This document shows, piece by piece, positions 1-64,000 of a stretch of DNA of 64,000 bases. The translations under genes were made by a program, and so were the position numbers. The notes beneath the pieces were generated by a model that made no database searches, was not told the DNA's origin, and saw nothing but the letters and a program-made list of their open reading frames with translations. The stretch spans positions 1 through 64,000 of the forward strand of contig NZ_CALPDD010000007.1 of assembly GCF_943193205.1 (NCBI RefSeq), given 5' to 3'. Positions within the stretch are counted from its first letter, which is position 1. Each line of letters opens with the position of its first letter. The DNA is from Alistipes muris (GTDB lineage Bacteria; Bacteroidota; Bacteroidia; Bacteroidales; Rikenellaceae).

Positions 1-53
1 CCGTCCGAATATTTCCGGACGGTGCCCCGAAGGGTGTGGAGTTGCGTCAACAT
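1..53 (-). CDS. Possible 5' end of a gene leaving the left edge
   Basis: An open frame starts with ATG at 53 and runs off the left edge after 17 codons, beginning MLTQLHTLRGTVRKYSD. A Bacteroidetes-type promoter element lies about 40 nt upstream (90-97, minus strand), which is why I treat it as a possible real start. The fragment faintly resembles the N-terminus of RecO recombination mediators, but it is far too short to assign. A hairpin can also be drawn at 1-22, so a structured leader is an alternative. Confidence 0.35.
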   Translation of the reverse strand, partial: MLTQLHTLRGTVRKYSD

Positions 54-367
54 CCCAGCACCGGGCTATCCAGCTTCAGCCCGGCAGTGCAAAGATACAA
101 AAAATCCCCTCCCCGCAAATTTCAGACCAAAAGAATAATCAAAAAATCTTTTTGCGTTATATTTATAACACAAAAAGTCTTTCGTGTAGAATGGAAAGCC
201 GATAGGGATGCCGGAAATCAAGAAATTCATGCGCTTTTCTTGTCTCCGAGCGCGGCGTGTGTTCGCGCGTGCAATAAGCGACCGTTGTGATTAAAGTGCG
301 GTTAAATCGGGGCGAAGCCACCCGGAAAGGGGATGGTCTCTCAAGCCCGGGTTTCGGTTGCGGCTGC
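54..367. other. Noncoding gap with one minus-strand promoter
   Basis: About 310 bases without a convincing gene. The right half is AT-rich around 100-200. The only site I can support is TATCTTTG read on the minus strand at 97-90, matching the Bacteroidetes -7 element TAnnTTTG and pointing left. Short open frames here lack family resemblance and look like chance. Confidence 0.5.
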
Positions 368-1177
368 TCACTCGGTCGGGCTGCCGAAGATGAATTGCAG
401 CAATGCCTGTGCGGTCGCTTCGGGTTCTTCGAGGAACCCCATGTGTCCCGAGTTTTCGAGCCGGACGACCTGCGCCTGCGGGTGGGCGGCTATCATTGCT
501 TCGGCGGCTTCGGCCGGAATATACCCGTCGTGGCTGCCGAGGATGAATAGTTGCGGTACGGACGATTCGCGCAACAGTTCGTTGCGGTCCTTGCGGGCAA
601 TCATGCCGTTCAGCAGGGCGATGATTCCCTCGTCCTCGGTGATGAAAACCTGCTCGGTCAAATCTTCTATCTCGTCTTGCATCCGCCGGCGGTTTTCGGG
701 GGCGAAGCCGGCGGCGGGCGCCACGCGCGCCAGCGCATCTTTCTTTCCGGCCCGCACGAGGGCGATTTCCCGGCGGCGGTTTTCGGCTTTTTCGGGCGTG
801 TCGGCATTGGGGGGGGAGCTCAGCAGCACAAGGCCGTCGAGCATTTCGGGATGGCGTTCCAGAAAGGCCAGCGCTACGTAGCCGCCCATCGAATGGCCGA
901 CCAGCGTACACCGTTCGATTCCGAGCGCCCGCAGTCCGTCGGCTACCGTGTCGGCCAAAAATTCCATAGTGTGGACTTCGCCTTTCACTTCGGAAATGCC
1001 GTGGCCCGGCAGGTCGAGCGTGACCACGCGCACGCGTTTGTAGAGCAGCGGTACGAATTCTTCCCATACCAGGAGCGATTCGAGATAGCCGTGCAGCAGC
1101 ACGACGCACCGTTCGCCTTGTTCGGAATCGCAGACATGCAGGGCCGTCGGGCCTGCCATGATGAATTTTTCGGTCAT
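368..1177 (-). CDS. Alpha/beta hydrolase
   Basis: A 269-residue alpha/beta-fold hydrolase; substrate unknown. The HGY oxyanion-hole region is near residue 29, the nucleophile elbow GHSMGG puts Ser at about 96, an acidic residue lies in GSHDGY and the catalytic His in NSGHMGF near the C-terminus, so the triad is complete. No signal peptide, so cytoplasmic. I chose the ATG at 1177 because the longer frame runs back through the neighbouring small gene and has a non-natural composition. The start lies 4 nt after the stop of that gene, and both follow dapF, so the three are probably cotranscribed. A run of eight C residues falls in codons for the SSPPN stretch (plus-strand 809-816). Confidence 0.88.
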
Positions 1178-1181
1178 GGGC

Positions 1182-1370
1182 CTATTCGTTGTCGTCCAGA
1201 TAGTCGAGCGCCGATTCGCGTTTGGGGCGCGGCAGTTCGTCGTCGGTTTCGTCGTCCATGCGGCTGTAGAGCGCATGGCGTTCCTTGCCGCTTTTGTGCA
1301 TCGGTTCAAGGCGCTTGGCCTTGCGAAGTTCGTCCGTGTCGCGGTGGCGAACCTCCTTGGGTGTTTTCAT
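1182..1370 (-). CDS. Small charged protein, function unknown
   Basis: A 62-residue very hydrophilic protein ([15 protein letters not shown]...) rich in Arg, Lys, Asp and Glu: basic first half, acidic end in DYLDDNE. No cysteine, signal peptide or membrane segment. It starts 12 nt after the dapF stop and ends 4 nt before the hydrolase start; this tight spacing and ATG start argue that it is translated. I do not recognise a family. Its charge pattern would fit a nucleic-acid- or ribosome-associated peptide, but that is only a guess. Confidence 0.65.
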
Positions 1371-1382
1371 GGGTGGGGTGAC

Positions 1383-2186
1383 TTAGTGATTGTCTGTGTC
1401 GAACACTCCCTCGAAGACGCGGCGTGCTGGCCCCGTGAGGCGGATGTCCGTGTAGTGTTGGTCGGCGCGGCGGGTAAAGGTCACGCGCAGCTGGCCGCCG
1501 GGTACGTCGATGCGGAACCGGTCGGTGGCAGGTTGGCGGGTGAAGTTGGCGACGATGGCGGCGGCTGTGGCGCCCGTGCCGCAAGCGAGCGTTTCGTTTT
1601 CGACGCCCCGTTCGTAGGTGCGCATCCGCAGATGGCCGTCGCCGACGATGGCTGCGAAATTGACGTTGGTACCCTGCGGAAACCGGGCGGTGTCGCGGCG
1701 GATGCGGGAGCCGCGTGCTACGACGTCGACCGCGGCCGGGTCGTCCACGAATTCCACATAGTGGGGAACGCCCGTATTGAGGAACCACCAGCCGTCGCCG
1801 CTGACGATTCGTTCGACGTCGGTCATGCCGACTTCGACTTCGCCGGCGAAAGCGTCGGCCGCAAGAATCGTCGCCCGGTGCAGGCCGTCGGTGGCGTCGA
1901 ACCTCTTTTCGCGGCCGCCGATGCCCAGGTGTTCGGCAAAAAGGGCGAAACAGCGGGCTCCGTTGCCGCACATTTCGCCGGGCGAGCCGTCGGCGTTGTA
2001 GTAGCGCATCGAGCAGTCGTGGCCGGGGCTCGCCGAAAGGGTCATCAGCCCGTCGGCGCCGATGCCGAAATGGCGGTCGCACAGCCGGGCGATTCGCTGC
2101 GGGTCGGCCGTGAAGCCGCCCCGGCGGTTGTCGACGAGGATGAAGTCGTTGCCCGCTCCCTCGTATTTCCAGAAAGCCGAACGCAT
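1383..2186 (-). CDS. dapF: Diaminopimelate epimerase
   Basis: DapF interconverts LL- and meso-diaminopimelate, the penultimate step of lysine synthesis and the source of meso-DAP for peptidoglycan. The 267 residues carry both catalytic cysteines in their family motifs: Cys73 in EMCGNGARC and Cys202 in LACGTGATA. The N-terminal FWKYEGAGNDF signature is also present. It is the first gene of a minus-strand trio with the small charged protein and the hydrolase. A minus-strand promoter element at 2223-2230 sits about 40 nt upstream of the ATG, back to back with a promoter for the rightward nitroreductase gene. Confidence 0.96.
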   Translation of the reverse strand: MRSAFWKYEGAGNDFILVDNRRGGFTADPQRIARLCDRHFGIGADGLMTLSASPGHDCSMRYYNADGSPGEMCGNGARCFALFAEHLGIGGREKRFDATDGLHRATILAADAFAGEVEVGMTDVERIVSGDGWWFLNTGVPHYVEFVDDPAAVDVVARGSRIRRDTARFPQGTNVNFAAIVGDGHLRMRTYERGVENETLACGTGATAAAIVANFTRQPATDRFRIDVPGGQLRVTFTRRADQHYTDIRLTGPARRVFEGVFDTDNH

Positions 2187-2222
2187 GGTTTTGCTGTCTT
2201 GTCCGTGGCAGTTATCTTGTTA

Positions 2223-2260
2223 CAAAAATAATAAAACTTCTGAAAGTTTTGCTAAATTTG
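2223..2260. promoter_or_regulatory. Divergent promoter pair (dapF / nitroreductase)
   Basis: TATTTTTG on the minus strand (2230-2223) points to dapF, and TAAATTTG on the plus strand (2253-2260) points to the nitroreductase. Both match the Bacteroidetes -7 consensus TAnnTTTG. I could not identify convincing -33 elements. Confidence 0.6.
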
Positions 2261-2333
2261 CAAAAGATATGCGCCCGGCCGTTCCGGGCCGTTCTTTGTA
2301 TCGTTTTTGCAGAACCCGAACAAACCGTCCGTC

Positions 2334-3080
2334 ATGAAAAACATGCTTTTCAAGCATCGCTCGATACGCAAGTTCCGCCCGGCACCCATCCCCGACGAGG
2401 TGCTGCGCGAGTGTCTGGAAGCCGCTACGCGGGCTTCGACCTGCGGCAACATGCAGCTTTATTCGTTGGTCGTCACGCGCGACAAGGCCATGCGCGAACG
2501 GCTGGCGCCGTGCCATTTCAACCAGCCGATGGTGACCCAGGCCCCGTGCGTGGTCACGGTCTGCGCCGACGTGCACCGTTTCACGCAGTGGTGCGAGCAG
2601 CGCGGTGCCGACCCGGCCTACGACAATTTCGAGTGGTTCCTCAATGCGGCGACCGATGCGCTGCTGGCGGCGCAGAATTTGTGCGTGCAGGCCGAAATCC
2701 ACGGCTTGGGCATTTGCTACCTCGGTACGACCCTCTATACGGCGGCCGACATCGCCCGGATTCTGGAGCTGCCCAAGGGGGTCATTCCGCTGACCACCGT
2801 GGTGGTGGGGTATCCCGACGAAACGCCCGGGCTGACCGACCGTCTGCCGCTCGATGCGGTGGTCCACTACGAGAAGTATACCGACTACACGGCGGCCGAA
2901 ATCGACGAGTTGTGGGCCGAGCGCGAGGAGTCGGAGGAGACGAAGCGGCTTATCGAGGAGAACGGGCTGGAAAACCTGGCCAAGATATTCACCGAGCGCC
3001 GTTATGTCCGCCGCGACAACCTCGCCGTTTCGCAGGCTTATTTCGCTTTGCTCAAGGAACAAGGATTCTTCAACAATTAA
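2334..3080 (+). CDS. Nitroreductase family FMN oxidoreductase
   Basis: A 248-residue member of the FMN-dependent nitroreductase fold (NfsA-like size), probably reducing nitro or quinone compounds with NAD(P)H; the natural substrate is unknown. The N-terminal HRSIRKF motif supplies the FMN-phosphate-binding arginines, and GLGICYLGT matches the second FMN-binding segment. The ATG at 2334 is preferred to an upstream TTG because it places the family motif at the usual distance. The tamL GTG begins 6 nt after the stop, so the two genes probably share a transcript, though no functional link is known. Confidence 0.9.
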   Translation: MKNMLFKHRSIRKFRPAPIPDEVLRECLEAATRASTCGNMQLYSLVVTRDKAMRERLAPCHFNQPMVTQAPCVVTVCADVHRFTQWCEQRGADPAYDNFEWFLNAATDALLAAQNLCVQAEIHGLGICYLGTTLYTAADIARILELPKGVIPLTTVVVGYPDETPGLTDRLPLDAVVHYEKYTDYTAAEIDELWAEREESEETKRLIEENGLENLAKIFTERRYVRRDNLAVSQAYFALLKEQGFFNN

Positions 3081-3085
3081 CGAGG

Positions 3086-5464
3086 GTGCACAAGGCGCGT
3101 CGCATAGGGGCAGCTGTGGTGCTGGGCATCGTTTGCTCGGCATGCAGCGTCACGCGCCATATCCCCGAGGGGGAATATTTCCTGCAGAAAGTGACCGTCG
3201 AGGACGACCGTTCGGCGCCCCGCAAGCAGCGGATTCCGACGGCCGACCTGGAAAAGTACGTGCGGCAGACCCCCAACAAACGGTTTTTGGGGACCAATTT
3301 CTACGTGTGGCTCTACGAGCAGGCCGACCCCGCGAAGACCAACAAATGGAACGAGTGGAAGCGCCGAATCGGCGAGGAGCCGGTGCTGCTCGACATGAAC
3401 CTGACGCAGAAGAGCGCCGAGAATCTGAAGGTCTACATGGATACCAAGGGGTTCTTCTCGTCGCGGGCGTCGTTCGAGGTCGACACCATTTCGCGCCGCA
3501 GGCGGGCCAAGGTGACCTACCGCGTGCGGCAGGGGGCGCCCTATCTGATCGACACGGTTTCTTATGAGTTCCGCGACAAGTTCCTCGAACAGATTCTGGC
3601 CCCCGACACGGCCAATACGCTGGTGCGACCGGGGCGGATTTTCGACATCACGATGCTCGACAGCGAGCGCGAGCGCATCACGGCCTATCTGAAGGAGCGG
3701 GGCTACTACAATTTTTCGGTCAACAACATCGAGTTCGTGGCCGACACCCTCTCGGCCGACCACCGCGTGGGGGTGCGGATTGTGGTCAAGCAGCACTTGA
3801 CGGGTTACGACGAGCGCGGGCAGGCCGTCATGGACAACAACATGGTCTACCGTATCGAGCGGATCAACATCTTCCCCGACTACGACCCGCTGGCCATCCG
3901 GAGCGATTCGACCCTCGTTTCGCGGCTCGACACGCTCTACTACCGGGGTCTGAACGTCATCTACGAGGGCAAGCCCAACCTGCGGCCCTCGATTCTGCGG
4001 CAGGCGGTGCCGCTCTATCCCAACTATGTCTACAATTCGGCGCAGGTCGACCGCACCTATACCGACCTCATGGCGATGGGGTATTTCCGCAGCGCCCGCA
4101 TCGCTTTCGTCGAGCAGCCGCAGACGGTGGACGTCACCAATTACGTTTCGTATATCGGTGCGACGGCCGATTCGACCCGCACCGACTATACCCAGGAGGG
4201 TTATCTGACCTGCAACATTCTCTGCACGCCGATGCTCAAGCAGAGTTTCAAAATCGAGCTGGAGGGGAGTACGACGTCGAGTTTCTACGGGCTCAAGGCG
4301 ACGGCCGGATACCAGAACCGCAACATCTTCCGCGGCGCCGAATCGTTCGACGTGTCGTTTACGGGCGGATACGAATTCATGAAGGCGCGCGACGCCAAAA
4401 AGAAGCGCGCCACCGAGTTCGGTGCCACGGTAGGACTGACCTTTCCCCGCTTCTTAGTGCCGTGGCGCACGCGGCGCTACCGTTCGGTCAACCAGCCCAA
4501 AACCAAGGTCGAGCTCTCCATCAACTTCCAGGACCGCCCCTACTACCGGCGAACGCTGTCGAGTGCGGGATGGACCTATCTGTGGACCAATTCGCGCTAT
4601 TCGTCGTTCTCGCTGCGGCCCATCGACATCAATGTGGTCGACGTGAGCTATCTGAACAGTGATTTCCTGCAAGGGACCACCAACAAGTACCTTATCAAGA
4701 GCTACGAATCGCAGTTCATTGCGGGCCTTGCGTTCAGCTACGGTTTCAACAACCAGCTCAAGCACCTGGGGCGCAACGCTACGGTCATCCGCTTCAACGT
4801 GGAGACTTCGGGCAATCTGATCGACGGGCTCGAACACCTCTTTTCGGAGCCTGTGCCCGGCAAGGACTACTACACGATATTCAAACTGCGCTATGCGCAG
4901 TATTTCCGCACCGACCTCAGCCTTAGCCGCAAAATCATGATGGGCGAGAAAACGGCCCTTGCATGGCGTCTGTACGGCGGTGTGGCGCTGGCCTACGGCA
5001 ATTCCAAGGTCGTGCCGTTCGACCGTCTGTTCTATGCCGGCGGCAGCAACAGCATGCGCGGCTGGACCCCGCGTACGTTGGGCCCGGGTTCGGTGCCGAT
5101 TACCCGGACGGACGAATTCCCGACGCAGTTGGGCGACATGAAGCTGGAGGCCAACCTCGAATTCCGTTTCCCGATATGGGGCATCGTCCACGGAGCCACG
5201 TTCTTCGACGTGGGCAATATCTGGTACGTCCGGACCAATCCGTCGGAGTATTCCAGCGAGGCGGTCTTCCATTTCGACGATTTCTACAAGCAGCTGGGAT
5301 TCAACACCGGACTGGGCTTGCGGCTCGACATCAAGTTCGCCGTGCTGCGCCTGGACTGGGGCATTCAGCTTCACAATCCCAACAAGCCTGCGGGCGAGCG
5401 GTGGATCCACAACTTCCGCTGGAAAAATACGGCGCTCAACTTCGGCGTGGGCTATCCGTTCTAA
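3086..5464 (+). CDS. tamL: TamL-type outer-membrane assembly lipoprotein (BamA/TamA superfamily)
   Basis: A 792-residue outer-membrane protein of the Omp85 superfamily. From the GTG at 3086 it begins with a basic, hydrophobic signal and a probable lipobox ending CSACS, followed by the VTRHIPEGEYFL segment typical of Bacteroidetes TamL. POTRA-like repeats follow (roughly residues 30-420), then a C-terminal surface-antigen beta barrel with SNSMRGW and the terminal Phe expected for barrel insertion. In Bacteroidetes TamL takes the role of TamA with TamB, but no tamB is adjacent here. The open frame extends further upstream, overlapping the nitroreductase in another frame; that extension is not natural sequence. 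Confidence 0.87.
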   Translation: MHKARRIGAAVVLGIVCSACSVTRHIPEGEYFLQKVTVEDDRSAPRKQRIPTADLEKYVRQTPNKRFLGTNFYVWLYEQADPAKTNKWNEWKRRIGEEPVLLDMNLTQKSAENLKVYMDTKGFFSSRASFEVDTISRRRRAKVTYRVRQGAPYLIDTVSYEFRDKFLEQILAPDTANTLVRPGRIFDITMLDSERERITAYLKERGYYNFSVNNIEFVADTLSADHRVGVRIVVKQHLTGYDERGQAVMDNNMVYRIERINIFPDYDPLAIRSDSTLVSRLDTLYYRGLNVIYEGKPNLRPSILRQAVPLYPNYVYNSAQVDRTYTDLMAMGYFRSARIAFVEQPQTVDVTNYVSYIGATADSTRTDYTQEGYLTCNILCTPMLKQSFKIELEGSTTSSFYGLKATAGYQNRNIFRGAESFDVSFTGGYEFMKARDAKKKRATEFGATVGLTFPRFLVPWRTRRYRSVNQPKTKVELSINFQDRPYYRRTLSSAGWTYLWTNSRYSSFSLRPIDINVVDVSYLNSDFLQGTTNKYLIKSYESQFIAGLAFSYGFNNQLKHLGRNATVIRFNVETSGNLIDGLEHLFSEPVPGKDYYTIFKLRYAQYFRTDLSLSRKIMMGEKTALAWRLYGGVALAYGNSKVVPFDRLFYAGGSNSMRGWTPRTLGPGSVPITRTDEFPTQLGDMKLEANLEFRFPIWGIVHGATFFDVGNIWYVRTNPSEYSSEAVFHFDDFYKQLGFNTGLGLRLDIKFAVLRLDWGIQLHNPNKPAGERWIHNFRWKNTALNFGVGYPF

Positions 5465-5465
5465 T

Positions 5466-6428
5466 CTACTCTATCTCAGAAGCATCCAAAGAATACCCCC
5501 CCCCGCCGTTTTCCGCAGGGCAGTCGGCCGACTTGTATTGCGAGGGCGACATGCCCGTGTTGCGCTTGAAGTAGCTCCCGAAAAACGACTGGTTGGGGAA
5601 GTTGAGCGTATAGGCGATTTCCTGGATGCTCAGGCTCGAATATTTGAGCAGCGTTTTGGCTTCGAGGATGACATAGATTTCTATCCACTCCGAAACCGAC
5701 TTGCTGCTGATGCGCTTGACGAGCGTGGTCAGGTATTTGGGCGTGACGCAGAGTTCGCGGGCGTAGAATCCGACGCTGCGTTCTTCCTTGTAGTGTTCGC
5801 TGAGCGTTTGGAGGAACTTGCGGAAATAGATGTCGGCGCGGCTGTTGCTGCGCTCCTGTGCGGCAGGATGCGCTTCGAGGTAGCTTTGGAGCGTGTTGCC
5901 GATTTTGTAGAGCGTCGCGAGCAGCAGGTTGCCGAGCAGCTGGTCGGAGAACTCCCCGGAAATACCTCTTTCGGCATCCATCAAGCGGATGAAGTCGCGG
6001 AGCTGCCGGCTCTCCTCGTCGGAAATTTCGATGCAGGGGTGGGCGCTGAGCTGAAGAATAAGCGACATGATTTGCTTGGACCCGATGTTCATCCGCTGCA
6101 TGAACTGAGGCGACACGACGATGACGTCGCCTTTGAGCGTTCCGCCGTGTCCGGTGCGGATGATGCTCTGCGGCCCTATCAGAAAAAGCGTGTTCCGGCG
6201 CAGCGTGTATTGGTTCAGATTGATCGAAATCTCGGTTTCGCCCTCGTGTCCGAGACCGATGAAGAAGGCGTTGATTCTGCACGGAAACCGGAATGCGTCC
6301 AGCTGCGAGGCATCGCTGTGGACGATGAGGAAGTCGGGGGCCGGTCGGCTGCCGCCTGCTATGCTGATGAGTTCGCCGAGCGAGAAGCTGGCTATCGGTG
6401 CGGTATTCGGTTGTTGCTTGCTGTCCAT
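5466..6428 (-). CDS. AraC-family transcriptional regulator
   Basis: A 320-residue regulator. The N-terminal 180 residues are a cupin-like sensor domain without a recognisable ligand signature. The C-terminal 100 residues hold the two helix-turn-helix motifs of the AraC family (YARELCVTPKYL and IQEIAYTLNFPNQSFFGSYFKR). The ATG at 6428 is favoured over an upstream one, since a promoter element sits at 6447-6454. It is convergent with tamL, the two stops being one base apart. A run of nine C (plus strand 5496-5504) encodes a glycine stretch after the HTH; slippage would change only the last dozen residues. Confidence 0.9.
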   Translation of the reverse strand: MDSKQQPNTAPIASFSLGELISIAGGSRPAPDFLIVHSDASQLDAFRFPCRINAFFIGLGHEGETEISINLNQYTLRRNTLFLIGPQSIIRTGHGGTLKGDVIVVSPQFMQRMNIGSKQIMSLILQLSAHPCIEISDEESRQLRDFIRLMDAERGISGEFSDQLLGNLLLATLYKIGNTLQSYLEAHPAAQERSNSRADIYFRKFLQTLSEHYKEERSVGFYARELCVTPKYLTTLVKRISSKSVSEWIEIYVILEAKTLLKYSSLSIQEIAYTLNFPNQSFFGSYFKRNTGMSPSQYKSADCPAENGGGGYSLDASEIE

Positions 6429-6446
6429 TGGTTCCAAGTTAGACGA

Positions 6447-6454
6447 CAAAAATA
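6447..6454 (-). promoter_or_regulatory. Promoter -7 element for AraC regulator
   Basis: TATTTTTG on the minus strand matches TAnnTTTG and lies about 20 nt before the chosen start codon. Confidence 0.5.
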
Positions 6455-6571
6455 AGAATATTATGCTTTATTCGGCCCGGAAAGTCGGAAAATAGGTCAT
6501 ATCGAACAACAAGGCGGAGGGAATCGAAAACGCGAATACTCGCATCGCTTTCTGCTCCGGGGAACGGCAAC

Positions 6572-6598
6572 AAAAAAACGCGCTGGAAACAGCGCGTT
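6572..6598 (-). terminator. Intrinsic terminator of the bamA-ompH operon
   Basis: A 9-bp stem (AACGCGCTG / CAGCGCGTT) with a four-base loop is followed on the minus strand by seven T. It sits about 30 nt beyond the stop of the last ompH gene. Confidence 0.85.
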
Positions 6599-6626
6599 GA
6601 AAAACGGAGAAACGTTTCTCCGGAAA

Positions 6627-7151
6627 CTATTGTGCGGCGGGAGCGTCGGTGATGCCCAGTTCGGCCCGTACCTGCGGGGCGAGGTCGGTGAGGGCGGCTT
6701 CGTCGAACGCAGCCAGCGACCCGGTCTCGAAGATGGCCATGTAACCGTTTTCCTTGGCAACCTTGTCGATGGCAGCCTTGGCTTTCTCGATAATCGGGGT
6801 CAGCAGCTCCTGCTGTTTTTTCTGAATGTCCTGCTGGGCTACCTGCTCGAACTCCTGACGGCGGTTCTGCAACTCTTGCAGTTCGCGTTCCTTGAGCTGA
6901 CGCACGGAATCGGAATAGGTGGCGTAGTTTTTCTGGAAGTCGGCCAGTTTCTGGTTGAATTCGACGGCGATGGTTTCCAGGTTGTCTTGGAGGTCCTTGG
7001 CGTAGGCTTGCAGGTTGGTCTCCATCTCCTTGGTTTCGGGCATCGCCAGCAGGATCTCCTGCGAATTGATGCGCCCGAACTTCTGGGCGAAGAGCGACGT
7101 GGCGCTCAGCATGAGGGCAACCGCAAGGGTCAGTTTGATAGCCTTTTTCAT
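6627..7151 (-). CDS. OmpH/Skp-family periplasmic chaperone (second copy)
   Basis: A 174-residue secreted protein with a clear signal peptide (cleavage after LFAQ), a KFGRINSQEIL start typical of OmpH/Skp, and a long Gln/Glu/Lys-rich coiled coil at about residues 40-125. Skp holds unfolded outer-membrane proteins on the way to BamA. It is the last gene of the uppS-bamA-ompH-ompH cluster, 34 nt after its paralogue, and is followed by a strong terminator. The tail ITDAPAAQ is low in structure. Confidence 0.9.
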   Translation of the reverse strand: MKKAIKLTLAVALMLSATSLFAQKFGRINSQEILLAMPETKEMETNLQAYAKDLQDNLETIAVEFNQKLADFQKNYATYSDSVRQLKERELQELQNRRQEFEQVAQQDIQKKQQELLTPIIEKAKAAIDKVAKENGYMAIFETGSLAAFDEAALTDLAPQVRAELGITDAPAAQ

Positions 7152-7185
7152 AGTTAGTGTATGCGTTAATGTTTTGATGGCTTGT

Positions 7186-7692
7186 TTATTGGGCGAGCGC
7201 GTCGATGATTTGCTGGGTGCGTTCCGCCGTGGGGTCGGTGTAAAGCAGCGTCGGGTTGTTCGACGAGTCGATCACCACCTCGGCGCCTGCGCGCTTGGCA
7301 TAGGCTGCGATGACGGCGAAGACCTGTTTCTGAATGGGCGCAATCAGTTCGACGCGCTTCTTCATGAGCGTTCCCTCCTGCCCGAAGATGCTTTCCTGGT
7401 ATTCGGCGGCCTCCTTTTCGAGGGTCAGAATGGCGTTCTCGCGCGACTGGCGGGCGCTGGCCGAAAGGGAGGTCTTCTGCGCCATATAATTGTTGTAGAT
7501 GCTTTCGATTTTGGCATAGCGGGCGTCGACCTGCTCCTGGTATTGTTCGGCGAGCTTGTCCAGCTCGGCGATGGCTTCGTTGTAGGCGTCGATCGACTTG
7601 AAGACCTTTTCGCTGTTGACGACGATGCAGTTTTGGGCCGACAGCGCGGTGGCGGCCAGCAGGAAAGCGGCGAGGAGAATCAGACGTTTCAT
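7186..7692 (-). CDS. OmpH/Skp-family periplasmic chaperone (first copy)
   Basis: A 168-residue paralogue of the following gene: signal peptide ending in LSAQ, then a VVNSEKVFKSI strand and a coiled-coil middle, with the C-terminal EVVIDSSNNPTLLY strand typical of OmpH. It lies about 95 nt after the bamA stop. Tandem ompH genes after bamA are common in Bacteroidetes, so the pair probably serves BamA together; whether they form mixed trimers cannot be told from sequence. Confidence 0.9.
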   Translation of the reverse strand: MKRLILLAAFLLAATALSAQNCIVVNSEKVFKSIDAYNEAIAELDKLAEQYQEQVDARYAKIESIYNNYMAQKTSLSASARQSRENAILTLEKEAAEYQESIFGQEGTLMKKRVELIAPIQKQVFAVIAAYAKRAGAEVVIDSSNNPTLLYTDPTAERTQQIIDALAQ

Positions 7693-7788
7693 AATCCGGT
7701 GTTTTGAAGTTATGCCCTTGGGAGGCGGAATACTCCGTAAATATAACTCTTTTCTTTCAAATTTATTGCCACGGTGCGGCCGCCGCCG

Positions 7789-10356
7789 TCAGAACTGCTG
7801 TCCCATGACGAAGTGGAACTGGCTGCCGCTCTTTTTGGTGCTGCCTGCCGGGGGATCGAAGCCGTAGCCCCAGTCGATGCCGAGCATGCCCACCACAGGC
7901 AGGTAGAGACGCACGCCGAAGCCCGCCGAACGCTTGATTTTGAAGGGCGAGAAGTCGCGCCACGAATCGAACGCGTTACCGCCTTCGAGGAAGCCCAGCA
8001 CATAGATTTGCGACGAGGGTTTCAGTATGACGGGGTAGCGCAGTTCGGCCGTGTACTTGTTGTAGCCGCGCGAATAGTTGTCCGAGGGGTCGAGTGCGCC
8101 GTCTTCGTAACCGCGCATCGAAATGATGTCGATACCGTAGATGTTGTAGCCCGTCATGCCGTCGCCGCCGACCTCGAAGCGCTCGAACGGCGAAACCTTG
8201 TGTTTGTTGTAGCTGCCTAAGTAGCCCATTTCGGCCTTGAGCATCAGCACCAAGTTTTCGTTGCGCGTGAGCGACTGGAACCACTGCGCCTTGAACTGCC
8301 ATTTGTGGAATTCGATCCAGCGGTAGCGTTCCTGCTGGCTCATGTTGGGATTGCTGTAGTCCTTGCCGTTCCACAGCGAGTAGGGCAGGGTTGCCTGGAC
8401 CGAGGCGCTGAATTCCGAACCGCGGCGCGGGTAAATGGGCTGATCGACCGAGTTGCGGGCGAATACCAGCTTGAGCGACAGCAGGTTGGACGAACCGTTG
8501 TCCATCACGAACGTCTTCCAGTTCTTGAGCGAATAGCGTTCGTAGTTGGCTTCGGCGTAGAACGTGAAGTAGGGGTCGGGCCAGGTCAGACGCTTGCCCA
8601 GACCGGCCGCGGCACCGTAGGTGCGGAAGAAGCGGGTGGGCTTCTGGGTGATGAAATAGGCGTCGTTCTGGTCGGAGTAGTGGGCCGAGAGGGTGAACGA
8701 ATTGGGCTTTTTGCCGCCCAGCCACGGGTCGGTGAAGCTGAAAGCGACGGCCTTGTAATAAGTACCGTTGGTCTGGGCCGAAAGCTGAAGCCGCTGGTTC
8801 TGCCCCATCGGGTAGGGACGCCAGGCGCCTTTCTTGAAGAAATTGCGGATGGAAAGGTTGTTGAGCGTGATGCCGATGGAGCCGACGAACGTGCCCGAAC
8901 CCCATCCGCCGGCGACGTTGAACTGGTCGGAAGCCTGTTCTTCGAGCGCCCAGTTGATGTCGACCAGCTCGTTCGAGACGGGCCGGATGTCGGGGGCGAT
9001 GTTCTCGGCGTTGAAGTGGCCCATCGAACCCAGCAGGCGCAGGGTGCGCATCAGCAGCGAGCGGTTGTAGAGTTCGCCGGGGTAGGTGGCGAGCTCGCGG
9101 CGGATGACCTCGTCGTCGACGCGCTGGTTGCCCGTGATGCCGACGTTGTTGATGGTGAACTGCTTGCCCTCGAAGACCTTGACTTCGATGTCGATGGAAT
9201 CGGGGCCCACGATGGTCTCGGCGGGCTCGATTTGCGACATCAGATAACCGTTGTTCTGATAGAGCGACGAGACGGACATGGCTTCGAGGTCGACCTCCTT
9301 CTGGATGCCGAGCCGTTTGTGCATGGTCTTCTTGTCATAGGTGTCGCCCTGCTTGACGCCGAACATGCGCTGCAATTCGTCGGTTTCGTAAACCGAATTG
9401 CCGACCCACGAGACGTTGCGGATATAGTATTTGTTGCCCTCCGAGAGTTCGATGTCGATGCCCAGCCGCTTGCTGTCGATGGGGTAGACCGAATCGCGCA
9501 CGATGGTGGCGTTGCGGTAGCCGCGGGCGTTGTAGAAGTCGATGAGCAGCTCCTTGTCCTCCTCGAAATCGTTTTCGTTGAGCTTGGTGTTGCGCAGGAA
9601 GTTGATGGACTTCTGATGGGTCTTCTTGAACGTGCGGCGCAGGCGCTTGTCGGGGAACTGGTCGTTGCCGATGAAGTTGATTTTGCCGATTTTGACCTTG
9701 TCCTTCTTGTCGATCAGAAAGGTCACCTTGACCGCCTGGGGCCGCAGCGAATCGTTCTCGACGCGCACACCGACCTCGGCGTTGCGGAAACCCTTGTCGG
9801 CCCAATAAGCCTTGATGAGCTTGATGTTCTTGTCGATGACGTAGTCCGACAGCTCGCCGCCGCGGCGGAGCTTGAGTTTTTCGAGCAGGTCTTTTTTCTT
9901 GCCTTTGGTGACCCCCTCGAAATCCCAGTTGAGCACGCGGGGCCGCTCCTTGAGGAACACCTGCAGGTCGAGGTCGCCGCCCTCGATTTCGGCGCCTATC
10001 TTCACGTCCGAAAAGGCCCGCTGGCTCCACAGCCGCGAAATGGCGTTGGAAATGAAGTCGCTGGGCAGGTAAATCGAATCGCCCGCGATGAGCCCAGCCG
10101 AGGACTTGATGATTTCGGGGTTGAGGTATTGTACGCCGTGGATGTCGACGCTGCGGATGCGGTAGAGCCGGGGGGCTTCGTCGGAGCGCAGCATCGGTGC
10201 GTCTTCGGGGAAAGAAACGCTCTTTTCCTGCGCTGCGGGCTGGGCGGGAGCGGGCTCCTGAGCGGACGTATTCGCACAAAGGAGCGTCAGCAGCGCCGTT
10301 GCCGCGAATACCTTGCCGAAATGATTCATCTGTTCCAATCTAATCTTCAACTTCAT
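7789..10356 (-). CDS. bamA: Outer-membrane protein assembly factor BamA
   Basis: The core pore of the beta-barrel assembly machine, 855 residues. A signal peptide ends at about ANTSAQ, followed by an Ala/Pro/Gln-rich linker, five POTRA domains (about residues 60-480) and a C-terminal barrel ending in the expected Phe (VMGQQF). The ATG at 10356 directly abuts the uppS stop. A second ATG at 10329 (MNHFGK) would give a more standard signal peptide and is equally possible. Position between uppS and the Skp-like genes is the conserved arrangement. Function is secure by domain order and context. Confidence 0.94.
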   Translation of the reverse strand: MKLKIRLEQMNHFGKVFAATALLTLLCANTSAQEPAPAQPAAQEKSVSFPEDAPMLRSDEAPRLYRIRSVDIHGVQYLNPEIIKSSAGLIAGDSIYLPSDFISNAISRLWSQRAFSDVKIGAEIEGGDLDLQVFLKERPRVLNWDFEGVTKGKKKDLLEKLKLRRGGELSDYVIDKNIKLIKAYWADKGFRNAEVGVRVENDSLRPQAVKVTFLIDKKDKVKIGKINFIGNDQFPDKRLRRTFKKTHQKSINFLRNTKLNENDFEEDKELLIDFYNARGYRNATIVRDSVYPIDSKRLGIDIELSEGNKYYIRNVSWVGNSVYETDELQRMFGVKQGDTYDKKTMHKRLGIQKEVDLEAMSVSSLYQNNGYLMSQIEPAETIVGPDSIDIEVKVFEGKQFTINNVGITGNQRVDDEVIRRELATYPGELYNRSLLMRTLRLLGSMGHFNAENIAPDIRPVSNELVDINWALEEQASDQFNVAGGWGSGTFVGSIGITLNNLSIRNFFKKGAWRPYPMGQNQRLQLSAQTNGTYYKAVAFSFTDPWLGGKKPNSFTLSAHYSDQNDAYFITQKPTRFFRTYGAAAGLGKRLTWPDPYFTFYAEANYERYSLKNWKTFVMDNGSSNLLSLKLVFARNSVDQPIYPRRGSEFSASVQATLPYSLWNGKDYSNPNMSQQERYRWIEFHKWQFKAQWFQSLTRNENLVLMLKAEMGYLGSYNKHKVSPFERFEVGGDGMTGYNIYGIDIISMRGYEDGALDPSDNYSRGYNKYTAELRYPVILKPSSQIYVLGFLEGGNAFDSWRDFSPFKIKRSAGFGVRLYLPVVGMLGIDWGYGFDPPAGSTKKSGSQFHFVMGQQF

Positions 10357-11070
10357 TTACTTGACCAGCCCGAACCGCCGTTCGCGCCGGGCGTATTCCT
10401 CCATCGCCCGGTCGAACTCCTCCTCGGTGAAATCGGGCCACAGCACCTCCGGGAACCAGAGTTCGGCGTAGGAAGCCTGCCAGAGCAGGAAATTGCTGAG
10501 CCGGCGTTCGCCGCTGGTGCGGATTACCAGGTCGGGGTCCGGGTCGGCGGCCGTGTCGAGCGTGCGGCCGATGGTCGCTTCGTCGATGGCTTCCGGGGCG
10601 AGCTGCCCGGCGGCTGCGCGGGCTGCGAGCTTGCGGACGGCCCGGGTGATTTCGTCGCGCGAGGAGTAGTTGAGCGCCAGCGTGAGGGTGAGTTTGTCGC
10701 CCCCAGCCGTGAGCTCCTCGGCCTGCGCGAGGTGGGCCTGCACCTTTTCGGAAAAACGGCTCCGGTCGCCGATGGTCCGCAGGCGGATGCCCTGCCGCTG
10801 CATGTCGGGCGTTTCATGGATGACGCTCTGGCAGAACAGCTCCATCAGCGCGTCGACCTCCTGCGCAGGACGGCCCCAGTTCTCGGTGGAAAAGGCGTAG
10901 AGCGTCAGAAAGGCGACCCCGTGGCGGATGGCGGCGCGCGACGAGGCCCGGATGGGTTCGATGCCGGCCGCGTGGCCTTCGTATCGCTCCAGTCCGCGCT
11001 GTTCGGCCCAGCGTCCGTTGCCGTCCATGATGATGGCCACGTGCTGCGGTATGCGTTTCTCGTCGCTCAT
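10357..11070 (-). CDS. uppS: Isoprenyl (undecaprenyl diphosphate) synthase
   Basis: A cis-prenyltransferase of 237 residues that makes the C55 lipid carrier for peptidoglycan and O-antigen. The substrate-binding motif IIMDGNGRWA is near the N-terminus, with the conserved AFSTENWGRP and the C-terminal RTSGERRLSNFLLWQ (active-site Arg/Ser) and ELWFPEVLWPDF. The ATG at 11070 (MSDEKR) fits the family better than an upstream in-frame ATG at 11082 that overlaps the promoter element. Its stop abuts the bamA start, suggesting translational coupling. Confidence 0.95.
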   Translation of the reverse strand: MSDEKRIPQHVAIIMDGNGRWAEQRGLERYEGHAAGIEPIRASSRAAIRHGVAFLTLYAFSTENWGRPAQEVDALMELFCQSVIHETPDMQRQGIRLRTIGDRSRFSEKVQAHLAQAEELTAGGDKLTLTLALNYSSRDEITRAVRKLAARAAAGQLAPEAIDEATIGRTLDTAADPDPDLVIRTSGERRLSNFLLWQASYAELWFPEVLWPDFTEEEFDRAMEEYARRERRFGLVK

Positions 11071-11079
11071 AATAGGGCA

Positions 11080-11087
11080 CAAATATA
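11080..11087 (-). promoter_or_regulatory. Promoter -7 element for uppS-bamA-ompH operon
   Basis: TATATTTG on the minus strand, about 10 nt before the uppS ATG, matching TAnnTTTG. It implies a very short leader and supports an operon separate from nadK. Confidence 0.55.
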
Positions 11088-11118
11088 GGGATTTTACCGG
11101 GTTATTCCAAGGTGGTGT

Positions 11119-11150
11119 AATTAAGAATTAAAAATGAAAAATTAAAAATC
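11119..11150. repeat. A/T-rich direct repeat in nadK-uppS gap
   Basis: Two copies of ATTAAAAAT at 11127-11135 and 11141-11149 (period 14) sit in a run of nearly pure A/T between two GC-rich genes. With the heptamer array at 11304-11331 it brackets about 150 bp of otherwise featureless DNA. Confidence 0.6.
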
Positions 11151-11303
11151 GTTTCCGGCTTCTGTCGATTTTGGAGTACGGGCCCCGAATGCTTTCACGA
11201 TTCGTGCGGCCTGTGGTCTGCCGAAAAGATGGCGGTCCATGGCCGTGCGGAAGATGTAAGCTGCTCCCGAGAGGCCGGCCCCCGGATAATCAATTTCCGC
11301 CTT

Positions 11304-11331
11304 TCACTTTTCACTTTTCACTTTTCACTTC
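11304..11331. repeat. Heptamer tandem repeat overlapping nadK stop
   Basis: Four copies of a 7-bp unit containing TCAC, with TCAC at 11304, 11311, 11318 and 11325. The nadK stop codon is the second copy read on the minus strand, so the last residues VKSEK are encoded by the array. Confidence 0.85.
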
Positions 11332-12204
11332 TCGTAAGTCCACGCCCCACATCATCTTATTGCGTAACGTGTCGTAGAAAGAGATATTGTACGGCATGGC
11401 CAGAAAAATCTTTTGTTCGGCCCGCCGCACGGTGAAGGTCGCTTCGGGGCCGACGGGGTAGATGCGGTTGTCGAGGGTGACGAACGAATCGGAGCGGCGT
11501 TCGTGTACGCGCAGGTCGATGCGGGCCGTGTCGGGGATGACCACCGGGCGCATGGTCAGGTTGTGAGGCGCCAGCGGCGAGATAATCAGGCAGGCGCAGG
11601 AGGGCGCCACGACCGGGCCGCCCGCGCTGAGAGAATAGGCCGTCGAGCCCGTGGGGGTGGAGACGATGACCCCGTCGCCGTGGTAGGTGGCGACCATCTG
11701 ACCGTCGACGTAGGTCTCTATCGAAAGCATGTCGGCTCCGTGGCGGCGGACGGTCATTTCGTTGAGGGCCAGCCGGCTGTCGGGGTTTCCGGCGAAGCCG
11801 CCCTGCACTTCGAGCATCGACCGCGGCTGGACCGACAGCTCGCCGCGGGCTATCTGGCCGAAAATCTGTTCCAACCCCTCGTTCGGGGCTCCGGTGAGGA
11901 ATCCCAAGTGCCCGGCGTTGATGCCCAGCACAGGTATGGGTGCGCCGCCCAGCCGGTGCACCCCTTCGAGCAAGGTGCCGTCGCCGCCGTAGCACACCAT
12001 GATCGTGCCTTCGGGCTGCGGGCCGATGCGCTTGCCGTAGATGCAGTCGGCAGGGATTTCCAGCCCGATTGTTGCGCGGACCGCTTCGGCGAACTCTTCG
12101 TTGACCAGGAACCCCAATCCGGAGGCCCGGAGGGTGTCGAACAGCTGGCGGAGTTCTTCGGCGCTGCGGGCGGGGCCGCTGCGGGAAAAAAGTATGATTT
12201 TCAT
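11311..12204 (-). CDS. nadK: NAD kinase
   Basis: A 297-residue NAD kinase, making NADP from NAD with ATP. The phosphate-binding GGDGTLL motif is at about residues 75-81, followed by NAGHLGFL and the STPTGSTAYSLSAGGP signature that contacts NAD. The start is taken at 12204, which gives the usual MKIILFSR beginning; the longer frame is composed of unnatural sequence. It is first in the direction of uppS-bamA but uppS has its own promoter. Its final codons and stop lie inside a heptamer repeat, so the natural C-terminus may have been altered. Confidence 0.94.
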   Translation of the reverse strand: MKIILFSRSGPARSAEELRQLFDTLRASGLGFLVNEEFAEAVRATIGLEIPADCIYGKRIGPQPEGTIMVCYGGDGTLLEGVHRLGGAPIPVLGINAGHLGFLTGAPNEGLEQIFGQIARGELSVQPRSMLEVQGGFAGNPDSRLALNEMTVRRHGADMLSIETYVDGQMVATYHGDGVIVSTPTGSTAYSLSAGGPVVAPSCACLIISPLAPHNLTMRPVVIPDTARIDLRVHERRSDSFVTLDNRIYPVGPEATFTVRRAEQKIFLAMPYNISFYDTLRNKMMWGVDLREVKSEK

Positions 12205-12342
12205 CGGCGGAGTTTCAAAAAAAGTAAGTAACTTTACCACGCCGCCGCACTCCTGCACAGGGTCGGAGAACGGCATTGCGGGGAATCCGGACCGGGCTGA
12301 GAACGTTTTTGGCGTGTCGTCCCGCCGGCAGGGTTCACCAAG

Positions 12343-12350
12343 CAAATATA
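12343..12350 (-). promoter_or_regulatory. Promoter -7 element for nadK
   Basis: TATATTTG on the minus strand, matching TAnnTTTG, about 140 nt upstream of the nadK ATG and ten bases from the divergent pdxJ start. Confidence 0.5.
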
Positions 12351-12359
12351 GTGAATTTT

Positions 12360-13082
12360 ATGACAAAGTTGAGCGTAAATATCAATAAGATTGCCGTCGT
12401 CCGCAATTCGCGGGGCGGCAACCTGCCCGACGTGGTGCTCGCCGCAACCCGCATCGAGGGGTTCGGCGCCGACGGGATTACGGTCCATCCGCGGCCCGAT
12501 GCCCGGCATATCCGCTACGACGACGTGCGGGCGCTCAGGCGGGTGCTTCGGACCGAGCTCAACATCGAGGGCAATCCGACGCCGGAGTTCGTCGCGTTGG
12601 TGTCGGAGGTCGTTCCCGCGCAGGTGACGCTCGTACCGGACGCTCCCGACGCGATAACTTCCAATGCCGGGTGGGATACGGTGGCCAACCGGGAATTTCT
12701 GACCGCTGTGACGGCCCGTTTCCATGAGCAGGGTATTCGGGTTTCGCTCTTTGTCGACCCCGACCCGGCCATGGTCGCCGGGGCAAAGGCCTGCGGTGCC
12801 GACCGGGTGGAACTCTATACCGAAGCCTATGCCCGTGAGTATCCGGCCGACCCGGAGCGGGCGGTTGCGCCTTATGTCGCGGCTGCCGAAGAAGCGCGGC
12901 GGCAGGGGCTGGGGCTCAATGCCGGGCACGACCTGTCGCTGGAGAATCTGCACTATTTCGTGCAGCGGATTCCGTGGACCGACGAGGTGTCGATAGGCCA
13001 TGCGCTTATCAGCGACGCGCTCTACTTAGGGCTGGAAAACACCGTGCAGCTCTATCGCCGCCAACTCAAAACCGCCGAATAA
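12360..13082 (+). CDS. pdxJ: Pyridoxine 5'-phosphate synthase
   Basis: PdxJ condenses 1-deoxyxylulose 5-phosphate with 3-amino-2-oxopropyl phosphate to give pyridoxine 5'-phosphate. The 240 residues show the family start LSVNINKIAVVRNSRGG, the GADGITVHPRPDARHI segment holding the catalytic His/Arg, and GLNAGHDL with the C-terminal SIGHALISDAL. Length is typical (about 240). The start ATG at 12360 is the only one fitting the family. The cca GTG follows three bases after the stop, so the two are cotranscribed. Confidence 0.95.
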   Translation: MTKLSVNINKIAVVRNSRGGNLPDVVLAATRIEGFGADGITVHPRPDARHIRYDDVRALRRVLRTELNIEGNPTPEFVALVSEVVPAQVTLVPDAPDAITSNAGWDTVANREFLTAVTARFHEQGIRVSLFVDPDPAMVAGAKACGADRVELYTEAYAREYPADPERAVAPYVAAAEEARRQGLGLNAGHDLSLENLHYFVQRIPWTDEVSIGHALISDALYLGLENTVQLYRRQLKTAE

Positions 13083-13085
13083 CGC

Positions 13086-14495
13086 GTGCCGCTGTCGAAT
13101 CCCATATTCCGCCGTATTTCGCGCTTGGCCGATGCCCAGGGGGTGAAAGCCTTCGTGGTGGGCGGTTATGTGCGCGACCATTATCTGTGCCGTCCGTCGA
13201 CCGACATCGACGTGGTGGTGGTGGGCAGCGGCATCGCGCTGGCCGAGGCGCTGGGGCGGGAACTGCACACCAAGGTGTCGGTTTTCAAGACTTTCGGCAC
13301 GGCGATGCTTCGGGCCGGAGGGGTCGAGGTGGAATTCGTGGGAGCGCGGCGGGAATCCTATACGCGCGATTCGCGCAAGCCGCAGGTCGAAGCCGGAACG
13401 CTGGAAGACGACCAGCGGCGCCGCGACTTCACCATCAATGCGCTGGCCTGGTCGCTCAACGGCGACAGCTTCGGCGAGCTGGTCGACCCGTTCGGCGGGC
13501 TGGACGATTTGGACGCCTGCATCATCCGCACGCCGTGCGACCCCGACATCACCTTTTCGGACGACCCGCTGCGCATGATGCGGGCCGTGCGCTTTGCGGC
13601 CCAGCTGGGTTTCTCCATCGAGGACGAGACTTTCGAGGCCATCCGCCGCAACGCCTCCCGCATCAAAATCGTTTCGCGCGAACGGATTGCGTCCGAACTC
13701 AACAAAATCGTGCTTTCGCCCGTGCCCTCGATGGGTTTCGAGCTGCTCGAACTGACCGGACTGCTGGAACTGATATTTCCTGAGATGCACCGGCTCAAGG
13801 GGGTGGAGCGCCGCGGTCAGCATGCCCATAAGGACAATTTCGCCCATACGCTCAAGGTGCTGGACAACGTGGCCCGCCGTTCCGGCGACTTGTGGCTGCG
13901 CTGGGCCGCCGTGCTGCACGACATCGCCAAGCCGCAGACCAAAGCCTACGACCCGCGCATCGGGTGGACCTTCCACGGCCACGAGGTGCTCGGCTCGAAG
14001 ATGGTGCCCGCGATTTTCCGGCAGCTGAAACTGCCGCTCAACGAGCACATGAAGTTCGTGCAGAAGCTCGTGTTCCTGCATCTGCGGCCCATCATCCTTT
14101 CGGAGGACCTTGTGACCGATTCGGCCGTGCGGCGTCTGCTGTTCGAGGCGGGCGACGACATCGAGGCGCTGATGACGCTGTGCGAAGCCGACATCACGTC
14201 GGGCATCGACGCCAAGGTGAAGCGCTACATGGCCAATTTCGAGCTGGTGCGCCGCAAGATGAAAGACCTCGAAGAGCGCGACCGCATCCGCAACTTCCAG
14301 CCGCCGATTACCGGCGAAATCATCATGAAGACTTACTGCATAGGTCCTTCGCGCGTCATCGGCGAAATCAAGGAGGTTATCAAGAATGCGATTCTCGACG
14401 GCGAGATTCCCAACGAATACGATGCCGCCTACGCGTTGATGCTCCGCCTCGCCGCCGAGCGGGGATTGGTGCTGCCTGAATCCGACAAAGCATAG
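13086..14495 (+). CDS. cca: tRNA nucleotidyltransferase / poly(A) polymerase family with HD domain
   Basis: A 469-residue class II nucleotidyltransferase, most likely the CCA-adding enzyme. The N-terminal VVGGYVRDHYL and DIDVVVVGSG give the G-G-(V)RD and DxD metal motifs (residues 25-45). RRDFTINALAW and the DDPLRMMRAVRFAAQLGF tRNA-binding segment follow. An HD domain starts near HAHKDNFAHT and contains LHDIAKP. Translation starts at a GTG three bases after pdxJ. The tRNA-fMet gene nearby encodes CCA while tRNA-Ser does not fully, so the cell needs this activity. Confidence 0.92.
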   Translation: MPLSNPIFRRISRLADAQGVKAFVVGGYVRDHYLCRPSTDIDVVVVGSGIALAEALGRELHTKVSVFKTFGTAMLRAGGVEVEFVGARRESYTRDSRKPQVEAGTLEDDQRRRDFTINALAWSLNGDSFGELVDPFGGLDDLDACIIRTPCDPDITFSDDPLRMMRAVRFAAQLGFSIEDETFEAIRRNASRIKIVSRERIASELNKIVLSPVPSMGFELLELTGLLELIFPEMHRLKGVERRGQHAHKDNFAHTLKVLDNVARRSGDLWLRWAAVLHDIAKPQTKAYDPRIGWTFHGHEVLGSKMVPAIFRQLKLPLNEHMKFVQKLVFLHLRPIILSEDLVTDSAVRRLLFEAGDDIEALMTLCEADITSGIDAKVKRYMANFELVRRKMKDLEERDRIRNFQPPITGEIIMKTYCIGPSRVIGEIKEVIKNAILDGEIPNEYDAAYALMLRLAAERGLVLPESDKA

Positions 14496-14546
14496 GTTTC
14501 GGACTTTTCAGCCGATAGATATTTTGTCCAATTTTAATCCCCTCCT

Positions 14547-14822
14547 ATGAAAACCGATTTTTATACCAAGGCAGTTCTTACCGTCATCGCTCTTTGTCTT
14601 GTACTGATTGTTTTGCGCGATATTTCGTTCGTTACGCCTGCCAAGGCCGATCCGCTCTCCGATCCTGCCGCCGCGGCCTATTTGTCCAAGGATGTGGTCA
14701 ACGTCCGTATCGTCGAGATTCCTCGCGTGGAAATCTGTGCACCTTTCGGCGGTTTCCAGGTCGATGTCCGCGAGATGCCAGGTCTCGATATCAACCGCAT
14801 GCCGACTGTCAGCGTGCGATAG
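14547..14822 (+). CDS. Small membrane-anchored protein, function unknown
   Basis: A 91-residue protein with one N-terminal membrane segment (about residues 9-27, VLTVIALCLVLIVL) or uncleaved signal anchor, then a short periplasmic domain with a repeating Val/Ile/Arg pattern. It starts 51 nt after cca, same strand. No family recognised. The shape (anchor plus about 60 soluble residues) recalls other small Bacteroidetes envelope proteins. A run of nine G directly follows the stop (14824-14832). Confidence 0.7.
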   Translation: MKTDFYTKAVLTVIALCLVLIVLRDISFVTPAKADPLSDPAAAAYLSKDVVNVRIVEIPRVEICAPFGGFQVDVREMPGLDINRMPTVSVR

Positions 14823-14933
14823 TGGGGGGGGGACTTTGCTTGTCTTCGGCCTGCCGTCGTTCGGCAGGGCCCGGACGAATCCGGCTCTGCATTCACTCCT
14901 AAGATCGTCCGAACCTCCGCTTTCGTCCTCTCC

Positions 14934-14971
14934 GGGCAAAAAAACAAGGGACCGAACTTTCGTTCGGCCCC
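14934..14971 (-). terminator. Intrinsic terminator of tRNA-fMet
   Basis: A stem of ten pairs with one mismatch (14948-14957 / 14962-14971) is followed on the minus strand by TTG and seven T. It starts three bases beyond the tRNA 3' end. Confidence 0.8.
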
Positions 14972-14973
14972 TC

Positions 14974-15049
14974 TGGTAGCGGGAGGAGGACTCGAACCTC
15001 CGACCTCCGGGTTATGAGCCCGACGAGCTGCCAACTGCTCTATCCCGCG
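14974..15049 (-). tRNA. Initiator tRNA-Met (CAT)
   Basis: A 76-nt tRNA with encoded CCA. The anticodon is CAT. Two initiator hallmarks are visible: the first acceptor pair is a C1/T72 mismatch, and the anticodon stem has three consecutive G-C pairs next to the loop (GGG/CCC). So this is tRNA-fMet rather than an elongator. It has its own promoter and terminator. Confidence 0.95.
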
Positions 15050-15086
15050 ATATATCGTCAGAATGAATCTATCGCTGTTGTGAGTG

Positions 15087-15094
15087 CAAAGGTA
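15087..15094 (-). promoter_or_regulatory. Promoter -7 element of tRNA-fMet
   Basis: TACCTTTG on the minus strand, about 38 nt upstream of the mature 5' end. Confidence 0.6.
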
Positions 15095-15191
15095 ATACAA
15101 AAAACGGTGTTTGCAAAATAAAATTCGCATCCGTTCATGCGCTTTTTCCTCTACCGGGTTGCCGTGCAGGGAGTTAACGCACCGAAAAAAA

Positions 15192-16976
15192 TTATCGCCG
15201 GATATGGGCCGCGACGATTTCGGCCAGGTCGTGCACCTCTTTGGTGGCGCCTCGCGCAATGGCTTTTTTGCAGAGCGGGCAGGCCGTGACGATTGTTTCG
15301 GCTCCGGTGGCTTCCAGTTCCGCGGCTACCGAACGGGCGATGGCTGCCTGCTGCCCGTCCGAAATGGCCGTGTTGGCGACCGAGGAGCCGCAGCACAGGG
15401 CGTTCTCGCGCGTCTCGGCAGGTTCCAGCAGTTGGCCCATCGCTTCGATGACGGCGCGCGGCTGGTCGTAGATGCCGCTTCCGCGTCCCAGTTCGCAGGG
15501 GTCGTGATAGGTGTAGCGCGTATCGCCGTGGCTGAGCCGGAGACGCCCGGTGCGCAGCAGGCGCAAGATATATTCGGAGTGGTGGAGCACTTCGATGCCT
15601 TCCAGCGCGTAGTCTTCGCGGAAAACTTTCAGACAGATGGGGCACGAGGTGACCAGCGTCGTGATGCCGTGTTTGCGGAACAGCTCGGTGTTGTAGCGCA
15701 TCATCTTGCGGGCCGCATCGGTTTCGCCCGAGAGCTTGAGCGGACGGCCGCAGCAGACGCCGCCGTCGCGGTCGGCCCACCACACCTGTTCGCCCGCCGC
15801 CGTGAAAACCTGCTCCATGGCCTGCAAGATGCGGGGCGTCAGCAGGGTCATGCAGCCTGCGAAGTAGCCCACCTTGCCCGAACCCTGCGAGCGGTCGGTC
15901 TCTTTCAGATAGGCGTAGCGGCGTTTGTCGGGCAGGTTGCGGAGCCTGTTGCGCGAGTTGAGCCGCAGGGTGTTGAGGTCGATGCCGACCGGACATTTCG
16001 TCGCACAGCGGCCGCACATCAGGCAGTTGTCGGCGATTTCGGGCCGGAGCATCTTGTAGCGGCGGTCGCGCAGGAAATAGACCGACTGCACGTTGTCGAC
16101 GCCCAGCACGCTCTGAAGTTGGCAGGGGTCGATGCAGATGCCGCAGCGCGAGCAGGCTTCGAGCTGGAAACGGTCGTACGAAGTCGCCTTTTCGCCGGAA
16201 CGAAGCCGGTAGCGGCGCAGGAAGATAAGCGGTATTTCCGTGAAGATGTGCATGTAGCGCGAGAACGGCAGCGCCACGAAGAAAAGCCCCAGGCAGGAGG
16301 AGTAGAACCACCATGCGGCGCTTTCGAGGTTCATCAGCGCGAGCATTCCGATGCGGTCGTGCATCCATCCGCCGAGGGACCCGGTGAGGAACCCCCCCCC
16401 GCCGTAGAGGGCGCAGGTGGCGCTTTCGGCCAGCAGACGCGCCGGGAAGATGAACCACAGGGCCGACAGGGCGATGCGGTCGCCGAGGACGTGTTTGGTC
16501 GTGCGGCGCATGCCCAGCGCCTTGGACCGCAGTCGCTTGCCCCATGCCAGCGCCACGCCCGAAAGGACGAAGAGCAGCAGCAGGTCCATCGCGAAGTCGA
16601 AGAACGGCTTGTGTTCGAGGCTCGTTGCGAAGTACTTGAAAAAGACGTGCCCTTGCAGCGGGACGTAGCGGAATCCCAAGTGGGCGACCGTCTCGATCCA
16701 GCCGACCGAGATAAGCAGGAACCACCCGAAAGCCAGCGACATGTGCATGTAGCCCAGCACGGGGTTGACCCGGAAGATGCGGCGGTGCAGCAGCGATTCG
16801 CAGAAGACTTCGCCGACGGCTCCGAAAGTCGCGCGCGAGGGCAGGCCGCGCAGAATCAGCATCTTGTCGGCGCGGGGCAGCCGCAGGAGCCATACGAGCC
16901 ACTTGCCCAGCACAATGGCGAACATGGCCGTGGCGCCGATGATGAACGGCAGGCAGAACGGTGCGTAGAACTTCAT
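15192..16976 (-). CDS. Membrane-anchored heterodisulfide-reductase-like Fe-S protein (HdrE/D-type fusion)
   Basis: A 594-residue protein in two parts. The N-terminal 270 residues have five membrane segments with histidines in YMHMSLAFGW and SRYMHIF that could bind b-type heme, like NarI/HdrE subunits. Then come two ferredoxin-type clusters (CSRCGICIDPC and CLMCGRCATKCP) and two CCG domains (CCGRPLKL...CPIC and YHDPCELGRGSG...CCGSS...CPLC), like HdrD. It probably passes electrons between quinone and a soluble Fe-S/flavin partner encoded by the four upstream genes. Start at 16976 is two bases after the preceding stop. A run of nine C at 16392-16400 lies in the coding sequence; slippage there would truncate the protein. 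Confidence 0.85.
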   Translation of the reverse strand: MKFYAPFCLPFIIGATAMFAIVLGKWLVWLLRLPRADKMLILRGLPSRATFGAVGEVFCESLLHRRIFRVNPVLGYMHMSLAFGWFLLISVGWIETVAHLGFRYVPLQGHVFFKYFATSLEHKPFFDFAMDLLLLFVLSGVALAWGKRLRSKALGMRRTTKHVLGDRIALSALWFIFPARLLAESATCALYGGGGFLTGSLGGWMHDRIGMLALMNLESAAWWFYSSCLGLFFVALPFSRYMHIFTEIPLIFLRRYRLRSGEKATSYDRFQLEACSRCGICIDPCQLQSVLGVDNVQSVYFLRDRRYKMLRPEIADNCLMCGRCATKCPVGIDLNTLRLNSRNRLRNLPDKRRYAYLKETDRSQGSGKVGYFAGCMTLLTPRILQAMEQVFTAAGEQVWWADRDGGVCCGRPLKLSGETDAARKMMRYNTELFRKHGITTLVTSCPICLKVFREDYALEGIEVLHHSEYILRLLRTGRLRLSHGDTRYTYHDPCELGRGSGIYDQPRAVIEAMGQLLEPAETRENALCCGSSVANTAISDGQQAAIARSVAAELEATGAETIVTACPLCKKAIARGATKEVHDLAEIVAAHIRR

Positions 16977-16978
16977 GG

Positions 16979-17314
16979 TCAGAGGTCTCCCAATTTGTGT
17001 TTGATAAGCATGACCACTCCGCGCGTGTTGATGCCCCGCGGGCAGACGAGCCGGCATTTGCCGCACAGCATGCACTTGTTCATCTCCTCGTAGGCGCCCT
17101 GGTATTCGCCGCGGCGCACGAGGGTGTGGACCCTGCGGAAGTTGAATTCCGTCAGATTCCCGGCCGTGCAGACCGCCGTGCAGCTCCCGCATCCGATGCA
17201 GGTTTGCAGTTCGGGCATTTCGTGCAGGATTTCGTCGCTCCGGCGCAGGTTGTTGCGGTCGACGTCGATGGCCCGGGGCTTGGAAATCGTATATCCGAAG
17301 TTGATGGATGCCAT
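16979..17314 (-). CDS. Small 4Fe-4S dicluster protein (HdrC-like)
   Basis: A 111-residue soluble ferredoxin-like protein with two complete CxxCxxCxxxC motifs: CIGCGSCTAVC (residues about 40-50) and CMLCGKCRLVCP (about 81-92). The spacing matches HdrC, an electron wire between HdrA-type flavin and HdrB/D-type CCG subunits. It sits between the flavoprotein gene (gap of four bases) and the membrane fusion (gap of two bases), so the proteins are very likely one complex. Confidence 0.88.
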   Translation of the reverse strand: MASINFGYTISKPRAIDVDRNNLRRSDEILHEMPELQTCIGCGSCTAVCTAGNLTEFNFRRVHTLVRRGEYQGAYEEMNKCMLCGKCRLVCPRGINTRGVVMLIKHKLGDL

Positions 17315-17318
17315 GCCT

Positions 17319-18323
17319 TTACTCGTTCAGATAGTCCGCCGCGGCGTCGGCCGCTGCGATGGCTTCGTTGAGCGTCTCGCCGATGTTCTTGGGCGCCGTG
17401 ACGGTCCCGGCGTAGAAAATGCCTTCGACGTTGCTTTCGACGTTGTGCAGGAAGTGGTCGCGCGGGGCCATGAATCCGCTCGGGGAGCGTTGCAGTCCGG
17501 CGCTTTCGGCCAGGGCGGCGCTGTCGTCGTTGGCCCGCATTCCGACCAGCAGAATCAGCATGTCGACGCTCATGCGCAGAGGGCGTCCCGTGAGGGTGTC
17601 TTCGGCCTTGATCTGGATGCGGCCGTCGAGCGTCGGCGCCGCTTCCGATATGCGGCCGCGGACGAAATGGACGTTGCATTTCTGCTGAGCTTCGCGGTAC
17701 ATCTCCTCGTAGCCCGGTCCGAACATGCGGATGTCCATGTAGAAGTTGAAGATGTCGGCTTCGGGGAAACGTTGCTTGAGTTCCATGGCCTGCTTCACGC
17801 CTGTGATGCAGCAGACGCGCGAGCAATGTTGCTGGCATACCTTTTCGTCGCGCGAACCCACGCAGTGCAGCAGGGCGATGCGCTGCGGAGCCGAGCCGTC
17901 GGCACGTGCCACACGGCCCTCGTTGAGCATCCGTTCGATGTCGGCCGAGGTAAAAACGTTGTCGTAGAGCCCGTAGCCGTATTCTTCCTTGATGGCGGCG
18001 TCGAACAGCGTGAAGCCCGACGCGAGCACCACGGCGTCGCAGTCGAGCCGCTGGCCGTCGGCGAGGGTCACGCTTTTGGGCGTGAGACTGCGGACTTCGG
18101 AACGGGTGCGTATCTCGATTTTTTTCTCCTCGATGCGGCGGCGCAGCTCCGTGAGTACCTCTTCCGCCGGAGTGAACGTGGGGAACAGCGCGTGCCAGCC
18201 CCGGAGCTTGCCGCCCGCTTCGGCTTCCTTTTCGAGAATGAGCGCTTCGATGCCCCGCTCCGCAAGGCGCAGGGCCGTCTGCATGCCCGCGGCACCGCCG
18301 CCTATGATGATAACCTTTTTCAT
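17319..18323 (-). CDS. HdrA-like FAD-dependent oxidoreductase
   Basis: A 334-residue flavoprotein with an N-terminal dinucleotide motif IIIGGGAAGMQTALRLAERG and the EAGGKLRGW FAD contact. The cysteine-rich segment CVGSRDEK...CSRVCC is typical of HdrA and related QmoA proteins. It is about half the length of methanogen HdrA: the N-terminal Fe-S/thioredoxin-reductase extension and the C-terminal ferredoxin domain are missing. In context it is the flavin subunit of the five-gene Hdr-like complex. The electron donor is unknown; no hydrogenase or Flx gene is nearby. Confidence 0.87.
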   Translation of the reverse strand: MKKVIIIGGGAAGMQTALRLAERGIEALILEKEAEAGGKLRGWHALFPTFTPAEEVLTELRRRIEEKKIEIRTRSEVRSLTPKSVTLADGQRLDCDAVVLASGFTLFDAAIKEEYGYGLYDNVFTSADIERMLNEGRVARADGSAPQRIALLHCVGSRDEKVCQQHCSRVCCITGVKQAMELKQRFPEADIFNFYMDIRMFGPGYEEMYREAQQKCNVHFVRGRISEAAPTLDGRIQIKAEDTLTGRPLRMSVDMLILLVGMRANDDSAALAESAGLQRSPSGFMAPRDHFLHNVESNVEGIFYAGTVTAPKNIGETLNEAIAAADAAADYLNE

Positions 18324-18351
18324 ACGAGTTTCTTCAGTTTCGGGCGGCCGC

Positions 18352-19437
18352 CTATTCGCGCATGTCGTAGAGCGTGTCGGGCGGGCAGCCGTTGACCACC
18401 GCCGAAGCGGGTTTGCCTATGTATTTGCCGTTGCGGCCCAGGTATTTGGCCGCAGGGTCGTAGTCGATGCCCATCTTGTCCAGGAGCGGTTCCACGTCGA
18501 CCTGGTGCATCTGCATGCCCAGGGCCCACGGGTCGTAGCCCAGCACCAGCCCGGCCATCTCCTCGTAGGTCAGCACCGGGATGCCGTGGCCGTTCTCGCC
18601 GTAGGTCGTCCCCTCCATTTCGGCGATGGCGTACTGCCATTTGTCGAGGAACATGGCGCAGCCCGGGCAGTTGGCCACGATGAAATCGGGTTTGTAGGGG
18701 GCCATGCTTTCCAGCTTCTTGTGCGAGTTGGCAATCGAATAGCCGCGGTTGGCCTGCACCAGGTAGTTGCGGAATCCGAAGCCGCAGCAGTGGCGCCGTT
18801 CGGGATAGTCGACGCACTGGCCGCCCCACGATTCGATCATGCCGGCCAGCACGTAGGGGAATTCCGATCCGCCGATGCCCGATTTCGGGAAAATCTTGGC
18901 GTAGTGGCAGCCGATGTGCTCGACCACGTGCAGCGGTTCGCCCGTGAGGGCGTTCACCAGCTTGTGTTTGGCTTTGCGGGCGATTTCCTCGCGGAAGTGG
19001 AACATCACGTCCGAGGTGTGGGCCAGGCTGGCCGGCTTGCGGAATTCGCGGCCCGTGGCTTTCAGCAGATTCTCGCGCGTCTTCTCCTCCGTCTCGGGGA
19101 ACTCCTCCCACGTGGCCAGCACCTCGGTGTAGACGCCGAACGAGGTGATGCACGAGGCCACGAAATTCTCGTAGCCCGCTTCGGTCATCAGGGCGAACTG
19201 ACGCGCCACGACGGTCATGATCGTTTCGAGCGGCACGATGTCCGAGTGGTAGCCGATGCCCGTGCACGACGAGTGCTTGGGGTCGTCCAGCAGGTCGCGG
19301 CCGAGGTCGTTCTGCAGGATGTCGATGAACGCCTTTTCGCTGCCCGGGAAAAAGTTCTGGCGGATGCAGCTGCGCGCGTAGTAGTAGCGGTCGTCGGCTA
19401 TCTGTTTCTGGTATTCTTTCCAGCTGTTGCGTTTCAT
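18352..19437 (-). CDS. HdrB-like CCG-domain protein
   Basis: A 361-residue protein with the cysteine pattern of HdrB, the subunit carrying non-cubane Fe-S clusters at the disulfide-cleaving site. The first CCG region includes SSCTGIGYHSD and EHIGCHY. The second is CCGFGFRNYL followed by VANCPGCAMFL. The HdrB C-terminal membrane helix is absent, so it is soluble. It starts 8 nt after the HdrC-like gene. Position and motifs support a role as the catalytic subunit; the disulfide substrate in a non-methanogen is unknown. Confidence 0.85.
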   Translation of the reverse strand: MKRNSWKEYQKQIADDRYYYARSCIRQNFFPGSEKAFIDILQNDLGRDLLDDPKHSSCTGIGYHSDIVPLETIMTVVARQFALMTEAGYENFVASCITSFGVYTEVLATWEEFPETEEKTRENLLKATGREFRKPASLAHTSDVMFHFREEIARKAKHKLVNALTGEPLHVVEHIGCHYAKIFPKSGIGGSEFPYVLAGMIESWGGQCVDYPERRHCCGFGFRNYLVQANRGYSIANSHKKLESMAPYKPDFIVANCPGCAMFLDKWQYAIAEMEGTTYGENGHGIPVLTYEEMAGLVLGYDPWALGMQMHQVDVEPLLDKMGIDYDPAAKYLGRNGKYIGKPASAVVNGCPPDTLYDMRE

Positions 19438-19445
19438 GGCGTCGG

Positions 19446-20144
19446 TCAGTAATGTTCGTTGCTGTTGTTCAGAAAGACGTCCATCATGTATCGTTGGTCG
19501 GCGCCCTCCTCGTAGCCCAGTTCGCGGGCCTTGCGGTCGGAGTGCCGTTCGATGCTCTCGAACATGGCCTTGCCGCCGCTCACCTCGAAAATGCGGTCGA
19601 TTTCGCCGAGCGACTCTTCGTCCAGGCGCCGCAGGGCTCCGGCTCCGTGCCGCATGTAGACCGGGGTGAATTGGGGGAAAATATCCTTGTCGTGGTCGAA
19701 AATCCACTTCCAGACGGTGCCTTGTTCGGGGTGCAGGTCGGGTTTGACCAGCCGCGGTACGATGCAGTAGCCCGTGCGCAGGATGTTGTCCCCGATGATG
19801 CGCTTGAGGGCCAGCTGCTGGCGTCCCTTTTCGCTTTCGGCGAAGAATCCCAGTTTCTGCGACAGCGTGCGCAGGGCCTGGATCACATAGCCCGGCGTGT
19901 TGCCGCGCGGGCAGCGGGGGCGGCACGACATGCACTCGCCGCAGTACCAGATGGTGTCGCCTTTCAGAAGGCGTTCGATGGCCTCTTCGTCGCGGGTCTG
20001 TACGATGCTGACGATCTGCCGCGGGTCGTAGTTGTAGAACTCCGCCGCCGGGCAGACACCCGTGCAGACGCCGCAGTTCATGCAGGAGTTGAGCCCCTCG
20101 CGGAACCGCACGTCTTCCATCAGCATGTCGAAATATTTTGCCAT
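19446..20144 (-). CDS. HdrC-like 4Fe-4S protein, first gene of the operon
   Basis: A 232-residue soluble protein. Two cluster motifs, CMNCGVCTGVCPAAEF (about residues 21-36) and CGECMSCRPRCPRGNTP (about 68-84), are followed by a helical domain of 140 residues rich in charged residues. This is the HdrC layout. The ATG at 20144 lies about 22 nt after a good promoter element (20167-20174); the longer open frame upstream would include the promoter and is rejected. It leads a tight five-gene minus-strand operon. Confidence 0.87.
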   Translation of the reverse strand: MAKYFDMLMEDVRFREGLNSCMNCGVCTGVCPAAEFYNYDPRQIVSIVQTRDEEAIERLLKGDTIWYCGECMSCRPRCPRGNTPGYVIQALRTLSQKLGFFAESEKGRQQLALKRIIGDNILRTGYCIVPRLVKPDLHPEQGTVWKWIFDHDKDIFPQFTPVYMRHGAGALRRLDEESLGEIDRIFEVSGGKAMFESIERHSDRKARELGYEEGADQRYMMDVFLNNSNEHY

Positions 20145-20166
20145 GTTCGCAGTATCCTTTGCTCGG

Positions 20167-20174
20167 CAAAGGTA
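20167..20174 (-). promoter_or_regulatory. Promoter -7 element of the Hdr-like operon
   Basis: TACCTTTG on the minus strand, matching TAnnTTTG, about 22 nt before the first start codon. Confidence 0.6.
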
Positions 20175-20283
20175 CTCATTATCGGCCGCCTGCGAGGTGG
20201 TATAAATACCTAATTTCGGGTCGCCGGACCGATTGGACGGGTCGATATGGCATGTACAGATATGCAGCCCCGGGCTGTTGAAA

Positions 20284-20307
20284 CGTTTTAGCAACCTTGC
20301 TAAAACG
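20284..20307 (-). terminator. Palindrome, probable folA terminator
   Basis: A perfect 11-bp inverted repeat (CGTTTTAGCAA, two-base spacer) lies 15 nt beyond the folA stop. The minus strand continues TTTCAAC, a weak T tract, so it may terminate folA; as it is also upstream of the Hdr operon, an operator role is possible. Confidence 0.5.
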
Positions 20308-20321
20308 ATTTAATGGGGCGT

Positions 20322-20801
20322 CTATCGCCGTTCGTAGGTCTCGAAGACGAACGGGTGGGGATAGGTCTCGCCGTGCGGAAAGGCTTCCGACGCGACGAGC
20401 CGCCACTGCGCCGAGTCCCATTCGGGGAAACGGGTGTCGCCCTCGTAGGGATGTTCGACGCGGGTGAGGTAGAAGCGGTCGGCCAAGGGGAGCGCTTCGG
20501 CGTAAATCTGCGCGCCGCCGATAATGAAGACTTCTTCTTCGGCGGCGAAAAGCGCCAGCGCTTCGGTCAGCGAGTGCACGACTTCGCAGCCTGCGATTGC
20601 TATCTCCTGCCGCGAGACGACTATGTTGCGGCGGTTGGGCAGCGGGCGGCCCAGCGATTCGTAGGTTTTGCGTCCCATGACCACCGGATGGCCCGTCGTC
20701 AGCGCCTTGAAGTGCTGCAGGTCTTCGCGGATGTGCCACAGCAGCGTGTTCTTGTCGCCGATTACTCCGTTCGACGCTACGGCAACTATTATTGAAATCA
20801 T
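20322..20801 (-). CDS. folA: Dihydrofolate reductase
   Basis: A 159-residue DHFR regenerating tetrahydrofolate with NADPH. Family motifs: ISIIVAVASNGVIGDKNTLLWHIREDL at the N-terminus, with the acidic folate contact in REDLQHFK; VMGRKTYESLG; and FIIGGAQIY. The ATG at 20801 is chosen although the frame is open upstream, because it gives the standard N-terminal strand. thyA lies 77 nt upstream on the same strand, the classic thymidylate pair; the gap contains a run of nine C (20837-20845). Confidence 0.95.
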   Translation of the reverse strand: MISIIVAVASNGVIGDKNTLLWHIREDLQHFKALTTGHPVVMGRKTYESLGRPLPNRRNIVVSRQEIAIAGCEVVHSLTEALALFAAEEEVFIIGGAQIYAEALPLADRFYLTRVEHPYEGDTRFPEWDSAQWRLVASEAFPHGETYPHPFVFETYERR

Positions 20802-20878
20802 AGGTTTTCTGCGATTTGATTGTTTCCGGTCCATCGCCCCCCCCCTCGCAATGACGTTCTGCCTTGTACGTTGTGCGG

Positions 20879-21772
20879 TCAGAATGACATCGGTGCCTTG
20901 ATGGCGGGCCAGGGGTCGTAGCCGGAGAGTGTGAAATCGTTGTAGCGGAAATCGAAGACGGACTTCACATCGGGGTTGAGCCGCATGACGGGCAGGGGCC
21001 GCGGAGCGCGGGAGAGCTGCTCGTCGACCTGCTCCATGTGGTTGAGGTAGAGGTGCGTGTCGCCCAACGTGTGGATGAATTCGCCGGGCCGCAGTCCGCA
21101 CACCTGCGCCATCATCTGCGTGAGCAGCGCATAGGACGCGATGTTGAACGGTACTCCGAGGAACGTGTCGGCGCTTCGCTGGTAGAGCTGGCACGAGAGA
21201 CGTCCCTCGGCTACGTAGAATTGGAACAGCACGTGGCACGGCGGCAGGGCCATTTCTTCGACTTCAGCGACGTTCCATGCCGAGACGATGATGCGCCGCG
21301 ATTCGGGGTTCTTCCGAATCAGTTCCGCGGCCTGCGCAATCTGGTCGATGGTTCCGCCGTCGGGCCGCGGCCACGAACGCCATTGGTAGCCATAGACGTG
21401 GTTGAGGTCGCCATAGCGGTAGCCCTCTATGGGCGATTCGGCGCCTGCCGATGCGAGAAACGCATCGCGGTCCAGCGGGCGGATTCCCCGTGCCGCGCAC
21501 AGCTCGCCGTAATAGCGGTAGGCGTCGTTGTCCCAGATATGTACGCTGTTTTCGACCAAGCAGCGGATGTTCGTGTCGCCGCGCAGGAACCACAGCAGTT
21601 CGTGGATAACCCCTTTCAGAAAGACTTTCTTGGTCGTCAGCAACGGGAATCCCTCGCTCAGGTCGAACCGCATCTGATGGCCGAACACGCTTTTCGTGCC
21701 CGTGCCCGTGCGGTCGCCGCGGATGACACCTTCGGTTCGGATGCGGCGCAGGAGGTCGAGATATTGTTTCAT
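20879..21772 (-). CDS. thyA: Thymidylate synthase
   Basis: Classic ThyA, 297 residues, making dTMP from dUMP using methylene-tetrahydrofolate. The catalytic Cys is at about 179 in [12 protein letters not shown], and [30 protein letters not shown] and the C-terminal IKAPMSF are all family landmarks. It is about 30 residues longer than the E. coli enzyme because of an insertion near residues 88-118, a length also seen in other bacteria. The ATG overlaps the stop of the LpxH-like gene (ATGA, 21769-21772), indicating translational coupling. Confidence 0.96.
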
Positions 21773-22521
21773 CGGTCGAATCGTTTGAGGGTCAGTTCGC
21801 CCGTGTCGTCGAGTACGGCGTAGGCAGGGGTCTCTTCCCAGCAGCCCAGATGGACCGTGTGGAGCCCCGCTTCGCGGTAGTCGCGGGCGAAATGCAGATG
21901 GCCGAATACGAAATGGTCTATGGGCGGCTCGGGGTGGGTAGCTGCATAGTTGCGGGCATATTCGATCAGCGGCTCGGTCATGGCGGCGGTGGGGGCTCCC
22001 TCGGCGTGGTGCGATTTGCGCGAGCGTCCGCTCCACCAGCGGCCGAAACACACCGCCCAGTCGGGATGCACGCCCCACGAAAAGAGCCAGCGCAGGGCCC
22101 GCGACCGGAAGACGCGGTTCAGCAGTTTGAGCAGCGGCTGTCCGTCTATCTGCATGTTGTCGCCGTGGGCGATGAAAATCCGGCGGCCGCAGAGCGTCAT
22201 GACCTGCGGCGAGGTGCAGACCTCCACGCCGCATTCGCGGGCGAGACAGTCGCCCGTCCACATGTCGTGGTTGCCCGTGAACAGCACCACGCGCACGCCC
22301 CGGTCGGTCAGCTCGGCCAGCTTGCCCAGCACGCGGGCATAGCCTGTCGGGATGACCCGGCGGTACTCGAACCAGAAATCGAAAATGTCGCCTACGAGGA
22401 GAATCGCTTCGGCATCTTTGCCCGCGAGGTCGAGCCACGCGAGGAACTTCCGTTCGACGGCGCGGGCCGCCGCCGGGTCGCCACCTCCGAGGTGGACGTC
22501 GGATGCGAAGTAGACGGGCAT
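21769..22521 (-). CDS. lpxH: UDP-2,3-diacylglucosamine diphosphatase (LpxH-like metallophosphoesterase)
   Basis: A 250-residue calcineurin-like phosphoesterase. The metal-binding motifs appear in order: [32 protein letters not shown] and GHLHFAR. The FDFWFEY extension is typical of LpxH-type enzymes that cleave UDP-diacylglucosamine in lipid A synthesis. It is soluble or peripheral. It ends in a 4-base overlap with thyA and starts 3 nt after the TlpA-like lipoprotein gene, so it is in the middle of a minus-strand operon. The precise substrate is inferred from family. Confidence 0.85.
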
Positions 22522-22524
22522 GGC

Positions 22525-23685
22525 TTATCGGGTCAGCTCGTCGAGTTTGCGTTCGAGACTTTTGCCGTAGATGTCCTTGGCCACGAGCGTGCCGTTCTTG
22601 TCGATGAGGAAGTTGGCGGGCAGCTTGCTGATGTTGTAGAGACCCACGGCCGCCGAAGCGCGTCCGCGCAGGTCGCTCACCGAAATCCACGGCAGACGCT
22701 GTTCCTGCACGGCTGTAATCCACGCGGCTTTCGAGGTGTCGAGCGACACCTGGTAGACCTCGAACGAGGTGGGGGCGTCGGCATATTTGCGGTAGGTCTC
22801 TTTCAGTTCGGCGTTGAGGGTGTTGCTGTTGCCCGCTTCGGCCGACCAGAAGTCGATCAGAACCACCTTGCCCGCGAGCGACGAGAGCCGGATTTTACGG
22901 CCGTAGATGTCGTGCAGCTCCAGGTCGGGATAGCCCATTTCCGAGACCTTGGAGGTCAGGCTGATGCGGGCGTCCATGCGGGCGATTTCGCCCAGCAGGG
23001 GCTGCAGGTAGGGCGATTCGGGGTAGCGTTCTTCGATGGCTTCGGCCACGGTGCGGAAGTAGACCACGTCGCTGTCGCCGTTGAAAAGGTAGGTGTCGCC
23101 GGGCAGCCGCTGATACAGGGCGTAGACGGCGGCCAGCGAAGCCTTGTTTTCGATGATGAAGCGGAGCTGTTCGCGGCGGATGCGGAAATATTCGGCCGTG
23201 TATTCCTTGCCCAGTGCCTTGCGCTGTGCTTCCGCCAGGTCCTGCCGGGCGAACTGCGCGGCGATGGCGTCGAGTTTCTGCGCTCCGGCGACGTAGGGCT
23301 GGTAGAACTGCCGGAGCAGCTCCGTCTCTTCGGAGCCGTCGACCGTGTAGTTGCGGACGACGCTGCCCACGGCGTTCACCGTCAGGCGGTCGCCCCCGGC
23401 AATCAGCAACGGAATCCGCTCGCCGTTGCACACGAGGTTGTAGAGCGATGGCGTGGCGGCCACGTCCTTGAGCCGGAACTTGTAGCCGCCGTCGGGACCC
23501 AGGGCGGCCGAATCGATGATCGTCTGCGCCAGCGGGGTGACCTGTTCGAGGTAGACGCTGCGGGCTTCGCTGCCCGCGAAACGGCCTGCGAGGGTCGCCT
23601 TCGTCGAGCGGCATCCGGTGGCCAGGAGGGCTGCGGCGAGCAGGGCGCCGAGCGTAAGTCTGTTCATGTTGCTGAGTTTTCGCAT
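22525..23685 (-). CDS. TlpA-like thioredoxin-fold lipoprotein without the redox cysteines
   Basis: A 386-residue protein (380 from the alternative ATG at 23667). A lipoprotein signal ends LLATGC. Residues about 30-130 resemble the DUF4369 beta domain, a helical linker follows, and the last 140 residues are an AhpC/TSA-TlpA thioredoxin fold ([32 protein letters not shown]). Where active family members have WCxxC this one reads SAEAGNS, so the disulfide-exchange site is missing. The fold otherwise looks intact, including the cis-Pro region ([10 protein letters not shown]). It may be a structural or binding protein of the periplasmic face. Confidence 0.85.
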
Positions 23686-23747
23686 GGTCGGGGTTCAACG
23701 ACAGAACGGGCCGGAGCGTTGTCGGGGCGGCGTCTGTCTTCTATCTA

Positions 23748-23755
23748 CAAATATA
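23748..23755 (-). promoter_or_regulatory. Promoter -7 element for the TlpA-like / lpxH / thyA operon
   Basis: TATATTTG on the minus strand, about 60 nt before the lipoprotein start. Confidence 0.55.
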
Positions 23756-23781
23756 GGGATAATCCAATAATGGCGCAAGTT

Positions 23782-24465
23782 TTATTTCTGCGAATTGCGC
23801 CGCTGGCCGTTTTTCTGGAAATTGCGGTTGCCGTGCTGCTGGTTGCGGCCGCGCTGCATGCGCTGCTGACGCTGCTGTCCGCCTTTCTGCGGACGCGCCG
23901 AAAAGTGCTGTTTGTAGTCGCTTCGGAGATTATTCAAGGCCGTTTCGTCGATCTGCACGGCACCTGCGGACATTTGCCTGATGTCCTTTATGATGATTTC
24001 GTTGTTGGGGTGCTCCTGGTTGTATTCGTAGCTCTTGGCACGCATGTAGCAAGCCAGGTTGCCGACCGTCCGTGCCACGGCGCCGGGGTTGTTCGCCTCG
24101 CCCAGTTTGCGGAGCATCTGGCCCACGTACTTGCCGTAGTGCTTATGGCTCAGACGGCTCTGGGCGTAGGGCATCCGGTGGGGCGCCGCGGTGAGCTCCT
24201 GCCGCGAGGGACGCGGGTAGGGCGAATCGACATCGAGCTGGAAATCAGACATGATGAACATGTGGTCCCAGAGCTTGTGGGTGTAGTCGGCCGTGTCGCG
24301 CAGCAGGGGGAACAAGTTGCCCATGACGGCGATGACGGCGCGTGCCTGGCGGTTGCGTTCGCGGCGGTCCTCGATGAGCGACAGCGAATCGATCATCTCC
24401 TGGATGTGGCGCCCGTATTCGGGCAGATACAGCTTGCGGCGTGTGTAATTGTAGTTCTTTTTCAT
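23782..24465 (-). CDS. DUF4290 domain protein
   Basis: A 227-residue protein of the Bacteroidetes-specific DUF4290 family, function unknown. The helical N-terminal 165 residues hold the conserved LYLPEYGRHIQEMID start and the NLFPLLRDTADYTHKLWDH core. The last 45 residues are a disordered tail rich in Gln, Arg and Asn (QRQQRMQRGRNQQ), which could bind RNA, but that is speculation. No signal peptide. It is monocistronic and divergent from the sigma-54 activator. Confidence 0.85.
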   Translation of the reverse strand: MKKNYNYTRRKLYLPEYGRHIQEMIDSLSLIEDRRERNRQARAVIAVMGNLFPLLRDTADYTHKLWDHMFIMSDFQLDVDSPYPRPSRQELTAAPHRMPYAQSRLSHKHYGKYVGQMLRKLGEANNPGAVARTVGNLACYMRAKSYEYNQEHPNNEIIIKDIRQMSAGAVQIDETALNNLRSDYKQHFSARPQKGGQQRQQRMQRGRNQQHGNRNFQKNGQRRNSQK

Positions 24466-24591
24466 GGTTGTCGTTGTGGTCGCGGCGGCTGTTTCGTGCG
24501 GTCGGCCGCGAGGTCCGGCAGGTCGTTTGCAGTGGTGCGATTCGGGCTGTTTCTGCGGGCCGGAATCCGGCCGCCGGACCGGGCCCGGAAA

Positions 24592-24623
24592 TTGGTTTTA
24601 CGCGGCGGAAAGCCCTACCTTTG
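24592..24623 (+). promoter_or_regulatory. Promoter of the sigma-54 activator gene
   Basis: TTG at 24592-24594, a 21-bp spacer, then TACCTTTG at 24616-24623: both halves of the Bacteroidetes sigma-ABfr-type promoter. The leader is about 140 nt. A divergent TACTTTTG (minus strand, 24748-24741) could serve DUF4290. Confidence 0.6.
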
Positions 24624-24772
24624 GGTCGGAAGCCGGGGTTCGGGGCCTTTGCGGACCCGTTGCGGCCGGGGCCGCTGCGATGCCGCACGCTGCTTCCGCG
24701 AAGCGGTTTCTGCTGCCGTGGCGGCAGGGTTCGGCTCCGACAAAAGTAGGTAAAATTTCAGAAAAAACAATT

Positions 24773-25900
24773 ATGGCAAAGGTTTTAATTCTCGACCGTT
24801 CAAAAAGTATGCGAAACACGCTGCGCGAGCGGCTCGAATACGAGGGTTTCTCGACCGAGGCGGTCGAGGACGAAGCCGCAGCGTCGGAGATGTGCCGTAA
24901 GATTCCGTTCGACGTCATTCTCTCCGACACGGGCTGCAAGGTCCCCGATACGGGCGTTCCGTTCATCGTCCTCTCGGCCGAGGCGTCCATTGATTCGGCG
25001 GTCGAGGCGGTGCGCAGCGGAGCCCGCGATTACCTTACCAAGCCCGTCGACATGAACCGGCTGCTGCGGTCGATTCACCGCACCATCGACGACCCGGCGC
25101 CCGAACCCGCCGCCGCTCCTGCGCGCCGCGCGCGCCGGGCCCATGCCATGCACGCCGAGGAGATTATCGGCACTTCGGAACGTATCGGGCAGGTGCGGCA
25201 GCTCATCGACAAGGTTGCGCCCTGCGACGCGCGCGTGCTGATTACCGGCGAGAACGGCACCGGCAAGGAACTGGTGGCCCGTTGGCTGCATGCCAAAAGC
25301 CCCCGTTCGGCCGCTCCGTTTGTCGAGGTCAACTGCGCCGCCATCCCCTCCGAGCTTATCGAAAGCGAGCTTTTCGGCCACGAGCGGGGGGCCTTCACCT
25401 CGGCCATCAAACAGCGTAAGGGCAAGTTCGAGCAGGCCGACGGCGGAACGCTTTTCATGGACGAAATCGGCGACATGTCGCTCGCCGCGCAGGCCAAGGT
25501 GCTGCGGGCCTTGCAGGAAAGCAAGATAAGCCGCGTCGGCAGCGACAAGGACATCGATGTCGACGTGCGGGTCATCGCCGCCACCAACAAGAACCTGCGC
25601 GAGGAGATCGACAAGGGCAATTTCCGCGAGGACCTCTACCACCGCATCGGCGTCGTGGTCGTGCGGGTGCCTGCCTTGCGCGACCGTGCGGGCGACATCC
25701 CCGAGCTGGTCGGCCATTTCATCCGCGTCATTTCGGCCGAATACAACCTCCCGCCCAAGAAAATCGACCCCGAAGCGCTGGCCGCCCTGCAGGCCAAGCC
25801 GTGGACGGGCAATATCCGCGAGCTGCGCAACGTCATCGAGCGGCTGCTCATCCTCAGCGAGGAGAAGATTACGGCCGACGACGTCAAGAACTATTGTTAG
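24773..25900 (+). CDS. Sigma-54-dependent activator with degenerate receiver and no DNA-binding domain
   Basis: A 375-residue AAA+ activator. Residues 1-105 look like a response-regulator receiver (Asp52 in LSDTG, Ser68, Lys90 in TKPVD), but about 12 residues between Asp52 and the next strand are missing. The sigma-54 interaction domain is complete: Walker A GENGTGKE (159-166), GAFTSA (206-211, for GAFTGA), Walker B GTLFMDEIGD, NIRELRNVIERLL at the end. The protein stops right there, with no Fis-type helix-turn-helix. It could act from solution or through a partner. No histidine kinase is adjacent. Start at 24773 follows the receiver alignment. Confidence 0.87.
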   Translation: MAKVLILDRSKSMRNTLRERLEYEGFSTEAVEDEAAASEMCRKIPFDVILSDTGCKVPDTGVPFIVLSAEASIDSAVEAVRSGARDYLTKPVDMNRLLRSIHRTIDDPAPEPAAAPARRARRAHAMHAEEIIGTSERIGQVRQLIDKVAPCDARVLITGENGTGKELVARWLHAKSPRSAAPFVEVNCAAIPSELIESELFGHERGAFTSAIKQRKGKFEQADGGTLFMDEIGDMSLAAQAKVLRALQESKISRVGSDKDIDVDVRVIAATNKNLREEIDKGNFREDLYHRIGVVVVRVPALRDRAGDIPELVGHFIRVISAEYNLPPKKIDPEALAALQAKPWTGNIRELRNVIERLLILSEEKITADDVKNYC

Positions 25901-26547
25901 AGTATTCCGAGCAGTTCTTCGGCCCGGTCGATGATGTGGTCCGCGCCTGCCTGTTCGAGTTCGGCGCGGGTGCGGAATCCCCACGCGACGCCGGCTGACC
26001 GCACTCCTGCGGCCTTGGCCGTTTCTATGTCGATGCCCGAATCGCCTATGTAGAGGGTCCGTTCGCGCGTGATGCCCGTGCGGGCCAATATCTCTTCCAC
26101 CACCGCCGGGTCGGGCTTCAGCGCCACCCCTGCGCGCTGCCCGAAAACCGGGTCGAACGGTATTTGCGGGAAGAAAAGCCGGACGAGCTTTTCGGTGCCT
26201 GCCTGAAACTTGTTGGAAGCCACGGCCAGCCGCACGCCCCGGCGTACCAGCTCGGAGAGCAGTTCGGGGATGTCGGGGTAGGGCTTGGTGTAGGTGTCGA
26301 TATGTTCGGTGTAGTAGCGTACGAAGTCAGCCCGCATCAGCGCCACGTTCTCGGGCGAGCGCAACGGTTCGGGCAGGGCCCGTTCCACCAGCCGCATGAT
26401 GCCGTTGCCCACGAAACCGCAATATTCGTCGTAGGAGTGCTGCGGCAGTCCGCGCAGCGCCAGCGAGGCGTTGCACGCCACGGCCAGGTCGCCGATGGTG
26501 TCGAGCAGCGTGCCGTCGAGGTCGAAAATCGCCAGTTCGGTCTTCAT
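25897..26547 (-). CDS. gph: Phosphoglycolate phosphatase-like HAD hydrolase
   Basis: A 216-residue haloacid-dehalogenase phosphatase: motif I FDLDGTLLDT, motif II VASNK, motif III KPDP and motif IV GDSGIDIETAKAAG are all present, with a helical cap between motifs I and II. This matches the Gph subgroup, which removes 2-phosphoglycolate, though HAD substrates are hard to predict. The start ATG overlaps the nhaC stop by four bases, so it is translated with it. Its stop overlaps the convergent sigma-54 activator stop by four bases. Confidence 0.85.
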   Translation of the reverse strand: MKTELAIFDLDGTLLDTIGDLAVACNASLALRGLPQHSYDEYCGFVGNGIMRLVERALPEPLRSPENVALMRADFVRYYTEHIDTYTKPYPDIPELLSELVRRGVRLAVASNKFQAGTEKLVRLFFPQIPFDPVFGQRAGVALKPDPAVVEEILARTGITRERTLYIGDSGIDIETAKAAGVRSAGVAWGFRTRAELEQAGADHIIDRAEELLGIL

Positions 26548-27983
26548 CGTTTTCTGCGGATGCGTCCGTCCACGGCCGCTACCGCGAGCGACATCAGCGG
26601 ACTGACTATGTTGAAGATGCAGTAGGGCATGTAGACGAAGGTCGATACACCCAGCACCGTGGCCTGCGTCATGCCGCACGAATTCCACGGCACGAGTACC
26701 GAGCAGACCGTGGCCGAATCCTCGACCGAGCGGCTGAGCAGGCGCGCATCGAGCCCCCGTTCGGCGTACAGCTCGCGGAAAAGGCGTCCCGAAAGAATGA
26801 TGGAAATGTATTGGTCGGCCGTGCAGAGGTTGAAGAAGATGCCCGCACCCACGGTTGAGGCCACGGCCGGAAATCTGCGGCGCACCAGCTGCAGGAAGAT
26901 TCCGGTCAGCGACCGCAGCATGCCGCTGCCCGTCATCACGCCGCCGAAGCACATGGCGCAGATAATCAGCCACACGGTGTTGAGCATGCCGGCCATGCCG
27001 CGTGTGGCGATCAGTTCGTCGAGCTGGAGGTTGCCCGTTTCGATGGCTGTCGGGCCGAAGCAGGTCATCAGCACCCCCTTGAATCCCGAGAGGAATCCGA
27101 GTTTTTCGACCCCCGCCACTTCGGCCACCAGCCCGGGCTGTGCGGCAAGCATGGCGATGCAGGCGAATACCGTGGCGGCGAAGAGGGTGACGATTGCCGG
27201 GAGCTTGCGCGCGATAAGCAGGCCCGTCGCCAGCGGCACCAGCAGCAGCCACGGCGTGATGCGGAACGAGGCGCGCAGCGTCTCGGCGTAGAGTTGTGCG
27301 TGGGTGCCGGTTTCGTGGTCGAGCGTGAGGCCCGCTACGGTGAAGACAGCCAGCGCAAGGAGCATCGACGGCACGGTGGTGCGCAGCATGTAGCGGATGT
27401 GGGCGAAGACGTCGACCCCGACGGTCGAGGAGGCCAGCACCGTGGTGTCGGAGAGCAGCGACAGCTTGTCGCCGAAGTAGGCGCCCGAGATGATGGCTCC
27501 GGCCACCCAGCCTTCGGGGAATCCCATCGCCCGGCCGATGCCCATCAGTGCCACGCCGATGGTGGCGATGGTCGTCCACGAACTTCCGGTCATCAGCGAC
27601 ACTCCGGCGCAGATGACCGAAGTGGCTACCAGGAAGAACGACGGATGCAGGATTCTCAGACCGTAGCATATCATCGTCGGGACTACGCCGCTGACCATCC
27701 ACGACCCTGCTATGGCGCCGATGAGCAGCAGGATGATGATGGCCGACGCCGAAGCGCGGATGTTGTCGATGACGGCTTCTTCGAGCACCGCCCAGCGGCA
27801 GCGGTAGATGCCTATCGAGAGCATCACGCAGACCGAGGCGGCCGACAGCAGGGCGATCTGGCTGCCTCCGTCGATGGCGCCGCCGCCGAAGCAGCGGATG
27901 ACGACGTAGAGCAGCAGCGTGAGTACCGCCAGCGGGATGACCGCCACCCACGGCGACGGTGTTTTCGTTGTTTCGTGTTGCAT
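26544..27983 (-). CDS. nhaC: NhaC-family Na+/H+ antiporter
   Basis: A 479-residue inner-membrane antiporter of the NhaC family with about 11-12 hydrophobic segments. Characteristic stretches are VICAGVSLMTGSSWTT, ISGAYFGDKLSLLSDTTVLAS and the C-terminal VEDSATVCSVLVPWNSCG. It probably exports Na+ in exchange for protons, or malate/lactate in relatives (MleN). The start at 27983 follows the promoter element at 28013-28020; the longer frame is rejected. It is translationally coupled to gph and divergent from the cytochrome bd genes. Confidence 0.9.
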   Translation of the reverse strand: MQHETTKTPSPWVAVIPLAVLTLLLYVVIRCFGGGAIDGGSQIALLSAASVCVMLSIGIYRCRWAVLEEAVIDNIRASASAIIILLLIGAIAGSWMVSGVVPTMICYGLRILHPSFFLVATSVICAGVSLMTGSSWTTIATIGVALMGIGRAMGFPEGWVAGAIISGAYFGDKLSLLSDTTVLASSTVGVDVFAHIRYMLRTTVPSMLLALAVFTVAGLTLDHETGTHAQLYAETLRASFRITPWLLLVPLATGLLIARKLPAIVTLFAATVFACIAMLAAQPGLVAEVAGVEKLGFLSGFKGVLMTCFGPTAIETGNLQLDELIATRGMAGMLNTVWLIICAMCFGGVMTGSGMLRSLTGIFLQLVRRRFPAVASTVGAGIFFNLCTADQYISIILSGRLFRELYAERGLDARLLSRSVEDSATVCSVLVPWNSCGMTQATVLGVSTFVYMPYCIFNIVSPLMSLAVAAVDGRIRRKR

Positions 27984-28012
27984 TTTTCTGACCGGATAAC
28001 CTGACCGGGGGC

Positions 28013-28020
28013 AAAAATAC
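28013..28020 (-). promoter_or_regulatory. Promoter -7 element for nhaC-gph
   Basis: TATTTTTG on the minus strand, 30 nt before the nhaC start. Confidence 0.6.
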
Positions 28021-28098
28021 AAAATAAAGTGCAACGGCGGAATACGGCGGGCGGTTTGCGGCGATTTTTGCGGAGCGTGCGGCAAATGCGTGCGGCCG

Positions 28099-28305
28099 AT
28101 GATGGCGTTTCTCAGACGGGTGGTGTTCTTCTATGTCGACGGGTTCCGGGCGATGACCCTCGGCCGGACCTTGTGGGCCATTGTCCTGGTCAAGCTGTTC
28201 ATCATGTTCGCCGTGCTCCGGCTTTTCTTCTTCCCCGATTTGCTCGCCGGGAAAAGCGCGCCCCAGCAGGCGGCCTGCGTGCTGGAGCAGCTCACCGGAA
28301 TTTGA
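28099..28305 (+). CDS. DUF4492 small membrane protein, cytochrome bd-associated
   Basis: A 68-residue protein with one membrane segment (IVLVKLFIMFAVLRLFFFP) and the DUF4492 signature YVDGFRAMTLGRTLW. In Bacteroidetes this gene regularly precedes cydAB, so it is probably a small accessory subunit or assembly factor of the oxidase, analogous in size to CydX but not homologous. I prefer the ATG at 28099 to a GTG at 28090. cydA starts 15 nt downstream. Confidence 0.85.
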   Translation: MMAFLRRVVFFYVDGFRAMTLGRTLWAIVLVKLFIMFAVLRLFFFPDLLAGKSAPQQAACVLEQLTGI

Positions 28306-28320
28306 AATCCTGAATCGAAT

Positions 28321-29907
28321 ATGGTTTCCGATTATTTGCAGACCGTCGACTGGTCGCGGGCGCAGTTCGCTCTGACGGCCGTCTATCATTGGCTTTTCGT
28401 GCCGCTCACGCTCGGGCTGAGCGTGCTGGTCGCCATCATGGAGAGTTGCTGGGTGCGCACCGGCGACGAGTTCTGGCGGCGGACCGCCCGTTTCTGGATG
28501 CGGCTGTTCGGGGTCAATTTCGCCATCGGCGTGGCCACGGGGCTCATCCTCGAATTCGAGTTCGGCACCAACTGGTCCAACTATTCCTACTTCGTCGGCG
28601 ATATTTTCGGCGCGCCGCTCGCCATCGAGGGCATCATGGCGTTCTTCCTCGAAACCACCTTCATTGCCGTCATGTTCTTCGGGTGGGACAAGGTGAGCCG
28701 TAGGGTCCACCTCACCGCTACGTGGCTCACGGCCGTCGGCGCCAGCCTTTCGGCCTGGTGGATTCTGGTGGCCAACGCCTGGATGCAGTATCCCGTCGGG
28801 TGTACGTTCAACCTGGGGAGCGTGCGCAACGAAATGACCTCTTTCTGGGAGGTCGCCTTTTCGCCCGTCGCCGTCAACAAGTTTTTCCATACCGTCGCTT
28901 CGTCGTTCATGCTCGCCGCGCTGTTCGTCGTCGGCGTCAGCGCGTGGTATCTGCTGCGCCGCCGCGAGGAGCGGATGGCCCGGCAGAGCATCGGCGTGGC
29001 GTCGGTGTTCGGATTCGTCTTCGCGCTCGTCACTGCCTTTACGGGTGACCGTTCGGGGGCGCTTGTCGCCCGCGTCCAGCCCATGAAGCTGGCCGCTTTG
29101 GAGGCGCTCTACAACGGTCAGGCCGGGGCGCCGCTCACGGTCGTCGGGGTGCTCCGGCCCGCAGGCAGCCGCACGGCCGACGATCCTTTCTATTTCGGGT
29201 TAGGCGTTCCCAAATTGTTGTCGGTCATGAGTTTCCGCGATGCGCAGGCCTATGTGCCGGGTATCGGCGACCTGTTGGCGGGCAATCCGAAGCAGGGGAT
29301 TTTGTCGGCCGCCGAGAAGATGGCCCGCGGCCGGGTGGCGGTCGCAGAGCTGGCCCGTTACCGGGCGGCTTCGGAAGCGGGCGACCGCCGGACGATGGCC
29401 GCCGTGGGGCGTAAGTTCGACCCGGCGACCTCCGAGGGCGAGGAGTTTCTGAGCGAATATTTCGCTTATTTGGGTTACGGTTATCTGGATACGCCCGCGC
29501 AGCTGGTGCCCAACGTGCCGCTGCTTTTCTATTCGTTCCGCGTCATGGTCGGCGCCGGAGTCCTCTTTATCGTGGTGCTGGGCGTTGTGTGGTGGCTCAA
29601 CCGCCGCAACCGGCTTGCGTCAAAGCGGTGGCTGCTGCGGACATGCGTGTGGATGATTCCGCTGGCCTATCTCGCTTCGCAGGCGGGGTGGGTGGTGACC
29701 GAGGCGGGGCGCCAGCCGTGGGCCATTCAGAACCTGATGCCCGTGGGGGTCGCCGCCTCGAAGATTCCCGGCGCTTCGGTCAGCGTCACGTTCTTCCTTT
29801 TTCTCGCTCTTTTTACGGCGCTGTTCGTCGCTGAAGTGAGCATTCTCCTGCGGCAGATTAAAATCGGTCCCGATGCGGCCGGAAATTCCAAACCCCAGAA
29901 ACTCTGA
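28321..29907 (+). CDS. cydA: Cytochrome bd ubiquinol oxidase subunit I
   Basis: Subunit I of the quinol-oxidising, oxygen-reducing bd complex in the inner membrane, 528 residues. Heme b595 ligand His19 is in AVYHWLF. The GRQPW motif near the C-terminus and the VTAFTGDRSG start of the quinol-binding Q loop are present. The heme b558 His lies in KFFHTVASSF and the methionine in SFRVMVGAG. It heads cydAB after the DUF4492 gene. In an anaerobe it would serve respiration at nanomolar oxygen and protect against oxygen. Confidence 0.95.
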   Translation: MVSDYLQTVDWSRAQFALTAVYHWLFVPLTLGLSVLVAIMESCWVRTGDEFWRRTARFWMRLFGVNFAIGVATGLILEFEFGTNWSNYSYFVGDIFGAPLAIEGIMAFFLETTFIAVMFFGWDKVSRRVHLTATWLTAVGASLSAWWILVANAWMQYPVGCTFNLGSVRNEMTSFWEVAFSPVAVNKFFHTVASSFMLAALFVVGVSAWYLLRRREERMARQSIGVASVFGFVFALVTAFTGDRSGALVARVQPMKLAALEALYNGQAGAPLTVVGVLRPAGSRTADDPFYFGLGVPKLLSVMSFRDAQAYVPGIGDLLAGNPKQGILSAAEKMARGRVAVAELARYRAASEAGDRRTMAAVGRKFDPATSEGEEFLSEYFAYLGYGYLDTPAQLVPNVPLLFYSFRVMVGAGVLFIVVLGVVWWLNRRNRLASKRWLLRTCVWMIPLAYLASQAGWVVTEAGRQPWAIQNLMPVGVAASKIPGASVSVTFFLFLALFTALFVAEVSILLRQIKIGPDAAGNSKPQKL

Positions 29908-29912
29908 TATTT

Positions 29913-31124
29913 ATGGATACGTTCATCTTCATGCAGGTTTTTTCGCTCGGGCATGGCCCGGAGGGGGGCGGCTCTTCGGAAGCGTTCGCTTTCTTGCAGC
30001 ACTACTGGTGGTTCTTGATTTCGCTTTTGGGAGCTTTGCTCGTTTTTCTGCTTTTCGTGCAGGGCGGGCAGGCGCTGTTGTACAGCATCGGCCGGACCGA
30101 CGAGGAGCGTTCGTTGGCGGTCAATGCGCTGGGGCGCAAGTGGAAACTGACTTTCACGACGCTGGTCGTCTTCGGCGGCGCATTCTTCGCGTCGTTCCCG
30201 CTTTTCTATTCGACTTCGTTCGGCGGGGCGTTCTACGTGTGGATGGCGGTTCTGTTCTGTTTCGTGGTGCAGGCCGTGGCTTACGAATATCGCCGCAAGC
30301 CTGCCAACGTGCTGGGCGCAAAAACGTTCGATGCGTTTTTGCTGGTCAACGGCATCTTGGGCCCGTTCTTGCTGGGCACGGCCCTTTCGACCCTTTTCAC
30401 CGGGGCCCCGTTCACCGTCGACCGGCTTAATCTGGCCGACCCCGGCACCAACGGCAGCACCGTCATTTCGCAATGGACCACCCCGTGGTATGGGCTCGAT
30501 GCGCTGGCCGTCGTGTGGAACCCGGTGCTGGGCGTCGCTGTCGTTCTGCTCGCCATGACGCTCGGCTGTCAGTATCTGATGAACAGTGTCGGCGACGAAC
30601 CCGTTTTCTGCCGGGCCCGCAGGCGGATGTTGTTTTGCGGGTGCGGATTCGTGCCTTTCTTCGTGGCGTGGCTGGTGCATCTGCTTTTCGCCACGGGTTA
30701 CACGGAGAACCCGGCCGGGCTGATTACAGCCGAACCTTATAAATATCTGCACAATTTTTCTCAGATGCCTTTTCTGGCTGTCGGGCTCGCGGTCGGCGTG
30801 GGGTTGGTGTTGTGGAGCGTTTATGCGGGCTGGCGCGGCAGCCGCAAGGCGATTTGGTACGGCGGTGCCGGAACGGTGCTCGCCGTTTTGGCGCTGCTGC
30901 TTTGTGCCGGGTGGAACCACACGGCTTATTACCCCTCGCTGGCCGACATGCAGTCGTCGCTGACGATCCGCAACTCGTCGTCGAGCCTTTTCACGCTGCG
31001 GGTGATGGCGTATGTTTCGCTGCTGGTTCCGTTCGTGCTGGCTTATATATGGTATGCGTGGCGGGCCGTCAGCCGCAGGCCGCTCACACGCGGCGAGCTG
31101 CATGGCGACGGACACCAATATTGA
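29913..31124 (+). CDS. cydB: Cytochrome bd ubiquinol oxidase subunit II
   Basis: Subunit II of the bd oxidase, 403 residues, with about nine membrane segments (for instance FLISLLGALLVFLLFVQGGQ, MAVLFCFVVQAVAYEYR and VLAVLALLLCAGW). The LQHYWWFLISLLGALLVF start and the ANVLGAKTFD and NHTAYYPSL stretches are typical of Bacteroidetes CydB. Starts five bases after cydA and is followed by a bidirectional hairpin shared with fabI. Confidence 0.94.
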   Translation: MDTFIFMQVFSLGHGPEGGGSSEAFAFLQHYWWFLISLLGALLVFLLFVQGGQALLYSIGRTDEERSLAVNALGRKWKLTFTTLVVFGGAFFASFPLFYSTSFGGAFYVWMAVLFCFVVQAVAYEYRRKPANVLGAKTFDAFLLVNGILGPFLLGTALSTLFTGAPFTVDRLNLADPGTNGSTVISQWTTPWYGLDALAVVWNPVLGVAVVLLAMTLGCQYLMNSVGDEPVFCRARRRMLFCGCGFVPFFVAWLVHLLFATGYTENPAGLITAEPYKYLHNFSQMPFLAVGLAVGVGLVLWSVYAGWRGSRKAIWYGGAGTVLAVLALLLCAGWNHTAYYPSLADMQSSLTIRNSSSSLFTLRVMAYVSLLVPFVLAYIWYAWRAVSRRPLTRGELHGDGHQY

Positions 31125-31127
31125 AAA

Positions 31128-31155
31128 ATGCGGGGCCTCATCCGAGGCCCCGCAT
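31128..31155. terminator. Bidirectional hairpin between cydB and fabI
   Basis: A perfect 12-bp stem (ATGCGGGGCCTC / GAGGCCCCGCAT) with a four-base loop sits three bases after the cydB stop and 20 before the fabI stop. It can serve both convergent operons. Confidence 0.85.
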
Positions 31156-31175
31156 TCGTTTCCGTCCGTCCGGAC

Positions 31176-32045
31176 TTATTCTTTCGTCTCGCCGAACGGA
31201 TATTGGTTCTGGTGCACGTCGTCGAAGCGCATGCCCTTTTCGTAGGTCTTCATCGCGCGGCGCGACATGCCCATCGACGAGAATCCGCCGTCGTGGAAGA
31301 GGTTCTGCATCGTCACCTTGCGCGTGAAGTCCGAGAAGAGCGTCAGCACGTAGTCGGCGCAGTCTTCGGCCGTGGCGTTGCCCAGCGGCGACATGTTTTC
31401 GGCGAACGACATCAGGTCGCCCAGTCCCAGCACGCCGTTGCCCGCCGTGGTCGGCGTGGGCGACTGCGAGACGGTGTTGATGCGCACGTGCTTCTCACGG
31501 CCGTAGATGTAGCCGAAGCTCCGGGCTATGGATTCCAGCAGCGCCTTGGCGTCGGCCATGTCGTTGTAGCCGTAGAGCGTGCGCTGGGCGGCGATGTACG
31601 ACAGCGCCACGATGGAGCCCCATTCGTTGATGGCGTCCTTCTTGCGCGCTACCTGAATCGCCTTGTGGAACGAAACGGCCGAGATGTCGAGCGTTTTCGA
31701 CAGATAGTCGTAGTCCAGGTCGTCGTAGGTGCGGCCCTTGCGGACGTTGGGCGACATGCCGATGGAGTGGAGCATGAAGTCGAAGCGGCCGCCGAAGTGT
31801 TCCATCGTCTTGTCGATGAGGTTCTCCAGGTCTTCCACGCTCGTCGCGTCGGCCGGAACCACTATCGTGTTGCATTTTTTGGCCAGCTCGCCGATGGTGC
31901 CCATGCGGATGGATATGGCCGTATTCGTGAGGACGATTTCGGCGCCTTCCTCTACTGCCCGCTCCGCCACTTTCCAGGCGATGGACTGCTCGTTGAGCGC
32001 TCCGAAAATCAGACCTTTCTTTCCTTTGAGTAATTGAGATGCCAT
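31176..32045 (-). CDS. fabI: Enoyl-ACP reductase (NADH)
   Basis: FabI reduces trans-2-enoyl-ACP in the last step of fatty-acid elongation. The 289 residues have the GKKGLIFGALNEQSIAWKVAE nucleotide-binding start, the LHSIGMSPN strand and the active-site Tyr-x6-Lys in YNDMADAK. The NTVSQSPTPTTAG stretch is specific to the FabI branch seen in Bacteroidetes. The start at 32045 is set by the family N-terminus and by a promoter at 32070-32077. It is alone on its strand. Confidence 0.95.
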   Translation of the reverse strand: MASQLLKGKKGLIFGALNEQSIAWKVAERAVEEGAEIVLTNTAISIRMGTIGELAKKCNTIVVPADATSVEDLENLIDKTMEHFGGRFDFMLHSIGMSPNVRKGRTYDDLDYDYLSKTLDISAVSFHKAIQVARKKDAINEWGSIVALSYIAAQRTLYGYNDMADAKALLESIARSFGYIYGREKHVRINTVSQSPTPTTAGNGVLGLGDLMSFAENMSPLGNATAEDCADYVLTLFSDFTRKVTMQNLFHDGGFSSMGMSRRAMKTYEKGMRFDDVHQNQYPFGETKE

Positions 32046-32069
32046 GTTGTACAAGGTTAAAATTCCGGA

Positions 32070-32077
32070 CAAAAGTA
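32070..32077 (-). promoter_or_regulatory. Promoter -7 element for fabI
   Basis: TACTTTTG on the minus strand, 25 nt before the start codon. Confidence 0.6.
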
Positions 32078-32233
32078 ACAAAATTTTTTCAATCGCTCCT
32101 TTCCGGCCGTTTTTATCGGTTTAATTCCGTGCAGGCTTTTCCGCTTCGGCAGGGTCCGGATCGATTCGGCCTGCGTCCGCTCCGGCACGCGAATTGTCGG
32201 AGAACAGACAGCTTTAATTTAACAAGTTTTACG

Positions 32234-32824
32234 ATGAAAAATGTAACTTACCTTATCGAGCGGTCGAAGCAGGCCGTGCGTTACTGGTGGCTGATGCTGC
32301 TCATCGGCATCGCGCTTTTCGTGCTCGGAATCCTCGTGTTCGTCTATCCCGCTCAGAGTTACGTAAGCATGGCGGTGCTTTTCGGCTGGGTCATCCTCGC
32401 CGCAGGTATCCTGGAGGTCGTGCTCTCGGCTTCGAGCGACCATTTCGTCACGGGCCGCGGCTGGATGTTGGCCGGGGGTGTCATCCAGATTATTCTGGGT
32501 CTGATTCTGGTGTTCAATGTCGCCCTTTCGGCCGTCACGCTGCCTATCGTGCTCGGGTTCTGGCTCCTGTTCCGTGGTTTCAGCACCATCGGTCTGGGCG
32601 GCGACATGCGGGCCATGGGCATCTCGGGCGCCGGTTGGACCATCGTCGGCGGGGTTCTGCTGCTGCTGTGCGCCCTGTGGATGCTTTTCCAGCCGCTGGT
32701 CTTCGGCACGGCGTTCGTGGTCGTATGGCTCGGGGTCGCGCTGCTTTTCGCAGGCGTTTCGGCCATGGCGCTCTCGTTCCAGCTGCGGACCGCCCACCGC
32801 TGTCTGGCGAAGGGCGACTGCTGA
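32234..32824 (+). CDS. HdeD-like DUF308 membrane protein
   Basis: A 196-residue protein with six predicted membrane helices arranged as three hairpins, the DUF308/HdeD layout (WWLMLLIGIALFVLGILVF; GWMLAGGVIQIILGLILVF; GWTIVGGVLLLLCALWMLF). HdeD is linked to acid resistance in E. coli; the role here is unknown. The longer open frame upstream covers unnatural sequence, so ATG 32234 is used. Two hairpins follow the gene. Confidence 0.85.
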   Translation: MKNVTYLIERSKQAVRYWWLMLLIGIALFVLGILVFVYPAQSYVSMAVLFGWVILAAGILEVVLSASSDHFVTGRGWMLAGGVIQIILGLILVFNVALSAVTLPIVLGFWLLFRGFSTIGLGGDMRAMGISGAGWTIVGGVLLLLCALWMLFQPLVFGTAFVVVWLGVALLFAGVSAMALSFQLRTAHRCLAKGDC

Positions 32825-32843
32825 GAAGCGTACGCCGAATGAT

Positions 32844-32869
32844 AAACCGGGGAGCGAACTCCCCGGTTT
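32844..32869. terminator. Hairpin after the HdeD-like gene
   Basis: An 11-bp perfect stem (AAACCGGGGAG / CTCCCCGGTTT) with a CGAA loop, 19 nt after the stop. The T tract is short, so bidirectional use is likely. Confidence 0.75.
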
Positions 32870-32883
32870 CTTCGTGCAAAAAC

Positions 32884-32913
32884 GAGAGGAACCGGACACG
32901 TCCGGTTCCTCTC
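32884..32913. terminator. Second hairpin between HdeD-like gene and the sigma-factor operon
   Basis: A 13-bp perfect stem (GAGAGGAACCGGA and complement) with loop CACG, 15 nt after the previous hairpin. It lies 33 nt beyond the stop of the convergent 49-codon gene and probably ends that transcript. Confidence 0.75.
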
Positions 32914-32945
32914 CCCATCAAAAACTAATTGAATAACTAACCTTG

Positions 32946-33095
32946 TTAAAAATCGTCCGCAGGCCGCAGCACGTCCGAGAGATAGTGGTGCAGGTAGTAG
33001 AGGTCGGCTTCGTCGCGAATCACTTCCTTGAGCATCAGTTCGTCGTCTTCGGAGTTGGCACTGTCGGAAACTTCGTTTTTGTCAATATCCTCCAT
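32946..33095 (-). CDS. 49-residue acidic protein after the sigma factor
   Basis: A short gene starting ATG at 33095 and ending TAA: MEDIDKNEVSDSANSEDDEL, then LMLKEVIRDEADLYYLHHYL and a short end. It is strongly acidic with 14 Asp/Glu in the first 30 residues, then a predicted amphipathic helix. It begins 57 nt after the ECF sigma gene on the same strand. No membrane segment, so not a classical membrane anti-sigma. I do not recognise the family; its position suggests a partner of the sigma factor. Confidence 0.65.
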   Translation of the reverse strand: MEDIDKNEVSDSANSEDDELMLKEVIRDEADLYYLHHYLSDVLRPADDF

Positions 33096-33151
33096 AGGCA
33101 GTCTCTTTTTATATGAATAACGCAGTGTCTACGGCGAATATTGTGCAGAAC

Positions 33152-33733
33152 TCAGCACAGAACCAGATTTTTTTCCTTGATCATGCGCCGCAGGTTGATG
33201 AGCGCATAGCGCATCCGTCCCAGCGCGGTGTTGATGCTCACGCCTGTCTGCTCGGCGATTTCCTTGAAGCTCTGCCCGCCGAAGTAGCGCATCATCACCA
33301 CTTCGCGCTGTTCGGGCGGCAGCATCTCGATCAGCATCCGCACGTCGCTTTCGATTTGGCGGCTCACGATTTCGTCTTCGACCGTCTTCTCGGCCAGGCG
33401 CAGCGAACCCAGCAGGTCGTAGCCCGCTTCGGCTTCGGTCACCGATTTGTCCTGGCGCCGGGCCCGGAAGTGGTCGATTACCTGGTTGTGGGCTATGCGG
33501 AGTATCCACGAAAGGAATTTTCCGTTGTCGCAGTAGCGGCCTTCGTCGATGACGCGCACCGCTTTGATGAATGTCTCCTGAAAGATGTCTTCCGCCACGT
33601 CGCGGTCCTTGACCAGCATCCGTATGTAGTCGCGCACGCGGCGGCTGTGGCGTTCGATGAGTTGCGAAATGGCGCTCCGGTCCCCCGAAAGGTATCGGCT
33701 GAGCAATACCCGGTCATTCGACTGTACGTTCAT
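33152..33733 (-). CDS. RNA polymerase sigma-70 (ECF) factor
   Basis: A 193-residue ECF-type sigma factor. Region 2 spans about residues 20-90 (DRDVAEDIFQETFIKAVRVI, the DNA-melting W in FLSWILRIAHNQVIDHFR). Region 4 spans about 130-185 (LPPEQREVVMMRYFGGQSFKEIAEQ, ending in MRYALINLRRMI). No transmembrane anti-sigma follows; instead a tiny acidic gene does. The target promoter is unknown. Relatives in Bacteroidetes respond to envelope or general stress. Confidence 0.9.
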   Translation of the reverse strand: MNVQSNDRVLLSRYLSGDRSAISQLIERHSRRVRDYIRMLVKDRDVAEDIFQETFIKAVRVIDEGRYCDNGKFLSWILRIAHNQVIDHFRARRQDKSVTEAEAGYDLLGSLRLAEKTVEDEIVSRQIESDVRMLIEMLPPEQREVVMMRYFGGQSFKEIAEQTGVSINTALGRMRYALINLRRMIKEKNLVLC

Positions 33734-34065
33734 ACTCTTCTCCTCAATTTGGTTGCAAAGAGTAGAATTTTCTCGATAGGCGATCCGTTTTTTTTGCGTT
33801 GTTGCGAATTCGAGCCAGCGGCTCCGGCCTTCGGTTCCGGTCTTCCGGAGCGGCCTTGCTTCGGCAAGGTAAGCACTTTTTCCCGAAATACCAAACCGGC
33901 TTCCACTCCGTCCGAACCCGTCCGGGCTCTTTTTTGCGTCGTGCGGAAGTGCAAATTTCGTGCCGTGACGGCCTTTTCAGCCGGGTTTTTCCGGCGTTTT
34001 GTCTGCCCGCCGTTTTCCGGTCAACCGACCGTTTTCGCCGGTGAAATGTGCGGCTGTCCGCCATG
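33734..34065. other. Noncoding gap between sigma factor and proS
   Basis: About 330 bases, GC-rich with scattered T runs. The open frames here have no family resemblance. I see no clear promoter of the TAnnTTTG form for the sigma gene; a near match (TACTCTTTG, one base too long) lies around 33755-33763 on the minus strand. Confidence 0.5.
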
Positions 34066-34093
34066 AAAAACGCGCCGGAACAATTCCGGCGCG
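34066..34093 (-). terminator. Intrinsic terminator of proS
   Basis: A 10-bp stem (CGCGCCGGAA / TTCCGGCGCG) with a three-base loop, followed on the minus strand by five T, 27 nt after the proS stop. Confidence 0.85.
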
Positions 34094-34119
34094 CATGGAC
34101 AAACGGTTTCCCGAAATCT

Positions 34120-35604
34120 TTAGTAGCTCCGGGCGAACAGGACGCGGCGGTGCGACGGTTTGCCCGAGAAGACGCAGACGCCCTCTTCCTCTTCGGCGTC
34201 GACCGGAATGCAGCGGATCGTGGCTTTCGTGGCCTCCTTGATGGCCACTTCGGTTTCGACCGTGCCGTCCCAGTGGGCCGATATGAAGCCGCCCTTTTCG
34301 TCGAGCACGCGCTTGAATTCGTCCCACGTGTCGACGCGCGTAATCATCGAATTGCGGTAGTCGAGCGCCTTGCGGAAAATGTTGTGCTGGATGTCGGTCA
34401 TCAGGGTTTCGATATGTCCGGCCAGCCCCTCCTGCGAAAGGGTCTCCTTTTCCAGCGTGTCGCGGCGCACGAGTTCCACCGTGCCGTTCTCCATGTCGCG
34501 GCCGCCCATCGCTAAGCGTACAGGTACGCCCTTGAGCTCGTACTCCGCGAACTTGAAGCCCGGGCGTACGTTGTCGCGGTCGTCGATTTTCACGCTGATG
34601 CCTTTGGCCCGCAGTTCAGCGGCGATTTGCTCGAACCGGGCCACGATTTCGGCCAGCTGCTCGGCCGTCTTGTAAATCGGTACCATCACCACCTGAATCG
34701 GCGCGAGTTTCGGCGGCAGCACCAGGCCGTTGTTGTCCGAGTGGGCCATGATAAGGGCGCCCATCAAACGGGTCGAAACGCCCCACGAGGTAGCCCATAC
34801 GTATTCCAGCTTGCCCTCCTTGTTGACATACTGCACGTCGAACGCCTTGGCGAAGTTCTGCCCCAGGAAGTGCGACGTGCCGCTTTGCAGGGCCTTGCCG
34901 TCCTGCATCAGCGCTTCGATGGTCAGCGTGTCCTCGGCTCCGGCGAAGCGCTCGTTGGGCGATTTGTGGCCCACCACCACCGGCACGGCCATCCATTCCT
35001 CGGCGAATTTTTGGTACACGTGGATCATCTTCGTGGCTTCCTCGATGGCTTCCTCGCGCGTCGCATGGGCCGTGTGGCCCTCCTGCCACAGGAATTCGGC
35101 CGTGCGCAGGAACAGGCGCGTGCGCATCTCCCAGCGGACCACGTTGGCCCACTGGTTGCACAGAATCGGCAGGTCGCGGTACGACTGAATCCAGTTCTTA
35201 TAGGTGTTCCAGATGATCGTCTCCGACGTCGGGCGCACGATCAGTTCCTCTTCCAGCTTGGCGTCCGGGTCGACCACCACTCCCTTGCCTTCGGGGTCGT
35301 TCTTGAGCCGGTAGTGGGTCACTACGGCGCATTCCTTGGCAAATCCCTCCACGTGGTGCGCTTCCTTGGAGAAGAACGACTTGGGGATGAACAGCGGGAA
35401 GTAGGCGTTCTGATGGCCCGTTTCCTTGAACATCCGGTCCAGAGCGTCGTGCATCTTTTCCCAGATGGCATAGCCGTAGGGTTTGATGACCATGCAGCCG
35501 CGTACGGCCGAGTTTTCGGCCAGCCCCGCCTTGACCACCAGGTCGTTGTACCATTGCGAGTAGTTCTCGTCCGATTTGGTCAGGTCCTTGAGTTCCTTTG
35601 CCAT
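34120..35604 (-). CDS. proS: Prolyl-tRNA synthetase (archaeal/eukaryote-like type)
   Basis: ProRS charges tRNA-Pro. At 494 residues without the long editing insertion of E. coli ProRS, it belongs to the archaeal/eukaryote-like form common in Bacteroidetes. Class II motifs: motif 1 near [14 protein letters not shown], motif 2 [25 protein letters not shown], motif 3 [16 protein letters not shown]. An anticodon-binding domain follows (about 290-390), and the protein ends in the C-terminal zinc-like domain with final Tyr. Single gene with its own promoter and terminator. Confidence 0.96.
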
Positions 35605-35638
35605 AGTGCTGATTTGCGTTTTAGCTTTTTTCGTGCTG

Positions 35639-35646
35639 CAAAATTA
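35639..35646 (-). promoter_or_regulatory. Promoter -7 element for proS
   Basis: TAATTTTG on the minus strand, about 35 nt before the proS start. The rest of the 283-base gap up to the catalase gene shows nothing else I can support. Confidence 0.6.
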
Positions 35647-35887
35647 GCAAATATTATTCATAATGGCAACGCGTCGCAGTGCGCAATTTTCGGACGCCCG
35701 CGCTGTTTCCCGGCTCGGAGACCTCGGCGGCCCGCCGCTCGCTGCGCCTGCCCTTTTTGGCAACCCTTTTGCACTTGACGGAGTATGCCGCGGTCTTTTC
35801 GGCGCATGATTCTGTCGGGTTCCGGCAGGTTCCGCCGCCGGACTGCGGCGTTGCAGGCGGAAATAAACCGAACTAAAAAACAAGCGT

Positions 35888-36880
35888 ATGTTCTACCATT
35901 CCAAGGAACTCCAGTTCAAGGCCCGGGTTTCGCGGCCCGACCCCCGGTTCGCGCGCTTGCTGCTCGAGCAGTTCGGCGGCGGCAACGGCGAGTTGAAAGC
36001 GGCCATGCAGTATTTCGTGCAGGCGTTCGCCTGCCACAACCCCTATCCCGACAAGTACGATCTTCTGATGGACATCGCCACCGAGGAGTTGGGTCATCTG
36101 GAGATTGTCGGTGCTACCATCCAGATGCTTCTGGCGGGTGTCAACGGCAATCTCAAGGATGCCGCCGAGCGCAACGACGTCTTCGGCGAGGGCGATTTCT
36201 CCAAGGACGATTTCATCCACCAGGCCTTCTCCATCAATCCCCAGTTCGGGGTGATTACGGGCGGCGGGCCCCGGCTCACCGACAGCAACGGCGTACCCTG
36301 GCAGGGCTCCTACGTCAACGCCAACAGCGACCTGACGGTCGACCTGCGGTCCAACATCGCCGCCGAATCGCGGGCCAAAATCGTCTACGAGTATCTCATG
36401 CAGTTCACCGACGACAAGGATGTGCTCGCAACGCTCAACTTCCTCCTCACGCGCGAGGTCGCCCATTTCCAGCAGTTCGAGGCGGCGCTCGACACCATCC
36501 AGCCTAATTTCCCGCCGGGAGTGCTTCAGAGCGATCCCCGCTACAGCAACATCTACTCCAACCACTCGGTCGGCGACGACGCGCGCGGGCCTTGGAACGA
36601 GGGCCGCAGCACGGGGCTCGACGAGGAGTGGATTTATGTCGAGGACCCCTGCCGGCAGGTCCGCGAGACCGACGGCCTCACCCGAATCGAGCCGCAGGGT
36701 ACGTCGCGCACCTTGGCTTCGGTGCGCAGCGACGATCGGAAGCTCGCCAAAGAGCGCAGCCGCGAAGTTCGCCGCGCGACGCCCGAACGCAACCTCGAAT
36801 GGTGCGAATATTCCCCGGCCGAAAACGATAAAAAGGGGACGGCGTCCCGTTCCCGCCGCCGTCCGGTCGAGCAGGACTGA
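35888..36880 (+). CDS. Manganese catalase
   Basis: A non-heme catalase of the dimanganese family (KatN/YdbD-like), 330 residues, in the cytoplasm. Metal ligands fit EELGHLEIVGA (Glu, His) and REVAHFQQFEAAL (Glu, His), with another Glu in the first helix. It would remove hydrogen peroxide using a Mn-Mn centre, apt for an anaerobe poor in heme. The last 65 residues form a tail rich in Arg, Lys and Ser that is longer than the minimal family. ATG at 35888. No regulator is adjacent. Confidence 0.92.
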   Translation: MFYHSKELQFKARVSRPDPRFARLLLEQFGGGNGELKAAMQYFVQAFACHNPYPDKYDLLMDIATEELGHLEIVGATIQMLLAGVNGNLKDAAERNDVFGEGDFSKDDFIHQAFSINPQFGVITGGGPRLTDSNGVPWQGSYVNANSDLTVDLRSNIAAESRAKIVYEYLMQFTDDKDVLATLNFLLTREVAHFQQFEAALDTIQPNFPPGVLQSDPRYSNIYSNHSVGDDARGPWNEGRSTGLDEEWIYVEDPCRQVRETDGLTRIEPQGTSRTLASVRSDDRKLAKERSREVRRATPERNLEWCEYSPAENDKKGTASRSRRRPVEQD

Positions 36881-36938
36881 TTCCTCCGGTTCGGAACGGT
36901 CCGGTCGGTGGGGAGTAGGCCGCCCGGCTGTTCTGCGA

Positions 36939-36968
36939 GGTCGCCCGATGTGTCGGGCGGCCTTTTTT
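36939..36968 (+). terminator. Intrinsic terminator of the Mn catalase gene
   Basis: A 10-bp stem (GGTCGCCCGA with one G-T pair) and a TGTG loop followed by six T. Confidence 0.85.
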
Positions 36969-36990
36969 ATGTCTTGGGCTGAAACGGCAT

Positions 36991-37022
36991 CGCCCCTGCC
37001 GCAAACCGTTGCGGCAGGGGCG
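36991..37022 (-). terminator. Hairpin after the FadL-like gene
   Basis: A perfect 14-bp stem (CGCCCCTGCCGCAA and complement) with a four-base loop, 23 nt beyond the stop of the minus-strand porin gene. There is no clear T tract. Confidence 0.7.
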
Positions 37023-37045
37023 AGTATTCGGGTCGGTCCGGAGTG

Positions 37046-38767
37046 TCAGAACCGGAAGCTGAGCGACAGCGCCACGTTGTGACGGGCGAAATCGGTGCGG
37101 TAGAGCGAACTCTCCGCGAACATATCCTGCGGCCCCGTGGGGGTGTCTTCCGTCTCGCTCACGTAGAACAGATAGTAGTCCGTCGTGGTGTGCTTCATGT
37201 ATTGGTAGGCCAGGTCGAGCGTGCATACCCGCGACAGCGCCAAGCCGATGCCTGCGCTGTAATAGACCGTCTTCTTGATGGCCGGCTGTGCGAATATCGT
37301 GTTTTCGTCGCGCAGCATCGAACCGCTGTATCCGAATCCGGCACGCAGGGCCAGCCCCGGCAGCGCCTTGAACTCCGCGCCTGCCCGGACGATGTTCGAG
37401 CCTTTGAGCATGTCGCGGAACGTCTGCTTGTACGAGTGCTTGAGTTCGGTGCCTATCGGGTTGTCGCTCATGCGGATTCCGTTGTACCAGTCGCGCTCGT
37501 AGTCCACCGACAGGATGGCCCGGCTGCCGAACGTGTAGGATGCGCCCAGCAGCAGACGGGCCGGGGTGGTGAACGACCAGCCGTCGGGGTTTTCGTCGTA
37601 GAGCAGCGGGGTGGTCATGTTTTCCGTGCCCGAGGAGATGTAGCCCTTGCTGTCGGGGCGTACGTTGGGGTCGGTGTTGCGGTTGGCGAAAGCCATCGAG
37701 GCTGCCGAGCTCTGGTACTTGCGGTCGAGCGAATAGTAAGTCGGCGTGTGGAACGCCGCGCCTATCCGCAGGCCCGGAATCGGCCGGTAGACCAAACCTA
37801 CTTTCAGGTTCACGCCCGCACCGTTTATAATCATGGCCTGGTTGAGTTTCGCATAGAGCAACTGGTAGTCGAGCGAGGGGTCGGTGCCGTAGGGGTGTTC
37901 CGTGCTCGGGTCGGCATAGCGGTAGTCTTCGGCGTAGTCGACGTAGAGTTTCCGGTGGATGCTCTGAATGCCCACCGTGGCGCCTACGTAAAGTTTGTTT
38001 TCGATGTTGGCGCCTACCGACATCGCGAATTCGCCCGCCGAGCCGCGGCTCTTCACGGTGGTGTAGTGCGTGATGTCGGCACCGTTGCCGATCCACGTCG
38101 GGGCCCAGGCGTTTTCGCCCGTCTGATCGATCATGTAGGCCCGGTAGGCGAGGGCGGCATTCCAGTATTGGGGGGCTATGCGGTCCCAGTTCCAGTTGCC
38201 CTGGCCGCCGTCGTCATAGAAGTCGTTTTTCGAGATGCGGTTCCACACCATCTGCCGCGCATAGACGTCGGCCACCGTCGCGGCCTGCCCCGAACGCTGG
38301 TAGGAGTAGTCGTAGTTGAAGTCGGCAATGCGGTTGTAGCCGAATCCGATGCTCAGCCCGATCAGCCCGCGGGTGCGGTTCACCGTGTTGATGACCACGC
38401 TTAAGTTCGAGGCCGAAAAGCGGTTGGTTCTGTTGCTGCCGTAGGCACCCGCATCCGGCGTCGTGCTTCGCGCAAAGGTCATCATCGGCGTGAAGGTCAC
38501 TTCGTTTTTGCGGTACATGCCCAGTCCTGCCGGGTTGATAGCCATCGACGAGGCGTCGGCTCCCAGCGAAGTGAAAGCTCCCGCCATTGCCATCGCCCGC
38601 GCCGTCCCGAAGTTGAACTGCGTCTGCGACAGGCCGAGCAGGTCGGCCGGCGTCATGACGTCGCGGTCGATGAGCAGACCGCCCATGTCGCGGTTGTAGC
38701 TCGTCTGGGCCGTGGCGGTCCCGACGGCCAGTATCGCGGCCCATATAATCCAGCGTGTGCGTTTCAT
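37046..38767 (-). CDS. FadL/OmpP1-like outer-membrane transport protein
   Basis: A 573-residue beta-barrel protein. A signal peptide (MKRTRWIIWAAILAVGTATAQ) is followed by FNFGTARAMAMAGAFTSLGADASSMAINPAGLG, the N-terminal hatch sequence of the FadL/TodX family. Alternating aromatic strands run to the terminal Phe (SLSFRF). FadL proteins bring hydrophobic compounds across the outer membrane; the ligand here is unknown. It is followed downstream by a hairpin and preceded by the low-complexity lipoprotein gene, 21 nt away on the same strand. Confidence 0.87.
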   Translation of the reverse strand: MKRTRWIIWAAILAVGTATAQTSYNRDMGGLLIDRDVMTPADLLGLSQTQFNFGTARAMAMAGAFTSLGADASSMAINPAGLGMYRKNEVTFTPMMTFARSTTPDAGAYGSNRTNRFSASNLSVVINTVNRTRGLIGLSIGFGYNRIADFNYDYSYQRSGQAATVADVYARQMVWNRISKNDFYDDGGQGNWNWDRIAPQYWNAALAYRAYMIDQTGENAWAPTWIGNGADITHYTTVKSRGSAGEFAMSVGANIENKLYVGATVGIQSIHRKLYVDYAEDYRYADPSTEHPYGTDPSLDYQLLYAKLNQAMIINGAGVNLKVGLVYRPIPGLRIGAAFHTPTYYSLDRKYQSSAASMAFANRNTDPNVRPDSKGYISSGTENMTTPLLYDENPDGWSFTTPARLLLGASYTFGSRAILSVDYERDWYNGIRMSDNPIGTELKHSYKQTFRDMLKGSNIVRAGAEFKALPGLALRAGFGYSGSMLRDENTIFAQPAIKKTVYYSAGIGLALSRVCTLDLAYQYMKHTTTDYYLFYVSETEDTPTGPQDMFAESSLYRTDFARHNVALSLSFRF

Positions 38768-38788
38768 TGCTTTTGGTGTTTTGTCTGT

Positions 38789-39910
38789 TTAGCGTCCGCC
38801 TGCGTTGCGCGAGCTTCCGCCCCCGCCGCCGCGGTTGTACGAGCCGCCCGTGCTGCCGCCCCGGTTGTAGCTGCCCGAGTTGTACGACGAGCCCGAGTTG
38901 TTGCTGCCCCGGTTGTACGAGCTTCCCGAATTGTTGTTCGTCGAGCCGCCGCGGTTGTAGGTGTTGCCGCCCGAGTTGTTGCGGTACGACGGATTCGAGT
39001 AGCTGCCGCGGTTGTTGCCGCGGTTCGTCGTGGTGCCCGGCCGGGCGTTCTGATTGCCCGACGACGGGTTGCGTACGCCGAAATGGCCGTTGCTGCTGCC
39101 GCGGTTCGGCGTGCCGCTTGTTCCGTAGGTGCCGAAACGTTGGTCACGGTTGTAGTAGCGGCTGCCCGACGAGGGTGGGGTATTGGGATTGGCACGGTGT
39201 ACGATGTTCGAGGCGTAGGGACGATGCGGATGCCCGCCCCAGTGCGGAGGTCCCCAGTGCGGGTGCCCCCATCCCCAGCCATGACCCCAGCCCGGATAGT
39301 ACCACGGGTCGTACCAGGGGCCGAAACCCCAGCCCCAGCTGCCGAACGAGAATCCCCAGCTGAAGTGGGGACGCCAGTTCCAGCCGTAGTACCACGGGTC
39401 CACGTAGACCGACGGGCGGCCCCACGTGCCGAACATGGCGGTGATGTATTTGGGCTCGACCCACACCTGGTCGCCCATGACCATCACGTTGTAGAACGCA
39501 GGGTCGTAGGCCGACACGTAGTGGAAAGAGCTGCCGTAACGGAAATCATAGTAGCTCGACGGCATCCGGTACGTCGGCGACTCGAAGCCCCGCAGACGCC
39601 GGGCATAGGCGCTTTCGTAGGTGTCGGCCAGCACATCTTCGTAGGGGTTCGACGTCGTTTCGTAGTAGCGGCGTTGTACTGCTTCGGCTTCCGCTTCGGC
39701 CAGCCGGGCTTCCCATTCCGCCCTGCGGGCTTCGGCCTCGGCTTTCTTCTTTTCGGCTTCCGCTTGTTGGCGCCGGGCGATCTCCGCCTTGTCGTGAATG
39801 GCATAGAGGTCGTCGTTTCCGTATCCCGCCGCGGCAAAGTAGCTCGACGAGCATCCCGTCAGCCACACCGTCGTCGCGGCCGTTCCGATGATAAATAGCC
39901 ATTTTTTCAT
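38789..39910 (-). CDS. Low-complexity lipoprotein (coiled coil, Trp/Gly/His-rich, Asn/Ser/Gly/Tyr tail)
   Basis: A 373-residue surface or periplasmic lipoprotein: signal ending in WLTGC, a Glu/Ala/Arg coiled coil at about 40-75, a globular part with SSYYDFRYGSSFHYVS, then a Trp/Gly/Pro/His-rich block (about 165-235, e.g. WGWGFGPWYDPWYYPGWG) and a tail of YNRG/NNSGSS-type repeats to the end. The start at 39910 (MKKWLF) replaces a longer frame lacking a signal. No function recognised; the composition suggests an adhesive or polyelectrolyte-like surface protein. It precedes the FadL-like gene by 21 nt. Confidence 0.8.
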   Translation of the reverse strand: MKKWLFIIGTAATTVWLTGCSSSYFAAAGYGNDDLYAIHDKAEIARRQQAEAEKKKAEAEARRAEWEARLAEAEAEAVQRRYYETTSNPYEDVLADTYESAYARRLRGFESPTYRMPSSYYDFRYGSSFHYVSAYDPAFYNVMVMGDQVWVEPKYITAMFGTWGRPSVYVDPWYYGWNWRPHFSWGFSFGSWGWGFGPWYDPWYYPGWGHGWGWGHPHWGPPHWGGHPHRPYASNIVHRANPNTPPSSGSRYYNRDQRFGTYGTSGTPNRGSSNGHFGVRNPSSGNQNARPGTTTNRGNNRGSYSNPSYRNNSGGNTYNRGGSTNNNSGSSYNRGSNNSGSSYNSGSYNRGGSTGGSYNRGGGGGSSRNAGGR

Positions 39911-40232
39911 AACGCGCTTGTTCTTAACGTCATCTGTTTGTCCATCCAACGAAATCCGTGTCGGTTTTAGTATGGCTTCGTGGAATTATCGGACCCTTTC
40001 CGTACGCTCCGCTTCTCTTTCCACGGCAAAAATGGTGCAATCCTTTGCGTCGTTGTTTTCGATGGATACCTTTTTTGCAAAGGTAAAAATTATTCGCGTT
40101 CAGCAATTCTTTGCGCGGTGTTTCCTCGTGTTTTTTCGTCTCGTGCGTTTTTTTCGGGGCCTTTGCGTATTTTAATAAAAAATTATTTCTATATTTGCAG
40201 TCCCGAAACGCGGGTTTCGGGTTCCGTTATTC
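39911..40232. other. Noncoding gap with divergent promoters
   Basis: Contains TACCTTTG on the minus strand (40085-40078), likely for the lipoprotein, and TATATTTG on the plus strand (40190-40197), likely for tRNA-Ser. A 7-bp hairpin (CCCGAAA/TTTCGGG, 40202-40221) precedes the tRNA. No gene seen. Confidence 0.6.
40190..40197 (+). promoter_or_regulatory. Promoter -7 element of tRNA-Ser
   Basis: TATATTTG 35 nt upstream of the mature tRNA 5' end. Confidence 0.6.
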
Positions 40233-40319
40233 GGAGAGATGCCGGAGTGGTCGATCGGGCCGCACTCGAAATGCGGTGTACGGGCAACTGTACCGGGGGT
40301 TCGAATCCCTCTCTCTCCG
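40233..40319 (+). tRNA. tRNA-Ser (CGA)
   Basis: A type II tRNA with a long variable arm; acceptor stem GGAGAGA/TCTCTCC, anticodon loop CTCGAAA giving anticodon CGA, discriminator G. Only CA of the CCA end is present in the DNA, so CCA addition is required. The 3' end of the gene is the left attachment site of the mobile element that follows; the gene itself is intact. Confidence 0.95.
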
Positions 40320-40320
40320 C
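40308..40320 (+). repeat. attL: 13-bp direct repeat at the tRNA-Ser 3' end
   Basis: CCTCTCTCTCCGC, identical to the copy at 51539-51551. It covers the T-arm/acceptor end of the tRNA gene. Confidence 0.9.
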
Positions 40321-40646
40321 AACAAACGCTGAAAATCAGCAAATTGCAAAACAAACACCCAGTTTTACACCCAAGAATGTAAAGTCGGGTGTTTTTGTTT
40401 TATTTAAGATAATACAACCACTACATAATAAAAGAGTAGCGATATTAAAAGAATCCGATGAGAAAAGACTAATATTTATCTATCCATTCAGTTTGATTTT
40501 TCAGGACTTTACATCGTCCTGAAAGTATTTGTTATTGTATTCCAACGTCAGGAGTGGATTATAATACAAGTTTTTTGTGTGGATAGAATTTCGTTTTGCT
40601 TAATGTACGAAAGTACTTATCTATAAACGCATGAAATATTAGCACA
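40321..40646. other. Noncoding left end of the mobile element
   Basis: About 325 AT-rich bases between attL and mef. A GTAC-AAA-GTAC-type small palindrome (GTACGAAAGTAC, about 40606-40617) lies 30 nt before the mef start and could be an operator. A GGGTGTTTTTG stretch near 40388 resembles part of a terminator. Confidence 0.5.
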
Positions 40647-41852
40647 ATGAATCATTGGAAATCAACTTTGGCCGTGATAGGAATAGGCCAACTCATATCT
40701 ATTTTAACAAGTACGATTGTTGGCTTCTCCATTATTTTTTGGATTAGCAACGAATTTAAATCCCCGACAGCTTTATCTCTGGCTATTTTAGCTGGATTTT
40801 TACCACAATTTGTATTAGGCTTGTTTGCCGGGGTCTATGTTGACAGATGGAATCGAAAGAAAACGATGTTTTATTCGGACTTGTTCATCGCGTTCTGTAC
40901 CCTATGTCTTTTTATTGTGATAACCAAGGGTTATAAAGACCTTTCTTTTTTTTATCTATTGACTGCTTGTCGTTCAATAGGCAGTACGTTTCATGCACCT
41001 GCTTTACAGGCAAGCATCCCTCTACTGGTTCCCAAGCACCATCTTGTCAGGGTATCAGGTTTGTACCATTCCATTCAATCCTTCAGTGAGGTGATAGCTC
41101 CCGTTGTAGGGGCAAGCCTCGTTGTTTGGCTTCCCATACAGTATATTCTGCTCATAGATGTGATCGGAGCTGTTGCTGCTTGTCTGACCTTACTTTGTGT
41201 CCAGATTCCTTCTCTTCAAAAAACGAAAGTTCTTCCAGATTTCAAAAAAGAACTGACGGAATGTTGGCATACCTTGCGGCGTACAATGGGCATTTTGCCT
41301 TTATTCGTATGCTTTACGCTGGTGACTTTTGTCCTTATGCCTGTTTTTACGTTATTTCCTTTTATGACGCTTCTGCATTTCAACGGAAACATTTTGCAAA
41401 TGGGAGTTGTGGAAATGGGTTGGGGCTCAGGGGCATTGTTGGGCGGTTTAGTACTTGCCTGTAAGGCTTTGAAAAGCAAGCAAACATTAGTGATGCATAC
41501 GGCTTATGTGATATTGGGATTGTATCTGATTAGCGCCAGTTATTTACCATCAAGCGCATTTATAGGTTTTGTTTGCCTAACATTTACAGGAGGCATAGCC
41601 TATTCCATTTACCATGCGCTTTTCATCGCTATTATTCAGCAGAACTTGGCTTCGGACATGCTTGGACGGACTTTTTCTCTCATCTTTAGTTTGAGTACCT
41701 TTCCATCAATGCTGGGTATCGTAGCTTCAGGATATTGGGTGGAAGCATGGGGTATCACATCCGTCTTTATGATCAGCGGATGGGTTATCTTTCTGATTGG
41801 AGTGGGTGCAAATTTTATTTCTTCAATCAAGCAGTTGGATAATTACGCATAG
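40647..41852 (+). CDS. Mef(En2)-like macrolide efflux MFS transporter
   Basis: A 401-residue major facilitator with 12 membrane helices. The MFS loop motif is visible in GVYVDRWNRKKTM between helices 2 and 3. Size and context match the mef(En2) gene of NBU2. The family exports 14- and 15-membered macrolides, but whether this copy confers resistance cannot be read from sequence. Low-GC codon use contrasts with the chromosome. The Lnu-like gene follows 24 nt later. Confidence 0.9.
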   Translation: MNHWKSTLAVIGIGQLISILTSTIVGFSIIFWISNEFKSPTALSLAILAGFLPQFVLGLFAGVYVDRWNRKKTMFYSDLFIAFCTLCLFIVITKGYKDLSFFYLLTACRSIGSTFHAPALQASIPLLVPKHHLVRVSGLYHSIQSFSEVIAPVVGASLVVWLPIQYILLIDVIGAVAACLTLLCVQIPSLQKTKVLPDFKKELTECWHTLRRTMGILPLFVCFTLVTFVLMPVFTLFPFMTLLHFNGNILQMGVVEMGWGSGALLGGLVLACKALKSKQTLVMHTAYVILGLYLISASYLPSSAFIGFVCLTFTGGIAYSIYHALFIAIIQQNLASDMLGRTFSLIFSLSTFPSMLGIVASGYWVEAWGITSVFMISGWVIFLIGVGANFISSIKQLDNYA

Positions 41853-41876
41853 TATTATTTATTAAAGAATTATTAT

Positions 41877-42389
41877 ATGACAAAGAAAGAACACACTACG
41901 ATTACAGAGTTATTTCAAGTTTTGGACTTGTTGGAAAGCCTGGACATGCAGTTTTGGTTGGATGGAGGCTGGGGAGTGGATGTCTTGTACGGACAGCAAA
42001 CCCGCTTGCATAGAGATATTGACATTGATTTTGATGCCAATTATACAGACCAACTCCTTGATCTTTTGCAGGAGAGAGGATATCAAATTGAAACAAATTG
42101 GTTGCCCACCCGTATGGAACTGTATAGCAAAGAATTAGGCTATATTGATATCCATCCTTTTGTCTTGAATGCGGACGGCACTTCCAAACAAGCCGACTTG
42201 GATGGAGGCTGGTATGAATTTCAACCGGACTATTTTGGAACAGCAGTCTTTGAAGGCAGAAGCATCCCTTGCATTTCTGCAAAAGGGCAACAAGTATTCC
42301 ATTCGGGCTACGATTTAAGAGAGAAGGATATTCACGATTTATCTATAATTAAACAATGTATAACAACAATGAGCCTAACAATTAGATAA
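41877..42389 (+). CDS. Lnu(AN2)-like lincosamide nucleotidyltransferase
   Basis: A 170-residue nucleotidyltransferase. LDGGWGVDVLYG (about 28-39) and HRDIDIDFD (45-53) form the metal/nucleotide site of the Lnu family, which adenylylates lincosamides. It matches the lnu(AN2)/linA gene reported in NBU2. The gene follows mef closely and probably shares its transcript. Intact reading frame. Confidence 0.92.
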   Translation: MTKKEHTTITELFQVLDLLESLDMQFWLDGGWGVDVLYGQQTRLHRDIDIDFDANYTDQLLDLLQERGYQIETNWLPTRMELYSKELGYIDIHPFVLNADGTSKQADLDGGWYEFQPDYFGTAVFEGRSIPCISAKGQQVFHSGYDLREKDIHDLSIIKQCITTMSLTIR

Positions 42390-42399
42390 GAACAAGAAA

Positions 42400-42763
42400 A
42401 TGACAGAAAAACAAATTGTCTGGTATATCTTACTTACAGAAGTAAAGATAGACAGTGACACCCAGTCTGTCACATCCCTGAGTGTAGCTCCATTGGCAGT
42501 CTTGCCGGAATTCCAGCGTAAGGGAATTGGGGGGGATGTTGATTCAGTAAGCCCATCAGAGGGCAGCACTTTTGGGTTACGGCACAGCAGTCGTATTGGG
42601 GCATAAAGAGTATTATCCTCGATTTGGCTATCGCAAGGCTATCGATTTAGGAATTGAATTTCCTTTCGAAGTCTCTCATGAATATTGCATGGTGGCTGAA
42701 TTAATACCTGGAGCTACTGAGAATGTGAAAGGTATGGTTTGTTATCCAACTGACTTTAAATAG
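42400..42763 (+). pseudogene. GNAT acetyltransferase remnant
   Basis: Two pieces of one GNAT protein in different frames. The first (42400-42540) has VAPLAVLPEFQRKGIGG, the acetyl-CoA-binding motif A; the second (42572 on) continues GYGTAVVLGHKEYYPRFGYR. The break is at a run of seven G (42529-42535), and a TAA at 42548-42550 interrupts the continuing frame as well. The normal GNAT N-terminus is also missing. Thus the gene is truncated and doubly broken. Confidence 0.85.
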
Positions 42764-42834
42764 TTTAACAAGTAAAATTCATTATATAACTCGGACTGGG
42801 TATTTCAATTTCCCAGTCCGTATTCTGATAGTAC

Positions 42835-43188
42835 TTATTCAATTGGAAGATTGTGTTGCTTCAAGAATGAAAGTTTATCCCAATACCCTCTTTGAAAGAC
42901 GATTTTGTTATCTTTTACATGAAAAAATCCGCATCCACGAAGTCCAAGAGAGTCTTTCCATTCCATGATAGCCCATTCGCCATCTTCAAAAATATTTTCC
43001 ACCATACAAACCATTTTAGCAGTGGCAAATTCATTCACAAACATTTTGTAGATTGATTCTTTACCTATTATTGGTTCGTTTGCGACTTGATGATTTACTG
43101 CATTAGTAGCATACAGCTCTGCTATATGATAAGCATCTGCTTTGTTAAAGCAATCTATCCATTTTTCCAAAACTTCTTTAGGCTTCAT
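42835..43188 (-). CDS. SnoaL/NTF2-like protein
   Basis: A 117-residue protein of the cone-shaped NTF2-like/SnoaL fold: helix KEVLEKWIDCFNKAD, then YATNAVNHQVANEPIIG and a C-terminal sheet (GCGFFHVKDNKIVFQRGYWDKL). Such proteins are small enzymes or binding domains with poorly predictable function. It lies between the resistance block and the mobilization genes, on the minus strand. Not essential to the element by context. Confidence 0.8.
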   Translation of the reverse strand: MKPKEVLEKWIDCFNKADAYHIAELYATNAVNHQVANEPIIGKESIYKMFVNEFATAKMVCMVENIFEDGEWAIMEWKDSLGLRGCGFFHVKDNKIVFQRGYWDKLSFLKQHNLPIE

Positions 43189-43276
43189 TTTTTATAAATT
43201 CTTAGGATTTTGATTCTGTAATAAAAACAATCTGTTTGGATGCATAGATACTTGATTTTATTAATAATAGGCTATT

Positions 43277-44680
43277 CTATATTCTAAATCCTCTGGATTT
43301 TTGCTCTCTCTGCACCGAGTTACGTAGATTCTGCTGTAACTTTTCCCATTGTTCCTTAAACCATTGTACTATGGGTTGTCGGTTTATGGTCAGCATAAGC
43401 TTACCACTATCCATCGGATGTTTCTCAACCCTAAAAATATCATTCTTGATGTCAAATTTCCACCTGTGTTCTTCGGAATAAATTTTGCCACTACATTGTA
43501 TGGATTCTTTCTTTGTCAAGAGGTTTTCTATCATGTCTTTGGTAAACCCGATAACAGCGCATAATTTTTCCATTCTCAACATCTCTTTGAACATGGGAAA
43601 CCATTTGTGGGCTTTTTCAAGCAAGGTGCTCAATCGTGATATTTCCTTGTCTTTGGCTTCAAGTTCTTGATTATGTATTCTTTGAAGATTACGAATTTGT
43701 CTGCTATGCTGTTCCTGTATTTGTTGTATCTGAATTTTTAATTCATCAGTAGCTTTGTCCCGTTTGGTAATTTCCTGATGTAGCTGCTCGATGTGATGTT
43801 CCAGTTCTTTCAGCTTACCGCTTCCGAAAAGAGAACCTACACCGCTTGCTATGGCGGTAGCAGCATTGGTGGCTGTTTTCTTTAGTTTGTCCGTGCGTAT
43901 CTCTGCTTTTACCTGTTTGAGTTCCTGTTCGGCAAGGCTTACTTGTTGTTCCTTGTGTCGCTTGGTTTCCTCTATACGTTGCAGTTCGGCTTTCTGCTTC
44001 TCAATGATGAAATCATTTCGTTCCAGATGCTCTTTACCTGTGACAGCTTTTGCCTGTCCACGTTCCATCAGGAGAATATCGGAAGCAAGGGTCTGCATGG
44101 TTGCCATATCCTCGTCATTGAGCTTTCGGCTCTTTCCAGTTTCATGGTTCATCCAGTCGAATACGACATGAGCATGATAATTTGGTTTGAACCATCTGTT
44201 ACCGACTTGGAAGCTCTCCTTGTCTTCTGCTTCCGGCTGACCGTTCAGCCAATGCCCTTCGTCTTTATGCAGGAAAATCTGTAGCGGAGTGATGCCCCAG
44301 CGTCTTTGGCACTCTTCACCGAATTTGCGTACATCAGCCAGTGTGGTGTCCGGTCTGATAAGCAATACTCCTTCACGGATGGGTGAGCATCCCGCCACCT
44401 TGATAATCTTTCCATTCTTTCCCTTGCGTTCCCTTTCCTTTTCCTGCATGGCACGTCCGGTCTTTTCCTTGACCATTTGCTTGATATTGTCATAATGAGT
44501 TCGCAGTTCGGGAGTGCCGAAGTCGGGATTTATCCACTGTTCGTTATCGGTGGAAAGTTCGGGAACGACATAGATTCTGGACTCCCCGATATTACGCATA
44601 TACTCGGCAGTCCTTCGGTTGTGTGCCTCGCTCGATGCGATGTTGCAAGGCTTGATATGTATGCTTGATTTTGTTGCCAT
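43277..44680 (-). CDS. MobV/Pre-type relaxase (MobN2-like)
   Basis: A 467-residue mobilization protein. The N-terminal 200 residues carry the relaxase features: IYVVPELSTDNEQW, PLQIFLHKDEGHW and PNYHAHVVFDWMNHETGKS, the histidine metal-binding motif of the MobV/Mob_Pre family. A long coiled coil (about 215-350) and a C-terminal domain follow. It nicks at oriT and pilots the strand during conjugal mobilization. The oriT-like hairpins lie directly upstream of its start. Confidence 0.9.
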   Translation of the reverse strand: MATKSSIHIKPCNIASSEAHNRRTAEYMRNIGESRIYVVPELSTDNEQWINPDFGTPELRTHYDNIKQMVKEKTGRAMQEKERERKGKNGKIIKVAGCSPIREGVLLIRPDTTLADVRKFGEECQRRWGITPLQIFLHKDEGHWLNGQPEAEDKESFQVGNRWFKPNYHAHVVFDWMNHETGKSRKLNDEDMATMQTLASDILLMERGQAKAVTGKEHLERNDFIIEKQKAELQRIEETKRHKEQQVSLAEQELKQVKAEIRTDKLKKTATNAATAIASGVGSLFGSGKLKELEHHIEQLHQEITKRDKATDELKIQIQQIQEQHSRQIRNLQRIHNQELEAKDKEISRLSTLLEKAHKWFPMFKEMLRMEKLCAVIGFTKDMIENLLTKKESIQCSGKIYSEEHRWKFDIKNDIFRVEKHPMDSGKLMLTINRQPIVQWFKEQWEKLQQNLRNSVQREQKSRGFRI

Positions 44681-44689
44681 AGCTTCTTT

Positions 44690-44891
44690 CCTTTGTTTAC
44701 AATTGATTTACTTTGCTCGCTTTCGCAGAGGGGTTCTTAGGGGTAACCCATAAGCGGAGATTGCAAAGAGAGGGTCACTCTTTGCTCGGGGTTCTCAGGG
44801 GTGAAACGCCCTGAGTGGGTCATTAGGGCAAAGCCCTAATCCCCTCGGGAGAGCCCACAACTACGAAAGCGAAGCGTGTAGTTATAGTGGG
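44690..44891. other. Putative oriT region with stacked stem-loops
   Basis: Four or five hairpins in 200 bases between the relaxase and primase genes: GCAAAGAG (44763-44770/44778-44785), CTCAGGG (44794-44800/44809-44815), ATTAGGGC (44822-44829/44833-44840) and TTATAG (44882-44887/44892-44897). NBU oriT sequences lie next to mob, so this is the best candidate. The nick site cannot be identified by eye. Confidence 0.65.
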
Positions 44892-45848
44892 CTATAACTG
44901 GAAGCCGTTCTTCTTTTCCGGTGATTGGCTGCGCACCCCTTTGGCGGACTGGAGCTGCCTTTTTCTTTCAATCTGTTTCTGTAAGTATTCGTTCAAGTCC
45001 TTGCATCCTCTGTAAATCTGCGAAGCGTCCCGGAGGTACCGCTCTCTGCCGTATTCCATGCGGATTTGCCGGAGTGCTTCCAGTCCTGCATGGTCGTTGT
45101 CGAAAAAGCAGTGGATGCGTTCGTAATTGCCCAACGGATAGAGAGCCTTGTTTACATTCGATACGGAGTTCAATACAATGTAGTCCTGCCCGTCCAATTC
45201 CGGATAATTTGGGCAGCTCTCTTGTCTCAATGTCAAAAAGGAGAGGTAGTCCATAAATCCCTCGAACACATAACAGGTATTCCTCGCTTTTCCCGACTGC
45301 CTGATGTGGGAGATTTCCTTTGGGGCGATGCAGCCCTTGAAATAGCGGTTGCGGATTTCATATCCACACGAACCATTGGGAAAGGCGATGGCAAAGTACC
45401 GCTTGCAGTTGTGAGTGAAACGTGCTTCACTACATTCTCTTTTCGCCAGTTTTATGTTAATTCCTCTACCTTGTAAGTAGGCAAGCAGGGCAGTAGATGA
45501 CAGCGGAACAATCTCCAACTGTTGGAAGCTCGGCTCGGAAGAGTTTTGCTTTCCAAAAGAGAAAGATACCGGGCGCACGTGCGGTGTCTGCTCTGCTATC
45601 CGTTTCAAGATGTAAGGTACATGGTCGGTAGCGTACAGGTGTGCAGCCAGTTCTATGATACCACCACCTTTACCCAAACCGAAGTCATACCATTGTTCAC
45701 GTTCGGTATTTACCTTGAACGAGGCTTCGGCTTCTTCCCTTAACGGTGATTTATACCACAGATTGACACCTTGTTGCTTGACGGGAGAATATCCTAAACT
45801 ATGCAGATAATCCGCTATTCTGATTTGCTTGGCTGTCTGTATATCCAT
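44892..45848 (-). CDS. Toprim primase (PrmN-like)
   Basis: A 318-residue primase-like protein. The N-terminal domain (about 1-85) resembles the DnaG zinc-ribbon fold without the cysteines (WYKSPLREEAEASFKVN, WYDFGLGKGGGIIELA). The toprim domain has the acidic motifs CYVFEGFMDYL (about 195-205) and IHCFFDNDHAGLEA (about 245-258). It would prime the complementary strand after transfer of the single-stranded element or during replication. It lies 212 nt after the AAA ATPase gene; the gap contains a tandem palindrome. Confidence 0.88.
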   Translation of the reverse strand: MDIQTAKQIRIADYLHSLGYSPVKQQGVNLWYKSPLREEAEASFKVNTEREQWYDFGLGKGGGIIELAAHLYATDHVPYILKRIAEQTPHVRPVSFSFGKQNSSEPSFQQLEIVPLSSTALLAYLQGRGINIKLAKRECSEARFTHNCKRYFAIAFPNGSCGYEIRNRYFKGCIAPKEISHIRQSGKARNTCYVFEGFMDYLSFLTLRQESCPNYPELDGQDYIVLNSVSNVNKALYPLGNYERIHCFFDNDHAGLEALRQIRMEYGRERYLRDASQIYRGCKDLNEYLQKQIERKRQLQSAKGVRSQSPEKKNGFQL

Positions 45849-45926
45849 AAAATGATTGTTTTAGTAGTTGGTGAATTGGTTTATTTTTCTTTTTGCCCGT
45901 ACCTTTTTAGGAAGTACGGTCTATAA

Positions 45927-46046
45927 TCACTTCACTAAATTCTCGTATATATAGGATACGGTAATAAAGTGAAGTGATTTAGTCCCATTCCCCAAGCACT
46001 TCACTATATTCCTAATATATACACCCCGAGAATAAAGTGAAGTGAT
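45927..46046. repeat. Tandemly duplicated palindrome before the primase gene
   Basis: CACTTCACT occurs at 45928-45936 and 45997-46005, each followed by its reverse complement AGTGAAGTG at 45968-45976 and 46036-46044. Thus a roughly 69-bp palindromic unit is present twice in tandem. It sits between the ATPase and primase genes and may be an iteron-like origin, operator or attenuator. Confidence 0.85.
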
Positions 46047-46060
46047 TGCAGGGAAATGGG

Positions 46061-47143
46061 CTAATAGTGGAAGTCAGGCATGAATGTGTATTTTCTGCCT
46101 GTCTCCTGCACTATCATCCGTTTGTTGCGGAGCATGGTGATGAGCGATACCGCCTTTTTATGGTTCAGCTTTACACCCACTGACATATAGGTCTTGATTA
46201 AGGCATCTTCCAGTTCCTTGTAGCCGTATTCCTCTTTCAGCCCGAAAACGGCTTCCAATGCGATACGGTGCTGCTGCTCGGTGATATGCCTGTAAGGGTC
46301 GAACTTCTCTTCTTCGGGTCTTCCCGGCTTCTTTGTTTCAGGTTTGTATCCCTCAATGAGTTCGGGAAGGGCTTTGTCGTTGATACGGAATGCGAAAGGC
46401 TCAAAGTCCATTGCCCGGATGTGAATGGCTGAAACATGGCTGATGTCACCGTTGCCCTTGTCCTTTTCTACCTGCAATACGGTTTCCGCCTTGTTGTTCA
46501 ACTCCGTACCAATGTGCCCTCTTGCGTTCTCATCCCCTTTGTTCTGATGCAGTATCGTATGGATATGTATCTGCCTGTCGTCCGTCCACTGCATCAGCTT
46601 GGATATGATGCGTGTTGATTCACTGGGGCTGTTGATGTCATACACCATATCCCGTATGCCGTCTATAATTACAAGACCGATTTCGGGTGTATTGTAAATA
46701 GCCTGTTCCACAATCCTGATACGCTGCTCAGGCGTGTATTTTCTTAAGGCAAGAAATTCAAGATTCTCATTGTCCCTATCATCTGGCAAACCAGCCATTC
46801 GCAAAATGCGCGTCATGACTTTCAGACAATGGTAAGGGCTTTGCTCTGTATCAACATAAAGCACTTTCCGCTTATCTTCAGGCAGTTCAGCCACATACCG
46901 CAGCACTGTGCCGTTCTTCAATGCAGCGGCTACGATAGCCGATACATTGAACGTTTTTTTACTTTTGGCTTTGCCGATGGATGCGCTGAAATTACCCAAT
47001 GTCCCAATGACAGAATCATGTACTTTAAGGATTTCAGGTGCTTTCTCATAACTTTTCGACAGGCTCAAACGTGAGGCTTGCCAAAGGATTATGGCTTCTT
47101 CAGCCGATATTTCCTTAGTCTCTTTCATATAGTCCATAGCCAT
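46061..47143 (-). CDS. RepA-like AAA ATPase of the mobile element
   Basis: A 360-residue RecA-fold ATPase. A degenerate Walker A lies in GNFSASIGKAKSKKTF (about residues 50-65); KVLYVDTEQSPY and IGLVIIDGIRDMVYD (Walker B) follow, then HTILHQNKG. This matches RepA/DnaB-like ATPases of Bacteroides mobile elements (Orf3 of NBUs). A C-terminal winged-helix-like domain follows a PGRPEEEKFD linker. It probably unwinds or remodels DNA with the primase. Confidence 0.82.
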   Translation of the reverse strand: MAMDYMKETKEISAEEAIILWQASRLSLSKSYEKAPEILKVHDSVIGTLGNFSASIGKAKSKKTFNVSAIVAAALKNGTVLRYVAELPEDKRKVLYVDTEQSPYHCLKVMTRILRMAGLPDDRDNENLEFLALRKYTPEQRIRIVEQAIYNTPEIGLVIIDGIRDMVYDINSPSESTRIISKLMQWTDDRQIHIHTILHQNKGDENARGHIGTELNNKAETVLQVEKDKGNGDISHVSAIHIRAMDFEPFAFRINDKALPELIEGYKPETKKPGRPEEEKFDPYRHITEQQHRIALEAVFGLKEEYGYKELEDALIKTYMSVGVKLNHKKAVSLITMLRNKRMIVQETGRKYTFMPDFHY

Positions 47144-47151
47144 GCCTCCCG

Positions 47152-47460
47152 TTATTTCCGTCCTCCTGTTTTCTTTCCAGCCAGTTCAAGGGCAAGCTCA
47201 ACATCCACGATAATCTTACGTCCTATCTGAGTGATTGCCTTGTCAATCTTTCCGCTTTTCTTGATACGGTTGGCGGTGGGTAGGCTGCACCCGAACAGTT
47301 TGGCTATGCCCAGTATTCCGTACACATATTTTCTTTCTGTGTCTGTAATGGGCTGTGGCTGCGTTTCCGTTTGACGGGAAGCGTGCTTACTTAGGAATAT
47401 GAACTCTTCACCTGTCATCTGCCAGACGGGTTTTGATAATAATTCTTGAAGATTTTTCAT
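47152..47460 (-). CDS. DUF3853 / excisionase-like DNA-binding protein
   Basis: A 102-residue protein. The C-terminal part (about 45-95) is a MerR/Xis-like helix-turn-helix: YGILGIAKLFGCSLPTANRIKKSGKIDKAITQIGRKIIVDVELAL. The N-terminal PVWQMTGEEFIFLS segment matches DUF3853 proteins. It would control excision or expression of the replication genes. It precedes the ATPase by 8 nt and follows a promoter element at 47530-47537. Confidence 0.85.
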   Translation of the reverse strand: MKNLQELLSKPVWQMTGEEFIFLSKHASRQTETQPQPITDTERKYVYGILGIAKLFGCSLPTANRIKKSGKIDKAITQIGRKIIVDVELALELAGKKTGGRK

Positions 47461-47529
47461 CGTTCAATCTATTTAGTCGTTTAACAATCAGCCCTGCGCA
47501 CTGGCTGTTATCTCTGTTCTCGAACGATG

Positions 47530-47537
47530 CAAAATTA
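47530..47537 (-). promoter_or_regulatory. Promoter -7 element for DUF3853-ATPase-primase
   Basis: TAATTTTG on the minus strand, 70 nt before the DUF3853 start. Confidence 0.55.
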
Positions 47538-47684
47538 GGTAGGGTTGTAAGTGGTAAGGATGTGGTTGATATAAATGGAATATCTTGTTATTTATCTGAA
47601 TATCAGATAATAAAAATACCACTCAAAAATTTAATTTGAGTGGTAAAAGTGGTTGTTTCGTAAAATGTCAGGGCATATCACAGA

Positions 47685-48728
47685 TTATCGGAATATACCA
47701 TCCATTTCTTTGGCAAATTTCCGGTTGCTGTCACTGGGGAAATCGGAAACAGGCTCTTTGTACTTTGACTTGTAGTAGCTTTCCTCAATATCCAATATTT
47801 TCAGGATATTCCTCTTCCAATTCTCCCTGTCCTGTTTGGGCAGTTTTTCGCTCATCAGGAATATCAGATAGCAGGTACGTATTTTTTCTCTCGGTCTGAT
47901 TTGGGGTTTGGTGTCGCTTGGTAGCAGGTTCATGCAGGTATAGAAATCATGTTCGGAAATATTCTCGAACTGTTCTCCCACGCAGGTTACATGAATGAGC
48001 GAAAGCAGTTCCATATTGAAATACTCAGTCTGTTTCGTTCCCAGCACTTCTTCCTGTATGTTGGGGGCATTTGGTTCTTGTTCGGCTGGCTCTTCCGGCT
48101 CGTTTGTTTCATCAAATACATATTTCGCCAATGTCTCTTTGAGGTGGCAGCCCAGCCGATAGATTTCATTGAAACGGCTTTTTGCATATTGCAGGGCTTT
48201 CTCTCTGGTCTGTTTTTGCAGATCGTAGAGTTCGGTCAGCTTGTTTTTTTTCTCCTCGTATTCATCTTTGCACCGTTCATATTCCATTTCCGCACGCTTT
48301 TCATCCTCTGCAGTGTGTTCCCGATAACCTATGGAATCGTATCGGTGGTATGCTTCGTTTAGCGGAGCATGGAGCTTGGTCGTCTTGTATTGCTGTTCTT
48401 CTATGGCTTCTTTATAGATTTCTGAAACTCGGAAGCAGATATTGTAAACGGTCTGTTCATCCGGCATACATCCTTTCTTGTAATAACTTATGTTTTCGCA
48501 TACTTCCTTTTTCAGGCTATTCAGAATCAGTGTGTATTGCTCCTGTGGAAGATGAAACACCAGTTCAAGAATGGCTGTTTCAAGAACCGTTACATCATTG
48601 TAGTCCAGATAGAACTTGGTAATGAATTTCTGCTTTTCAAAAGAGAAACCTTTATTATCAAACCAGTCTTTATATATTCTGTTCAATTCTCCGTATCGGG
48701 GAATCAGCGTTGTAATTACATCTTTCAT
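47685..48728 (-). CDS. Uncharacterised coiled-coil protein of the mobile element
   Basis: A 347-residue soluble protein without a family I recognise. The middle (about 115-200) is a charged coiled coil (EYERCKDEYEEKKNKLTELYD), followed by an acidic linker EPEEPAEQEPNAP and a helical C-terminal domain. It starts 8 nt after the DUF1016 nuclease gene, so the two are cotranscribed; a joint function is likely. The position corresponds to one of the accessory orfs described between int and orf3 in NBU2. Confidence 0.75.
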   Translation of the reverse strand: MKDVITTLIPRYGELNRIYKDWFDNKGFSFEKQKFITKFYLDYNDVTVLETAILELVFHLPQEQYTLILNSLKKEVCENISYYKKGCMPDEQTVYNICFRVSEIYKEAIEEQQYKTTKLHAPLNEAYHRYDSIGYREHTAEDEKRAEMEYERCKDEYEEKKNKLTELYDLQKQTREKALQYAKSRFNEIYRLGCHLKETLAKYVFDETNEPEEPAEQEPNAPNIQEEVLGTKQTEYFNMELLSLIHVTCVGEQFENISEHDFYTCMNLLPSDTKPQIRPREKIRTCYLIFLMSEKLPKQDRENWKRNILKILDIEESYYKSKYKEPVSDFPSDSNRKFAKEMDGIFR

Positions 48729-48736
48729 GGACGCAA

Positions 48737-50032
48737 CTATTTTTGAGTGTTATTGTCTTTGTCAAGGAAAGAGGCCAGTTCTTCTTCCACTTCTTCCACG
48801 CTGGGCAACGCTGATTTCAGTTTCTCGGGAATCGCTTTGCTCAATTGGTAATCGCTGATGCCGATGGGCTGGTCATAGCCTGTCAATGCGTATTGTGCCA
48901 CAACTTCGTCTTTTCCCTTGCATAGCAACAACCCGATAGTCTTGTTGTCATTCTCTCCCCTCAGTTTATCATCCACCACATTGATGTAGAAGTTCAGTTG
49001 TCCTGCATACTCCGGTTTGAATGGGGTAGCCTTTAATTCTACCACGATATATGCGTGCAACGGAATGGAATATAGAATCAGGTCGGCAAAGAAATCGCTG
49101 TTTCCGACTTGGAAGTGCTTCTGCCGGGCAACGAAGGCAAAACCGTTGCCCATTTCCAACAGGTAGCGGGTAACGTGTTTCACCAGCTGTTCTTCAATAT
49201 CCCTTTCGTCTGCTTTTTCTTTGGCTCCTGCCAAATCAAAGATGTACGGGTCTTTGAGTAGGTAATTGGCAAGGTCGCTTTGTGGAGCCGGAAGTGTGGT
49301 CGTGAAATTGTTTACCTTGTTGTTGCTGATTTGTCGGCTATACAAATCACTGTCAATTTGCATTTTCAATACATTGCTGCTCCATCCCATTTCCACAGAC
49401 TGCTTCATGTACCAGTAGCTTAGACCTAAAGGTAGCGAACTGTCAAGTATAGTCATTTGGCTTGTCCAGTTTATTTTGGCTATAGGAGAGGTCAAGAAAA
49501 CTTCTTCTATTTCCCTGATTCCCATCCTGTAAATGGCAGACACGGTTTTTCCCACATCTTCAAATTGCGCAGGAACTTCCTGCGTAATTGCTAATGATTG
49601 ACAATCAATCGATTGCATTTGCGCAGTAAGTTCCTGCGTAAATTGCTTGTCATTCAGTTTTAATACTTCATTGGTCACACTCTGTATGGTTGGGACAGAC
49701 AGGCTTGCATCTGTTTCTATGAAACTTTGCAACGCTCTTAAAGGATATGCTTTTGCAAACTGGCACATATAGGTAAGGTTACGTTCCGAATAGCCTTTCT
49801 TTTCAGGGTAATGCAGTCGGATAGCCTTTGCCAACTGCTTGATGATTTTGCTTCCCCATCCGTGCAGCTGCTGGTGATAAAGGATGTAATTGCCTATCTT
49901 CCAGTAATGGAACAGCATTTGTGCATTGGCTGCAACAATCAGCCTTACTTGTGCCTGTTCTATTTCCGAACCGACCGCTTGTATGAATGCATCAAAATTC
50001 GTTTTCTCTATGTTGGATTCCTTGTTGCTCAT
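48737..50032 (-). CDS. DUF1016 (YhcG-like) PD-(D/E)XK nuclease
   Basis: A 431-residue protein of the YhcG family. The N-terminal DUF1016 domain includes NAQMLFHYWKIGNYI, GWGSKIIKQLAKAI and SERNLTYMCQFAKAYP. The C-terminal PD-(D/E)XK nuclease core is GNSDFFADLILYSIPLHAYIVVELKA, with Asp and ExK catalytic residues intact. Members have been linked to Holliday-junction cleavage and to defence. In this element it may affect recombination or protect the element. Promoter element at 50052-50059. Confidence 0.88.
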   Translation of the reverse strand: MSNKESNIEKTNFDAFIQAVGSEIEQAQVRLIVAANAQMLFHYWKIGNYILYHQQLHGWGSKIIKQLAKAIRLHYPEKKGYSERNLTYMCQFAKAYPLRALQSFIETDASLSVPTIQSVTNEVLKLNDKQFTQELTAQMQSIDCQSLAITQEVPAQFEDVGKTVSAIYRMGIREIEEVFLTSPIAKINWTSQMTILDSSLPLGLSYWYMKQSVEMGWSSNVLKMQIDSDLYSRQISNNKVNNFTTTLPAPQSDLANYLLKDPYIFDLAGAKEKADERDIEEQLVKHVTRYLLEMGNGFAFVARQKHFQVGNSDFFADLILYSIPLHAYIVVELKATPFKPEYAGQLNFYINVVDDKLRGENDNKTIGLLLCKGKDEVVAQYALTGYDQPIGISDYQLSKAIPEKLKSALPSVEEVEEELASFLDKDNNTQK

Positions 50033-50051
50033 ATTGTGATGATAATTTCTA

Positions 50052-50059
50052 CAAATATA
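50052..50059 (-). promoter_or_regulatory. Promoter -7 element for the DUF1016 gene
   Basis: TATATTTG on the minus strand, 20 nt before the start codon. Confidence 0.6.
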
Positions 50060-50095
50060 GTCATTGGTAACTATCTATGAAACTGTTTGATACTT

Positions 50096-51379
50096 TTATA
50101 GTTGATTAAACTTGTTCATGGCATTTGCCTTAATATCATCCGCTATGTCAATGTAGGGTTTCATAGCTTTGTAGTCGCTGTGTCCCGTCCATTTCATGAC
50201 CACCTGTGCCGGGATTCCGAGAGCCAGCGCATTGCAGATGAATGTCCTTCTTCCTGCATGGGTACTGAGCAAAGCGTATTTGGGTGTGACTTCATCAATA
50301 CGTTCATTTCCCTTGTAGTAGGTTTCCCGTACAGGCTCGTTGATTTCTGCCAGTTCGCCCAGCTCTTTCAGGTAATCGTTCATCTTCTGGTTGCTGATGA
50401 CGGGCAGAGCCATGTAATTCTCGAAATGGATGTCCTTGTATTTGTCCAGTATGGCTTTGCTGTATTTGTTCAGTTCAATCGTCAGGCTGTCGGCAGTCTT
50501 GACTGTGGTTATTTCGATGTGGTCGGACTTCACATCGCTTCTTTTCAGATTGCGAACATCCGAATACCGCAAACTCGTCAAGCAGCAGAACAGGAAAACA
50601 TCACGCACACGTTCCAGGTATTGCTTATCCTTGGGTATCTGGTAGTCTTTCAGCTTGTTCAGTTCATCCCAAGTCAGGAAGATTACTTTTTTCGAGGTGG
50701 TTTTCAGTTTCGGTTTGAACGTATCGTATGCAATGTTCTGATGATGTCCTTTCTTGAAGCTCCAGCGCAGGAACCATTTTAGGAATCCCATTTGCTTGCC
50801 GATGGTGCTGTTTCTCATATCCTTGGTGTCACGCAGGAAGTTGACGTATTCGTTCAATCCAAACTCGTTGAAATAGTTGAACGTTGCATCCTCCTTGAAC
50901 TCTTTGAGGTGGTTCCTCACTGCTGCAAATTTTTCATAGGTGGATGCCGTCCAGTTATTCTGGTTACCGCACTCTTTTACAAACTCATCGAACACCTCCC
51001 AAAAGCTGACAGGGGCTTCTTCCGGCTGTTCTTCGCTGGTGTCTTTCATTCTCATGTTGAAAGCTTCCTTCAACTGTTGGGTCGTTGGCATGACCTCCTG
51101 CACCTCAAATTCCTTGAAAATATTCTGGATTTCGGCATAGTATTTCAGCAAGTCCGTATTGATTTCGGCTGCACTTTGCTTTAGCTTGTTGGTACATCCG
51201 TTCTTTACCCGCTGCTTATCTGCATCCCATTTGGCTACGTCAATCCGGTAGCCCGTTGTAAACTCGATGCGTTGGCTGGCAAAGATGACACGCATACGGA
51301 TGGGTACGTTCTCTACGATTGGCACACCGTTCTTTTTCCGGCTCTCCAATGCAAAAATGATGTTGCGCTTGATATTCAT
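50096..51379 (-). CDS. Tyrosine integrase of the NBU2-like element
   Basis: A 427-residue site-specific recombinase. An arm-binding domain (residues about 1-90, VPIRMRVIFASQRIEFTTGYRID) and SAM-like core-binding domain (FWEVFDEFVKECG...) precede the catalytic domain: box I TSLRYSDV with Arg, a Lys in the beta hairpin, box II STHAGRRTF and GHSDY, and the nucleophile Tyr in AMKPYIDI. The start is at 51379 because a promoter element lies at 51407-51414. It sits 160 bases from attR, as expected. Confidence 0.93.
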   Translation of the reverse strand: MNIKRNIIFALESRKKNGVPIVENVPIRMRVIFASQRIEFTTGYRIDVAKWDADKQRVKNGCTNKLKQSAAEINTDLLKYYAEIQNIFKEFEVQEVMPTTQQLKEAFNMRMKDTSEEQPEEAPVSFWEVFDEFVKECGNQNNWTASTYEKFAAVRNHLKEFKEDATFNYFNEFGLNEYVNFLRDTKDMRNSTIGKQMGFLKWFLRWSFKKGHHQNIAYDTFKPKLKTTSKKVIFLTWDELNKLKDYQIPKDKQYLERVRDVFLFCCLTSLRYSDVRNLKRSDVKSDHIEITTVKTADSLTIELNKYSKAILDKYKDIHFENYMALPVISNQKMNDYLKELGELAEINEPVRETYYKGNERIDEVTPKYALLSTHAGRRTFICNALALGIPAQVVMKWTGHSDYKAMKPYIDIADDIKANAMNKFNQL

Positions 51380-51406
51380 AATTGGGTGCGTTTGAAATTC
51401 TACACC

Positions 51407-51414
51407 CAAATATA
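51407..51414 (-). promoter_or_regulatory. Promoter -7 element for the element integrase
   Basis: TATATTTG on the minus strand, 28 nt before the start at 51379. It rules out a longer start at 51421. Confidence 0.55.
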
Positions 51415-51538
51415 CACCCAATTATTGAGATAGCAAAAGACATTTAGAAACATTTACTTTTACTCTATATTGTAATTTACACTTGATTATCAGTCGTTTG
51501 CAGTTTTATGATATTCTGTGAAAGTATAAGTTCGAGAG

Positions 51539-51551
51539 CCTCTCTCTCCGC
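51539..51551 (+). repeat. attR: 13-bp direct repeat
   Basis: CCTCTCTCTCCGC, identical to attL. Flanking bases resemble the tRNA T arm on the left only partly, so the chromosome resumes to the right of it. Confidence 0.9.
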
Positions 51552-51575
51552 CAAAGTACAATGAAAAGAAAAGCG

Positions 51576-51615
51576 ATTTCCTGTAAACGGTTGGTTTACA
51601 GGAAATTTTATTTTT
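51576..51615 (+). terminator. Displaced terminator of tRNA-Ser
   Basis: A perfect 13-bp stem (ATTTCCTGTAAAC / GTTTACAGGAAAT, 51576-51588 and 51594-51606) with a GGTTG loop, followed by a T-rich tract. It lies 25 nt past attR, i.e. where the terminator of the tRNA gene would be if the mobile element were removed. Confidence 0.75.
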
Positions 51616-51631
51616 AGGCCAATAGAACGAA

Positions 51632-51719
51632 AGTGCATTTCGAAGCATATTCGCGGTGTCTTATTCGGTGTACCTGACAGGTACCGAAAAAAGTACACCG
51701 AATAAGCATCTAATGCACT
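51632..51719. repeat. Nested palindrome upstream of the second integrase
   Basis: Three concentric inverted repeats: outer AGTGCAT/ATGCACT (51632-51638, 51713-51719), middle 14-bp perfect arms CTTATTCGGTGTAC (51660-51673 with 51693-51706), and an inner GTACC/GGTAC (51670-51674 with 51680-51684). It could be a recombination site for the adjacent integrase. Confidence 0.8.
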
Positions 51720-51739
51720 CTATTGCATCGTATTACATC

Positions 51740-51770
51740 TTGACATCCGACACTTGGGAATTTAAATTTG
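51740..51770 (+). promoter_or_regulatory. Promoter of the second integrase
   Basis: TTG at 51740-51742, 20-bp spacer, TAAATTTG at 51763-51770: both promoter halves. The start codon is 20 nt further on, supporting ATG 51791 rather than the longer frame. Confidence 0.65.
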
Positions 51771-51790
51771 CAACCCTAAAACAAGTGTCT

Positions 51791-53008
51791 ATGGAAAGAA
51801 CCTCTTTCAGTTTGCTGTTTTACATCCGCAGAACAAAACTCAACAAGGCGGGCGAAGCTCCGATCTTCATGCGTATTACGGTTAACGGCCAGCGGGCCGA
51901 TGCCTCGGCAAGACGATTCATCGAACCTCGATTGTGGAACACCGCTAAAGGCAAGGCGGTCGAAAACGGCCGCGGATGCAAAGAACTGAATTTCTACCTC
52001 GATGCCGTTTCCGCAAATATTTTACGTATTCAACGGGATATGGAACTGGAGGGAGCGGAATTATCAGCACATACGGTTCTCGACCGTTATCTGGGCAAGG
52101 AGCGTTCGGAGCGTCATACATTATTGAATGTATTTCGCGAACATAATGAAAAATGCCGGAAATTGGCCGGAATCGACCTTGCAGTCGCGACTGTCGAGCG
52201 TTACGATACTTGCCTAAGGATAACCGAAGAGTTCATCCGCAATACTTATAAAAAGAAAGACCTTTATCTGGATGAACTTCCGGATCAATTCGTCGAAGAT
52301 TTTGAATTTTATCTGAAAACCGTCCGCAAGTGTTGCCACAATACGACCACCAAGTATCTCAAAAATTTCAAAAAAATCACTCGCCTTTCGCTTTCAAGGA
52401 AATGGATGAAAAACGATCCTTTCGCCAATGTTTGTTTTCACTTGGAGAATGTCGAACGGGACTTTCTTGAAAAGCATGAGTTGAAAAAACTTCTGGATAA
52501 AACGATCGACATTCCCCGCTTGGCGCAGATTAGGGACATCTTCGCATTCTGCTGTCTGACGGGGTTGGCATTTTCGGATGTAAAACAGCTGCGAGCAGAG
52601 CATATTGCGACAGATATTAACGGGATGCAATGGATTCGCAAAACGCGTCAAAAAACCGGAAATATGTGCAATATTCCTCTGCTGGATGCAGCACGGGAAA
52701 TATTGGCTCGCTATCATAATAATCCCTATTGTCAAGCACACGATGTGCTGTTGCCCGTTTGCAGCAATCAGAAGATGAATGTTTATTTGAAAGAACTGGC
52801 CGATATCTGCGGAATCAAAAAAAGTCTTTCGACGCATGTGGCCCGGCACACGTTCGCCACGCTGACCCTTGCCAGCGGTGCGACTATCGAAACTGTTGCT
52901 AAAATGCTCGGGCACTCCGATACGAAGATGACCCGCCATTATGCCCGCATTCTCGATTCATCCATTATGCGCGATATGCAGACCGTCGCAAAGAATATGG
53001 CATTATAG
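51791..53008 (+). CDS. Tyrosine integrase/invertase (Bacteroidetes type)
   Basis: A 405-residue recombinase: N-terminal arm-binding domain (SFSLLFYIRRTKLNKAGEAPIFMRI), core-binding domain (FREHNEKCRKLAG...), catalytic domain with box II HVARHTFATL, GHSDTKMT and nucleophile Tyr in HYARI. At box I it reads TGLAFSDV, so the usual catalytic Arg is replaced by Ala; a substituted box I Arg is known in the IntDOT group. GC is intermediate. The downstream small HTH genes are typical partners. It may move the R-M island or invert DNA controlling the fimbrial operon. Confidence 0.9.
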   Translation: MERTSFSLLFYIRRTKLNKAGEAPIFMRITVNGQRADASARRFIEPRLWNTAKGKAVENGRGCKELNFYLDAVSANILRIQRDMELEGAELSAHTVLDRYLGKERSERHTLLNVFREHNEKCRKLAGIDLAVATVERYDTCLRITEEFIRNTYKKKDLYLDELPDQFVEDFEFYLKTVRKCCHNTTTKYLKNFKKITRLSLSRKWMKNDPFANVCFHLENVERDFLEKHELKKLLDKTIDIPRLAQIRDIFAFCCLTGLAFSDVKQLRAEHIATDINGMQWIRKTRQKTGNMCNIPLLDAAREILARYHNNPYCQAHDVLLPVCSNQKMNVYLKELADICGIKKSLSTHVARHTFATLTLASGATIETVAKMLGHSDTKMTRHYARILDSSIMRDMQTVAKNMAL

Positions 53009-53123
53009 AGTTTGTCGGCCATAAACGGCACACAAAGGACAGCACGTGGCAAGTGGGTGCGATTGGCTTTATTTTGCATTCGGCCCGTCTAATCGGGGAT
53101 TGTTCAACTTAATCTTATCAGTT

Positions 53124-53432
53124 ATGGAATGTAAAATGATCGAAGCGGGAGCTTACGACGAAATGTGCTCCCTGCTCCATCGCGTCTGCGAGCGTGTGGA
53201 GTATCTCGGTTCGCTGTGCCAGCCTCACAAGCCCGACAAGTGACTGACTCAAGAAGAAGTCTGCAAGGCGCTGCACATTACCAAACGGGGTTTGCAATAC
53301 TTTCGTCAGCAGGGCATCGTACCTTATACGGCGATCGGCAACAAAATCTTCATCGAGGAGGCGGACGTCCAACGTCTGCTGGCGGCCAACATGATTACCC
53401 CAAAAAGTAATGGAAGATTTCATCACGCGTAA
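53124..53432 (+). pseudogene. Excisionase-like HTH gene broken by a stop codon
   Basis: ATG at 53124 opens a frame that stops at TGA 53241-53243 after 39 codons (ending PHKPDK), then continues in the same frame to 53432 as LTQEEVCKALHITKRGLQYFRQQGIVPYTAIGNKI, a clear HTH of the excisionase type. Homologous proteins usually have Trp at the site of the stop (xKWLxxxEVC), so a TGG-to-TGA change is the simplest explanation. The 3' end overlaps the next HTH gene by 23 bases. Confidence 0.8.
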
Positions 53433-53703
53433 TTCTGCCGAGTACGTTGAGTTGCGCAAGAAGGCTCTTCAAGCCTTGAAGTCGGTCAACCGTCTGATCG
53501 ACGAGCACCGCCCGTCGATCTTCAACGAGGTGTATCTGACCGGCGAGGAGGTCCGGTGTATGTTCGGCATCAGTCGGCGCTCCCTGCAAACCTATCGGGA
53601 CGAACGGATCATTCCCTACACGACGATCGGCGGAAAGTTTCTTTATCCGCAGTCCGGGATATTCGGCGTCCTTGAACGCAACTACATGAAAAATCTGGGT
53701 TAA
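53410..53703 (+). CDS. Excisionase-type HTH protein
   Basis: A 97-residue intact paralogue of the broken gene before it: helical N-terminus with KKALQALKSVNRLIDEHRPS, then the MerR/Xis-like HTH YLTGEEVRCMFGISRRSLQTYRDERIIPYTTIGGKFLYPQSGI. It probably regulates or directs the adjacent integrase. The start overlaps the end of the previous frame. Same strand as the integrase, 400 nt downstream. Confidence 0.88.
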   Translation: MEDFITRNSAEYVELRKKALQALKSVNRLIDEHRPSIFNEVYLTGEEVRCMFGISRRSLQTYRDERIIPYTTIGGKFLYPQSGIFGVLERNYMKNLG

Positions 53704-53725
53704 ATGAGCAGGAGACAGGAGGACG

Positions 53726-54013
53726 TCAATCCTCCTGTCTCTTTTCGTATTCGATAAAATTGCTCGGGTGGATGATACATATTCGCCTGTTCGGGGTCCC
53801 GAAGTCGATTTTGATCGGATACCGATATAATATTAGATAAAACCTGTTTCCGAAAGATTTGCGGATTGCTTCTACGGCAAACAAAATTCCGGAATCGGCA
53901 TCAATAGGTTGCTCATACTGCGGGTATCGTTTTTCGATTTCCAACCTGCATCGGTCGATGTCGTCAAGCGTGAAGACTTCTCCGTCGATGATTCGCTGGA
54001 TACGAAAATGCAC
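53726..54013 (-). CDS. Hypothetical protein
   Basis: A 95-residue protein starting at GTG 54013, no family recognised. It has alternating helix and strand with EIEKRYPQYEQPIDADSGILFAVEAIRKSF. No signal peptide. It is convergent with the HTH gene (22 nt apart). It could be a small cargo gene or a remnant; coding character is only moderate. Confidence 0.5.
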   Translation of the reverse strand: MHFRIQRIIDGEVFTLDDIDRCRLEIEKRYPQYEQPIDADSGILFAVEAIRKSFGNRFYLILYRYPIKIDFGTPNRRICIIHPSNFIEYEKRQED

Positions 54014-54062
54014 CCATGTTACTTAAATGGGAATTGTTATTGTCCATACGATTCTATCTTTC

Positions 54063-54202
54063 GAACATATGACACTCCGCACGAGAAGATCGAACGCCTC
54101 GCCGCCCGGCACGGCTGGACGATCCATCGGCTCGACCGCACCATCACCGCCTCGAAAGTCTCCCGCCGCCGGCAGGAGGAGTGGATTACGACGAATTACT
54201 GA
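54063..54202 (+). pseudogene. GC-rich gene fragment (C-terminal end)
   Basis: About 140 bases with far higher GC than their surroundings encode a plausible C-terminus: HEKIERLAARHGWTIHRLDR, then SRRRQEEWITTNY and a stop abutting the R-M genes. No start or upstream domain joins to it. It looks like the tail of a chromosomal gene left at an insertion boundary. Family not recognised. Confidence 0.4.
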
Positions 54203-55387
54203 TTAAACAATATTTTGTATTCTTTTAACAGACTCTGTAAATTGTTTTAATGAGAGTATTCGTCCTCTGAAGTCTTGATCAAAAGATTTTTTGTATGGTT
54301 CCGGAACGACCAGACAGACATTTTCTCTATACATTTCCGTCAACTGATTTTTTGAAATTCCTTGTTGAAGTGTGAACAGATGCTTTCTGGGAATACGATC
54401 TGCCTCGTTCAGAATTTGCCGCCATCGGTCTTTACATGTAGTCTTGGCACCGAGAAATATCAGTTCTTCAGCCGGAAATTCAAAATTATGATAGGATTCA
54501 CCATCCGGGAATATAAAATCTGGCTTCTTATGTTCCTCTGTAATCACCTGCGTTTCAAAACGCAGGTGATTTGCATGGAATATGCTTGATAAGTGATGCT
54601 CCAATGATTTGCCTGCCCGGCTCTTTCTCCGGTTCAGAATTTGATTGGAGTAGGCAATCAAAGTTTCCACGTTCCCGAATCCCCTGCTGATTTCGGGAGA
54701 ATATAGTTTGGTTTCAAAAGATTTGAACAAATCATATTCCGTATTGATCCAAGCCAATATTGATGTGTCAGGATTATTTTGCAGAAATTCTTCAGATATA
54801 TTGTGAGCCTGCATATGGTATTTACGGGCATATGCAGCCATTAGATTTGTTTCAGGGAAATGATCGTAACGAGACAAAATTTCCTGAAACAACTGATGCA
54901 ATACATCTTCCGGGGCAGGATGGGTTTGCATAGATATAAGGGCATTGGTTTCTGTCGGACCAATACCAATAGCCTCAAGGAATGAATCAATGTCATCATC
55001 CGCAGACAGCACATATGCTTCATAATAATCCTTACTAATCTGACACAGGATAAACAAATCGCCGACGTTATCTTCAGAAAGAAATGGAAACCCTCGTCCA
55101 AAACGAGTGAGGCGATATTCGTTTCTGGTACCTTTACCGTAGTCTATGAAGCGACTTTCTGTTTCGAACGTGTTCTGCCATTTTATCATGATTGTCCGAT
55201 CCTTGTTTTCTCCTTTCAGACCAGGATGATCAAACATGATTGACCATGCATTTTTAGGCATGTAATAGCCTGCCTGATGAGCCCCGGTTGACCCAGCATC
55301 ATTGGCAGATGTAAACTTGCAGAAAGCTTTTGTGGCCTTATTGACCGTGGCAACAGCACGTCCGACCAAATTATTTGCACTCATCAT
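54203..55387 (-). CDS. EcoRII-like type II restriction endonuclease
   Basis: A 394-residue endonuclease close in length to EcoRII (about 400). The C-terminal catalytic domain shows KKPDFIFPDG, a FLGAKTTCKDRWRQILNEADRI motif and HLFTLQQGIS, the active-site region of the EcoRII-C family. The N-terminal half corresponds to the EcoRII effector domain. It would cut a CCWGG-type site unless methylated; the exact site is inferred. It overlaps the 3' end of the methyltransferase gene by 17 bases, both minus strand. Confidence 0.88.
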   Translation of the reverse strand: MMSANNLVGRAVATVNKATKAFCKFTSANDAGSTGAHQAGYYMPKNAWSIMFDHPGLKGENKDRTIMIKWQNTFETESRFIDYGKGTRNEYRLTRFGRGFPFLSEDNVGDLFILCQISKDYYEAYVLSADDDIDSFLEAIGIGPTETNALISMQTHPAPEDVLHQLFQEILSRYDHFPETNLMAAYARKYHMQAHNISEEFLQNNPDTSILAWINTEYDLFKSFETKLYSPEISRGFGNVETLIAYSNQILNRRKSRAGKSLEHHLSSIFHANHLRFETQVITEEHKKPDFIFPDGESYHNFEFPAEELIFLGAKTTCKDRWRQILNEADRIPRKHLFTLQQGISKNQLTEMYRENVCLVVPEPYKKSFDQDFRGRILSLKQFTESVKRIQNIV

Positions 55388-56621
55388 TCAACATGGATTT
55401 TACAAGGTTTCCGGCAACGTCCGTGATCAAGGGGACTATCACGGAATTTCCACATTGATGGTAAGCCTGAACTTCGGAAACAGCATCAATTATGTATCGA
55501 TCACTATATCCCATCAAACGGGCACATTCTCGGGGTGAGAGCCTTCGGGGATTTTTTCCATCGCATTGAGGAATCAGGATTTCCGAACCATCTTTATAAT
55601 ATCTGGCACTTAATGTCCGTGATATACCATTCAGGTCCGTGAGTCCATATCCGAATCCATTCCCATTGGCCTGATGTTTCTTCGCGTAATTCTGAAGATA
55701 CAGCCATAATTTATCCGTAAGGGTATATTTTGCATCAATATTCGGGTCCAGAATATTCTGGATCTTCAGATGCGGATCCTCCTTTACGGGAAAAGAGAAT
55801 GTTTCCTTTTCCTGATACAAATCCTTTCTGAATCCGACAATCATTATTCGCTCCCGATGTTGGGGTACATAATATTTCCCATCCATTATTTGATAATGAA
55901 TGTTATAACCCAATTCTTGGAGTGTATTTGATATAACATGAAAAGTCCGACCTTTATCATGAGATTGCAGATTCTTTACATTTTCGAGATAAAATGCTTT
56001 AGGGCGCTTTCTTCGGATAATCTCTGCAACATCAAAAAACAATGTGCCTTGTGTTTTGTCCAAAAAGCCATGGGCACGTCCCAGACTGTTTTTCTTGGAT
56101 ATTCCCGCAATGGAGAATGGCTGACAAGGAAATCCCGCGCATAATATATCAAAATTGTCAGGTATAAAAGCCTTTATCCGCTCCTCAGTTATATCTCCGA
56201 ACGGGACCTCGCCAAAATTAGCAAAATAGGTTTTTTGTGCATATGTATTCCATTCCGAAGAAAATACACATCGTCCTCCATGTGCCTGCATGGCCAACCG
56301 AAATCCGCCCATTCCGGCAAACAGGTCTATGAACGTAAATTTGGACCGTTCGGGAGATGGAAACGGAACATCAACGGCATCCTGGAACAATCCCTGCTCT
56401 TTTATAGACTTAAGCGTTATATCTTTTTTATCAATTGCAGGATTCAATGTACATAATATTGTCTGAAGATATTTACGACATTCTTTTCCATACGGAGAAA
56501 CCGAAGCTCTGCCGGTATTATGCATCCAATGAGTGATGACCGCCAGCATTTCATCTACATGTGGATGTGTTTTATCTGTTTTGATTTTCAGATTTTTATA
56601 TAAAATGTCAGATATTTTCAT
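55371..56621 (-). CDS. Dcm-like DNA cytosine-5 methyltransferase
   Basis: A 416-residue C5-MTase. After an N-terminal extension of about 95 residues come motif I FIDLFAGMGGFRLA, motif IV GFPCQPFSIAG with catalytic Cys166, motif VI ENVKNL, motif VIII QHRERIMIVGF and motif X GNSVIVPLI. Layout and extension resemble Dcm/EcoRII methylases. It protects the host from the overlapping endonuclease. Promoter at 56652-56659. GC about 40 percent, clearly foreign. Confidence 0.93.
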   Translation of the reverse strand: MKISDILYKNLKIKTDKTHPHVDEMLAVITHWMHNTGRASVSPYGKECRKYLQTILCTLNPAIDKKDITLKSIKEQGLFQDAVDVPFPSPERSKFTFIDLFAGMGGFRLAMQAHGGRCVFSSEWNTYAQKTYFANFGEVPFGDITEERIKAFIPDNFDILCAGFPCQPFSIAGISKKNSLGRAHGFLDKTQGTLFFDVAEIIRRKRPKAFYLENVKNLQSHDKGRTFHVISNTLQELGYNIHYQIMDGKYYVPQHRERIMIVGFRKDLYQEKETFSFPVKEDPHLKIQNILDPNIDAKYTLTDKLWLYLQNYAKKHQANGNGFGYGLTDLNGISRTLSARYYKDGSEILIPQCDGKNPRRLSPRECARLMGYSDRYIIDAVSEVQAYHQCGNSVIVPLITDVAGNLVKSMLNDECK

Positions 56622-56651
56622 CTTCGTTAATGAATTTCATTTTGTAGAATG

Positions 56652-56659
56652 CAAAGATA
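56652..56659 (-). promoter_or_regulatory. Promoter -7 element for the methyltransferase
   Basis: TATCTTTG on the minus strand, 31 nt before the start codon and 23 nt outside the vsr stop. Confidence 0.6.
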
Positions 56660-56681
56660 CGAAAATAGCAGAAAGAACCGG

Positions 56682-57104
56682 TCATATATTCTCTCGGATT
56701 TTTACGGTAAGTGCTGCAAGTGTTGCGCCTCTTTGTTTTGGTTTCAACTGACACTCCCAGATTGTTATAATCTTCCAGCCTGCGGCTCGTAATGCTTCGT
56801 TTGCTCTGTTATCTCTTTCAATATTTTTATTGATTTTATCAATCCACCAGTCTTTTCTGGTTTCGGGTATCACAAAATATTTACATCCTTCATGACCATG
56901 CCAGAAACAACCATTGATAAATACAATAGTTTTATATTTTGACAATACAATATCGGGGGATCCCGGTAAATTATGAACATTTATTCTGTATCTGAATCCT
57001 TGAGAAAACAGATATTTTCGCACCCATAATTCAGGTTGGGTGTTTTTGTTTTTTATTCGACTCATATTATAACTACGAGTTGCACTATCATGCTTATCCG
57101 CCAT
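56682..57104 (-). CDS. vsr: Very short patch repair endonuclease (Vsr)
   Basis: A 140-residue Vsr nuclease that nicks at T:G mismatches arising from deamination of 5-methylcytosine, so it accompanies Dcm-type methylation. Motifs: SRIKNKNTQPE, GSPDIVL (catalytic Asp), VFINGCFWHGHEGCKY (zinc/His) and WKIITIWECQLK. A promoter element at 57122-57129 lies downstream of an earlier ATG at 57143, so ATG 57104 is the likely start. Confidence 0.92.
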   Translation of the reverse strand: MADKHDSATRSYNMSRIKNKNTQPELWVRKYLFSQGFRYRINVHNLPGSPDIVLSKYKTIVFINGCFWHGHEGCKYFVIPETRKDWWIDKINKNIERDNRANEALRAAGWKIITIWECQLKPKQRGATLAALTVKIRENI

Positions 57105-57121
57105 GTGTAAAATATATAAAG

Positions 57122-57129
57122 CAAAGATA
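57122..57129 (-). promoter_or_regulatory. Promoter -7 element for vsr
   Basis: TATCTTTG on the minus strand, 18 nt before the chosen vsr start. Confidence 0.6.
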
Positions 57130-57192
57130 CTCATAAAAATCAATTTATATTGTCCATAAATTGCCAGATGTCGAAGTATATATGCATTTATA

Positions 57193-57229
57193 CAAGTACG
57201 GCAACGATATTCAATCGTTGCCGTACTTG
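57193..57229. terminator. Long hairpin at the end of the fimbrial operon
   Basis: A perfect 16-bp stem (CAAGTACGGCAACGAT and complement) with a five-base loop, 8 nt past the stop of the last fimbrial gene. No T tract, so it may be a protective hairpin or the relic of an element end. Confidence 0.7.
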
Positions 57230-57236
57230 ATTCAAT

Positions 57237-57404
57237 CTATTGCTCCATGTCGTCCCACCCGGGTATGATGATCGTGTCTTGCACCTGCGGGCACCATCGG
57301 ATTTCGAGTTCCTCTTTTTCGTAGACGTTGCAGGCCGCGAATGCGGAGGCGAACAACGCTGCGATGATCGCCACGAGAGCGATTCTGTTTCTCTTGTTTT
57401 TCAT
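57237..57404 (-). CDS. 55-residue lipoprotein at the end of the fimbrial operon
   Basis: ATG at 57404 to TAG at 57237: MKNKRNRIALVAIIAALF, then ASAFAACNVYEKEELEIR and a short C-terminus. The basic start, hydrophobic stretch and FAAC lipobox indicate a lipoprotein whose mature part has only about 30 residues. It begins 5 nt after the preceding lipoprotein gene, so cotranscribed. No family recognised; it could be a minor fimbrial accessory. Confidence 0.7.
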   Translation of the reverse strand: MKNKRNRIALVAIIAALFASAFAACNVYEKEELEIRWCPQVQDTIIIPGWDDMEQ

Positions 57405-57409
57405 AGACG

Positions 57410-58501
57410 TCAGTCTTTTAACAGTTCGGTGATTTCGGGATCGAGGTTGCCGCGATACTCCATGCGCTCGTCCAGGCGGCAGGCTTCGAGGAAATGGCGA
57501 CGGCCCTCCTCCTTTCGTCCCAGCCGCGCGCAGACGATGGCCTGCAGATACTCCGTCACGGCGTCTTTGGGCAGCGCGGCGAGTAGTGTCAAAGCCCGTT
57601 CATTGTAATCAAGCGAAAGATGCGCTACAACCGTATTGCGGTCATTGTAGCTGTTCAGGGTGTACAATGCTTCCGCATACTTGCGTTTTTTCAACAGTTC
57701 CACGCCCCGCATGTATGCCGTGTCCTGTTGCAACAAAGTGTCCACGAACGAGAGCATCGAAGTAACAACGTAGTCCAGCGTGTCGGAGGGCGGCAGTCGG
57801 TAGCTGCTGTCGTCGATGCCGAAGACCTTGCCTTCGAGCGTCACGGTCATGCGCTTCGAGGACTCGTCGGTCGGGACTTCTTCCGAGTAGTAGTAGGTCA
57901 TCATGCCGCGGCGTTCGACGACCGAATCCAGCCGCGCATCCTCCGGGTAGGGGAACTTCACGAAGCGGTTGAACGCGGCCTCGCGTCCGAGGGTGTCGGG
58001 ACGGAAACGTTCGACATAGGTTTCGTACTGCCAGTAGTCGCGTTGCTGGAGCAATGAAAACCTCCCGCCCCGGATTACGAGGTCTTCGAGTTCCATGCGT
58101 CCATCGGGCTTATGCAGTATGGGTGTGATCACCACGCTGCGGCTGCCTCCCAAAAGTTGCTTCGGGAGCGAGACGATGAAGTCGAGCACCACGCGCCCGT
58201 TGCGTTCGGGTACGGAGCGCATCTTCGCCGCGACGGTCACTTGTTCGATTTCAAACGACATCACGCGCTCGCCGTCCGCAAGCGTATCGACCGGCGCGAG
58301 GTAGAAGGTGCTGCTGTCGCGTTGGAGCTTCACGACCTGCGGGCGGTAGTCGGACTGCCGCTCCTGCCGCTCGGTGCGCGAGAGCTGCGACAGCCTCGGT
58401 GCCACCTGACGCCGTTGGAGCGGCCCGGTGACCGAGCAGCCGAAGAACAGGCATAGTGCGCTGACGATAAGGCTCGCCAATAGAATCTGTTTCGTCTTCA
58501 T
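57410..58501 (-). CDS. Fimbrial-operon lipoprotein with TPR-like repeats
   Basis: A 363-residue lipoprotein (signal ending LFFGC). The N-terminal part includes FEIEQVTVAAKMRSVPERNGRVVLDFIVSLPKQLLGG, and the C-terminal third has helical repeats (GVELLKKRKYAEALYTLNSY, NERALTLLAALPKDAVTEYLQAIVCARLG) resembling tetratricopeptide repeats. Its place after the DUF3575 gene is the usual one in Bacteroidales fimbrial clusters. It may act in assembly or anchoring. Start at 58501 from the signal sequence. Confidence 0.8.
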   Translation of the reverse strand: MKTKQILLASLIVSALCLFFGCSVTGPLQRRQVAPRLSQLSRTERQERQSDYRPQVVKLQRDSSTFYLAPVDTLADGERVMSFEIEQVTVAAKMRSVPERNGRVVLDFIVSLPKQLLGGSRSVVITPILHKPDGRMELEDLVIRGGRFSLLQQRDYWQYETYVERFRPDTLGREAAFNRFVKFPYPEDARLDSVVERRGMMTYYYSEEVPTDESSKRMTVTLEGKVFGIDDSSYRLPPSDTLDYVVTSMLSFVDTLLQQDTAYMRGVELLKKRKYAEALYTLNSYNDRNTVVAHLSLDYNERALTLLAALPKDAVTEYLQAIVCARLGRKEEGRRHFLEACRLDERMEYRGNLDPEITELLKD

Positions 58502-58503
58502 GG

Positions 58504-59058
58504 CTAAAAGAGGTAAGAGAACGACACACCCAGTCTGGATGGGAAGAGCGTCCAGCGGCGATAGTGGTAAAGATATTCGTCGTCCCAGTCCCCGACGGTC
58601 GGGTCGCGGCGCGTGTCGCGCGTGCGAAACAGCCCGATGCCGGCCTCCATGGCGACATTCCACCGCGTGGTGAGCATCCACGAATAGCCGTAGCTCAAGC
58701 CGATGCCGAATGCCCGGCCATCGTAGCGGCGGGTGCGGTTGCCGAGGTCGTAGCCGACATACGAAAGGTGCGCACCGACGAAGTGGCCGACAAAGGATTC
58801 GTAGGCCCAGTAGCGGCCGCCGACCTGTACTGCATGGAAGCGGGTCGAAAGATTTTCGGTTCGTATCGGATTCCAGTAGCCCGATACTTCGACCGTCCAT
58901 TTGTCTGCAACGGATACTTCGGCCCCGAGGTCGAGGGTGCCGGTCAGGGCCGCCAGGGCGTTGGCCCGCACGGCGAAGATCTGTGCCGCGGCTTTGCGCG
59001 GGGCACTCCACAGTGCTGCAAATAGCAGCATGAACAGCATGATTGTTTGTCGTTTCAT
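58504..59058 (-). CDS. DUF3575 outer-membrane protein
   Basis: A 184-residue secreted beta-barrel-like protein of the DUF3575 family. Signal peptide through AAAQ, then VRANALAALTGTLDLGAEVSVADKWTVEVSGYWNP and further alternating strands to a terminal Phe (VSFSYLF), compatible with an 8-stranded barrel. Members are encoded in Bacteroidales fimbrial operons; role unknown. It lies 9 nt from the preceding and 2 nt from the following gene. Confidence 0.85.
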   Translation of the reverse strand: MKRQTIMLFMLLFAALWSAPRKAAAQIFAVRANALAALTGTLDLGAEVSVADKWTVEVSGYWNPIRTENLSTRFHAVQVGGRYWAYESFVGHFVGAHLSYVGYDLGNRTRRYDGRAFGIGLSYGYSWMLTTRWNVAMEAGIGLFRTRDTRRDPTVGDWDDEYLYHYRRWTLFPSRLGVSFSYLF

Positions 59059-59067
59059 GGTTTTCGT

Positions 59068-61599
59068 TTACTCTTTGACGCATCGTACCGGCATGGCCGC
59101 GAATCTGAAATAGGACGAATTATGTACGTCTTTGTCGAACGACAGGAAACTATACTCCCACTCCTTGAATCCGACGCTTCCGGAACTCGATCTTACGTAA
59201 GGGGCATTCGTATGGGTAAAACCCACGCCGGGGTGATGATATTGGCGGTTGAAATAAAATCCGGTCAAAGGATAGTCCGTGGAGAATATTCCGCGATAAT
59301 AGATCGAAGCGTAGTCGCCGTAACCTTTCCATTCGATATCCTTGAACGCTTCCAAATGGGGTACGCGCCAGCCCGGTGGGCAGGGGTCGTAAATCGTTTT
59401 CTCGTTAATCATGCTGATCGAGGCATTGCCCGTCGTTCTGTTGCCCCAAAGATTCGGATGAGAGGTATAGAGCCAGTCGAGTACGTCGGCCCGGTCGTCG
59501 CCCTCCCGAAATGATGCGCAGTCGATATAAGTCGTAGGGTGTTGTGTAGCCCAGCCGATGGTCATGATTCTATCAAATTCGTGCTGGGCTGGGTCCAGAT
59601 AGATGATTTCGTAGCCGGACAATGCCGAGCCTGCGCCCAATCCGTCCGCAGAGGTATCCGAGCGTACGAACGGGTCTTTGCGGCCCCATTGATAATAGAG
59701 GCCGCGGGCTTCGGACCGGGAACAATCGGTGGTCAGGGCGCCGAGATTGCGATCCATGAATACGGCTCCCGAAGCATAGGTGTGACAAGCCGCATTCGGA
59801 TTGTAATCGGCAGCCCAGATATGCCATGACCAGATGCATTCGCCCGCAGCGTCGAACAGCCCGACGAGGGCATTGCCGTACTGCGTTCCGGTCTCGAAGA
59901 CGATGCGCCCGTCCGAAAGCGAGACGGAGCGGATGACATCGCCACGGGCTGCGGAAGATTCCCAGAGAACTTTGGCCCTCGTGCCGGTGAGCGGTCGCGG
60001 CGTAATGTTGAGCGTGCTTTTGCCGTTGCCCATTACTCGGGCGTCGAACGAATAATGACGGTTCAGGTCCGGGACGACGTAGCAGTTGGCCGTACCGCTC
60101 GTATCGAGAGGCGTAACTGTCGTTTCGTATTCGGCATAAAATGAACGGATGCGGCTTTGGGGTTTGTAATGGTAGTTCGCGGCCGTCGAGACAAGAACCT
60201 TATAGGCGGCATCCGAGTACCAACCCCGGAATATGTAATCCGGGAGGGCAGTTGCTGTGATGGTACAGCCATCACCGTCGACCAGCACATAGAGGTGGTC
60301 GGACCTTGCCTGTGAAAAGACCGCGCCTTTGGTTTCGACGGATTTGAACGGGGCGTACAGAAGTACCTGGTTGGCGAAGCGATGCGAAAACCCGAACGTT
60401 CGGGTGAAGCCGTATTCATCGGAGACAATGACGGCATATTCGAGCGTCGCATTGGCTGCGTCGAATCGGGTCGGTGTATAGTCTATCGCAAATTCATTTT
60501 TCCCGTCGGCAAGCGTTAATTCAGTACCGGATGCGCCAACCTGCCTGCCGTCGACGTAGAATACCCGGCTGTCGCCTGCCGACGCGACTATGCGGCAGGA
60601 GAGCTGCGAATCGTTGTTCTGTTCCTCGACATGGACAAACAGACGGTGCGCAGGCCCGGCGATGCAGTAACCGTTGTGGCTGTCGCTGTCGATAGTATCC
60701 CACACGTCGACCGTGTAGCCGCTCACGCGTGTATCGATTTCATTGTCGCCCCGGATCGTGATGTCGAGGGTGTGGCTCGTGTTGGGGCGCACGTTGAAAT
60801 CCGAGGTGGCGTTCTCCCCCAGATAGATGCGATAGGCCAGCACCTTCTCGCCGCGCGTCGCGCGGATCAGGAGATAGGTGGCGTTCTCAGGGGCGTTATC
60901 GCGGTTCTTCAGCCGCGGGTCGGTGATGGCGGGATTCGTCCCCTGCGCGTTGGGCGGCAGGTAAAGGATGCCCGAGGCCCCGCGCCCCGAAAGCATCGTG
61001 CCGGGCGTGTCCGCGTAGCCACCGGCCGGGGGCATGTCGTCGTCGAAGAGAGAGACCGACTTCGGTACGGAGCATACGCGCATGGAGTGCAGCTCGATGT
61101 CGGCGGGCGCGACGGCGATGTGGTAGGCCACCTTCGCGACCCGGCGGCGGAGTTCGAGCGGCGGGAGCGTAACGGTTTTTCCCTGCGAAGCGTGGATCGT
61201 CGTTTCGAGACGTCCCGCCATCGGCAGGTCGGCATAGTCGGAGGTGTAACTGACAGCACAGGCCGCCAGCTCTGCCGGCGAAAGGTCGCCCATGTCGCGG
61301 TGCATGTTGGCGACGGCGCAGAGCGTGTAGTCGCCCGGCGGGCACTCGAAACGCAGGGTCGCGGCGCTCTGGTAGCGATGCAGGACGGTATTCCCTGCCG
61401 TGTCGTAGAGGTAGAAGTTCAGATCGCGGATGTTGTTTTCATCCGTCGAACGGGTCGAGGCCGTCATGCGCTCGGGATGCACGGTCAGCCGGACGTCGAG
61501 CATGGACGGAAAAGCGCACTCCTCCTCCGCGCCGGAGGCGCATCCCCAGAAGCCCGACAATGCCGCCAGCAGGGTCAATATCAATAATCGGTTATTCAT
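59068..61599 (-). CDS. DUF4906/FISUMP-domain fimbrial lipoprotein, probable tip adhesin
   Basis: An 843-residue lipoprotein (signal ending GFWGC). The N-terminal 300 residues share the DUF4906/Mfa2-like pattern with the next upstream gene product (RSTDENNIRDLNFYLYD, LGENATSDFNVRPNTSHTLDI). A long middle follows, then a FISUMP-type C-terminal domain (SGAVFMDRNLGALTTD, YDPCPPGWRVPHLEAF). A terminal ligand-binding domain on an Mfa2-like base suggests a fimbrial tip component. The ATG overlaps the upstream stop by 8 bases. Confidence 0.85.
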   Translation of the reverse strand: MNNRLLILTLLAALSGFWGCASGAEEECAFPSMLDVRLTVHPERMTASTRSTDENNIRDLNFYLYDTAGNTVLHRYQSAATLRFECPPGDYTLCAVANMHRDMGDLSPAELAACAVSYTSDYADLPMAGRLETTIHASQGKTVTLPPLELRRRVAKVAYHIAVAPADIELHSMRVCSVPKSVSLFDDDMPPAGGYADTPGTMLSGRGASGILYLPPNAQGTNPAITDPRLKNRDNAPENATYLLIRATRGEKVLAYRIYLGENATSDFNVRPNTSHTLDITIRGDNEIDTRVSGYTVDVWDTIDSDSHNGYCIAGPAHRLFVHVEEQNNDSQLSCRIVASAGDSRVFYVDGRQVGASGTELTLADGKNEFAIDYTPTRFDAANATLEYAVIVSDEYGFTRTFGFSHRFANQVLLYAPFKSVETKGAVFSQARSDHLYVLVDGDGCTITATALPDYIFRGWYSDAAYKVLVSTAANYHYKPQSRIRSFYAEYETTVTPLDTSGTANCYVVPDLNRHYSFDARVMGNGKSTLNITPRPLTGTRAKVLWESSAARGDVIRSVSLSDGRIVFETGTQYGNALVGLFDAAGECIWSWHIWAADYNPNAACHTYASGAVFMDRNLGALTTDCSRSEARGLYYQWGRKDPFVRSDTSADGLGAGSALSGYEIIYLDPAQHEFDRIMTIGWATQHPTTYIDCASFREGDDRADVLDWLYTSHPNLWGNRTTGNASISMINEKTIYDPCPPGWRVPHLEAFKDIEWKGYGDYASIYYRGIFSTDYPLTGFYFNRQYHHPGVGFTHTNAPYVRSSSGSVGFKEWEYSFLSFDKDVHNSSYFRFAAMPVRCVKE

Positions 61600-63217
61600 G
61601 GTTAAAGGATTTAATGGTCGACGGTACTGGATATTCGGTCGTGGGCGTGTCGATAACCTGCCCGCACGTAGTCGGATCCTGCCGCAATGAACCGTTCAGG
61701 GAGGGGATGAACGGTTTGAAGTAGAGGTAGAGCGGCGTCGGCCCGTCCAACGGGTCGCAGCAATACGTCTCCTCGAACGAGACCTCCCCCTGATGACTGG
61801 GGGCTGTGCACCAGCAGTCGATGCGGTAGCCCGCGTCGGGTACGGCCCGGAGCGTCGCCGGCTCGCTCGTGCAATAGATGGTATCGTACACGGCCGAAAG
61901 TGTTTCATGCTCGACGATGGCCAGCGCATCCTCCGATTCGATATGCCCGCAGACGCTGCGCGGGCCGTTGTGCCAGGTGCGGTAGACTTGGAAAAGATAG
62001 GCGAAAGCGTACTCGAACTCATATCGCCCGACCTCGCCGTACTTGTCCGAGACGGTCAGCGTGAACTTCAGCCGGGCATTATCGCGGGTGAAGGTCTCGG
62101 GGAAATAGGACATCGCACCGCTCCATGTGCCGGCTGCGAAGTCATATTCTTGCGGTGCGACATACCGGTCGCCGCAAAACCGACAATACGCAGCATCGCC
62201 CTCTTCGAGCGAGAGGAGGCCCCGCACCTGCATATCTTCGTAATGACCGCTCAGACGAATGTCCAGCAATCCGGCGAGGGGTTCGAGCATGAACCCGTCC
62301 TGCGGCACGCTGCGGGTCGCCATCTCGACGTCGAGGGCGTACTGGCGCAGCCGCAGATCGTTGTCGCCGAGGATTCGGATGTGGAGCGTCTGTACGGTGT
62401 TGGGCCGCACGTTGAAGTCCGAGGTGTCGTTCTCGCCCAGATAGACGTAGTAGTCGAGGACCTTGCCGCTGCGCACGGCGCGGATATGCAGGCAGGAAGC
62501 ATTGCCGGGCGCGTTGTCGGGGTTCTTCTGCCCGGGTGCTGTGATCGACGAGCGCACGCCCTGGCAGTTGGGAAGCATGTAGAACGATCCCTGCGCGGAG
62601 GCTCCGTCCCCGTCAGCCGGCGCAAGCTCCCGGTCAAGAAAGACGCTCGGGCTGAACCCCTCGACAAAGGGTCGGTAATGGGCCGGCAGGTTCACCGCCC
62701 GCACGGCGCGGATTTCGATGTCGGCTACCGATTCGTCGACTTGGATGTCGTAGTCGACCCGCGCAACGGCGCGGCGGACTTCCAGCGGAGGCAGCTCCAC
62801 CGTCCCGCTTCGGGCCGGAATCGTGATCTGCTGCACGGCGGTCATCATGAGGTCGTCGAACTCGGGGCGGTCGGGCACCGCGAAGGTCTCCAGCATTTCG
62901 GCCGTGAAGTTCCGCATATCCGTATGGGCATTGGCAACGGCATAGAGGGTGTACGCTCCCGGCAGGCACTCGAAGCGCAGGTGCGGCGTCGTGGAGTAGA
63001 CCGCATGCGCGCCGCCGGGGCCGAAGAGCAGCAGGTTGATGTCGGAGATCGTATTCTCGTCCGGCGAGCGGGTGATGCGGTCGGGATTCTCGGGCGCGAT
63101 GCGGACCTCGACCGTGACTTTCTTCTGCGGACTGCACTCCGGCAGCTCTTCATAGATGCAGCCGCTCAGCCCGCAGCAGAGCGTGAGGAGTGCGAATATC
63201 AAAAAACGGGATTTCAT
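61592..63217 (-). CDS. DUF4906/Mfa2-like fimbrial anchor lipoprotein
   Basis: A 541-residue lipoprotein (signal ending GLSGC). It has the same order of segments as the 843-residue neighbour: RSPDENTISDINLLLFGPGG, FECLPGAYTLYAVANAHTDM, LGENDTSDFNVRPNTVQTLHI, showing a tandem duplication with divergence. It lacks the FISUMP domain. Mfa2/FimB-like proteins anchor fimbriae or cap assembly. It follows the major subunit after a terminator hairpin. Confidence 0.82.
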   Translation of the reverse strand: MKSRFLIFALLTLCCGLSGCIYEELPECSPQKKVTVEVRIAPENPDRITRSPDENTISDINLLLFGPGGAHAVYSTTPHLRFECLPGAYTLYAVANAHTDMRNFTAEMLETFAVPDRPEFDDLMMTAVQQITIPARSGTVELPPLEVRRAVARVDYDIQVDESVADIEIRAVRAVNLPAHYRPFVEGFSPSVFLDRELAPADGDGASAQGSFYMLPNCQGVRSSITAPGQKNPDNAPGNASCLHIRAVRSGKVLDYYVYLGENDTSDFNVRPNTVQTLHIRILGDNDLRLRQYALDVEMATRSVPQDGFMLEPLAGLLDIRLSGHYEDMQVRGLLSLEEGDAAYCRFCGDRYVAPQEYDFAAGTWSGAMSYFPETFTRDNARLKFTLTVSDKYGEVGRYEFEYAFAYLFQVYRTWHNGPRSVCGHIESEDALAIVEHETLSAVYDTIYCTSEPATLRAVPDAGYRIDCWCTAPSHQGEVSFEETYCCDPLDGPTPLYLYFKPFIPSLNGSLRQDPTTCGQVIDTPTTEYPVPSTIKSFNHE

Positions 63218-63230
63218 AGTTTCGGGGGTT

Positions 63231-63267
63231 TAAGAAAAAGCCGCCTCCGCCCGAAGACGGAAGCGGC
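63231..63267 (-). terminator. Intrinsic terminator between major subunit and anchor genes
   Basis: A 10-bp stem with one mismatch (63240-63249 / 63258-63267) followed on the minus strand by five T, 17 nt past the stop of the major subunit gene. Confidence 0.8.
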
Positions 63268-63283
63268 GGACAAGTGAAACAGG

Positions 63284-64000
63284 TTAGGCGCCAAGATCGA
63301 CGTTCTGCGTGATGGGCGTCTCCCAATCGGCGACAGTGACCGACACGGCACACTCCTGCCCTGCGAGGCCCGTGATGTTGACCGAGATGCGGTAGTAGCC
63401 GTTGCGGAGCATCTCTCCCGCGGCCTTGCCCGCGAGTTCGACCGTGTAGGTCACTTCCGAACGGTCGTCCGTGGTCGCGGCGTTGCCGTCCAGGTCGTAG
63501 GTGGCACCGATCTCCAGCAGTGCGCGGCTGCCGGCGGTCTGAGGTCCGTTCTCGTAGAGGTAGAACAGGCTGTTGAACTTCCCCGACGCGGCGGCGGGCG
63601 TCTGCGTATGGGTAAAGGTCATCGCGCCGGGCGAGGGCGCGGACTCAGCCATGACGAGCGACTGCGAGGCGGCTTTGGAGAGCTTCACGGAGCGGATGGT
63701 GAGCGTGCCGCCGTACTTCTGCGAAAACTCCGGGTCGATCGTCGTCTGAAGGGCGACCTTCGCGACGGTGCGCTTGAGCGAAATGCCTACGTTGGTCGTG
63801 GAGTTTACCGCCCCGACCGTCAGCATCTTCATGCCCGACATGACGAAGCCGCCCGGGCGCAGGGCCTTCGAGGAGACCTCGGCGAAGGTGCCGTTGTAAT
63901 CGGCCGCGGACCGCTCGACGAGGGCCATCAGGTCTGCACGGCTCTTGACTGACGAGGCGTCGAGGTTGGCTACGGCGCAGAAAGTGCAGGTCGCGCCGGC
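63284..64000 (-). CDS. Mfa1/FimA-like fimbrial major subunit, partial
   Basis: The last 238 codons of a fimbrillin gene whose start is outside the window; the frame stays open to position 64000. Features are a FimA/Mfa1-type beta-rich domain (VGISLKRTVAKVALQT, RNGYYRISVNITGL) and a final strand ADWETPITQNVDLGA, the donor-strand C-terminus typical of Bacteroidales fimbrillins. It is the first visible gene of the fimbrial operon. A terminator follows directly, so it may be produced in excess over the anchor and tip. Confidence 0.85.
   Translation of the reverse strand, partial: AGATCTFCAVANLDASSVKSRADLMALVERSAADYNGTFAEVSSKALRPGGFVMSGMKMLTVGAVNSTTNVGISLKRTVAKVALQTTIDPEFSQKYGGTLTIRSVKLSKAASQSLVMAESAPSPGAMTFTHTQTPAAASGKFNSLFYLYENGPQTAGSRALLEIGATYDLDGNAATTDDRSEVTYTVELAGKAAGEMLRNGYYRISVNITGLAGQECAVSVTVADWETPITQNVDLGA

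Follow-up and report, generated by a model that had tools for sequence, protein, structure and literature searches.

Introduction

As described in excerpts of the closest literature, integrases of the IntCTnDOT group are reported to bind subterminal arm sites, and the arginine of box I is absent in CTnDOT (excerpt of PMC8138268). Other elements use tRNA genes as targets: NBU1 integrates at the 3' end of tRNA-Leu and NBU2 at the 3' end of tRNA-Ser, and tandem accretion of elements is known (excerpt of PMC5704250). The GA2 T6SS ICEs of gut Bacteroidales are likewise tRNA-targeted, with several targets, an integrase at one end and one tandem insertion (excerpt of PMC8102008).

Here we analyze a window of 64,000 nucleotides on contig 7 (C7) of an Alistipes muris genome (1.95 Mb in 20 contigs), in which a long inverted repeat stands just ahead of a tyrosine integrase gene. 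The repeat sits within the left end of an ICE, element B, that is inserted behind tRNA-Ser(cga) in tandem with another element, A. On sequence grounds, it very probably represents a set of arm-type (accessory) sites for the integrase encoded at 51791-53008, clustered at the left end of a CTnDOT-type ICE within its attachment region. Because multi-target tRNA ICEs and tandem insertion have already been found in gut Bacteroidales, the element is of a known kind; the arrangement, too, is already known, and the window is a well-placed example of it. Judged by titles and the beginnings of abstracts, no paper was recognized that describes these sites in this genus.

Results

Elements A and B lie in tandem behind tRNA-Ser(cga)

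We placed the borders of both elements by their core repeats. The 13-bp tRNA 3' end, CCTCTCTCTCCGC, is present at all three junctions (Table 1), and with up to one mismatch it occurs at only four places in the whole genome. Element A accordingly spans 40321-51551 (11,231 bp), with an integrase that reads leftward from its right end, and element B spans 51552 to C7:118547 (66,996 bp, about 67 kb), with its integrase gene at one end, starting 240 bp from the core. When the tRNA flank was joined to the right flank and searched against 180 genomes, 114 matched, mostly over the tRNA and barely or not at all into the right flank; a single genome (G164) aligned 57 bp past the tRNA, as a weak match, and a clean empty site was not found among the 180.

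Element B encodes MobB, MobC, TraG, TraJ, TraK, TraM and TraN, all above the NCBIfam cut-offs, which identifies it as a CTnDOT-type conjugative element. It shares these genes with CTnDOT/ERL-type ICEs, along with an integrase that carries Arm-DNA-bind_5 (residues 10-94, E 3.9e-14), SAM-like and catalytic domains. Its use of tRNA 3' ends with a 13-bp core is presumably unlike the target of CTnDOT. As in the IntCTnDOT group, element B has subterminal repeats of the kind expected of arm sites, and as in CTnDOT its integrase lacks the box I arginine, with alanine in the place of the usual residue (GLAFSDV; excerpt of PMC8138268). Insertion at the 3' end of a tRNA gene is a property shared with NBU1 and NBU2 (excerpt of PMC5704250), although element B, unlike those mobilizable elements, is conjugative and has its own transfer genes. 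It also resembles the GA2 ICEs in being tRNA-targeted, in having the integrase gene at one end and in its tandem insertion (excerpt of PMC8102008), but differs from them in that the element in the window sits at tRNA-Ser.

The proteins recognized in element A are primase-like, AAA and DUF3853 proteins, and a 467-aa protein (43277-44680) had no match to anything. The word ACACCCA occurs 13 times in the window, with only two pairs at 11-13-bp spacing, one at each end of element A; because the word was picked by eye, these candidate arm sites serve as a descriptive control. Just inside the left end of element B is a terminator-like hairpin, and most aligned relatives have one at this position with a different stem sequence. 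The element thus seems to supply the tRNA gene with a terminator of its own.

Table 1. Features of the two elements, in window coordinates unless a contig position (C7) is given.
Feature	Position	Strand	Remarks
tRNA-Ser(cga), integration target	40233-40320	+	ARAGORN; last 13 bases (40308-40320) are the core CCTCTCTCTCCGC
ACACCCA pair, candidate arm sites, left end of A	40355-40373	+	starts 40355 and 40367, at 12-bp spacing
Tyrosine integrase of element A	50096-51379	-	Arm-DNA-bind_5, Phage_int_SAM_5, Phage_integrase
ACACCCA pair, candidate arm sites, right end of A	51402-51420	+	starts 51402 and 51414, at 12-bp spacing; beside integrase start
Core repeat CCTCTCTCTCCGC at A/B junction, left end of ICE B	51539-51551	+	
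Terminator-like perfect 13-bp hairpin, then T-rich tract	51576-51606	.	in relatives, kept directly after the tRNA-derived core
Outer 7-bp arms GTGCATT / AATGCAC	51633-51639 / 51712-51718	.	
Two direct copies of putative arm motif, outer pair of arm sites	51654-51673	+	CGGTG at 51654-51658 and 51666-51670
14-bp inverted repeat	51660-51706	.	arms 51660-51673 (also the second direct copy) and 51693-51706 (the inverted copy)
Inner palindrome GTACCTGACAGGTAC (GTACCTG-A-CAGGTAC)	51670-51684	.	without conservation in relatives
Integrase promoter	51740-51770	+	TTGACA 51740-51745 ... TAAATTTG 51763-51770
Tyrosine integrase of ICE B, 405 aa	51791-53008	+	ATG 51791, stop 53006-53008
First HTH gene	53124-53432	+	in-frame TGA at 53241-53243; relatives have intact copies
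Second HTH gene (HTH_17), open	53410-53703	+	excisionase-like by position
Core repeat CCTCTCTCTCCGC, right end of B	C7:118535-118547		

A perfect inverted repeat precedes the integrase promoter

The arms of the repeat, CTTATTCGGTGTAC and GTACACCGAATAAG, form a perfect 14-nt inverted repeat around a spacer of 19 nt. The window holds five perfect inverted repeats of at least 14 nt with loops of up to 40 nt; the other four have loops of 2-5 nt, and a long spacer is found only here. By comparison, 20 first-order Markov simulations of the window produced no perfect 14-nt inverted repeat. A direct CGGTG copy that had escaped the earlier note lies 12 bp upstream of the left-arm copy. That note had described three nested levels around one centre, and all three levels do exist, the 14-bp one being perfect. 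Their centres, however, lie at 51675.5, 51683 and 51677, a spread of 6-7 bp, and only the middle (14-bp) level is conserved among relatives, with the inner level missing from them; the inner palindrome is probably incidental. The TGCA word of the outer arms is found again inside several element ends.

The -33 box of the integrase promoter follows the repeat after 33 bp. The two boxes of this promoter fit the Bacteroides -33/-7 form, and several relatives have an additional copy of the motif between the -7 box and the integrase start codon. The description of this promoter as serving an integrase with two HTH partners holds for the integrase, the promoter and the open second HTH gene, but the first HTH gene is interrupted by a stop codon. 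This interruption may mean either that excision of element B is impaired or that the gene is dispensable.

The motif recurs at both element ends and across the genus

Exact copies of the 14-mer are confined to the repeat, with no further copy in the genome, and a DNA search of the genome with 51560-51790 did not find a second copy. With up to two mismatches, the 14-mer has six matches in the genome (two of them the repeat itself) versus 11 for its backwards control, so the number of matches is uninformative alone and the copy at the right end of element B is distinguished only by its position. This copy (C7:118460-118473, two mismatches) starts 75 bp and ends 61 bp before the core; it overlaps GTGGCCTATTCGGTGT at C7:118456-118471 and is without an inverted partner. 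The left-end cluster, for its part, lies about 100-155 bp inside the element from the tRNA-derived core. A lack of other copies, which had been put forward as grounds for dismissing the site, is therefore true of exact copies in this genome and fails with degenerate copies and in relatives.

We then looked beyond this genome. The 16-mer GTGKCCTATTCGGTGT with up to two mismatches is present in 11 of 11 genomes (our own and ten relatives), a threshold at which the backwards control also matched, and exact matches are the informative ones. The common form of the motif, GTGKCCTATTCGGTGTA, from which the left copy in the window differs by one mismatch, occurs exactly at 37 places in 17 genomes of the 180 searched from the same genus, versus none for the backwards control. 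All 37 places lie at the ends or remnants of tRNA-targeted elements: on the left, 22 ends and 1 remnant; on the right, 12 ends, 1 remnant and 1 place that is truncated by the start of its contig but still has the core. This sorting is not blind, as an initial set of rules (16 left, 8 right, 13 unsorted) was judged too strict and loosened after the sequences had been viewed; the inspected flanks agree with it for the rows they cover. The tRNA 3' end lies upstream in 20 of the 23 left-type places, and a tRNA-type core lies downstream in 13 of the 14 right-type places. Left and right ends are paired on one contig in three cases, at distances of 67 kb (the element in the window), 73 kb (G005) and 10 kb (G179). 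The orientation of the motif relative to the integrase is identical in all 16 left ends that have an integrase start within 200 bp.

Of the 14 right ends examined, 13 also have an outward-pointing, promoter-like -7 box (TAnnTTTG) that precedes the motif by 49-52 bp; in the element of the window, this box is at about C7 118405. Separately, several left- and right-type ends of a related element fall within about 57 kb of another genome (G012:C5 3176800-3234000; L091 and L092), a pattern suggestive of insertions or remnants stacked at a single tRNA-Asp.

The layout is shared while the words differ by integrase clade

Aligned regions upstream of integrase homologues have the order tRNA 3' end, about 25 bp, terminator-like hairpin, motif cluster, promoter and integrase. 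Within the cluster, a pair of direct copies spaced 12 bp apart is accompanied by a single inverted copy. The words change with the integrase clade, often within the same layout (CGGTGTAC, CGGTGTCCA, GGTGGAC, GGTGGAG, CGTTACTAA and TCGTTACT), and substitutions in one arm are mirrored in the partner arm in the alignment of relatives. A layout score was calculated for 36 of 37 loci, with L043 excluded as too short. At most 4 of 100 shuffles reached this score in 21 of the 36 upstream regions, and the remaining 15 were not distinct from shuffles; these low-scoring regions include the paralogue L008 as well as L026 and L029, whose inverted copies can be made out by eye, and in some of the 15 the repeat is plain by eye and the direct copy weak.

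When reverse-complemented, the inner half of the left end is similar to the right end outside the motif as well, sharing CCAAGTG and the TGCA word. Right ends of other clades are represented by a single case identified by reading: at L137, a right end that adjoins a left end of the GGTGGAG clade contains GGTGGAG once, at a distance of about 70-75 bp from the core of tRNA-Phe. Searches with doubled motifs for the GGTGGAG and CGTTACT clades returned left ends and no right ends. One of their matches, L135, was set aside as an apparent chance match.

Two further integrase loci deserve mention. A paralogue integrase with 40% identity (L060:2001-3556, G000:C6) starts just after tRNA-Gly(gcc), and no comparable repeat was found upstream of it. 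An integrase with 53% identity and the same upstream layout lies on a contig labelled as an Alphaproteobacteria MAG (L021), which may be a misbinned Bacteroidota contig.

Related elements use several tRNA genes

For all 17 GTGKCC-type left-end loci given to ARAGORN (these 17 are part of the 29 loci run, and left-type places number 23 in all), the program identified the target tRNA immediately upstream. Their targets span six anticodons and three amino acids: Ser (gct 5, gga 4, tga 3, cga 2), Ala(ggc) 2 and Asp(gtc) 1. At the 4 loci of the GGTGGAG clade, the target is tRNA-Phe with the core GTTCGATTCCTGGTGGYACCAC, which resembles the 22-bp target of the GA2 ICEs (excerpt of PMC8102008).

Discussion

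The locus presents defined ends, core repeats, a motif that recurs at both ends, a conserved position and layout with clade-specific words, and an integrase with an arm-binding domain. Clade-specific words that are repeated at both ends and held at fixed distances to the core and promoter have the look of arm-type sites, and we infer that the protein that binds them is the integrase itself. The left end would offer two direct sites 12 bp apart and one inverted site, about 100-155 bp inside the element, and the right end would offer one more, about 75 bp inside. The N-terminal arm-binding domain of the integrase would hold these arm sites while its central and catalytic domains hold the crossover core at the tRNA 3' end, such that the two ends could be bent and folded together into an integration or excision complex. 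As the cluster sits just ahead of the promoter of the integrase gene, we also propose autoregulation, in which occupied arm sites would probably repress this gene or tune its expression.

The suggestion in the earlier note that the palindrome is the integrase's own recombination site was thus near the mark, as the repeat falls within the attachment region of the integrase's own element and its motif is found at the other end. The repeat nevertheless fits arm-type sites and is not the crossover site, as exchange must occur at the tRNA-derived core, 109-155 bp away. The same note offered an invertible regulatory element as an alternative. Inverted repeats beside a tyrosine recombinase gene could prompt such a reading, but the spacer that the integrase would flip is only 19 bp long, the promoter lies outside the arms and the 16 left ends with a nearby integrase start all have one orientation, and we consider inversion extremely improbable. 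A palindrome arising by chance is equally hard to credit: all that speaks for it is that the levels nest imperfectly and that the inner one lacks conservation, against the absence of any such repeat from 20 simulated windows and a position that is conserved across species.

Other proteins could bind the sites in place of the integrase, with the HTH proteins as the main alternative and host factors also possible. If excisionase-like HTH proteins (recombination directionality factors) were the binders, the cluster would combine an operator with excision sites. HTH genes do immediately follow the integrase gene in the window and at L026, L027, L028 and L036, with a different HTH pair at L024, and the interval from the sites to the promoter contains another recurring word (TGCA; CCAAGTG). 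This adjacency is seen in only some relatives, for which the flanks examined were often short; at both L030 and L034, the motif is kept and the roughly 1.5 kb examined downstream of the integrase gave no HTH match. The motif also varies with the integrase clade, and a layout of paired direct and inverted copies suits a multi-protomer integrase, so that we regard HTH binders as unlikely. More improbable still is a transcription-factor operator or RNA hairpin that regulates only the integrase gene and has no role in recombination. The position of the repeat 33 bp ahead of the -33 box would suit an operator, as would the further copy that some relatives have between the -7 box and the start codon. 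Regulation alone, however, does not account for the recurrence of the motif, without its inverted partner, at the opposite end, which is 10-73 kb off in the three pairs found on one contig, and a hairpin is disfavored because the repeat, being upstream of the promoter, is outside the transcript that starts from it.

If the repeat is indeed an array of arm-type sites, a broader picture can be sketched, which we offer as a tentative possibility. One integrase family, its arm sites nearly unchanged, may move among different tRNA 3' ends, with the cluster acting as an operator that ties integrase expression to the joined ends. Each element would bring its own terminator by the core, and the outward promoter-like box would read across the joint after excision.

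In practical terms, the motif is a landmark by which both ends, and with them the borders, of a family of conjugative elements in gut Bacteroidota can be found. The window displays two elements with different arm words in tandem behind a single tRNA gene, and the layout of two direct copies and one inverted copy, filled with clade-specific words, supplies matched pairs of integrase and site with which to test how arm-binding domains choose their DNA.

Element B carries several further gene sets. A restriction-modification set with an EcoRII-like nuclease, a cytosine methylase and Vsr lies at 54203-57143, followed at 57410-63928 by cargo genes for Fimbrillin/FimD-like and DUF4906 surface proteins. 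Farther along the contig, at C7 71226-83441 (L057:7226-19441), a Peptidase-C39 ABC exporter, a radical SAM/SPASM protein and a VKOR-thioredoxin protein are encoded in what looks like a modified-peptide (RiPP) cluster.
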